Made by a program: the position numbers and the translations under genes
Notes under the pieces: generated by a model
Database searches by the model: none
The model's input: the letters and a program-made list of their open reading frames with translations, nothing else
Told to the model about the DNA's origin: nothing
DNA from: Candidatus Methylumidiphilus alinenensis
GTDB lineage: Bacteria; Pseudomonadota; Gammaproteobacteria; Methylococcales; Methylococcaceae
Reading direction: 5' to 3'
DNA: 36,573 nt
Assembly (NCBI GenBank): GCA_003242955.1
Contig: QJPH01000433.1
Location: 1 to 36,573 of the forward strand
Shown: positions 1-36,573 of the stretch, in pieces
Numbering within the stretch: position 1 is the first letter of the stretch
Layout of the letters: each line of letters opens with the position of its first letter

Positions 1-400
1 CGCTGTGATCCTCCCCAAAAACCGTGACCGCCAAGTCCACGGCAGGATTTGCAGCATCATGCAGCAAGGCAAGCGTGAAAATTGCGTAAGTCCAAAGTGC
101 TTTTTTTAGCACCGCTTCCTCGGGGGGCGCACCGGGCGGCAGCAAATGGCCTTGCCGGATGCGGAGGGCCGCAGCGGCCACACCTAGGCCATGGTCCAGC
201 GCCCCGCCGGGATAGGCACGGTGATGAACCTCGGACGCGGGCAACTGCTGCGACCATTCCGCGAAACGCCATAGCATGCTAAGGTAGTATTGCTCAAAAT
301 GCGGGCGTGTCGTGCTGGCCAGTTCCTCGATCCTGTTCACATATTCCCGGCGGGCCGACAGCAACTCCTTTGCCGACAAAACCGGGAGCGCCCCCGGCAT
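1..400 (-). CDS. MobH-type conjugative relaxase (TraI_2 domain), N-terminal part, cut by the window edge
   Basis: Reading the minus strand from an ATG at 398-400 gives an open frame that runs off the left edge. It translates as MPGALPVLSAKELL..., then QLPASEVHHRAYPGG, LDHGLGVAAAALRIRQGHLL and FTLALLHDAA. The HH...LDHGL...LLHD arrangement is typical of the N-terminal HD-hydrolase-like TraI_2 domain (DUF1528) of MobH relaxases. In integrative conjugative elements this relaxase nicks the transfer origin. The frame is open further upstream to a GTG at 458-460, so the true start is uncertain; neither start has a convincing ribosome site. The divergent recombinase gene next door supports an element end. 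The overlapping 71-aa frame in the same stretch is only a shadow. Family assignment is from motif memory, not a search. Confidence 0.72.
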   Translation of the reverse strand, partial: MPGALPVLSAKELLSARREYVNRIEELASTTRPHFEQYYLSMLWRFAEWSQQLPASEVHHRAYPGGALDHGLGVAAAALRIRQGHLLPPGAPPEEAVLKKALWTYAIFTLALLHDAANPAVDLAVTVFGEDHS

Positions 401-535
401 AGCCGGGCAGTGAGGTGGCGAGCTTGCATTGACAGAAAAATTTACAGGCGTGGGGTTCACTTCCCTAAGAAAGAGTTTGCCAAGTTTGCCAACAACAATT
501 TCAAACATGTAGTCCCGACCATAAGGAGATGCACA

Positions 536-1525
536 ATGACAGAATCGCAGGAAATCAACCTGAACAATATAGCCAGGTTAACCAAAACAAATGATACAGG
601 ACCGCCTTCAACCATCGTCGAACTTTATGAAAGATATTGTCATGAAACCATCCTGAGGGCTGCAAGCAAAGAGACCTACGGTACCGCCGTTCGTGTTTTT
701 GAACGGGATACGGGCATAACCGACCCGCGAAAAGTGAACCACGAAGCCATCCTACTTTGGAGGGATAACGTGATAAAACGAGCCAGCCTAATGACTTGGA
801 ATACCTACCGTCGTGGAATGAAGACACTTTTCAATTTTGCGGTACGGAACAAATGGCTGGAAGAAAACCTTTTCCTGAGTGTCAAGCCGGCAACCTTGAT
901 AAAGCGCAAAAAAACCTTATCCAAGAAAGCGATGAAAGAAGTCATAATGTTGTTGAAATGCGACAGTTGTCCGATATTGCCCGGATGGTTTTGGTTGACC
1001 GTGTTCAAAACCCTCTATTACACCGGAATGCGGCGGCGACAGCTTTGTGCATTGCGTTGGCGCGACATTGATTTCGACCGGAAAACGATCCTGCTTTCGG
1101 TGGAAGGCAGTAAAACCGCCCGCGAATGGGAGATACCCATCCCCGCCCAATGCGAGAAGGAACTGATCGACCTCAAGCGCGAATCGGAAGCAAGGCATGT
1201 TGGCCTGGAAAAATGCCAAGTGTTCTGGGTGCAACTGTTCGAAACCAGTTACGTAGGCCGTGAGTTGAGCCCGACTCAGTTGACTCACGCATTCGGCAGG
1301 CTATCCGATCATTTGGGCATAGCAGTCTCCCCCCACAAGCTACGCCATACCATGGCCACCGACTTGGCATCAGGGCCAAACCCGGACCTGAAATCATTGC
1401 AATATTTGTTAGGACATACTAACCTAGCCACAACCCTTGAATATGTCAACCCGGAAATGTCACAGCTTAGAGTACAATTGTCCAAGCTAAGCTTGGACTT
1501 GGACGGATTGCAAGATGTCAATTAA
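536..1525 (+). CDS. Tyrosine recombinase / phage-type integrase
   Basis: A 329-aa site-specific recombinase. The start at ATG 536 is preceded by AAGGAG at 523-528 with 7-nt spacing, which is better than the upstream in-frame start at 290. An N-terminal SAM-like core-binding domain (about residues 20-130) is followed by the catalytic domain. All catalytic positions are visible: R166 in TGMRRRQL, K193 in EGSKTAREW, H267 and R270 in PHKLRHT, H294 in LLGHTNL and the nucleophile Y303 in TLEYVN. It should cut and rejoin DNA at attachment sites through a 3'-phosphotyrosine. It is divergent from the MobH relaxase gene, so it may integrate that conjugative element, although a XerC/D-like role cannot be excluded. 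No tRNA or attachment site could be recognised beside it. Confidence 0.9.
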   Translation: MTESQEINLNNIARLTKTNDTGPPSTIVELYERYCHETILRAASKETYGTAVRVFERDTGITDPRKVNHEAILLWRDNVIKRASLMTWNTYRRGMKTLFNFAVRNKWLEENLFLSVKPATLIKRKKTLSKKAMKEVIMLLKCDSCPILPGWFWLTVFKTLYYTGMRRRQLCALRWRDIDFDRKTILLSVEGSKTAREWEIPIPAQCEKELIDLKRESEARHVGLEKCQVFWVQLFETSYVGRELSPTQLTHAFGRLSDHLGIAVSPHKLRHTMATDLASGPNPDLKSLQYLLGHTNLATTLEYVNPEMSQLRVQLSKLSLDLDGLQDVN

Positions 1526-1710
1526 ATGGCATGACTATTGAATACCAAAAGAAGACGGCTACGGCTTTGATTTCAATCATCCAAAGTTTGACACAAATAT
1601 CCTTTAGCAGTAGCATGTGTTTTATTCAGCTTGACTAGGCAACCACTAAAAAATGTAATAAAATCTGGCTTAGCTATAACGCGCACTAGAATAGTGTCAA
1701 GGGGTACTGA

Positions 1711-1833
1711 CATTAAGTTAAGCCGTTCGTGGTGAGCCTGTCGAACCATGAACGGCTTAACAATCAATGATCTGAGGATTTTCCGTCCACCCTTCGACAG
1801 GCTCAGGGCGAACGGAAAATCCTTAACTTAATG
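1711..1833. repeat. MITE-like repeat, ATTAAGTTAAG ends, type-1 core
   Basis: The ends CATTAAGTTAAG (1711-1722) and CTTAACTTAATG (1822-1833) are perfect inverted repeats. The interior is a REP-like core beginning CCGTTCGTGGTGAGC and ending TCAGGGCGAACGG. The same ends occur around a different core at 10663 and 19453. Confidence 0.8.
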
Positions 1834-1848
1834 GCAGTGAGCCAAACC

Positions 1849-1904
1849 GTAGGGTACGCTGTGCGTACCATTCAGATTCTGGAGGTACGCACAGCGTACC
1901 CTAC
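1849..1904. repeat. Perfect 21-bp inverted repeat (hairpin)
   Basis: GTAGGGTACGCTGTGCGTACC at 1849-1869 is repeated as its exact reverse complement at 1884-1904, with a 14-nt loop. It is a dispersed-repeat hairpin rather than a terminator, because no T-run follows. Confidence 0.75.
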
Positions 1905-2126
1905 CTGGATACCGTGCCTTCTTGGCAACCATCTGATGTTGAAAACGCGGTGGCCTTCAAGTTTTTATCTAAGACCCTTTTGAAGGAGGGCGGGAAGCCA
2001 TCAGAAAAAGGTATTGCTGTTCTATGGCAAGCAATGGACTGTCTACTCCTGTTCGTGCTAATTCGGTGTAGAGTTATGGCTCTTCATCAAGTAACCGTTT
2101 GATGTTGAAAACGTAGAAATATTGTT

Positions 2127-4262
2127 GTGTTCATCCTTTCATACAGATTGATAATTCCATTGCCGTCTAACCAAGAAACGCTGCTAACCTGTACCCTTGT
2201 GATGGCCACCTGCTACGCAGCAGGAGCATTTGCGTCGCTGCTGGCAGCCTGGTCGGGGCGGCTTGCGTTGGTGGTAGGACATATCGCCGCTTTCGCAGGT
2301 GCTGTGGTGGGCATTGCCGTTTCACTAGGCATTCTTCTTGGCGATCCTGTTCCAACGCTGACTTTGCAACTTCCAACCCTTTTCCCGTTTGCTAGGCTTT
2401 CACTGGCCGTGGATGGACTCTCGGCCTATTTCCTGCTCGTCATCTCTCTTGTTGCGGTTGCCGCGACCCTTTACGGGCCTGCCTATCTCCAAGCCCACTC
2501 GCCCGAAGCGGGGCCGGGGCGGCGGGCTACACAAGTGCTGGCGTTGAACGTGTTCTTGGCTTGCATGGTGTTCCTTTGCTGTGCCGGTGACGCGCTAAGC
2601 TTCATTTTGTGCTGGGAAGGTATGACACTGGCAAGCTATGTCTTGGTTGTCTCTGACGATACGGATGGCGAGAACGCAAGGGCGGGGCTACTCTATATGA
2701 TTATGACCCATGCCGGGACGGCCATGCTCTTAGTTTCATTCTTAGCGTTGACCGAGCGGGCCGGGGCATTTGACTTTGCAGCCCTGCGCACTGCGGCAAG
2801 TGGGCTTGACGATAGTGCTCGGACGGCCTTGTTCTTCATGGCTCTTGTGGGTTTTGCCACCAAGGCGGGTGTGGTTCCTCTCCACGTATGGCTCCCTCGT
2901 GCACATCCTGCGGCCCCGAGCCATGTATCAGCACTGATGTCGGGTGTCATGCTCAAGGTTGCCATCTACGGAATATTGCGCTTTGGCTTCGACCTTCTGG
3001 CTCCGGCGCTTGAGCCGTTACCTTCGTCATGGGGCTGGACGATACTGGTTTTAGGCACCGCTTCTGCCGTGCTCGGTGTGCTTTACGCACTACAGCAGCA
3101 TGACCTTAAGCGCCTGCTGGCATTCCACAGCGTCGAAAATATTGGGATCATCCTGATCGGGGTCGGGCTGGCGATGATCGTATGGCGCAGGGAGGAAGTC
3201 GGCGGTACACTCGCGACCCTTGCGCTCACTGCGGCCCTCCTGCACACCGTCAACCATGCGGCTTTCAAAGGACTTCTGTTCCTAGGTGCAGGTAGCATCC
3301 TTTGCCGCACCCATGTACGCAACATGGAGGAACTTGGAGGGCTTGCCCGGCACATGCCTTGGACGGCGGGGCTATTTCTGCTTGGTGCCGTCGCCATCTC
3401 GGCCTTGCCCCCGCTCAATGGTTTTGTCAGCGAGTGGCTCACTTTCCAAGCCATCCTCGGTGGTGCGAGCATTTTTCACGGGCCATCCGGTCTAGTCATC
3501 GTCGTTTCAGCGGCACTGCTGGCACTGACAGGAGGGTTGGCCGCCGCTTGTTTTGTCAAGGCGTTCGGGGTCACTTTTCTCGGTCGCCCGCGCACACCCC
3601 ATGCAGAACACGCCACTGAGGTTCCTTTCTCAATGATCGCTGGCATGGCATGGTTAGCGGTATTGTGCGTGTTCCTCGGTGTCGCGCCGGGGTATGCGAT
3701 GCGCCTACTCGACGCGCCGACGGTGGGAATACTCCATGGCTACGGGGCAAGTGCGGTCGTGACAGCCCATGGGCCGCTGGTGCTTTCGACGGCATTGACT
3801 TTGCCGGGGGTGATGAAAGGCACCGCCATTTCCATGACGATGCTTGCCCTGCTGTTGTTAGCACTGCTACCTATCGCATGGTTCCTGCGACGTGGATTGC
3901 GGCCTTACCCGGTGCGAACGGAACCTACATGGACTTGTGGAATGAGTCCGACGGCACGGTTCGACTACACGGCAACCGCGTTTGCCAAACCGCTTAGCCT
4001 TGTCTTTGCAACACTCTACCGCCCACGCCATGAAGTAATCCGGGAGACAGCGGGGTCGCCTTATATAATAAAACGCATTCATTATTCCGGCGAAGTCGTT
4101 GACTTGGCTGAGACCCAGATTTATCACCGTGTCCAGCATGGCATTACGGCCCTCTCGAAAGCCATCCGCGACAATAGCACTGGGCGCATCCATGGGTACA
4201 TCGGGTTTGTGCTAGGGGCATTATTTTTGGCACTCTTGGTGTTTGGAGGAGGGCAAAGATGA
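2127..4262 (+). CDS. hyfB: Hydrogenase-4 component B, NuoL/Mrp-antiporter-like membrane subunit
   Basis: A 711-aa polytopic membrane protein of the NuoL/M/N family, with hydrophobic segments along most of its length. Family hallmarks are visible: a buried Glu in CWEGMTLASYVLVV, a Lys and His in ATKAGVVPLHVWLPRAHP, a Lys/His in QQHDLKRLLAFHSVENIGII and a Lys in NHAAFKGLLFLGAG. In HyfB/HycC proteins these line the proton or sodium path. The C-terminal 170 residues carry the amphipathic stretch and the last membrane helix typical of HyfB. It is the first gene of the operon and its stop overlaps the hyfC start as ATGA. The start is uncertain: GTG 2127 has no good ribosome site, and GTG 2199 or ATG 2202 would still keep the first helix. 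Confidence 0.9.
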   Translation: MFILSYRLIIPLPSNQETLLTCTLVMATCYAAGAFASLLAAWSGRLALVVGHIAAFAGAVVGIAVSLGILLGDPVPTLTLQLPTLFPFARLSLAVDGLSAYFLLVISLVAVAATLYGPAYLQAHSPEAGPGRRATQVLALNVFLACMVFLCCAGDALSFILCWEGMTLASYVLVVSDDTDGENARAGLLYMIMTHAGTAMLLVSFLALTERAGAFDFAALRTAASGLDDSARTALFFMALVGFATKAGVVPLHVWLPRAHPAAPSHVSALMSGVMLKVAIYGILRFGFDLLAPALEPLPSSWGWTILVLGTASAVLGVLYALQQHDLKRLLAFHSVENIGIILIGVGLAMIVWRREEVGGTLATLALTAALLHTVNHAAFKGLLFLGAGSILCRTHVRNMEELGGLARHMPWTAGLFLLGAVAISALPPLNGFVSEWLTFQAILGGASIFHGPSGLVIVVSAALLALTGGLAAACFVKAFGVTFLGRPRTPHAEHATEVPFSMIAGMAWLAVLCVFLGVAPGYAMRLLDAPTVGILHGYGASAVVTAHGPLVLSTALTLPGVMKGTAISMTMLALLLLALLPIAWFLRRGLRPYPVRTEPTWTCGMSPTARFDYTATAFAKPLSLVFATLYRPRHEVIRETAGSPYIIKRIHYSGEVVDLAETQIYHRVQHGITALSKAIRDNSTGRIHGYIGFVLGALFLALLVFGGGQR

Positions 4263-5200
4263 CTGGCGATAAACCGCTCGAGATCGTGCTATTGGAGATG
4301 TTCCTCCTCGTGCTGCTGGGTCCGCTGGTCACAGGCTTCATCCAGAAACTCAAAGCCCGCTTTCAGTCTAGGCGAGGAGCGGGTGTCTTGCAGCCTTACC
4401 GTGACCTCGTCAAGCTGCTAAACAAGGGGTCGGTGCAGGCGGACACCGCCTCTGGTTTTTTCCGTTCGATTCCAGTTCTTGTGCTGGCTACCACAGTGGC
4501 TGCCGGTGCCCTCGTCCCAGTCGTACAAGCCGGTCCGCCGGCTTTTCCGCTGGGCGATGCATTAATGTTACTCGGGTTGCTTTCCCTGGCACGATTTTTA
4601 ACGGCGGTTGGCGCATTGGATGCTGGCGGCGCTTTTGGTGGCATGGGTGCATCGCGGGAGATGACCATAGCTCCGCTGGTCGAGCCGGTGTTGATGATGG
4701 TCGTTTTCTCGACCGCGCTGGCCCACGGTACAACCGAACTGGGCATCCTCGCAGAACAACGCGGCGCCTCTTGGATTCTAACTTGGCGCGCGGCAGACTT
4801 CCTTGGTTTTGCGGCCATGCTTGTGTTACTCCCGGCTGAGACGGGCAGGATTCCCGTGGACAACCCGGACACCCACCTAGAATTGACGATGCTACACGAG
4901 GGAATGCTATTGGAACATTCCGGCCCAGGGCTAGGCTGCATGATGCTTGCTTCGCACACGCGCCAGATTGTAACTCTCGGGCTTGCGGCGGCACTCTTTT
5001 TTCCAATCGGGCTAGAGGATGCGGGTGTCATTGGACTGCTTCTAGGCACCTTATCTTTCGTGGCGAAAATATTGGTTCTCGCGGCCTACCTTGCGGTCAT
5101 TGAGTCCTCCTACGCCAAACTCAGGCTCTTCCAAGTGCCGCAGTATCTTGGCATCGGCTTCGTGTGCGCGCTAATGTCATTGGCGCTGAGGATACTATGA
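4259..5200 (+). CDS. hyfC: Hydrogenase-4 component C, NuoH-like membrane anchor
   Basis: A 313-aa membrane protein of the NuoH/HycD/HyfC family, which joins the peripheral hydrogenase arm to the ion-pumping subunits. Seen directly: an N-terminal helix followed by the basic loop KLKARFQSRRGAGVLQPYRD, the family motif GASREMTIAPLVEP and the acidic loop ETGRIPVDNPDTHLELTMLHE. Those conserved Glu and Asp residues are thought to couple redox chemistry to ion movement. Length matches the family (about 310 aa). The start overlaps the hyfB stop (ATGA at 4259-4262) and its own stop overlaps the hyfE start, so translation is probably coupled. Confidence 0.93.
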   Translation: MTGDKPLEIVLLEMFLLVLLGPLVTGFIQKLKARFQSRRGAGVLQPYRDLVKLLNKGSVQADTASGFFRSIPVLVLATTVAAGALVPVVQAGPPAFPLGDALMLLGLLSLARFLTAVGALDAGGAFGGMGASREMTIAPLVEPVLMMVVFSTALAHGTTELGILAEQRGASWILTWRAADFLGFAAMLVLLPAETGRIPVDNPDTHLELTMLHEGMLLEHSGPGLGCMMLASHTRQIVTLGLAAALFFPIGLEDAGVIGLLLGTLSFVAKILVLAAYLAVIESSYAKLRLFQVPQYLGIGFVCALMSLALRIL

Positions 5201-5853
5201 GCATCGAAATAGTCCATAGGATCATCAACGACTTCGGCGCACTGCTGCTGTTCACGATGATCCTCATCGTCGCGGCGAACCAGATATCCGGTGCCATTTA
5301 TGCCGTGGCCGCGCAGTCGCTGTTCATCGCCATTGCAGGCGCAGTGCTGGCTACGGCCACCGGGAATGTGGATCTCTGGATAATCGCAGGCATTACCCTT
5401 ATTGTCAAGGCCATGGTGTTGCCATGGTTGCTGTTGTGGGTGATTCGGCGCATGGATGTCAAACGCGAGGTGGAACCGGTGATCCCCACTCTGACTACAC
5501 TGGCTCTCGCCATGGTCGTCGTGGTGATGTCATTCCATCTGAGTGCCTCACTAGACACTGTGCGCCAGACAATCACCGGCAATGCGCTACCGGTCGGCAT
5601 CGCCCTCACCCTGAATGGCGTACTGGTCATGGCAACCCGGAAGACGGCACTGAGCCAGATGGTTGGCCTGTTTTCCTCGGAAAACGGCATATTTTTCACG
5701 GCCATGGCGGTGAATAAAGGCATGCCGCTAATTATCGAAATTGGCGTAATCCTTGATGTCATACTCGCCGTGTTGGTTATGACCATCATGGTGCTTAGGG
5801 TCCGTTCGACGGTCGATGCCGACATTGCGGACCTACACAGGCTGAGGGGATGA
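5197..5853 (+). CDS. hyfE: Hydrogenase-4 component E, small membrane subunit
   Basis: A 218-aa membrane protein matching HyfE of E. coli (216 aa) in size and pattern. It starts at ATG 5197, which overlaps the hyfC stop as ATGA; an in-frame ATG at 5164 inside hyfC is less likely. It has about seven hydrophobic segments. Conserved-looking polar residues within membrane stretches are the Lys in ITLIVKAMVLPWLL, the Glu in FSSENGIFF and the Glu and Asp in LIIEIGVILDVIL. HyfE resembles NuoK fused to extra helices and belongs to the membrane arm. The gene ends in two tandem TGA codons directly before hyfF. Confidence 0.9.
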   Translation: MSIEIVHRIINDFGALLLFTMILIVAANQISGAIYAVAAQSLFIAIAGAVLATATGNVDLWIIAGITLIVKAMVLPWLLLWVIRRMDVKREVEPVIPTLTTLALAMVVVVMSFHLSASLDTVRQTITGNALPVGIALTLNGVLVMATRKTALSQMVGLFSSENGIFFTAMAVNKGMPLIIEIGVILDVILAVLVMTIMVLRVRSTVDADIADLHRLRG

Positions 5854-5856
5854 TGA

Positions 5857-7320
5857 ATGGCTGAGATGCTAATCTGGGTTATTCCCCTGGTACCGACCTT
5901 AACTGCATTACTGATGCTCACGACGGGCAACCGCCGTATTTTATCAGGACTGGATATCGGCGGTTCGTCAGTTTTGGTTGTGCTTACCTTCATCCTCGCT
6001 CACGAGGTGGCGGCTAGTGGCCCACAAGCTTTTGGGGTATTCCGCATAGACGACCTAGGACTCATTTTTCTCCTGCTTCTTGTCGTCCTTACGTTGGCGG
6101 TTTCCATCTACACGGTGGGATGGCTCAAACAGGCAGTGGAGGTCGGCAATATGAAGGCCGAGACGCTTCGTTATTACTTCCCCCTCGTACAGGCTTTTGT
6201 CGCCACCATCGTCGTGACGATTCTCGCCGATAATCTCGGAATCCTGTGGATTGCGATGGAAGGGACGACAATCACCTCGGCCGTGCTGATTGGCTACCAC
6301 GGCCATCATCATGGCTTGGAAGCGGCGTGGAAATACATTATTGTAACCACTATCGGCATCTCTTTTGGACTTTTTGGCACGGTGATTATCTATGCCGCCG
6401 CCTCCAATGTGATGGGGGCGGCGAGTTCGATGAGTTGGTCGGCTATTATGAATGTCGCCCATAGACTCGACCCCGGCATTGTCAGAATCGGCTTTATTTT
6501 CGCGATGGTCGGCTATGGGACCAAGGCAGGGCTTGCACCCATGCATTTATGGTTGCCGGATGCCCATAGCCAAGCCCCGACACCTGTTTCGGCACTGCTC
6601 TCGGGTATCCTAATCAAGTGTGCCATCCTCGCAATAATCCGCTTCCAAATGATTACTGCTGCTGCTTGCGGTGCGGCATTTCCGCAACAGGTGATGCTAG
6701 TTTTCGGCGTCATCTCGGTCGTTGTGGCAATGCCCTTCATCTTGGCCCAGCGTGACCTTAAGCGCCTCTTAGGTTATAGCAGTGTTGAACACGTTGGCAT
6801 CATAGCCCTCGGTCTCGGTTTTGGCGGTGCGGTCGGTACCTACGGTGCATTACTGCATGTAGTGAACCACGGCATCACCAAGGCCATCGCATTCTTGGCC
6901 GCCGGCAAGGCCATAGCCCGTTACGATTCACGTGACTTGCAATCCATCAAGGGTTTGTTCACTGTCGCCCCGACTTGCGCGACACTACTCATGATTGCAT
7001 TTTTGTCGCTCGCAGGTGTGCCACCGTTCTCTATTTTCATCAGCGAATTGATGGTGCTACGAGCAGGTATCGGTCACGGCAATTGGGTATCCATCGCCAT
7101 CTTCCTCGCCATGGCTGTAATAATATTTGCCGGACTGCTCCATCATGCCGGTGCGATGGTATTCGGAAAGCCGACAGTGACGGCAAGCCGTGAACCCGAG
7201 GCGCGGTCCCCGCTGTTCGCCATGCTACTACTCGCAGCCATCATGATCTTATTTGGGCTGACCATCCCCGCAACCTTCGACGGGTATCTGCAACGTGCCA
7301 CGGAGATTGTCATTGGCTGA
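5857..7320 (+). CDS. hyfF: Hydrogenase-4 component F, second NuoL/M/N-like antiporter subunit
   Basis: A 487-aa polytopic membrane protein, the second Mrp-like pump subunit of the operon. ATG 5857 is preceded by GAGGGGA at 5844-5850. Hallmarks: Glu in IAMEGTTITSAVLIGYHGHH, Lys/His in YGTKAGLAPMHLWLPDAHSQ, Lys in AQRDLKRLLGYSSVEHVGII and Lys in VNHGITKAIAFLAAG. E. coli HyfF is slightly longer (about 526 aa). With hyfB it gives two putative ion channels; no hyfD homologue is present, so the complex should be smaller than E. coli hydrogenase-4 but larger than formate hydrogenlyase-1. The 3' end overlaps or abuts the hyfG start. Confidence 0.92.
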   Translation: MAEMLIWVIPLVPTLTALLMLTTGNRRILSGLDIGGSSVLVVLTFILAHEVAASGPQAFGVFRIDDLGLIFLLLLVVLTLAVSIYTVGWLKQAVEVGNMKAETLRYYFPLVQAFVATIVVTILADNLGILWIAMEGTTITSAVLIGYHGHHHGLEAAWKYIIVTTIGISFGLFGTVIIYAAASNVMGAASSMSWSAIMNVAHRLDPGIVRIGFIFAMVGYGTKAGLAPMHLWLPDAHSQAPTPVSALLSGILIKCAILAIIRFQMITAAACGAAFPQQVMLVFGVISVVVAMPFILAQRDLKRLLGYSSVEHVGIIALGLGFGGAVGTYGALLHVVNHGITKAIAFLAAGKAIARYDSRDLQSIKGLFTVAPTCATLLMIAFLSLAGVPPFSIFISELMVLRAGIGHGNWVSIAIFLAMAVIIFAGLLHHAGAMVFGKPTVTASREPEARSPLFAMLLLAAIMILFGLTIPATFDGYLQRATEIVIG

Positions 7321-9037
7321 CCAACCCCTAATTGACGTAACCGTTCACTCTCCCCCTGGGAGCGCGGGCGTCCCGCCCGCCAAAATTGCGGCCAAGATGG
7401 CCTCGCTCCCAGGAAAAGGCAGGGGGGTTGAACGGTTACTAATAGACGTACTGAGGGCCGGCTCGGTTGGCTCAGTCAATGCCGAAACCGGGCCACGGCC
7501 CTCGGACATAACCGTTCGTCTCGGTGAAAAGAACGATCTTGCCAGCGCAGTTGCCATGCTGACTGGGCAATTCACCATGACGCTGGCCACCATCGTGGCA
7601 ACGGACGAGACGGCGATGCCGGATGGCGATCTTAAGGTACGTTATGTCTTCGAGCATACTACAGCCGATGCCCCGGACCAGTTTGTGACGCTGGTCGTGT
7701 CCGTCGATGCCACCAGCCCTGAAGTGCCGTCCCTGACGACAGCGGTCCCGGCCGCAAACTGGCATGAGCGCGAGATGCGAGACCTCTTTGGGATTATTCC
7801 CGTCGGGCATCCCGACCCTCGCACATTGGTCTTACATGACGGATGGCCGCAAGGCATCTTCCCGTTCCGCAAGTCTTTTGATGGATCGCAACGCGTTCCC
7901 GTTGAACCCGCCGATGAGTTTCCGCATATGGTTGCCGAAGGCGAAGGAGTTTTTGAAATACCGGTCGGCCCAATCCATGCTGGCATCATCGAACCGGGAC
8001 ACTTCCGCTTCACTTCGTGCGGCGAGACGGTGCTTCTTCTTGACGCACGCCTGTTTTACACGCACCGTGGGTTGGAGAAGCGGATGGAAGGCATTTCTCC
8101 GCTTGATGCATTCTACATCGCCGAGCGTATCTGTGGAGTCTGCTCGGTCGCTCATGGCTTAGGTTACTGCGAAGCCCTTGAACAGATTGCCGGTGTCGAT
8201 GTGCCTAAACGGGCACGGCTAATCAGAAGCATCGCGCTGGAATTGGAAAGGCTCTACAATCACATTGGTGATATTGGCAATATCTGCGCCGGTGCGGCAT
8301 TCCACTATGGCACCGCCAACGGAATGCGATTGAAGGAACGCCTACAGCAGATGAACGAGCGGCTTGCCGGCAATCGTTTCCTTCGCGGCATTGTGATCCC
8401 CGGTGGGGTACGCTTGGAAATTCCGAGCCACCTTCTTGAAGTTATTTCAGTCACCCTACAGGAAGTGCTTGTCGAGTTTGATAGTTTGATGGGGCGCATT
8501 GAAGCCAATCCGTCCGTCGTAGATCGCTTCGACGATACCGGCATCCTGCAAAACCAAGCCGCGCAGGACCTCGCCGTCGCCGGTGTTGCAGCGCGGGCGA
8601 GCGGCGTGAACCGCGATGCCCGTCGCGACCATCCCCATGCGGCGTTTTTAGAGTCTAATCCGCCCAAACTGAACGTAGTGACAGCCATGGCAGGAGACGC
8701 GATGGCCAGGGTGACGGTTCGCGCCCAAGAAGTCAGGGAGTCGATAAGGCTGGTTGGCGAATTTGCCAGACGATTAACGCCGGGACCGTTAAAGGTATGC
8801 ATGAATGAACCGCTGCCGAGTTGGCGCATCGGGATTTCGGCCATCGAGTCGCCACGCGGCGAGGCGGTCCACTGGCTGCGCACCGATGCAGAAGGCCGCG
8901 TTGACCGCTACCATCTCCGCTCGCCTAGCTACCATAACTGGCCCGCAGTGGCACTAGCCGCCGAGACATCTATAGTCCCGGATTTTCCGCTCGTCAACAA
9001 GAGCTTTGAACTGTGCTATTCGTGTACGGATCGCTGA
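7313..9037 (+). CDS. hyfG: Group 4 [NiFe]-hydrogenase large subunit (NuoC-NuoD fusion)
   Basis: A HyfG/HycE-like large subunit of 574 aa from TTG 7313, which has GGAG at 7302-7305; a GTG at 7295 would add six residues. The N-terminal part is NuoC-like (HEREMRDLFGIIP). The C-terminal part is NuoD/hydrogenase-like, with GPIHAGIIEPGHFRF and the nickel-ligand motifs ERICGVCSVAH (C274, C277) and ELCYSCTDR (C568, C571). All four ligand cysteines are kept, although the usual DPC reads ELC. The protein ends at the Arg where E. coli HycE is cut during maturation, so no removable C-terminal tail is encoded. Residues about 10-46 derive from a 103-bp repeat inserted in frame (7337-7439). The gene lies inside the operon and overlaps hyfF. 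Confidence 0.9.
   Translation: MADQPLIDVTVHSPPGSAGVPPAKIAAKMASLPGKGRGVERLLIDVLRAGSVGSVNAETGPRPSDITVRLGEKNDLASAVAMLTGQFTMTLATIVATDETAMPDGDLKVRYVFEHTTADAPDQFVTLVVSVDATSPEVPSLTTAVPAANWHEREMRDLFGIIPVGHPDPRTLVLHDGWPQGIFPFRKSFDGSQRVPVEPADEFPHMVAEGEGVFEIPVGPIHAGIIEPGHFRFTSCGETVLLLDARLFYTHRGLEKRMEGISPLDAFYIAERICGVCSVAHGLGYCEALEQIAGVDVPKRARLIRSIALELERLYNHIGDIGNICAGAAFHYGTANGMRLKERLQQMNERLAGNRFLRGIVIPGGVRLEIPSHLLEVISVTLQEVLVEFDSLMGRIEANPSVVDRFDDTGILQNQAAQDLAVAGVAARASGVNRDARRDHPHAAFLESNPPKLNVVTAMAGDAMARVTVRAQEVRESIRLVGEFARRLTPGPLKVCMNEPLPSWRIGISAIESPRGEAVHWLRTDAEGRVDRYHLRSPSYHNWPAVALAAETSIVPDFPLVNKSFELCYSCTDR
7337..7439. mobile_element. 103-bp MITE inserted in frame in hyfG
   Basis: Perfect 11-bp terminal inverted repeats GTAACCGTTCA (7337-7347) and TGAACGGTTAC (7429-7439). 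Flanks are TAATTGAC (7329-7336) and TAATAGAC (7440-7447), an 8-bp direct repeat with one mismatch. Insert plus duplication is 111 bp, exactly 37 codons, without a stop. The interior pairs CTGGGAGCG...CGCTCCCAG and matches the copies at 19365 and 31129. Confidence 0.88.
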
Positions 9038-9038
9038 C

Positions 9039-9848
9039 ATGTTGAGAATACTTTTTAACGCTTTGCGCACCGGTGTGGTCACGACCAACTATCCCGCAGT
9101 GCCGAATGTACCGCCTGAACGTTTTCGTGGGCAACCTCTATTTAGCTCAAGCAATGGCTTGCCTCCGCCCGAAGTCTGTCCGACGGCTGCTTTATCGGAA
9201 CATCTTGATGCCAAGGGTCGCCGCCACCTAGCCCTAGACCTTGCACGTTGTGTCTTCTGTGGTCGCTGCACCGAAGATCAATGGGCCGGCGCGGTTGCCG
9301 CAGGAAGGGACTTCGAACTCGCGGCGCGTCACCGTGCAGACCTGCGGATTGAAATTGCTGATGACGGCACTGCCTTCCCAGCGGCGGGGCTGGCTGCAAA
9401 CTCGGAAGCCGAAGCTGCCCGTGCCTCTGCCGAGATTCACCGGGTGTTGGGCCGTTCGCTGCATCTTCGCCATCTCGACGCTGGCTCCTGTAACGCCTGT
9501 GACTGGGAACTCACCGCCTTGTTGAACCCGGTGTACGATGTCCGTCGCCTCGGCATTGATTTTGTTGCTTCCCCGCGCCATGCGGACGGGGTTGTGATCA
9601 CTGGCCCGATCACGCGTAACCTTGAAACTGCCGTCCGTCGCACCATCGACGCCGTCCCCGCCCCGCGTATCGTGATCGCCGTGGGGGCTTGTGCAACAGG
9701 TGGCATTTTTGGGGAGGGCTACGCCAACCTTGGCGGTGTCGATCAAGTGCATCCAGTCGATGTCTATATCCCCGGTTGCCCTCCACGCCCGGAGGCTATC
9801 ATCTATGGCATCCTTGTCGCAATGGGGCGGCTGGAATCCCGAATTTAA
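9039..9848 (+). CDS. hyfI: Fusion of a one-cluster ferredoxin domain and NuoB-like hydrogenase small subunit
   Basis: A 269-aa protein starting at ATG 9039, two nucleotides after the hyfG stop. The C-terminal half (from about residue 140) is the HyfI/HycG/NuoB-like small subunit, with proximal-cluster ligands in DAGSCNACDWE, AVGACATGG and YIPGCPPRPEA. The N-terminal 100 residues resemble HyfH/NuoI ferredoxins but are reduced: only C47 (in CPTAA) and C71, C74, C77 (CVFCGRC) remain. In two-cluster ferredoxins those four positions ligate a single [4Fe-4S] cluster, so one cluster may persist. Together with hyfG it forms the catalytic arm. It is the last gene of the operon; no separate hyfH is present. 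Confidence 0.85.
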   Translation: MLRILFNALRTGVVTTNYPAVPNVPPERFRGQPLFSSSNGLPPPEVCPTAALSEHLDAKGRRHLALDLARCVFCGRCTEDQWAGAVAAGRDFELAARHRADLRIEIADDGTAFPAAGLAANSEAEAARASAEIHRVLGRSLHLRHLDAGSCNACDWELTALLNPVYDVRRLGIDFVASPRHADGVVITGPITRNLETAVRRTIDAVPAPRIVIAVGACATGGIFGEGYANLGGVDQVHPVDVYIPGCPPRPEAIIYGILVAMGRLESRI

Positions 9849-10121
9849 GGCTGAAATAGCTGATTTTATGCGCGTTGGAATAGAGGTCTGCGGTGGTAAA
9901 GCTACACAAAACTCCCTCCATCATCGGGGGAGGGTTGGGGTGGGGGCAAATCAAATGAAGCTTACCTTCTGCAGACCGCTATAGGTAGCAATTACCACTA
10001 GGCGTAAACCGTAGGACAAGGATGCGCCGAATGTATCCAGCGTCCAAGCTACTTGGGGCTTGTCGAAGGGGATGGCAAGCTTCAGTTTACGGCGGGCCTG
10101 TAGATTCCGTATTGATCTTAA

Positions 10122-10218
10122 CGTTGCGCCGTTGCGTGAGATAAAAAATCTTAGCCCAATTAAATGACATGTCGTATTGCGAGAAAGGTAAAAGAAGGTC
10201 TCACGCAACGGCGCAACG
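10122..10218. repeat. Element with 20-bp perfect terminal inverted repeats
   Basis: CGTTGCGCCGTTGCGTGAGA (10122-10141) is the exact reverse complement of the sequence at 10199-10218. The inner right half (AAAAGAAGGTCTCACGCAA) recurs in a diverged one-ended copy at about 34725-34800. Confidence 0.75.
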
Positions 10219-10270
10219 ACGCAACGTAAAAGCGCACCTGATTAGAAGTTGTTTCAGCTAAACCCAAAAC

Positions 10271-10315
10271 GCCGTCATTCCGGCATGGATCGCCGGAATC
10301 CAGATTGCAGGGATG
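10271..10315. repeat. REP-like hairpin
   Basis: ATTCCGGC (10277-10284) pairs with GCCGGAAT (10292-10299). The surrounding GCCGTCATTCCGGCATGGAT is the same core found inside the elements at 10663 and 19453. Confidence 0.6.
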
Positions 10316-10330
10316 TGCTACCATGCCAGA

Positions 10331-10423
10331 ATGGAAAAACAACCTTGCGTATATCTTCCTGCCAGTCACCGCCTTGGAACGCTTTATATTGGTGTAACCT
10401 CCAATCTGATAAAGCGCATCTAA
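10331..10423 (+). pseudogene. GIY-YIG endonuclease remnant, truncated after 30 codons
   Basis: From ATG 10331 the frame reads MEKQPCVYLPASHRLGTLYIGVTSNLIKRI and then stops. This matches the first strand and helix of small GIY-YIG nucleases, which read roughly VYILASxRNGTLYIGVTxDLxxR. The usual protein is about 90-100 aa, so two thirds are missing; the following sequence shows no continuation in any frame. A REP-like hairpin lies just upstream. Too short to be functional. A longer open frame over the same bases in another phase is a shadow. Confidence 0.65.
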
Positions 10424-10662
10424 ACCGAATTGTGGAAGCACTGAGGCAAAAAGAACGTGAGTCAAATCATATTCAATTAAATCCTGGGCCTAAATTGCTT
10501 TTTTCAGAAATGCCCATCGTCACGGCAGCGGAAGCGGTTCGGCGAGTCGGAGTTAGTCGCAGAGGGTAAGCTGTTATGCACCAATATGAATTTTATGCAC
10601 CAATGCTGGACATAGATGAAAGCTTCTCTATCGCATCAGAAGCTACCCTGCACCTCGCTGCA

Positions 10663-10794
10663 ATTAAGTTAAGAAAAAGCTCGTCGTTCCGGCAGGGATC
10701 GCCGGATCCTAGGCTCCATGGATGGCATAGATTGTTGGCATCCCTGCAATCTGGATTCCGGCGGTCCATGCCGGAATGACGGCTTAACTTAATG
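10663..10794. repeat. MITE-like repeat, ATTAAGTTAAG ends, type-2 core
   Basis: Left end ATTAAGTTAAG at 10663-10673, right end CTTAACTTAATG at 10783-10794. The core is the CGTCGTTCCGGCAGGGATCG type, ending TCCATGCCGGAATGACGGC. It is close in length and sequence to 19453-19585. Confidence 0.8.
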
Positions 10795-10926
10795 GCATTG
10801 ACCCCGCACCTAGGGACACGAGGGTATAATTAAATATTGCACTCTGAACTGGTTAAGTCTTAAAATTGGCTTACTTATTGCTTCATTCCTTGGAGCGCAT
10901 TTTGCTTATACACAGGAAATCACTTA

Positions 10927-11622
10927 ATGGGAAAAATACATTTTATCGGCGGCGAAAAGGGCGGTGTCGGCAAATCACTGGTGAGCAGGCTAGTCGCGCA
11001 ATATTTAATCGACCATGAGCGTCCATTTGTCGGTTTCGATACCGACAAATCTCACGGTTCATTGCTGCGGTTTTATACTGGCTTTGCCTCGCCAGTCATC
11101 GTTGATAGCTATGAAAGCCTTGACCGGGTGGTGGAAGCCTCAGTCGAAAACCCTGAGAGTCTGGTTCTTGTCGATCTCGCTGCCCAAACCCATCAATTCT
11201 TAGCAAAATGGATTGAGGATTCTGATTTGTTCGGGCTTTCAGAAGCGCTTGGAACTGAACTGGTTTATTGGCATGTCATGGATTCGGGCCAGGATTCTGT
11301 AGATTTGTTGCGCAACTTGCTTAATCAGTTCGGCGGTAAGTTCAAATTGGTGGTAGTCTTGAACGAAATCCGCAGCGACAAATTCAATTTGCTTGCAAAT
11401 TCGGGCGAACGGGCTAGGGCAGAGGGTTTTGGCGCACAGTTCATATCCATCGGTCGGCTTCAGGAGTCTGCCATGCAAAAAATTGACGGGCAAGGGACCA
11501 GTTTTTGGGCTGCGTTGAACCCGGTGGAGAAATCTGCAAACGGTCTTGGATTGTTAGAGCGCCAACGGGTCAAATGCTGGCTAAAAAAAGCTTATGATGA
11601 GATTGAACGGATTGCGGTTTAA
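10927..11622 (+). CDS. ParA/MinD-like P-loop ATPase
   Basis: A 231-aa ATPase of the ParA/MinD/CobQ superfamily. The deviant Walker A motif EKGGVGKS is at residues 10-17, followed by an SRLVAQYLID helix and FDTDKSHGSLLRF, which resembles Walker A'. LVLVDLAAQTHQF is the likely Walker B strand. ATG 10927 is preceded by CAGGAAA. No ParB partner or centromere-like repeat is seen next to it, so plasmid or chromosome partition is unsupported. Similar orphan ATPases occur with mobile-element genes. A 149-bp repeat separates it from the transglutaminase genes, so a shared operon is unlikely. Confidence 0.8.
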   Translation: MGKIHFIGGEKGGVGKSLVSRLVAQYLIDHERPFVGFDTDKSHGSLLRFYTGFASPVIVDSYESLDRVVEASVENPESLVLVDLAAQTHQFLAKWIEDSDLFGLSEALGTELVYWHVMDSGQDSVDLLRNLLNQFGGKFKLVVVLNEIRSDKFNLLANSGERARAEGFGAQFISIGRLQESAMQKIDGQGTSFWAALNPVEKSANGLGLLERQRVKCWLKKAYDEIERIAV

Positions 11623-11639
11623 AAAAGTAAACTTATTAC

Positions 11640-11788
11640 TGATGTTGCGCACCGTACCATTGAATTTTAGCATTGTAGCCCTGATGGAGCCGCTTGCGGC
11701 GTAATCCGGGGGAACGTTGACAACTCAACCCGGATTGCGCCGCAAGCGGCTCCATCCGGGCTACGGCCTTCGCGTTTGCGTAACATCA
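11640..11788. repeat. MITE-like repeat with TGATGTTRCGCA ends, copy 1
   Basis: Left end TGATGTTGCGCA (11640-11651) and right end TGCGTAACATCA (11777-11788) are inverted with one mismatch. The interior contains GGAGCCGCTTGCGGCG and its complement. The second copy, 148 bp, is at 21354-21501. Confidence 0.8.
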
Positions 11789-11822
11789 GCTAATCAGAAA
11801 AAGTAATGGAGCATCAAAGTAC

Positions 11823-14800
11823 ATGGCAATACATGTTGGCATAGACCATATAACGACCTACCGTTTTGATCGCGACGTCATGTTGTCGCCACACTTGATC
11901 CGCCTGAGACCTGCTCCCCATTCGCGTACCCCGATACACGAATATCGGCTAGACATTAGCCCTGCCGATCACCGCATTTACTGGCAGCAAGACCCCTTTG
12001 GCAACTGGGTTGCGCGGGTCGTGCTTCCAAAGCCCGTGCGTACACTGAAAGTCGGCGTTCATCTGATTGCCGAAATGACGGTCATCAACCCGTTCGATTT
12101 TTTTGTCGAAAAGTACGCCGAGCAATATCCGTTTCAATATGACGCTCTGCTTCGGCAGGAGCTTGAACCCTACTTCGAAATCACTGAGAAAGGCCCGTTG
12201 CTGACAGCTTGGCTTGCCAAGGTATCACATAAGAAGTGTCGTATTGTCGATTTTCTGGTACAACAAAACAGCCGTTTGAATGGCGATATCAATTACACCA
12301 TCAGGCTGGACCCAGGCATACAGACTTGCGAAGAAACGCTTGAGAAGTCTCTTGGCTCGTGTCGGGACACTGGCTGGCTATTAGTGCAGATACTCAGGTC
12401 TTTGGGGTTGGCTGCCCGCTTCGTGTCTGGTTATCTGGTGCAACTAACGGCGGACCAGAAGGCGCTGGATGGGCCTTCCGGGCCAGAGGAAGACTTTACC
12501 GACTTGCATGCCTGGGCCGAAGTGTACATCCCCGGTGCCGGTTGGGTCGGCCTAGATCCCACCTCGGGGCTGTTTGCAGGCGAGGGCCATATTCCCCTGT
12601 CTTGTACACCCGACCCGGTCAGTGCCGCTCCGATCACAGGCTTTACCGACAAATGCGAGGTTGAGTTCGAATACAGCAATGTGGTGCGGCGAGTGTTGGA
12701 AGACCCCCGCGTCACCAAGCCCTATACGGAAGAACAATGGAAGGATATCCAAGTCTTAGGGCAGGCCATGGATGCTGAAATAGAAGCGCTGGACATACGC
12801 CTTACCATGGGAGGTGAACCCACTTTTGTATCCATAGATGACATGGAGAGCCCCCAATGGAACACTGATGCCTTGGGCGGACATAAACGCGAGCGGGCCG
12901 GTGAGTTGGTAAAGCGGCTCAAATCGAAATTCGCGCCGGGTGCATTACTCCACTACGGTCAAGGCAAATGGTATCCGGGCGAGCCTTTGCCTCGTTGGGC
13001 TTTGGGATGTTACTGGCGGACTGACGGAGAACCGCTGTGGAAAAACGACGAGTTAATAGCCGATGAGCAAAAGGATTACGGCATCAATCACGAACAGGCT
13101 TGCCGATTTGCTGAAAGTTTGGCTACCCGGTTGGGCATTGGGCCTAGGTTTCTGGTTGCGGGTTTTGAGGACTGGATTTATTATCTCTGGCAGGAGGCTA
13201 ACCAGCCCGTCAATCTCGATTTGGACAAAACTGCCGATGCCGCAATAAAGCGTGATGGCTTGGGCTTAGTGCTTTCACGGGGGTTAGACAAGCCTACAGG
13301 ATATGCCCTTCCGCTAGGATGGGACTGGGTGAAAGGCGGATGGCGGTCCGGGGCTTGGACCTTTAGCCGGGAACAGATGTACCTGATGCCGGGTGGCTCG
13401 CCCATGGGGTTGCGCTTGCCTATCTCGCAACTGCCTTGGGCGCAGGCGGTTGAGCAGGAAGTTGTCGAATATTTGACACCACCAACTCCGCTTTTGCCGC
13501 TTGTCCCAACTACGGGAACTGCCGAGCCTCGGTCAAGGCTTTCGACATTGGCTGTTGACGACAAGCCAGAGGCTATCCGCAAACGCTACCAGTATTGGAC
13601 CGGTGTTCCTCATACCGCGCTTTGCTTGGAACCCCGCAATGGAAGGCTGTACGTCTTCATGCCACCGATCAATGAGCTTTGGCGCTATGCTTTACTGCTC
13701 CAAGCCATCGAACAAACTGCTGAAGAACTTGATATTCCGGTTTTGATTGAAGGTTATGAACCACCAAACGCACCGGGATTGCGGGTTTTAAAAGTGACAC
13801 CGGACCCAGGCGTAATCGAAGTAAACATCCATCCAGCCTCCACTTGGAACGAACTCGAAGCCAGCACAGTTGAACTCTACGAGGAAGCGCGTCTGTCCCG
13901 GTTGGGTGCTGAAAAGTTCATGCTCGACGGACGCCACACCGGAACTGGCGGCGGTAATCATGTCACCTTGGGCGCGGCAGAGCCTCAGGACAGTCCTTTT
14001 TTGCGTAGGCCCGACCTGCTGCGCTCACTGGTTACATATTGGCAACATCACCCTTCCTTGTCCTATCTTTTTTCGGGCCTTTTTATCGGCCCAACTTCGC
14101 AGGCACCTAGAATTGACGAACAAGGCAGCAGGATTCTGGATGAACTGGAAGTCAGCCTAAACGAAATAGACCGGACGAATTCGCCATGGGTGGTTGATCG
14201 TGCCTTGCGCAATTTTTTGGTTGATCTTACGGGCAACACCCACCGCGCTGAATTTTCCATTGACAAGCTTAATTCGCAGGATTCTGCATCGGGCAGGCAA
14301 GGCTTGCTGGAGTTTCGCGGATTTGAGATGCCCCCCCACGCACACATGAGCTTGGCTCAGATACTATTGCTGCGAGCACTCGTTGTGCGTTTCTGGAAGC
14401 AGCCCTACCGACAACCATTGGCTCGCTGGGAGACGGCCAAGCATGACCGTTTCATGCTACCCCATTATATCTGGTCCGATTTTTCGGGTGTCATCGCGGA
14501 TATTAACGAAGCGGGTTATCCGGTAAGTTTGGATTGGTATGCACCCTTCCATGAATTTCGCTTTCCAGTGTTTGGACGGGTCAACTATGCAGGGGTGGCG
14601 TTGGAACTGCGCATGGCGCTGGAGCCATGGCTGGTGCTTGGAGAGGAAACCGTGGCCCATCGGCAAGCACGGGTGGTTGATTCGGCATTGGAAAGGCTGC
14701 AAGTCACCGTCAGTGGGTTTGACAAAGAACGTTTTCTTTTGACATGCAATGGTCGCAGGCTGCCGCTCCAGCCTATAAGCGCTGATGGTGACTATGTGGC

Positions 14801-15176
14801 CGGGGTGCGTTACAAGGCTTGGAAGGCCGTGTTTGGACTGCATCCGACCGTGGAGGTCCATGCTCCCTTGGTGTTCGATTTGTTCGACCGCCGCCTGGGC
14901 AAGTCCGTTGGCGGGTGTGTTTATCACGTTGCCCATCCCGGTGGGCTTGCCTATGAGACCTTCCCGATTAATGCCTACGAGGCTGAAACGCGGCGGGTTT
15001 CGCGCTTTTGGGACTGGGGGCACACGGCCGGCACCGCCCCGCTGCCTGCTTGGGCAGAATCGCTTAAAGCTTACCAACCCACACAGGACCGGAGCGCACT
15101 GCGGGAACCCCCGCCGGAGCGGGACAATCCGGCTTATCCCTATACGCTAGACTTACGCTGGCTGCCACTGCCATGA
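11823..15176 (+). CDS. Transglutaminase-like protease fused to DUF2126 (putative amidoligase), active-type copy
   Basis: A 1117-aa cytoplasmic protein without a signal peptide. Residues 1-90 match the bacterial transglutaminase N-terminal domain (YRFDRDVMLSPHLIRLRPAP). The transglutaminase-like core follows with a full triad: C180 in GSCRDTGWLL, H229 in DLHAWAEVY and D245 in GLDPTSG. The rest is DUF2126, with TMGGEPTFVS, HTGTGGGNHVTLG and EFRGFEMPPHAHM; Pfam describes this domain as a putative amidoligase. Such proteins are predicted to make or cleave peptide-type amide bonds; the substrate is unknown. The usual partners (DUF403 alpha-E protein and circularly permuted ATP-grasp) are not in the window. 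The stop overlaps the start of the next gene (ATGA at 15173-15176). Confidence 0.9.
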   Translation: MAIHVGIDHITTYRFDRDVMLSPHLIRLRPAPHSRTPIHEYRLDISPADHRIYWQQDPFGNWVARVVLPKPVRTLKVGVHLIAEMTVINPFDFFVEKYAEQYPFQYDALLRQELEPYFEITEKGPLLTAWLAKVSHKKCRIVDFLVQQNSRLNGDINYTIRLDPGIQTCEETLEKSLGSCRDTGWLLVQILRSLGLAARFVSGYLVQLTADQKALDGPSGPEEDFTDLHAWAEVYIPGAGWVGLDPTSGLFAGEGHIPLSCTPDPVSAAPITGFTDKCEVEFEYSNVVRRVLEDPRVTKPYTEEQWKDIQVLGQAMDAEIEALDIRLTMGGEPTFVSIDDMESPQWNTDALGGHKRERAGELVKRLKSKFAPGALLHYGQGKWYPGEPLPRWALGCYWRTDGEPLWKNDELIADEQKDYGINHEQACRFAESLATRLGIGPRFLVAGFEDWIYYLWQEANQPVNLDLDKTADAAIKRDGLGLVLSRGLDKPTGYALPLGWDWVKGGWRSGAWTFSREQMYLMPGGSPMGLRLPISQLPWAQAVEQEVVEYLTPPTPLLPLVPTTGTAEPRSRLSTLAVDDKPEAIRKRYQYWTGVPHTALCLEPRNGRLYVFMPPINELWRYALLLQAIEQTAEELDIPVLIEGYEPPNAPGLRVLKVTPDPGVIEVNIHPASTWNELEASTVELYEEARLSRLGAEKFMLDGRHTGTGGGNHVTLGAAEPQDSPFLRRPDLLRSLVTYWQHHPSLSYLFSGLFIGPTSQAPRIDEQGSRILDELEVSLNEIDRTNSPWVVDRALRNFLVDLTGNTHRAEFSIDKLNSQDSASGRQGLLEFRGFEMPPHAHMSLAQILLLRALVVRFWKQPYRQPLARWETAKHDRFMLPHYIWSDFSGVIADINEAGYPVSLDWYAPFHEFRFPVFGRVNYAGVALELRMALEPWLVLGEETVAHRQARVVDSALERLQVTVSGFDKERFLLTCNGRRLPLQPISADGDYVAGVRYKAWKAVFGLHPTVEVHAPLVFDLFDRRLGKSVGGCVYHVAHPGGLAYETFPINAYEAETRRVSRFWDWGHTAGTAPLPAWAESLKAYQPTQDRSALREPPPERDNPAYPYTLDLRWLPLP

Positions 15177-18100
15177 GCACACGCATTGCACTAACCCATC
15201 GAATTGACCTACAGTTCAACCGGCAGGTTCAAGTATCCACCCATTGGTTGCGTCTTCGCCCGGCTCCGCACACCAAAGCGATGCTTGAGGCATACTCGCT
15301 TAAAGTGGAGGCGGAGCCCAATTTCCTCAACTGGGTTCGCGACCCTTACGAGAATTACCTTGCCCGCTTGGACCTCCCCGAACCTGTTGCACGGTTTGGC
15401 TTGGTGGTCGAGGTGATTGCCACGCTGACGCCGGTCAATCCGTTCAATTTTTTGGTTGAACCTTATGCGTTCAAGTTTCCGTTTAAATATCCAGCGCAAC
15501 TTGCCAGAGAACTCGCCCCTTACTTGCAGGTTGGCCTCACTGGCCCTAGGCTTGCCGCTTGGCTGTCCGGTTTGGCGATGGCGCCGGGCAATATCACAGA
15601 ACGCCTGGGCGAACTTAATCTAAAGCTTTGCAAGGCATTTCCTGATCGTCATGAAACCAGCCTAGGCAGGGTTGACCTTGAGGCGATGTTAGATAAAGGA
15701 CTCGCTTCATCTAGCGACATGGCTTGGCTGTTGACATTAAGCCTTCGTAGCTTGGGGCTGGCCGCCCGTTTCACCTCGGGCTACCTGATTATGTTATCCC
15801 CGCCCGAGGGCGGATTGGATACGGCAAAGTTACATGCCTGGGCCGAAGTTTATTTACCGGGCGCAGGCTGGATTGGCTTGGACCCTGCCATTGGCATCTA
15901 TACGGCAGAATGCCACATTCCTTTGGCCTCGGCCCCCGAGCCTCTGCGGACACTACCCATGGCCGGCTATTTTGAAGCATGCGATGAAACCCAGACCGAG
16001 AGCATAGCATTGAGCCGTTTGGTCCCGCAGCCCGTTTCCTGGCCCTACGGTGAAACCCAGTGGGCCGACATAAGGGCTATGGGCGGAAAAATTGACGCTG
16101 CTTTGAACGCCCAATCGGTGAATCTGTCTTTAGGGTTGGATCTTTCTTTTGTGTCAACGAATAACTCGGGCGAACAGGAATGGACAACGGCGGCGTTAGG
16201 GCCAGACAAGCGGATAGTTGCGGATAGGCTGTTGGACCGCCTGAGCAAGGGCATAGCCCCTGGCGGGGTGCTGCATTTGGGACAAAGTGACTGGTACGCC
16301 GGCGAAGCCCTGCCGCGCTGGCGCTTGGGATGTTTTTTCCGTGCCGACGGCGTACCGGTCTGGCGTAACCAAGAACTGCTCGGTTTCCGCCAGGCTTCCT
16401 TCCCCATCAGCTCGTCCGATACGAAGCGTTTTACCGAACTATTGGCTACTGAGTTGGGTATTGCACTGAGTTTTATCCATTCGGCGCATGAAGACGGTTT
16501 GCATCAACTGTGGATGAATCGCGACATCTTTGACTACCTGCCAGCCATGGAGGATTTGCTCGAACCTGCGCGGAGGCAAGCACTCGCAGAGCTTCTTTCA
16601 CACAACCAAGGCGAACCGGTAGGCTTTGTATTGCCGTTGCGCTGGGACGGTGTGGCATCACGTTGGACTAGCGGAAACTGGGCATTCCGCCGCAATTGTT
16701 TGTATTTGAATCCGGGTGATTCTTCGATAGGGTATCGACTGCCCTTGGAAAGCTTGCCGGTGGGTGCGCAGTCCCCAGTGGAACCCGACCCGGATCGCTG
16801 CCATTTTGAAGAAAGGCAAGCATTGGCAGCGCTTGGCGGGGAACTGAGCGGCAGATTCTCGTCATTTGCCACCGATCCTGTTCCAAACAACGAGGCGGCC
16901 GATGCCGAAGATATTGATTCATCGCGCCCACCCAGGACAGCTATTTGCATCCAAGTCCGCCAAGGCCGGTTGTTTGTTTTTCTGCCGCCTTTGACGCATC
17001 TTGAACATTATTTGGACTTGGTTGCGGCAATAGAGGCTACCGCGACAAAAATACGCATTCCAATCATGCTTGAGGGATACGAGCCGCCCGAGGATTACCG
17101 TTTATGCCGCCTCATAGCCCAACCTGAACCAGGGATACTAAAGCTGTCGCTACCCGACGTCCAAGGATTCGAGCGACAGCAGCAACTGGTCGCAGCCACT
17201 TATCGCGAAGCCGAGCAGTGTGGGCTAAGGGCAGAGCGCATATTGACTGACGGCAAACGTGAACCCCCCGGTGGCCGTTCTGAAATTCGCTTGGGCGGCA
17301 TTACACCGTCGCAAAGCCCGTTTTTGCAACGGCCTGAATTGCTTCGTTCGCTTATCGTATATTGGCAACGGCATCCCAGTCTGTCTTATTTATTCAGTGG
17401 CCGCTCGATTGGTCCGGGGGGCGCGGCTCCGCGCCCTGACGAAGGCCGCGACGATGCATTGTATGAGTTGGCAACGGCCTTGCAACGTTTTCCATCCGGT
17501 GAGAATCCCCTACCCTGGGTGCCTGACCGACTGCTACGCCATTTACTCGCGGATGCGGCTGGCGATGTGAAGCGGGCAGAGATACGCATCGACCGCTTGT
17601 ATCCCCCGGAACGATCCGGTGTGCGCTTGGGACGGATAGTGATCCGGTCATTTGAAGCCCCCCCTCATGCCCAGATGGCAGGGCTGCAATCTCTGTTAGT
17701 CAAGGGCATTCTGGCTCATATGGCTCAGACACCGCTAACGCATGATTTGACCGACTGGGGTCCAGCGTTGCATGACCGCTTCATGTTGCCGCGGATTTTG
17801 TGGGAAGACCTAAAGACCGTACTTCGTGAACTTGATGGAGCAGGGTTTCCATTTCAGCCTGATTGGTTCAAGCCTTTCTTGGATTTGCGTTTTCCAGTTT
17901 TGGGGCAGGTCCAAAAGGGCGAGATTGGGTTGCAGCTTCGCTACGCACACGAACCTTGGCCGGTGCTTGCCGAGGAAACGACGGCATCGGGTGTCGCCCG
18001 TTTTGTCGACTCGGCCAATGCCAGGGTGGAAGTCGTGTGCACCGGTTTGACACCCTCGCGTTACGCACTGATATGCAATGGCCGCCGAGTGCCTTTGCAA

Positions 18101-18484
18101 GAGACCCGTGTTGCGGGGGAATTGGTCTGCGGGGTGCGTTTCAAAGCCTTCAACCCGCCTTCGACGCTGCACCCTACCAAGCCACCAGTCGCTTCGCTGG
18201 TATTTGACCTAGTGGACATCTGGACCGGAAAAGTTGTCGTAGGCTGCACCTATTATCCGCCGCTTCCGGCAGTTTCAGGGTTTGCCAGCGTTGTGCCGAC
18301 ACCGGACCCAAGCGGTGACGGTCGGCCATTGGACAGACCGCCATCAATGCCCATTATCATGCCAAATTGGAATGTCGGCGGTGTGTTTCTGCCGGATGGC
18401 AGCGGAGAAAAGCTATTACCCCCCCCTAACCCCATCTTCGACCTGCGCCATCCCTATGTGTTGGATTTGGTTAGGATGGACTAA
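15173..18484 (+). CDS. Transglutaminase/DUF2126 paralogue, probably catalytically dead
   Basis: A 1103-aa paralogue of the preceding gene, aligned over its whole length and translationally coupled to it. The catalytic cysteine is lost: GSCRDTGWLL of the first copy reads ASSSDMAWLL here, with S180 at the same residue number. The His (LHAWAEVY, H221) and Asp (GLDPAIG, D237) remain. DUF2126 signature motifs have also decayed: GGEPTFVS has become GLDLSFVS and GTGGGNHVTLG has become PPGGRSEIRLG. The fold appears conserved, with no frameshift or internal stop, so it is likely a non-catalytic partner rather than a pseudogene. The C-terminus carries an extra Pro-rich stretch (about residues 1035-1090). 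A 14-bp hairpin follows the stop. Confidence 0.88.
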   Translation: MSTRIALTHRIDLQFNRQVQVSTHWLRLRPAPHTKAMLEAYSLKVEAEPNFLNWVRDPYENYLARLDLPEPVARFGLVVEVIATLTPVNPFNFLVEPYAFKFPFKYPAQLARELAPYLQVGLTGPRLAAWLSGLAMAPGNITERLGELNLKLCKAFPDRHETSLGRVDLEAMLDKGLASSSDMAWLLTLSLRSLGLAARFTSGYLIMLSPPEGGLDTAKLHAWAEVYLPGAGWIGLDPAIGIYTAECHIPLASAPEPLRTLPMAGYFEACDETQTESIALSRLVPQPVSWPYGETQWADIRAMGGKIDAALNAQSVNLSLGLDLSFVSTNNSGEQEWTTAALGPDKRIVADRLLDRLSKGIAPGGVLHLGQSDWYAGEALPRWRLGCFFRADGVPVWRNQELLGFRQASFPISSSDTKRFTELLATELGIALSFIHSAHEDGLHQLWMNRDIFDYLPAMEDLLEPARRQALAELLSHNQGEPVGFVLPLRWDGVASRWTSGNWAFRRNCLYLNPGDSSIGYRLPLESLPVGAQSPVEPDPDRCHFEERQALAALGGELSGRFSSFATDPVPNNEAADAEDIDSSRPPRTAICIQVRQGRLFVFLPPLTHLEHYLDLVAAIEATATKIRIPIMLEGYEPPEDYRLCRLIAQPEPGILKLSLPDVQGFERQQQLVAATYREAEQCGLRAERILTDGKREPPGGRSEIRLGGITPSQSPFLQRPELLRSLIVYWQRHPSLSYLFSGRSIGPGGAAPRPDEGRDDALYELATALQRFPSGENPLPWVPDRLLRHLLADAAGDVKRAEIRIDRLYPPERSGVRLGRIVIRSFEAPPHAQMAGLQSLLVKGILAHMAQTPLTHDLTDWGPALHDRFMLPRILWEDLKTVLRELDGAGFPFQPDWFKPFLDLRFPVLGQVQKGEIGLQLRYAHEPWPVLAEETTASGVARFVDSANARVEVVCTGLTPSRYALICNGRRVPLQETRVAGELVCGVRFKAFNPPSTLHPTKPPVASLVFDLVDIWTGKVVVGCTYYPPLPAVSGFASVVPTPDPSGDGRPLDRPPSMPIIMPNWNVGGVFLPDGSGEKLLPPPNPIFDLRHPYVLDLVRMD

Positions 18485-18485
18485 G

Positions 18486-18517
18486 CACGGATAACATCCT
18501 GGGGGATGTTATCCGTG
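18486..18517. terminator. Strong hairpin after the transglutaminase pair
   Basis: CACGGATAACATCC (18486-18499), loop TGGG, then the perfect complement to 18517. The stop codon is at 18482-18484. No T-run follows, so rho-independent termination is uncertain; it may instead protect the mRNA end. Confidence 0.5.
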
Positions 18518-18572
18518 TAAACAAGAATGGCTTAATTTAACAGCATTGCGGCTGGGTGATGGAGGGTGTGTA

Positions 18573-18595
18573 GGGGCGGGTTCCAAACCCGCCCC
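18573..18595. repeat. GC-rich hairpin repeat
   Basis: GGGGCGGGTT pairs with AACCCGCCCC around the loop CCA. It is flanked on both sides by GGCTGGGYGATGG, suggesting a small dispersed repeat between convergent genes. Confidence 0.5.
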
Positions 18596-18624
18596 GGCTG
18601 GGCGATGGAAAAACAGCGTTTTTG

Positions 18625-19092
18625 TTACCCGGAATTTCCACGCAGACTTGCCGCCTCTTCCTCCGCCATGCCAGTCTTAGCCGAGATAGTGGCATCGTCT
18701 AGCACATCCAACAAATTTCGTGCGATGGCGATTTTCTCTGCCTGAACACCTTGTTCAATTCCTTGTTCGATCCCTTGCTTCATCGCCTTGATGATGGCAT
18801 TGCGCTGGTCGTGGATGAATATCTCCCGTTTCTCCAACTCTTCTTCCTCCTCCTGCGTCAGTTGGGCGGTGTTGGCTAGGTCAAAGGCGCATCGTAATGG
18901 AGCGACGTTTGCAAACTCCGTCGGGATCGCCGTTAGGTCACGCGCATGTTGGATGATGATTTCCAAATCGGCGATGATGCCCCGGCTTGCATAGAGCAGG
19001 CTATCAAGGAAGTCGATCAAGATTTCATGGCTCGCATCGGAGCCGAATATCTTCTTAAAAGCCAAGTCGGTCTTGGGATTGATGAAGCGCAT
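18625..19092 (-). pseudogene. Rpn-type (PD-(D/E)XK transposase-like) gene with internal deletion
   Basis: A 155-aa reading frame. The N-terminus MRFINPKTDLAFKKIFGSD is the signature of the Rpn / PD-(D/E)XK nuclease-family transposase group (PF12784). The C-terminal half has the typical FDLANTAQLTQEEEEELE region, repeated KQGIEQGIEQG and a final helix. The family is usually about 300 aa; the central part with the PD...(D/E)XK catalytic residues is absent, and the two ends are joined in frame near residue 40. It may still be translated but should not be a nuclease. No fresh stop codons are present, so it could be a real short derivative. Confidence 0.65.
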
Positions 19093-19239
19093 GGCGTTGG
19101 TGTATAAAAAAATATGTTGTGTGATTAGGGTTCAATGATATACCGATAAGGATTTGATCAAATATAATTTCCCGAAAGAAGTCAAATGTAGGAACTATGC
19201 AGCAGGGTTTCTCCAGTGCAGGCAAGTTGTTTTATACTA

Positions 19240-19364
19240 GTTCCAAGCCCCGGATCGCCGTTACACACAAGTCCAGCCAAACCGGAAAATCCGTCATTTC
19301 GGCATGGATGCCGAAAACCAGGCCATGGATGGTAACAAGTCGGTTGTGCAGTGCTTGATTCAGG
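19240..19364. repeat. Dispersed repeat, shared with 36302-36430
   Basis: Shares CACAAGTCCAG, CCGTCATTTCGGCA, CCAGGCCATGGA and GTCGGTTGTGCAGTGCTTGA with the right end of the window, in the same order and orientation. The 103-bp-type element begins exactly where this similarity ends. Confidence 0.7.
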
Positions 19365-19446
19365 GTAAGCGTTCACCCCCCTGGGAGCGAGGGCGTCTCG
19401 CCCGCTGAAATAGCGGCCAAGATGGCCGCGCTCCCAGGATAAAGGC
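19365..19446. repeat. Truncated copy of the 103-bp MITE
   Basis: Starts GTAAGCGTTCAC and runs through CTGGGAGCG to CGCTCCCAGGA and AAAGGC, in the same orientation as the hyfG copy. The right terminal inverted repeat is missing; the next element (19453) begins a few bases later. Confidence 0.75.
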
Positions 19447-19452
19447 CACTGC

Positions 19453-19585
19453 CATTAAGTTAAGGAAAAACCCGTCGTTCCGGCAGGGAATGCCGGAACC
19501 CAGAGGCCATGGAGGGCGAGCTAGATTCACCTCCCTGTGTTCTGGATACCGGCAATCCATGCCGATATGACGGCTTAACTTAATG
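19453..19585. repeat. MITE-like repeat, ATTAAGTTAAG ends, type-2 core
   Basis: Ends CATTAAGTTAAG (19453-19464) and CTTAACTTAATG (19574-19585); similarity of the ends extends outward (CACTGCC against GGCGGTG). The core matches 10663-10794. Length 133 bp. Confidence 0.8.
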
Positions 19586-19693
19586 GCGGTGACGCCGGAG
19601 CGTGGGAACGTCAAACATTTGTGTATAAAGACGAGATATGGAGTTAGGGAACGAGCAGAATGCTGTAATTGCAAAAAGCATAATTTATAAACA

Positions 19694-19975
19694 ATGCAGA
19701 AAATAAAACTATTTTTGGCTTCCTCTTCGGAATTAGAAAACGACCGTAAGGAATTCGAGATTTTCATCAACCGCAAAAACAAGGAATGGGTTGCGCAAGA
19801 GGTTTTTCTTGAATTAGTCGTATGGGAAGATTTTCTCGATGCCGTGTCAAAAACCCGGCTGCAAGAAGAATACAACCAGGCTATTAAGGGATGCGAACTG
19901 TTTGTAATGCTGTTTTTCACCAAGGTGGGGCAATACACGGAAGAAGAGTTCTACAGCGTTTTTAATATTGATTGA
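19694..19975 (+). pseudogene. DUF4062 (TIR-like) domain gene, truncated by a repeat
   Basis: The 93-codon frame begins QKIKLFLASSSELENDRKEF and continues VFLELVVWEDFLDA and LFVMLFFTKVGQYTEEEF. This is the N-terminal half of DUF4062/TIR-like domains, often found at the front of large STAND-type, defence-like proteins. After residue 86 the frame enters a 151-bp inverted-repeat element (19952-20102) and stops seven codons later. The rest of the domain (about 60-80 aa) and everything beyond is missing. Therefore a remnant of a larger gene. No good ribosome site was seen before ATG 19694. Function in this form is unlikely. Confidence 0.7.
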
Positions 19976-20102
19976 TTACATTGTTTAATATTGGCGGCAA
20001 AGGGTTGCCGCCCTACAGTCCTTGATGCGCAGTAGGTCGGCAACCCTTTGCCGACATGGATGTAAATTAAGCCAGTAACTAATAGATATAGAAAACGCTG
20101 TA
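19952..20102. repeat. Inverted-repeat element with TACAGCGTTTT ends, copy 1
   Basis: Left end TACAGCGTTTTT (19952-19963), right end GAAAACGCTGTA (20091-20102). The interior has the hairpin GGCAAAGGGTTGCCGCCCTA...GTCGGCAACCCTTTGCCGAC. An opposite-orientation copy lies at 29735-29893. Confidence 0.75.
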
Positions 20103-20207
20103 AAAGTAGCTAAAACTTATGAGTGACAGTGTGGGTTTCGCAGTGTAATATTTTGGAAATACTGCTATCGACAAGTCAATTCACTTAACATTTATGAAGT
20201 CACACTT

Positions 20208-20585
20208 ATGAGTCTCATCAAACGTTTACATCATGCTTCCTTGGTGACATCCGACCTCGCCACCGCCCGCGCCTTTTACGAAGGGGTACTGGGTTTGGAG
20301 GTCAACCCTACTCGCCCCACGCTTGCTTACGATGGCATTTGGTATGATGTCGGCGAACAGATGATCCATCTATTGGCGGTGCCCAATCCTGACGCAGGTG
20401 TCGTCCGACCGGAACACGGCGGCATCGACCGCCATACGGCGCTGGTTGTCAGTGACTTTGAGGAATTGATAGCACGCTTGGAAAAGGCCGGCATTCCGTA
20501 TAGCATGAGCAAGTCAGGGCGCAGTGCTTTGTTTTGCCGCGACCCTGACGGGAATGCATTGGAGTTTTGGGGTAGCCAATTTTAG
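20208..20585 (+). CDS. VOC (glyoxalase/bleomycin-resistance fold) family protein
   Basis: A 125-aa cytoplasmic protein covering a single vicinal-oxygen-chelate domain. Seen: LIKRLHHASLVTSDLATARAFYEGVLGLE at the N-terminus, GEQMIHLLAVPNP in the middle, DRHTALVVSDFEEL and a final FCRDPDGNALEFWG. Candidate metal ligands are H8 or H9, the His of RHTAL and the Glu of LEFWG, as in glyoxalase I and related enzymes. The exact substrate cannot be read from the sequence. It lies 22 bp upstream of a class II aldolase gene on the same strand, so the two are probably co-transcribed and may handle related sugar or aldehyde compounds. Confidence 0.85.
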   Translation: MSLIKRLHHASLVTSDLATARAFYEGVLGLEVNPTRPTLAYDGIWYDVGEQMIHLLAVPNPDAGVVRPEHGGIDRHTALVVSDFEELIARLEKAGIPYSMSKSGRSALFCRDPDGNALEFWGSQF

Positions 20586-20607
20586 CAGCCTATGCATCGC
20601 CCACATC

Positions 20608-21348
20608 ATGACCATTAACACAATCGAACAACAGCTTCGCGTGGACTTGGCTGCCGCCTTTCATTTGGCTGTGGCCTACAATCTCCATGAGGGCATCGCC
20701 AATCATTTTTCTGCCGTCCTTCCCGATAATAGGCACTTCCTAGTCAATCCCTTCGGCTTGCATTTTTCGGAAATCACCGCGTCGAACCTGATTGTTTGTG
20801 ACTTCGACGGCAAGGTAGTGCAAGGCGAGGGCGAGCCTTCGGCCTCGGCGCACCACATCCATGCCCCCATCCACAAGCTTGTACCCCGTGCAAAGGTGCT
20901 TTTGCATACTCACCAACCCTACGCGACGGCACTGACCATGCTGGCAGGGGGGCATCTTGAATGGGCATTGCACACTACCTGCCGCTTTTACGAACGGGTC
21001 GCCTACGACACCGACTACGATGGGGTGGCTCTATCGGACTCGGTGGGCGAACGGATGGCGGGTATGCTTGGTGAAGCGGAAGTGCTGTTTTTAGGCAATC
21101 ATGGAATCATTACGGCAGCACCTAGCGTGGCGCAGGCTTGGGACGACCTATACTTTATCGAACGGGCCGCCCAAACCCAACTCATCGCCATGGGTTCAGG
21201 CAAGCCAATGGCTTTGTTGAAACCCGAACTTATTAAGCAAGTCGCCGAACAGACCCGCCATGAACGCTTTGAACTTGGCTATATTGATAAGCACTTCGCC
21301 GCCCAGAAGCGGCTGTTAGACGCTTCCGGCTCCATTTACTGTCATTAA
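20608..21348 (+). CDS. Class II aldolase/adducin family protein
   Basis: A 246-aa protein; ATG 20608 is preferred over an in-frame ATG inside the VOC gene. The fold signature is clear: NHFSAVLP, FLVNPFGLHFSEITASNL, GEGEPSASAHHIHAPIH, VLLHTHQPYATALT and LFLGNHGII. In FucA/AraD-type enzymes a catalytic Glu and three zinc ligands come from the GE..., HTH and NHG motifs, all present here. Members cleave or epimerise sugar phosphates or related hydroxy-acids; the exact substrate is unknown. With the upstream VOC gene it forms a likely two-gene operon. A 148-bp repeat follows the stop codon closely. Confidence 0.88.
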   Translation: MTINTIEQQLRVDLAAAFHLAVAYNLHEGIANHFSAVLPDNRHFLVNPFGLHFSEITASNLIVCDFDGKVVQGEGEPSASAHHIHAPIHKLVPRAKVLLHTHQPYATALTMLAGGHLEWALHTTCRFYERVAYDTDYDGVALSDSVGERMAGMLGEAEVLFLGNHGIITAAPSVAQAWDDLYFIERAAQTQLIAMGSGKPMALLKPELIKQVAEQTRHERFELGYIDKHFAAQKRLLDASGSIYCH

Positions 21349-21353
21349 ATAAC

Positions 21354-21501
21354 TGATGTTACGCAGCATACCATTGAATCTCAGCATTGTAGCCCGGGTG
21401 AAGCGCAGCGTAATCCGGGTTTGTGGCCACGGTACTCTCCCAGATTTTCGCTCGCCAAGCGGCTCCATCCGAGCTACGGTCAACGTGGTTGCTTAACATC
21501 A
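21354..21501. repeat. MITE-like repeat with TGATGTTRCGCA ends, copy 2
   Basis: Left end TGATGTTACGCA; right end GCTTAACATCA (21491-21501). The interior keeps TAGCCCGGGTGAAGCGCAGC and CGGCTCCATCCGAGCTACGG, matching 11640-11788. It fills the gap between the aldolase and the sigma-54 regulator. Confidence 0.78.
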
Positions 21502-21517
21502 GTTATCAGGAACAACC

Positions 21518-22879
21518 ATGAGCCAGTCCTCCCCTTTATTCAACCGCTGGCTTAGTCAAATCGGCCCAGACACTGGCATTGAAGCCCTCTCCGATTTGTT
21601 GGACAACGGTGTGATATTCGCTGTCGATGCAGAGACAAAAATCCTCTTTTGGAGCCGGGGAGCGGAACGCATCCTTGGTTTGAGCAGCGAACAGGTGATT
21701 GGAAAACCCTGTTCGGAAGCCATCCATTGCGAACAAGGCAAAGACCCTTGCAATCTTGCTGAATTAGGCATCATCAAGGACCAGTACGTAAAAATTCGCT
21801 GTGCCGGAAGCAACAGTAATTCTTTTTTTAGGACAGCACGGGCTTTTTTCGATGCCGAAGGCAAATTTGCAGGGGCCTTCGAGGTTCTTCGCCCAGAATC
21901 GCCGATGCAATCCTATTCCCCACCCGAGGAAGACGTGGAGAATTTCCACGGCATCTTTTCGCGTGACCCTGCCATGAAGAATGCACTGAAGATCATCCGC
22001 AATGTTGCCGAAACAGAGACGACCGTGTTGATTCGCGGTGAATCGGGTACGGGCAAGGAATTAGTCGCCCATGCGCTACACATGGAAAGCCATCGCCGTG
22101 ACAAACCCTTCCTTGCCGTCAATTGTGCGGCATTGACCCCCAGTTTGTTGGAAAGCGAATTGTTCGGGCATGCCAGAGGCGCCTTTACCGGTGCGGTCAG
22201 AGATCACTCAGGTTTGTTTCAACGAGCGAATGGCGGCACCCTGTTCTTGGACGAGGTCGCGGAACTACCGCTGGAACTCCAGTCGAAATTATTGCGGGTT
22301 TTGCAGGAACGCAGCTTCATACCGGTAGGCGGCGACCGTTCCTTGACGGTTGACGTGAGGATCATTGCCGCCACGCATCGTTCCTTGCGCGAAGAAGTCA
22401 AAGTGGGCAAGTTTCGGGAAGATTTAATGTATCGGCTGCGGGTGGTTCCGGTTTTCCTGCCGCCGCTGCGGCAACGCCGTCTTGATATCAGTTTTTTATT
22501 GTGGCATTTCATTGCACGCCACAATCCTTATGGGCCAAGGCGGATCGAGCGGGTCGAGCCGGATGCTATGAGGCTTTTATTGAACTACCCATGGCCTGGC
22601 AATATCAGGGAATTGCAAAACGTTGTCGAATATGCGTTTGCCGTCGGTCGGGGGCCAGATTTGACGCTTGCCGACTTGCCCCCCGAATTTCAGGAACCCA
22701 CGGCTATTCCAACTTTTCCGGCAAATGCACCCGGCGTCCACCTTAATTCCCGCGACGAAGCCAGCCAGATAGTCGAAGCCTTGCAATTGACAAAAGGCAA
22801 AATCGGCGCAGCCGCCGAGATGCTCGGCATGACACGGGTTACGTTGTGGCGCAAGCGCAAGAAATATCAGGTTCAATAA
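21518..22879 (+). CDS. PAS-domain sigma-54-dependent transcriptional activator
   Basis: A 453-aa enhancer-binding protein with CAGGAAC before ATG 21518. Residues about 20-130 form a PAS sensor ([20 protein letters not shown]) containing a cysteine group [14 protein letters not shown]. The AAA+ domain has Walker A GESGTGKE (about 174-181), the sigma-54 contact loop GAFTGA (221-226) and Walker [10 protein letters not shown]. The C-terminus is a Fis-type helix-turn-helix ([23 protein letters not shown]). It should activate sigma-54 promoters in response to a ligand or redox signal sensed by PAS. Its targets are unknown; it lies 12 kb from the hydrogenase operon and no convincing -24/-12 site was found there. 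Confidence 0.92.
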
Positions 22880-22891
22880 TAGGGCTACCAA

Positions 22892-23042
22892 CTTAAGGCG
22901 GGACAGTTCAAGGCCGTTCGTGGTGAGTCCTGAGCTTGTCGAAGGGTCGAACCATGAACGGCTTAAACATCCACCCTTCGACTGCTCGACAGGCTCGCAG
23001 CTCAGGGCGAACGGTTAAGCTTTGCGCCTGTCCCGCCTTAAG
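22892..23042. repeat. Element with CTTAAGGCGGGACAG inverted ends
   Basis: CTTAAGGCGGGACAG (22892-22906) and its exact complement (23028-23042) flank a REP-like core of the CCGTTCGTGGTGAGTCCTGA type, related to that in 1711-1833. It replaces the 3' end of a minus-strand gene. Confidence 0.82.
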
Positions 23043-23177
23043 CTGATAGCCGGATTTGAGTACAGGCAACAGATATTCTTTACGAAAACGTTCACCACTA
23101 TGGGGTCCGTCAGTTATTAGCCGTCCACCGGGATAACGCGAAAAATCAGATGCTATATTGATTATGCGGTAATCCAT
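22908..23177 (-). pseudogene. STAS-like (DUF4325) domain gene, truncated by a repeat
   Basis: The minus-strand frame starts at ATG 23177 after a good AGAGGAG ribosome site. It reads MDYRIINIASDFSRYPGG, then DGPHSGERFRKEYLLPVL. This resembles the start of DUF4325 STAS-like proteins, whose usual N-terminus reads about INxAKDFSxxPGGRxxxDGPxSGExF. After 45 codons the frame enters the repeat at 22892-23042, and the rest is repeat-encoded sequence. The complete domain is about 100 aa, so roughly half is missing. The good ribosome site suggests the gene was lost recently. Confidence 0.65.
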
Positions 23178-23219
23178 AGTAATGCTCCTCTTGGTCTGCT
23201 AATGGAATACGCCAAGCAA

Positions 23220-23693
23220 TTAAAGTTCCAACAAAGCCACAGCCATGCTCGATATCCCCTCGCCGCGCCCCTCGAAGCCCATTTTCTCGGTGGTGGTGGC
23301 TTTGACATTGACGCAATCCAAAGCTATCCCCAAATCGGCAGCAATGTATTCCCTCATCAAAGGAATATGCGGGGCCATTTTCGGTGCTTGGGCGATGATG
23401 GTGACATCGACATCGACAATACCGAAACCCAAACTTTTCAGTTTGGCAACGACATCGCGCAATAAAATGCGGCTGTCGATACCTTTGAAGGCGTTGTCGG
23501 TATCGGGAAAATGCTTGCCGATGTCGCCGAGCGCAGCCGCGCCTAGCAGGGCATCGCACAAGGCGTGAAGTGCCACATCGCCGTCGGAGTGGGCGGCCAT
23601 GCCTTTTTCATACGGGATGGAAACCCCGCCGATGACGATATGATCGCCTTCTTTGAATTTATGGGCGTCGTAACCTTGGCCTATTCGCAGCAT
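23220..23693 (-). CDS. ispF: 2-C-methyl-D-erythritol 2,4-cyclodiphosphate synthase
   Basis: A 157-aa enzyme of the MEP isoprenoid pathway. It converts CDP-methylerythritol 2-phosphate to the cyclic diphosphate, releasing CMP, as a trimer in the cytoplasm. Seen: [13 protein letters not shown] with the metal ligands D8 and H10, [20 protein letters not shown] with the third metal His, [10 protein letters not shown], and the [15 protein letters not shown] motif near the end. Length matches the family. It overlaps the ispD 3' end by 13 bp, and the two form the usual ispDF pair. It is the last gene of the eno-ftsB-ispD-ispF run. Confidence 0.97.
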
Positions 23694-24385
23694 TGTTGCT
23701 CCAGGTAGAATGCGGCCAAAGACAAATCCTCTGGCCGGGTGATTTTGATATTGTCAGGTCGGCCCTCGACAATACGCGGGGTGTGGCCTTTCAGTTCCAA
23801 GGCACTGGCTTCGTCTGTGACCGTCAGCCCCAATTCGGCGGCTGATGAGAGGGCATCGTGCAGTGACCCATAACGGAACATCTGCGGTGTCAGTGCCCGC
23901 CAGACATGATTGCGGTCCACCGTATCAACGATTATGCCATCGGTAACGCCTTTCAGTGTATCGGAAGATGGCAGGGCAAGAATGCCGCCCACCGGATCAT
24001 GCTCCAACTGTTCAATCAATTTCAAAACATCGGAGCGGGTGATGCAAAGCCTTGCCGCATCATGCACCAACACCCAATCGTCGGCACTGGCAAGCCCTTC
24101 CAAGCGATTCAATGCAGATAACACAGAGTCAGCCCTTTCCTTTCCGCCATCAGCGACGAGGATTCGCGGATTGTCGGCAAAGGGCAGATCCGGCCAGAAC
24201 CCATCCTCAAGCCCTAACGCCACCACCACGGCAGACAAGGCTTCGACGCTGAGCAAACGTTCTAACGTATGTTGTAAAACCGGTTTGCCGGACACGGGAA
24301 GATATTGCTTTGGGATGTTTGCCCCCATGCGCTTGCCCACACCGGCCGCCGGCACCACTCCCCAAAAAGCATGTTTAAGGCTCAT
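23681..24385 (-). CDS. ispD: 2-C-methyl-D-erythritol 4-phosphate cytidylyltransferase
   Basis: A 234-aa nucleotidyltransferase that couples CTP to methylerythritol 4-phosphate, the step before IspE and IspF. The nucleotide-binding loop [20 protein letters not shown] is at the N-terminus, with [16 protein letters not shown] following. [36 protein letters not shown] and [16 protein letters not shown] are typical of the family. Length is as expected. The start overlaps the ftsB stop as ATGA at 24382-24385, and the 3' end overlaps ispF. Confidence 0.97.
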
Positions 24386-24972
24386 TGTTCAACCTCATCA
24401 GGGGATTTGTCGGGCGCGGGTTCCGGCCTTAGAGGCTCTGCCTTGATGGGTTTGGGGACCGCTTTAGGCTTGGGATGGGTCTTCTTTGATTCCATTTGCT
24501 GATTTGAAGGCTTACCGGTTGTTTCAGAAACTGTTTTTTTCGCCGGTGGCTTGGATACGGCAGGCTTGGGAGTGTCTGCCAGATGGTTTTTCTGTTTTTG
24601 GTGGGTTTTCTCTTTTTTAGAATTCTTCGCCGCATCGGGCGACTCGTCTTTAACGGCAGGTTTTTCAGGTGAAGGGGAAGCCGAGGGTTCGGGTTCGTGC
24701 TGGGGGTCTATGACCTGCACAAATTCCTCGCCCACCATAATCATCCCCAGTTCATGCCGAGCCCTTTCCTCAACTGCATCAAGACCGTGCTTGAGATCCA
24801 TAACCTCGGCTTCGAGGGCGGCGTTGCGCTCGCGGCGCATCGCCCCCTCTTGCCTCAGTTCGGCGATGCGGTCATTCAAGTGCCTCAATTCCCGCACATT
24901 GCCTTCGCCGTACCATAGCTTGTATTGAAGCAGGCCGATCAGCAGTAATAAGAATGCAGTGACCTTTTTCAC
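24382..24972 (-). CDS. ftsB: Cell division protein FtsB with a long Lys/Pro-rich C-terminal extension
   Basis: A 196-aa protein. Residues 1-20 form a single membrane helix, followed by a coiled coil ([18 protein letters not shown]... to about residue 75) and the conserved [18 protein letters not shown] segment. This is a complete FtsB, which is normally about 90-110 aa and joins FtsL and FtsQ at the division site. Residues about 92-196 are an extra, low-complexity tail rich in Lys, Pro, Ser and Glu ([26 protein letters not shown]). FtsB is inner-membrane with its C-terminus in the periplasm, so this basic tail should lie there and could touch peptidoglycan or phospholipids (inference). Gene order eno-ftsB-ispD is standard. 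Confidence 0.9.
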
Positions 24973-24992
24973 AACGCAAATGCTATTGAGGT

Positions 24993-26315
<1,323 letters not shown>

Positions 26316-26470
26316 CTATTTTAACCGTTTGCACAGAGTGTGTGGGAATACAGGTCTGTTTCTAAGGACTGGTTACTCAGAGGATAACGTTCAAATTTGA
26401 TATGATTTTAACATATGGGATGCAGGGAGATGGCGTATGCTGATGCAGCGGGTGCAATTAAAAATGATGC

Positions 26471-26528
26471 GGGAGTGCAAGGCTTGCCTTGCAAGCGCGT
26501 TTGTTGGCAAGGCAAGCCTTGCACTCCC
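26471..26528. repeat. 22-bp-stem hairpin repeat, copy 1
   Basis: The 22-nt arm 26471-26492 (starting GGGAGTGCAAGGCTTGCCTT) is perfectly complementary to 26507-26528. Each arm contains the smaller palindrome GCAAGGC/GCCTTGC. A second copy is at 34885-34940. Confidence 0.8.
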
Positions 26529-26639
26529 GGCATAACTCCTAGTGGATACCTTACTTTAATGGCAACCAGTGTGGACGTGTGACAAGTCGGCTTGGAAGAC
26601 TGATTGATTTTTACCAGACCGAAAATAAATCCTATAAGA

Positions 26640-26661
26640 CCGCCCCTAAAGTTAGGGGCGG
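26640..26661 (-). terminator. Probable terminator of the phosphoesterase gene
   Basis: CCGCCCCTAA (26640-26649), two-base loop, TTAGGGGCGG (26652-26661). It lies 28 bp past the stop of the minus-strand gene; downstream sequence on that strand is moderately T-rich. Confidence 0.6.
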
Positions 26662-26689
26662 TTGCATCCCTTTATTAACTCAAACCAGC

Positions 26690-28591
26690 TTATTGACAAC
26701 CCGCCGTAGCCAACCAGCCAGTTATGGCCCCCTCATCGTTTATAACACCATTCGGACCTTCGTAATAGACATGCGTGTCAGTGCTGGAAACACCCAAAAA
26801 AGAATTGGTTTTCCCGTAGTAGCGATAAGAGTAGGGAGCGGAAAACTGCGTGGGTATCACGGCCGAAGGTGAAGAAAACAAGTTGCCATAAGCCGATTGC
26901 GCCCAATCAAACAAACAAGACACTTGCGAGGCAGGATTGCCAGTGCTGGGATCAAGCAATAGTAAAGGCCCTGTTCCTCGGGGTGCCGAGAAATCGAACA
27001 GGTTGTTCAAAGGGCCGGCCAAGGTATCGAAAGACCCGCCACCTATGCGACCGGTGTTCCAATTGTCTTCAATCAAACGCAGGACAGAACTTTGGTCAGT
27101 CACCGAATGATCGACGTAGTTCTTCTTGGCATAGGGCGAAATCACCAGCAGAGGCATGCGCGGCCCGTAACCACAACGGCCATTGATCGGGTTGCCGCTA
27201 TCATCCTTCAACGGAGTGCCGCCGCCACATTTACCGGCACCGTTCAAATTATCGCTGTAGGCAACGCTTTGGGGATTATTGATTGATGAAGAATTGACGA
27301 TAGGAGTCATCTGGTGATCGTACCAACCATCCGAATCGTCATAGGCGATGATAATCGCGGTATTTGCCCAGAAACTCGATTGCTGGATGGCATTGACGGT
27401 ATTGACTACGAATTGCTGTTCCAGTATGGGATCGGAATAGGCGGCATGACCGTCCTGGTAACCCGGTGCTTTCAAGAAACTGACGGCAGGCAGGTTATTA
27501 GCATTAAGCGCATCAAAAAAGTCGTGGATATCGTACTGGTGGTTGGTGACGGTATCCGCGCTGGTTCCATATTGGCTTGGGGGAACTGTCGGCCTCGCAT
27601 GGCTTAGGTTGGCAGTGGACGCATAGTATTGGAACCAAGCATGGTGCGGGATGTAGTCCAATTTCGGCCCGCCATTGGCCGCTGATGCCGTACTCTGACG
27701 CTTACAGCCCGTGCTGCCGTCGGCATTGGCGACGGTAAGGTCAAAACCGCCCATGAACGCCCCCCAACTGATGCCTTTGGCGTTGAGTAGGTCACCTATG
27801 TTTTTTCCGCCCATTTTTACTGTGGTGGAGCTAGTGGAACATGCATCGCCAGTGGGTTGTAGGTCGCCGGTCAGTGTTCCGTAGCTTCCGTTGTAGGCAA
27901 CAACATTTGAAGTGGCTGCACTAGGATAGGCTGGGTAGGTATTGCCGGCAATTAAGTTCAGTGCGCCAGGTGTCGATGGCCCGAACACCGTTCCATAGAA
28001 GTTGTCACTCATGGCGAAATTCTGCGCATAATTCCACAAAGCGGTGACGGTGTTGCCATCATAATAGCCCATCACAACCCCATTGCCTTTGCCCCAAGAG
28101 TAGGTTGCATTGCAGGATGACACACCGACGGTGCTCGGGAACAAGTCCATCAACCCGCCATTAAAGGCGCGCTGTTCGTCTCCAGGCGTGTGGTCTTGGT
28201 CACAAGTCGATGCCTGGCTACGGGTAAGGCGGAAGGGGTTTATCGCGTTACTACCGTTGGCAGAATTGCTTGCGTTGGGATTATTGGTCAACAATGGGCC
28301 AGTCGGCTGTCCATTGAGCAGTATTCCCAACCCATTGACAGAAGAGGAAAGAGGGCTCATTGTGAATTTGGGTTCGTTCGCCAAATTTGCAGCGTACGGA
28401 TAGGTGGCGAAGTAATGGTCGAAGGAAACGTTTTCCTGAAAAATGACGACTACATGCTTGATGGGTGAAGCGGTGGCTGTAGAGTTGTCAGCTTGGACAG
28501 GGAGGGCGAGGACTGCCCCAAGCGCGAAGCTGATGCTTGCGCTAACAGCCGTTATCTTCAATTTTGTATTCATGTTATGGCTCTTTGACAT
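26690..28591 (-). CDS. Secreted phosphoesterase (acid phosphatase / phospholipase C type)
   Basis: A 633-aa protein of the phosphoesterase family (PF04185). A Sec signal peptide is visible (TKLKITAVSASISFALGAVLALPVQA, probable cut after VQA near residue 34), so the mature enzyme is exported. The signature HVVVIFQENVSFDHYFATYP follows directly, and later motifs include FAMSDNFYGTVFGPSTPGA, IIIAYDDSDGWYDHQMTP and PLLVISPYAKKNYVDHS. The family hydrolyses phosphomonoesters or phospholipids, often scavenging phosphate. ATG 28573 (MNTKLK), preceded by AAAGAG, may be the true start. The gene interrupts the expected pyrG-kdsA-eno order. A hairpin terminator lies at its 3' end. Confidence 0.9.
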   Translation of the reverse strand: MSKSHNMNTKLKITAVSASISFALGAVLALPVQADNSTATASPIKHVVVIFQENVSFDHYFATYPYAANLANEPKFTMSPLSSSVNGLGILLNGQPTGPLLTNNPNASNSANGSNAINPFRLTRSQASTCDQDHTPGDEQRAFNGGLMDLFPSTVGVSSCNATYSWGKGNGVVMGYYDGNTVTALWNYAQNFAMSDNFYGTVFGPSTPGALNLIAGNTYPAYPSAATSNVVAYNGSYGTLTGDLQPTGDACSTSSTTVKMGGKNIGDLLNAKGISWGAFMGGFDLTVANADGSTGCKRQSTASAANGGPKLDYIPHHAWFQYYASTANLSHARPTVPPSQYGTSADTVTNHQYDIHDFFDALNANNLPAVSFLKAPGYQDGHAAYSDPILEQQFVVNTVNAIQQSSFWANTAIIIAYDDSDGWYDHQMTPIVNSSSINNPQSVAYSDNLNGAGKCGGGTPLKDDSGNPINGRCGYGPRMPLLVISPYAKKNYVDHSVTDQSSVLRLIEDNWNTGRIGGGSFDTLAGPLNNLFDFSAPRGTGPLLLLDPSTGNPASQVSCLFDWAQSAYGNLFSSPSAVIPTQFSAPYSYRYYGKTNSFLGVSSTDTHVYYEGPNGVINDEGAITGWLATAGCQ

Positions 28592-28656
28592 GGGTTTTGC
28601 CTAGTGGCGGGGAAAGTCAAGAGCGGATTCAATCAAAGCTGTATTACAAGCTAATG

Positions 28657-29286
28657 TCAGTAACTTGAAGGATTAAGGATTTGAGAAAAGTTTAATCCCA
28701 AAGCCGCGCAGACTTCGCAAACCGGTTTGTCCCTCCAGAAACGTGCGTGGTTGGCTGTAGTCATGAAGGAGCGGGGAAGCATGGAGTCCAGGTAAAGCTT
28801 CCCTTGCAAATGGTCGATTTCATGCTGAAGGATGCGGGCATGCCAACCTTCGGCTTCAATCAGCAATTGCTCGCCTTTTTCGTCCGAGCCTTCAACCCTC
28901 ACCTTGGCTGCTCGCGGGACCAGCGCACTGAAGCCCGCCACACTGAGACACCCCTCGAAAAAAAGCTTTGGCATCGGGTCGATGATGGTGAGCTTCGGAT
29001 TGACGATCACTTGGAACGGCAAGGGTAGCCTGCCCCGTTCGGCCAGTTGTTCCTGTGGAACATCTTGCTGGTATTCGGCCCTATCCTCGACGATGAATAG
29101 TTGCAAGCTGAACCCCACTTGCGGCGCGGCAAGGCCGACACCCGGCGCGTCGCGCAGCGTATCCCGCATGGAGACAATCAACCGCTGGATTTCGGGACTG
29201 TGGATTTCTTCTTCGCTCAAAGGCCGGGCCGGTTGGCGTAATACTGGCTCGCCGGTTTGACGGAGTTTGAGGATGGTTTGGTTCAC
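28657..29286 (-). CDS. def: Peptide deformylase
   Basis: A 209-aa metalloenzyme that removes the formyl group from the initiator methionine of new proteins. All three family motifs are present: GVGLAAPQVG (about residues 48-57), EGCLSV with the Cys metal ligand, and QHEIDHLQG with both His ligands and the catalytic Glu. The usual length is about 170 aa; the extra length comes from a longer middle loop (AEYQQDVPQEQLAERGRLP) and a C-terminal tail (FWRDKPVCEVCAALG). It is not in the common def-fmt context, so it is probably a second deformylase (inference). A decayed lipoprotein gene lies upstream. Confidence 0.93.
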   Translation of the reverse strand: MNQTILKLRQTGEPVLRQPARPLSEEEIHSPEIQRLIVSMRDTLRDAPGVGLAAPQVGFSLQLFIVEDRAEYQQDVPQEQLAERGRLPLPFQVIVNPKLTIIDPMPKLFFEGCLSVAGFSALVPRAAKVRVEGSDEKGEQLLIEAEGWHARILQHEIDHLQGKLYLDSMLPRSFMTTANHARFWRDKPVCEVCAALGLNFSQILNPSSY

Positions 29287-29310
29287 GGAATCAAAACTGA
29301 GATAGTCATT

Positions 29311-29664
29311 TCAAGGCAGCAAAGGCCAAATCTGAACATTCGACTGGCCAAACAAAATACGACTATTTGACATAGGTAGCGGCACGTCAATTTGAAAGCT
29401 ACCACTCAAGCCTTTTCTCGCTGGTGTCAGCCGTACTAAAACATGGACTGTATCACCAGCGGGGATGATATCAACCCCGCTGACGGCCAATGCACTATGA
29501 AATACCAAGCCTTTTAACTTTACCGAGCGTCCGCCCGTAGTTTGGTAATCTTTTATCTCAAAGAATCACACATCTTTAGCTTCGACAATGGTGGGATAGC
29601 TCATGCAAGCGCCAAAATAAAAAAGAACAAATATAGCCGCAAGGATAGGCAATAACTTACTCAT
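29311..29664 (-). pseudogene. Small lipoprotein-like gene with an in-frame stop
   Basis: From ATG 29664 (AGGA six bases upstream) the frame reads MSKLLPILAAIFVLFYFGACMSYPTIVEAKDV and meets TGA at 29566-29568. It continues in the same frame as FFEIKDYQTTGGRSVKLKG... to ...QIWPLLP and a stop at 29311. Together they would be a 117-aa protein with a lipobox-like FGAC at C20. The second half lacks its own good start. A CGA-to-TGA or CAG-to-TAG-like change is the simplest cause; a sequencing error cannot be ruled out. The family is not recognised. There is no sign of a selenocysteine element. Confidence 0.6.
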
Positions 29665-29734
29665 TATCATTCCTGAGTCGAAATGAGATATATTGGTTTG
29701 AGGGTTGTGTACGCATTTGAAAGAACCTTTGAGC

Positions 29735-29893
29735 TACACCGTTTTCTATATCTATTTGTTACTTAAAAATATACGCCCATGTCGGCAAAGGGTTACCCAC
29801 CTACTGCGTATCAAGGTCTGTAGGGCGGCAACCCTTTCCCGCCAACTACTTCAAAACTTAAAAAAGTAATTTTGTGACTTTAAAAACGCTGTA
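29735..29893. repeat. Inverted-repeat element with TACAGCGTTTT ends, copy 2
   Basis: Left end TACACCGTTTTC (29735-29746), right end AAAAACGCTGTA (29882-29893). It contains GTCGGCAAAGGGTTACC and GGGCGGCAACCCTTTCCCGCC and is inverted relative to 19952-20102. GAGC flanks both sides. Confidence 0.72.
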
Positions 29894-29926
29894 ACAATGA
29901 GCTAATTTTCTGTTTTAACTGTAAAT

Positions 29927-30805
29927 TTAAAAATTATTTAAACTTTTATCCCAAATAATGCCTCTTTCAAGCAATAGATTTTTTAGCTTTATCCCTTCAT
30001 TGATTGCTTTATAAGCATCGTTTAAATCGCTAACATTTACAGATAATTTTAAGTGTTTATCTTGTATGCTAAGCATTAAATTTGCAGCATCTGAAATAGA
30101 TGGATAACATGAGGCAATATAATCAATACATGCACTGGTAGCAACTCGTTGCTGTTCCGACATATTTTGAATTTCTTGAATCTTTTTTTTGCTTTTAAAC
30201 CAACGGGAGTTTTCAATTTCAATTTGACTTGTATACTCTTTAGACCAATTCTCATCTAAAAGACTTGAATTTTTGATCCAACCATCAAGTGTCATTTTGG
30301 ATGCACAAGGAAGAGGTAAACCATATAGTTCCATACAACAAAAATCGGCTTGCTCACAAAACTTAGACTTAAGTACAAAAGGCAATATGACCTCCAAGAA
30401 GTCATCAAAGGCAGGGGTTTTCAATCCGAAAGATTGCACTTTAGAATAAGTGACCATCTCTGGAGAGTCATAGCCTCCATAATAACGATCTCTATTATAT
30501 TTTAATGAACATCCGATTAACATGTGATCAAATTTATCGATAAAATAGTCTTTTGATTTTGAGTAATATTTACCCCGTATCGGAAGTTTAAATCTCGTTA
30601 CATATTGAAATTCTAATAGCTGGTTAATGGCATTATGCATGTGGGTACTTGCAATAAGTGATTTTGTATTGCTAAGCTCTTTGTTCGCTTTGCTAACAAT
30701 ATTTTTTCTACTATCGGGAGACTCATGTTCTAACAGTACATAGTACTTAGAAATATTTGAAAGCTCATCATAAAATGTCGATTTTAGGATTTTATCAATA
30801 TTCAT
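29927..30805 (-). CDS. AT-rich orphan protein of unknown function
   Basis: A 292-aa protein with no family I recognise. No signal peptide or membrane helix is evident. It is rich in Lys, Asn, Ile and Ser, and its codons are clearly AT-rich, unlike the GC-rich genes around it, so horizontal acquisition is likely. A cysteine cluster FCEQADFCCMELYGLPLPC lies near residues 150-170. The middle is basic and polar (SRWFKSKKKIQEIQNM) and the C-terminus is helical (SDLNDAYKAINEGIKLKNLLL). The ribosome site before ATG 30805 is weak. It lies in the segment that separates kdsA from eno, among repeats and gene remnants. AT-rich singletons in such places often turn out to be defence or phage genes; that is inference. 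Confidence 0.7.
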   Translation of the reverse strand: MNIDKILKSTFYDELSNISKYYVLLEHESPDSRKNIVSKANKELSNTKSLIASTHMHNAINQLLEFQYVTRFKLPIRGKYYSKSKDYFIDKFDHMLIGCSLKYNRDRYYGGYDSPEMVTYSKVQSFGLKTPAFDDFLEVILPFVLKSKFCEQADFCCMELYGLPLPCASKMTLDGWIKNSSLLDENWSKEYTSQIEIENSRWFKSKKKIQEIQNMSEQQRVATSACIDYIASCYPSISDAANLMLSIQDKHLKLSVNVSDLNDAYKAINEGIKLKNLLLERGIIWDKSLNNF

Positions 30806-30956
30806 ATATACCAGACCCTGCTTTATAGCGAGTTAATCTGAAACCCGGAAACCCTCTTCGAAATGGCAGCTTACCTTGCCCTTCAATAACCCCATTGGAC
30901 GTTGCCGTGAAGGGGTTTTGTACCCATCTTAGTTGCGTGATCGTAGAAACAGGGAC

Positions 30957-31088
30957 TTAGGGCAAGGGCGCAATAGCGGTACTCCTCGTATTGTGCCCTA
31001 CAGTTCTATGTGAATTTATGACATATCCATTTTGATTATCTTTTAGCCATTGAATATATCCATCTTCATCATCAATAATTTCTTTCAT
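30957..31088 (-). pseudogene. Small gene start truncated by a hairpin repeat
   Basis: A 43-codon minus-strand frame from ATG 31088, with GGAGG six bases upstream. It reads MKEIIDDEDGYIQWLKDNQN, then GYVINSHR, before entering repeat-derived sequence and stopping. A conserved-looking DDExGYxxWLxxxxxGYVIN start is familiar from longer bacterial proteins, but I cannot name the family with confidence. The good ribosome site and sensible first 27 residues suggest the 5' end of a real gene whose remainder was lost. Confidence 0.45.
30965..30999. repeat. Hairpin repeat AGGGCGCAATA...TATTGTGCCCT
   Basis: An imperfect inverted repeat of the common 'AGGGCGCAATA' bacterial type. It forms the 3' end of the truncated gene at 30957-31088. 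Confidence 0.6.
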
Positions 31089-31128
31089 TGCATGCCTCCA
31101 TAACGGCAAAATAAAAAGGACTCATGAA

Positions 31129-31231
31129 CCGTAAGCGTTCACTCCCCCCTGCCTTTTCCTGGGAACGCGGCCATCTTGGCCGCCATTTCAGCGGGCGAGA
31201 CGCCCGCGCTCCCAGGGGGAAGTGAACGCTT
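31129..31231. mobile_element. Complete 103-bp MITE, intergenic copy
   Basis: Perfect 13-bp ends GTAAGCGTTCACT (31129-31141) and AGTGAACGCTTAC (31219-31231). Flanks CATGAACC (31121-31128) and CATGGGCC (31232-31239) form an 8-bp direct repeat with two mismatches. Same length as the hyfG copy but inverted inside. Confidence 0.85.
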
Positions 31232-31298
31232 ACCATGGGCCTTACAACCTTGTAGTATGTCGGGCGCAAAGAGCCACGCCCCAACCACATGGCTAGGC

Positions 31299-31571
<273 letters not shown>

Positions 31572-31796
31572 TCACGCAGCAAAGTCATATACGGGAGTTT
31601 CCATGATACGGTTAGGGCATGGTTGCCGATCAATAATATCTTGAATCCGTTCCACAGTTTCAAGTGAAAACAATTGCTCCCCAGTCTCTAGGCAGACTCT
31701 TGCCGGAACATGCTCAATCAAATACAACTGTCCATCGACTTCAACGGTGTAATTAATCATACGCTCTTCAAATGACTCGACAGGATAGTTTCTCAT
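31572..31796 (-). CDS. YgiT-type zinc-finger-like antitoxin candidate
   Basis: A 74-aa protein starting at ATG 31796, which overlaps the stop of the DUF4258 gene as ATGA; in-frame starts further upstream lie inside that gene. It reads NYTVEVDGQLYLIEHVPARV, then CLETGEQLFSLETVERIQDII and METPVYDFA. This matches the second half of YgiT-type domains (VPA.VC..CGE....ETVE), but the usual first CxxC is absent and only CLETGE remains, so zinc binding is doubtful. Family members are antitoxins or partners of DUF4258 proteins. The order toxin-like gene then antitoxin-like gene matches many such pairs. Confidence 0.78.
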   Translation of the reverse strand: MRNYPVESFEERMINYTVEVDGQLYLIEHVPARVCLETGEQLFSLETVERIQDIIDRQPCPNRIMETPVYDFAA

Positions 31797-32110
31797 GAGT
31801 TTTTTCTCCGACTGCGAAAGTTTATCCATTGCAAAGGGTTGGGTTCGTAAACTGTAATTACTTTGACCAAGAGTCGTGTTGGGTAACTGCATTGTACATG
31901 CAGTGGCCGTCCAGTACCGGAATACCCAAAAATCAGGCAACTTGGCCCGTATTTATCGTTCGGATTATCCTCAATAATTTCGCCAGCAAGCAATGCCTCC
32001 TTGACTTCATGCAATTTGATGTTTCTTAGTAACATTCTATCCAAGGCATGACGGGAAAACTCCCAAAGATCATTTTGGATTTTTAATTGAATCTCTTCGA
32101 TCAGCCTCAC
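31793..32110 (-). CDS. DUF4258 family protein (toxin-like)
   Basis: A 105-aa protein. [48 protein letters not shown] is the DUF4258 pattern (SxHAxxRMxxRxIxxxEVxExLxxGExIEDYPxDxYGPSxL), followed by [27 protein letters not shown]4258 resembles the RelE/MqsR-like fold and is commonly paired with YgiT-type genes; an mRNA-cleaving role is suspected, not shown. The GTG start at 32110 overlaps the kdsA stop (GTGA at 32107-32110), so its translation may be coupled to kdsA. The downstream YgiT-like gene overlaps it by ATGA. Confidence 0.82.
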
Positions 32111-32928
32111 AAAAACCCACTCGCCTTAACCACCCTATCCAACCCCATCAGCATTTCTAACAATTCTTCCATCCGATGGAAAGGCCAGGAGTTCGGGCCG
32201 TCGCTTAAGGCTTCTTCGGGCTTGGGGTGGGTTTCCATGAACAAACCGGCGATGCCCACGGCGACGGCGGCTTTTGCCAACGTCGGCACATGCTCGCGTT
32301 GACCGCCGGAAACATTGCCCTGCCCACCGGGCAGTTGCACCGAATGGGTGGCATCAAACACCACCGGGCAGCCCGTGCTACGCATGACGACTAGGGAACG
32401 CATATCGGAGACTAAATTGTTATAGCCGAAGCTTGCGCCGCGCTCGCACACCATGATTTGGTCGTTACCCGTGGCCTTGGCTTTATCAACGACATTGTTC
32501 ATATCCCATGGCGCCATGAACTGGCCTTTTTTGATATTGACGGGTTTGCCGGTGGCGGCGACGGCTTGGATGAAGTCAGTCTGACGACACAGGAAAGCCG
32601 GGGTTTGCAGCACATCGACAACTGCGGCAACTTCGTTCAAAGGCGTGTATTCGTGAACATCGGTCAACACAGGCACGCCAATGGTTTCCTTGACCTTTTC
32701 CAATATCCGCAACCCTTCCTCCAAGCCCAGTCCGCGAAAGCTTCCCAAAGAAGAGCGGTTGGCTTTGTCATAGGAAGATTTGTAGATGAAATTGATCCCG
32801 AGGCGTGTCGTGATTTCCTTGAGTTGACCGGCGGTGTCCAATGCGAGTTGTTCGCTTTCAATGACACAAGGGCCGGCAATCAGGAAAAATGGACGCTCAA
32901 GGCTGGTTTCAAATCCGCATAGTTTCAT
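32107..32928 (-). CDS. kdsA: 3-deoxy-8-phosphooctulonate (KDO-8-phosphate) synthase
   Basis: A 273-aa cytoplasmic enzyme that condenses phosphoenolpyruvate with arabinose 5-phosphate, the committed step to KDO of lipopolysaccharide. Seen: [112 protein letters not shown] and [19 protein letters not shown]. Its presence indicates a Gram-negative outer membrane. It starts immediately after the pyrG stop (32929-32931) with no gap. Its stop overlaps the start of a DUF4258 gene instead of leading to eno. Confidence 0.97.
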
Positions 32929-34590
<1,662 letters not shown>

Positions 34591-34623
34591 TTATGGTTGT
34601 GCATAGGATTTAGTCCGGTATTG

Positions 34624-34694
34624 TAACCCCCTTTGCAAAAGAGGGGCTAGGGGGATCTTGTACCCCCCTTTGCAAAAGGGGGGCTAGGGGGGAT
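34624..34694. repeat. Two tandem CCCCTTTGCAAAAG hairpin repeats
   Basis: Two units (34624-34657 and 34658-34694), each of the form TA-CCCCC-TTTGCAAAAG-GGGG-CTAGGGGGAT. Such C-run/G-run units are frequent intergenic repeats in diverse bacteria. Confidence 0.7.
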
Positions 34695-34861
34695 TTCCTG
34701 GGCTTGGTTACATAGCAAGATTTTCGCCCATTGAATGAACATGCCACATTGGGAGAACGGCAAAAGAAGGTCTCACGCAAAGGCACAACGACGCAACGTA
34801 ATAGCGCAAGTGATGGGTAATATAGCACTGGGCGAATTGACAACAAGTAAAGTGATTAGGT

Positions 34862-34992
34862 GGGGTGCGATAAAAAGTGATGCTGGAGTGCAAGGCTTGC
34901 CTTGCGAGGGCATGTGCAGGCAAGGCAAGCCTTGCACTCCCGACGTAATTTCAAGCACTGCCCAACTAGTTTGCATCACTTTTAATCGCCCC
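34862..34992. repeat. 131-bp element with nested hairpin
   Basis: Outer ends GGGGTGCGATAAAAAGTGAT (from 34862) and ATCACTTTTAATCGCCCC (to 34992) are near-perfect inverted repeats. Nested inside is a 21-bp stem (34885-34905 with 34920-34940), the same hairpin as at 26471-26528. Confidence 0.75.
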
Positions 34993-35068
34993 TTGCGTCA
35001 TCGCTTTTACAATGCGCCACACTTCTATAATATAGTTTCAGATTTTCAATCATCAGGGTTAAGGAATT

Positions 35069-35398
35069 ATGAACACAATCGTTAAATTCATTGCCGCAGG
35101 GCTGTTATCCGCTGGCTTGCTATCGGGTTGCGCGTGGGTGGACTTGAAGCCGCAGGCGGACAAAGTCCGCATATTGGCGGCGCAAGAAGTGGGCCGATGC
35201 CATGAACTGGGCCGTGTTTCCGCTGTCACTGCCGCAAAAGTCGGGTTCATCGCACGGGGAAAAGACACGGTTCAGGAAGAAGTCTATCGCCTAGCCCGCA
35301 ACAATGCCGCCGATATGGGTGGAGACTCCGTGGTTGCCATCGGCCCATTAATCGAAGGCGAGCAAGCGTTTAAGGTTTATCGGTGTATCAATCCATAA
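35069..35398 (+). CDS. DUF4156-like lipoprotein
   Basis: A 109-aa protein with TAAGGA before ATG 35069. A lipoprotein signal is clear: the basic N-terminus and hydrophobic stretch lead to LLSGC, so Cys21 should be lipidated. The mature part reads VGRCHELGRVSAVTAAKVGF, then EEVYRLARNNAADMGGDSVVAIGP and ends FKVYRCINP. This is the pattern of DUF4156 lipoproteins (related to RcsF), where the Ala-Ala-x-x-Gly-Gly-(D/N) segment is conserved and two Cys may form a disulfide. Likely an outer-membrane or periplasmic lipoprotein of unknown role. A strong terminator follows the stop. Confidence 0.82.
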   Translation: MNTIVKFIAAGLLSAGLLSGCAWVDLKPQADKVRILAAQEVGRCHELGRVSAVTAAKVGFIARGKDTVQEEVYRLARNNAADMGGDSVVAIGPLIEGEQAFKVYRCINP

Positions 35399-35430
35399 AA
35401 TTCCCCGCTCCTGGCGGAGAGGGGAATTTT
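35397..35430 (+). terminator. Rho-independent terminator
   Basis: AAAATTCCCC (35397-35406) pairs perfectly with GGGGAATTTT (35421-35430), and the inner GCTCC pairs with GGAG. The A-rich 5' arm and T-rich 3' arm suit a bidirectional terminator. The lipoprotein stop codon overlaps its left edge. Confidence 0.85.
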
Positions 35431-35459
35431 ATATATGAAAAAACCAGAGGATTTGACCT

Positions 35460-36083
35460 ATGTCCACGACACAACCCACGTATGACGACATTTTGCGACT
35501 TTTCAAGGATAATGCCGAAAGATTCAAGGAAACCGACGAAAGATTCAAGGAAACCGACGAAAAATTCAAGAAACGCGATATAGAGTTCGAGGAGTCTAAA
35601 CGGATGATGAGGGAATCGTCTATGGCTACCGACCGCAAAATCAAAGAAGTGTCTGCCAGCATCGGCAGGCTTGGCAACCGCTTAGGTGACTTCATTGAAG
35701 ATGCAGTAAGACCCGCTGCCGTGCGCCTGTTCCAAGGGCGGGGGATTGTCGTCCACGAAGTTCAGCAGAACGTCACCGTGCAGCGCGGCGAGGAAGGCTT
35801 GGAAATCGACCTGATGGTGGTCAACGACAGCGAGGCGGTGGCGGTGGAATGCAAGAGCAATTTGAAGATTGACGATGTGAACGAACATCTGGATCGGCTC
35901 GCCAAGCTGAAAAGGCTACTGCCCCGCTATGCCGGCTTCAAAGTCATGGGGGCAGTGGCGGCGATGGTAATCCCCGATAATGTAGCTAGTTACGCTGCCA
36001 GCAAAGGTTTGTTTGTCATCGGTCAAAGCGGCGAAGATATGGCAATCCGCAACGATGAAGATTTCACCCCAGCGGTGTGGTGA
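35460..36083 (+). CDS. PD-(D/E)XK nuclease-like protein with coiled-coil repeats (DUF3782-like)
   Basis: A 207-aa protein. The N-terminal third has tandem heptad-like repeats (ERFKETDERFKETDEKFKK), predicted coiled coil. IGRLGNRLGDFIEDAVRPAAVRLFQGRGI leads into a nuclease-like core: Asp in LEIDLMVVND and the ExK pair in AVAVECKSNLK, which together match PD-(D/E)XK. Similar proteins (DUF3782 and relatives) are common in repeat-rich genomes of cyanobacteria and methylotrophs; their substrates are unknown. It sits in a relaxed intergenic context after a terminator, so it likely has its own promoter. The tandem repeats in DNA (GATTCAAGGAAACCGACGAA twice at 35520-35561) may vary in number. Confidence 0.82.
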   Translation: MSTTQPTYDDILRLFKDNAERFKETDERFKETDEKFKKRDIEFEESKRMMRESSMATDRKIKEVSASIGRLGNRLGDFIEDAVRPAAVRLFQGRGIVVHEVQQNVTVQRGEEGLEIDLMVVNDSEAVAVECKSNLKIDDVNEHLDRLAKLKRLLPRYAGFKVMGAVAAMVIPDNVASYAASKGLFVIGQSGEDMAIRNDEDFTPAVW

Positions 36084-36573
36084 TGCCACAGCGCTTTCAA
36101 CCTCTACAGCGTTTTCAACATCAAAGAGTTACTTGATAGCTGGCATGATAGCGCAGGACATTCGGTTAACTGGAAGGGTTAACTTAATATCCATTATTTA
36201 GTTATATTTTAAAGATGAAACCGCTGTATCTGCTCGACACCAAATATCTGCATCTACTTGATAAAATGCCGCTATACACCTGCAACTTTCATGCTCTGCT
36301 TGTTCCCAAGCTCCAGCTCTCATCGTTATACACAAGTCCAGCTAAACCGGAAAAGCCGTCATTTCGGCAGGGATGCCTAAATCCAGGCCATGGACGGTAA
36401 CCAGTCGGTTGTGCAGTGCTTGATCCAGGCAACTTGCCAAGCCTTAGGTGAAACCCAATAAAGAACATCTCATACCAAAGGCCAAGCTGGTGCTTGGCAA
36501 GGTGATTTGCGAAGGAATTGTTCGTGATTTTCGTGGACTATTCAATTCGGTTTTGGTGGATTGTATCGTTCCC
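36084..36573. other. Right-edge region with a dispersed repeat
   Basis: No gene is supported. It holds the second copy of the 19240-19364 repeat. From about 36454 a frame reads NKEHLIPKAKLVLGKVICEG and runs off the edge; its start and family are unknown, so it is not called. A 61-codon frame at 36215 ends inside the repeat and is rejected. Confidence 0.45.
36302..36430. repeat. Dispersed repeat, second copy
   Basis: Matches 19240-19364 through CACAAGTCCAGC, CCGTCATTTCGGCA, CCAGGCCATGGA and CGGTTGTGCAGTGCTTGAT. It continues as CCAGGCAACTTGCC, which gives the likely uninterrupted site for the MITE insertion seen at 19365. Confidence 0.68.

What the first reader, a model, noticed from the sequence alone, without database searches (positions are those of the whole stretch)
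7329..7447. A 103-bp MITE inserted in frame inside a hydrogenase large-subunit gene
The element has perfect 11-bp inverted ends and an 8-bp near-identical flanking duplication (TAATTGAC / TAATAGAC). Insert plus duplication is 111 bp, exactly 37 codons with no stop. The protein therefore shows a duplicated LIDV on both sides of repeat-encoded residues (VTVHSPPGSAGVPPAKIAAK...). Non-coding repeats that become part of a core metabolic enzyme are rare; this one seems tolerated at the N-terminal edge of the NuoC-like domain.
Basis: seen in the sequence. Interest (0 to 1): 0.82.

Follow-up and report, generated by a model that had tools for sequence, protein, structure and literature searches.

The report
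Jumping DNA element inside hydrogenase gene
A small mobile DNA element landed in frame near the start of a hydrogenase gene of an uncultured, probably methane-oxidising bacterium, so the enzyme is predicted to carry 37 extra amino acids; the same element sits in frame inside several other genes of this genome, a rare but already described way of lengthening proteins.

Summary
A 103-bp element (7337-7439) with perfect 11-bp inverted ends lies between 8-bp duplications (7329-7336, 7440-7447; 7 of 8 identical). I extracted 83 copies from this genome; 46 of 67 with both ends have a perfect 8-bp duplication. The 37 codons are absent from the 22 homologous loci inspected (of 36 found), among them three congeners. 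Start codon (TTG 7313; ATG in two homologues) and ribosome-binding site lie upstream and are conserved, so the element should be translated. GTAA(C/G)CG ends, 8-bp duplications and an IS66 transposase gene with near-matching ends make it an IS66-type MITE.

Rarity is overstated. In this genome the element is also read through in about ten other genes or gene starts (VanZ-like, M50 protease, oxidoreductase, CIS tape-measure and others), and in two genes of congeners. A 103-bp copy has essentially one open phase and 103+8 = 111 bp, so about one coding insertion in six stays open; apart from this gene, 6 of 9 recognisable genes did (P = 0.001). It works like Rickettsia palindromic elements: a new member of a known kind. 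Translation and enzyme activity are inferred, not shown.

The parts
7337..7439 (+). 103-bp MITE (GTAACC subfamily), read in frame as residues 9-42 plus the first base of codon 43 of the hydrogenase
7337..7347 (+). left terminal inverted repeat GTAACCGTTCA
7429..7439 (-). right terminal inverted repeat
7329..7336 (.). 8-bp target-site duplication, left copy TAATTGAC
   Evidence: empty site in congeners
7440..7447 (.). 8-bp target-site duplication, right copy TAATAGAC (7 of 8 identical)
7313..9037 (+). hyfG-like [NiFe] hydrogenase large subunit gene, 574 codons, TTG start
7302..7305 (+). GGAG ribosome-binding site, 7 nt before the TTG start; the CACGGAG motif is kept in most homologues
7397..7399 (+). 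in-frame ATG inside the element (possible but unsupported alternative start)
7422..7427 (+). G6 run in the element; the G tract and total length vary among copies
5857..7320 (+). hyfF-like membrane subunit gene, stop TGA overlapping the hyfG start
31131..31233 (-). second full copy of the same MITE family in the window (GTAAGC subfamily), outside long ORFs
19365..19465 (+). partial copy of the same family (matches element positions 1-84)

Best explanation
An IS66-type MITE, a non-autonomous 103-bp element presumably mobilised in trans by an IS66-family transposase, inserted eight codons after the start of a hydrogenase large-subunit gene and duplicated 8 bp. Because 103 + 8 = 111 bp and the element entered in the one phase without stops, the reading frame continues. 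The protein should gain 37 residues as a mostly disordered N-terminal tail; the duplicated LIDV restores the start of the first helix of the NuoC-like domain. Shown: insertion, duplication, copy family, empty sites, open frame, conserved start signal. Inferred: mobilisation by IS66, translation of the tail, unimpaired function. The gene is one of a set of frame-compatible survivors in this genome.
For: Copy family and 8-bp duplications. Empty site in congeners G001, G003 and G004 and in the 22 homologous loci inspected (these three among them), with the ribosome-binding motif and TTG/ATG mostly kept upstream. IS66: own-genome IS66 transposase gene (PF03050) between GTAACCGTTTACCCCCCC and GTAACCGTTTAGCCCCCC, 16 and 17 of 18 bases equal to the MITE subfamily end; the literature gives IS66 as GTAAGCG ends with 8-bp repeats. 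Intact gene: dN/dS 0.086 against G004; changes on the window branch 138 synonymous and 43 nonsynonymous, on the G004 branch 137 and 41; both CxxC pairs present. Structure model: residues 1-36 pLDDT below 50, helix 35-50, ten-residue block means 86-94 for residues 41-170. Recurrence.
Against: No expression or peptide data. The insertion is probably young relative to the branch: the nearest copies differ at 4 of 102 aligned bases, so an unselected gene would have about a one-in-six chance of showing no nonsense change (inference, which gives 0.25 at 3% and 0.10 at 5%). The branch counts therefore do not prove constraint after the insertion. The IS66 copy with matching ends lacks a target duplication and its transposase gene looks frameshifted. 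The element RNA is a strong hairpin (-63.5 kcal/mol, z -6.5) that could lower expression.
Confidence: 0.88

Rival explanations
1. Translation starts at the ATG inside the element (7397), so that the MITE replaces the start and the protein gains 17 residues in place of the original first eight.
For: An in-frame ATG exists at 7397.
Against: No purine-rich ribosome-binding site directly precedes it (AAAATTGCGGCCAAG), while the GGAG + TTG start is conserved upstream across genomes, with ATG in the TTG position in L047 and L061.
Confidence: 0.07
2. The hydrogenase is being inactivated: the insert, or its hairpin in the polycistronic mRNA, blocks expression, and the open frame is only recent chance.
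For: Strong RNA hairpin eight codons after the start; the insertion is young relative to the branch.
Against: All 574 codons are open and the neighbouring operon ORFs are intact; no excess of nonsynonymous change on the branch; leaving this gene out, 6 of 9 recognisable genes hit by the family stay in frame, against about 1 in 6 expected (P = 0.001).
Confidence: 0.12
3. Assembly or binning artefact joining a repeat to the gene.
For: The assembly has 597 contigs and the element is multicopy.
Against: Both flanks are the same gene in correct order, a target duplication is present, and the nearest copies differ at 4 of 102 bases. No reads were available to test it.
Confidence: 0.03

Closest known systems
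Rickettsia palindromic elements (RPE)
   Same: Short palindromic mobile repeats inserted in frame in unrelated protein genes, each encoding a recurrent peptide (as described in the review PMC10969869, passages read)
   Different: About 150 bp and from Rickettsia; here 103 bp, in a Methylococcaceae-related genome, with clear 8-bp target duplications and a likely IS66 parent. No sequence comparison with RPEs was made.
Enterobacterial RU-1, RU-2 and RU-3 repeats (ERIC-like MITEs)
   Same: Mobile repeats with open frames found intragenically; RU-3 is also 103 bp (PMC2759123, abstract and discussion read)
   Different: The RU paper reports fusions to superfamily proteins at C-terminal regions and none inside conserved domains; here most in-frame insertions are N-terminal or internal, and one lies inside a CIS_TMP profile match. 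No sequence comparison was made.
IS66-family insertion sequences (ISBst12-like, single transposase ORF)
   Same: GTAA-type ends, 8-bp duplications (PMC11946415 and PMC12898284, passages read)
   Different: The MITE carries no transposase gene. Only its two ends were compared with 14 IS66 loci; the interior was not.

Membership tests
MITE | short, multicopy, terminal inverted repeats, no transposase gene | tested here: met
   83 distinct copies extracted; 98-105 bp in the 67 with both ends (which admitted only 97-106 bp)
MITE | target-site duplication of fixed length | tested here: met
   8 bp; 46 of 67 full-ended copies perfect, 56 of 67 with at least 6 of 8, 11 of 67 with 4 or fewer; shuffled control
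IS66-type MITE | ends GTAAGCG-like and 8-bp duplication | tested here: met
   GTAAGC in 41 and GTAACC in 20 of 67 copies; criterion from PMC11946415
IS66-type MITE | an IS66 transposase gene with matching ends in the genome | tested here: met
   L133 726-2462, ends 16/18 and 17/18 identical to the GTAACC subfamily end; this copy lacks a target duplication
IS66-type MITE | mobilised by IS66 transposase | not testable with these tools
   needs a transposition assay
Rickettsia palindromic elements | in-frame insertion in many unrelated protein genes | tested here: met
Rickettsia palindromic elements | homology to one of the RPE families | not tested
   no RPE sequence was compared; not filed as an RPE

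The most novel reading that the evidence does not exclude
In this bacterial genus a transposase-driven MITE family has become protein-compatible: its ends carry stops in two phases but leave one phase open in both orientations, and the 103-bp form plus an 8-bp duplication equals 37 codons, so that insertions repeatedly add a similar peptide to enzymes, and selection keeps the frame-compatible form of the family.
Probability: 0.12. Interest if true: 0.65.

Novelty: new member of a known kind. Interest (0 to 1): 0.42.

Why it matters
It adds a Methylococcaceae-related lineage to the few places where mobile repeats are reported as coding segments, with congener empty sites and a candidate transposase family, so the age, frame bias and protein effects of such insertions become countable. 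About ten in-frame cases in one genome, including a hydrogenase catalytic subunit, give a natural series for asking where proteins tolerate a 37-residue insert.

Tried and rejected
An IS66 fragment in a congener (L143) seemed to carry a MITE-like end (94% over 31 bp), but the sequence shows an IS66 copy inserted into a MITE copy, so it is not evidence of descent. The congener gene at L221 looked in frame, but its true start is probably downstream of the element; not counted. C158, C73, C9:7764 and C89:14648 have long open frames, but the element lies before or at the likely gene start or in an upstream extension; not counted. TSD scores allow shifted boundaries and are inflated, so they were not used. 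The attempt to compare the C82 gene with its neighbouring paralogue picked the same ORF twice and shows nothing; only the contiguous match speaks for an insert-free paralogue. I considered that the common 103-bp length shows selection for 111-bp insertions; copies are related by amplification, so length counts prove nothing. Paper searches that gave nothing on the same case: MITE + IS66 (8 papers; two opened as passages; PMC12888890, also in that listing, seen as passages, mentions a MITE beside an IS66 remnant), Methylococc + miniature inverted-repeat (one paper, on Methylobacterium, listing only), hydrogenase + in-frame insertion + transposable element + MITE (none). (methanotroph group 4 hydrogenase) led nowhere.

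Full report
Observation. The element is at 7337-7439, 103 bp, with perfect 11-bp inverted ends, between 8-bp copies TAATTGAC and TAATAGAC. The ORF reads through it without a stop. Insert plus duplication is 111 bp, so 37 residues are added and LIDV appears twice.

Family. A DNA search of the same genome (6.57 Mb, 597 contigs) gave 40 places at E up to 1.4e-29 and weaker ones (only 40 of 155 candidates scored), a second search added more (40 of 170 scored), and 83 distinct copies were extracted (eight reverse-strand duplicates removed). Peptide searches gave 104-117 matches at E up to 0.001 (150 candidates scored in each, a few copies matched twice), so the family has roughly 100 or more members. 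Of 67 copies with both ends, 46 have a perfect 8-bp duplication, 56 at least 6 of 8, and 11 have 4 or fewer. Sixteen of the 83 were left out there because an end was missing or altered, among them two of the in-frame copies (C55:1505, C10). In the first 50 full copies 34 were perfect, against a mean of 0.74 after shuffling flanks. Relatives: 12 of 61 genomes (this one included) and 5 of 26 genera have a match; near-full-length copies occur in two of those genera, the others match mainly the core. G001 and G002 of the same genus have none.

Empty site. In congeners G004, G001 and G003 the gene (80-83% protein identity) lacks the insert exactly there. All 22 loci examined (of 36 found; the rest are partial or distant) lack the insert. 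They come from Methylococcaceae, Acidobacteria, Betaproteobacteria, Solirubrobacteraceae and other MAGs; L039-L041 are the three congeners again, some loci are near-identical pairs, three (L053-L055) lack the surrounding N-terminal stretch and L059 is divergent there, so they are fewer than 22 independent witnesses.

Start codon. TTG 7313 overlaps the hyfF stop (TGA 7318-7320) and follows GGAG (7302-7305). This CACGGAG...TTG arrangement recurs in most homologues (not in L057 and L059, for example); L047 and L061, near-identical here, have ATG in its place. In frame, the only ATG, GTG or TTG codons nearby are 7295, 7307, 7313, 7397 (inside the element) and then 7556, residue 82, and residues before 82 are conserved in the close homologues. 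Translation is thus expected to cross the element. The ATG at 7397 has no ribosome-binding site.

Is the gene still constrained? dN/dS against G004 is 0.086; changes assigned to the window branch are 138 synonymous and 43 nonsynonymous, to the G004 branch 137 and 41; both nickel-binding CxxC pairs are present. The insertion is probably much younger than the branch (nearest copies differ at 4 of 102 bases), so this shows an intact gene but does not prove constraint after the event.

Structure. AlphaFold2 on a 17-sequence alignment (mean pLDDT 76.8, pTM 0.80) gives residues 1-36 below 50, a helix at 35-50, and block means of 86-94 for residues 41-170, the NuoC-like domain. The tail is predicted disordered and the duplicated LIDV joins the first helix. 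The model is also weak at 197-243 and 553-574.

Origin. IS66 elements are described with ends starting GTAAGCG and 8-bp repeats (PMC11946415, passages); a single-ORF ISBst12-type member also made an 8-bp repeat (PMC12898284, passages). In this genome an IS66 transposase gene lies between GTAACCGTTTACCCCCCC and GTAACCGTTTAGCCCCCC (L133 726-2462); these match the GTAACC-subfamily MITE end at 16 and 17 of 18 bases. That copy has no target duplication and its reading frame appears shifted, so it may be a dead relative of the active partner. Of the 14 IS66 loci in this genus, two in congener G005 have ends of their own kind and perfect 8-bp duplications.

Not alone. The 83 copies were taken without regard to frame. 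With at least 24 codons on either side and an ORF of at least 250 aa once the element is left out, 15 qualify besides the shortened C32 element; seven stay open and eight are broken (P = 0.007 against 1/6). With 30 codons on either side, which leaves hyfG itself out, it is 6 of 13 (P = 0.013). Open: hyfG, a coiled-coil membrane protein with a 55%-identical neighbour (C82), VanZ-like (C55:1505), M50 peptidase (C26), CsgG (C10, near the N-terminus; its start might lie downstream), pyridine-nucleotide oxidoreductase (C385) and a contractile-injection tape-measure protein (C55:17395, where the Pfam match spans the insert). Broken: C8, C155, C376, C1, C165, C9, C58, C115; three of these have a Pfam match (C376 was not scanned), one of them probably hit upstream of the start (C165) and one near its end and without a clear duplication (C8). 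A random coding insertion of these copies would stay open with probability 1/6. Among recognisable genes (Pfam or paralogue), 7 of 10 are open, P = 0.0003; leaving out hyfG, the starting point, 6 of 9, P = 0.001. Genes broken long ago may be missed. Further in-frame cases were found because they are open, and so are not in that test: an ATPase-like protein (C352) and a TPR-like protein (C393), both 103 bp with 7-of-8 duplications (labels are my reading, no family search), a GH17 protein with a shortened 52-bp element (C32) and an OmpA-like gene near its start (C186; label is my reading). In congeners: a TIR-domain protein (G004, L229) and an adhesin-like protein (G006, L243) (labels are my reading).

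Empty sites of the other cases. The GH17 gene lacks the element in five congeners and one paralogue. CsgG of G004 lacks it, though the N-terminus there is diverged. For the VanZ-like and M50 genes no orthologue was found in the genus. The remaining cases were not compared; for them the evidence is the element and its duplication.

Why always the same phase. Ends GTAA... and ...TTAC put TAA or TGA stops in two phases. Of 28 copies of 103 bp, 28 are open in phase 0 in one orientation and 20 in the other, and only one in any other phase. In-frame products therefore run typically V(T/S)VH ... ERL.

Age. Among copies with at least 6 of 8 matching duplication bases, 1 of 7 in-frame copies is perfect against 45 of 52 others (Fisher P = 0.0002). 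Restricted to full-ended copies, which keeps five in-frame copies, it is 1 of 5 against 45 of 62 (P = 0.03; 0.003 if only copies with 6 or more matches count). In-gene survivors look older. The comparison was made after seeing the data, and older copies partly entered the sample through the end-pattern search.

Comparison. RPEs and enterobacterial RU repeats do the same (PMC10969869, passages; PMC2759123, abstract and discussion); one original RPE paper was sought and is not held. The finding is a real and well-supported instance of a known phenomenon, in a new lineage and with an assigned transposase family.

Noticed in passing
window 290-1525 and 2127-9848: A probable tyrosine recombinase ORF (my reading, no family search) lies directly upstream of the hydrogenase-4-like operon, whose large subunit is about 80% identical in MAGs labelled Acidobacteria, Solirubrobacteraceae and Betaproteobacteria: recent horizontal transfer or MAG contamination.
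   Followed up: no
window 7422-7427: G6 run within the element; the tract varies in length among copies, so slippage could switch the hydrogenase frame.
   Followed up: no
window 7337-7439 (RNA): The transcript of the element folds into a strong hairpin (-63.5 kcal/mol, z -6.5) near the hyfF-hyfG junction, which might reduce hyfG translation.
   Followed up: partly
window 10249-10569: ORF containing RHSGMDRRNPD, a peptide that looks like another repeat family; a similar HIGMDCRYPE stretch occurs in the ORF at 19360-19938.
   Followed up: no
L143 1324-1370 (congener G006): An IS66 copy inserted into a MITE copy of this family.
   Followed up: yes
window 11823-15176 and 15173-18484: Two adjacent, overlapping ORFs of 1117 and 1103 aa that look like diverged duplicates of one another (read by eye).
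   Followed up: no
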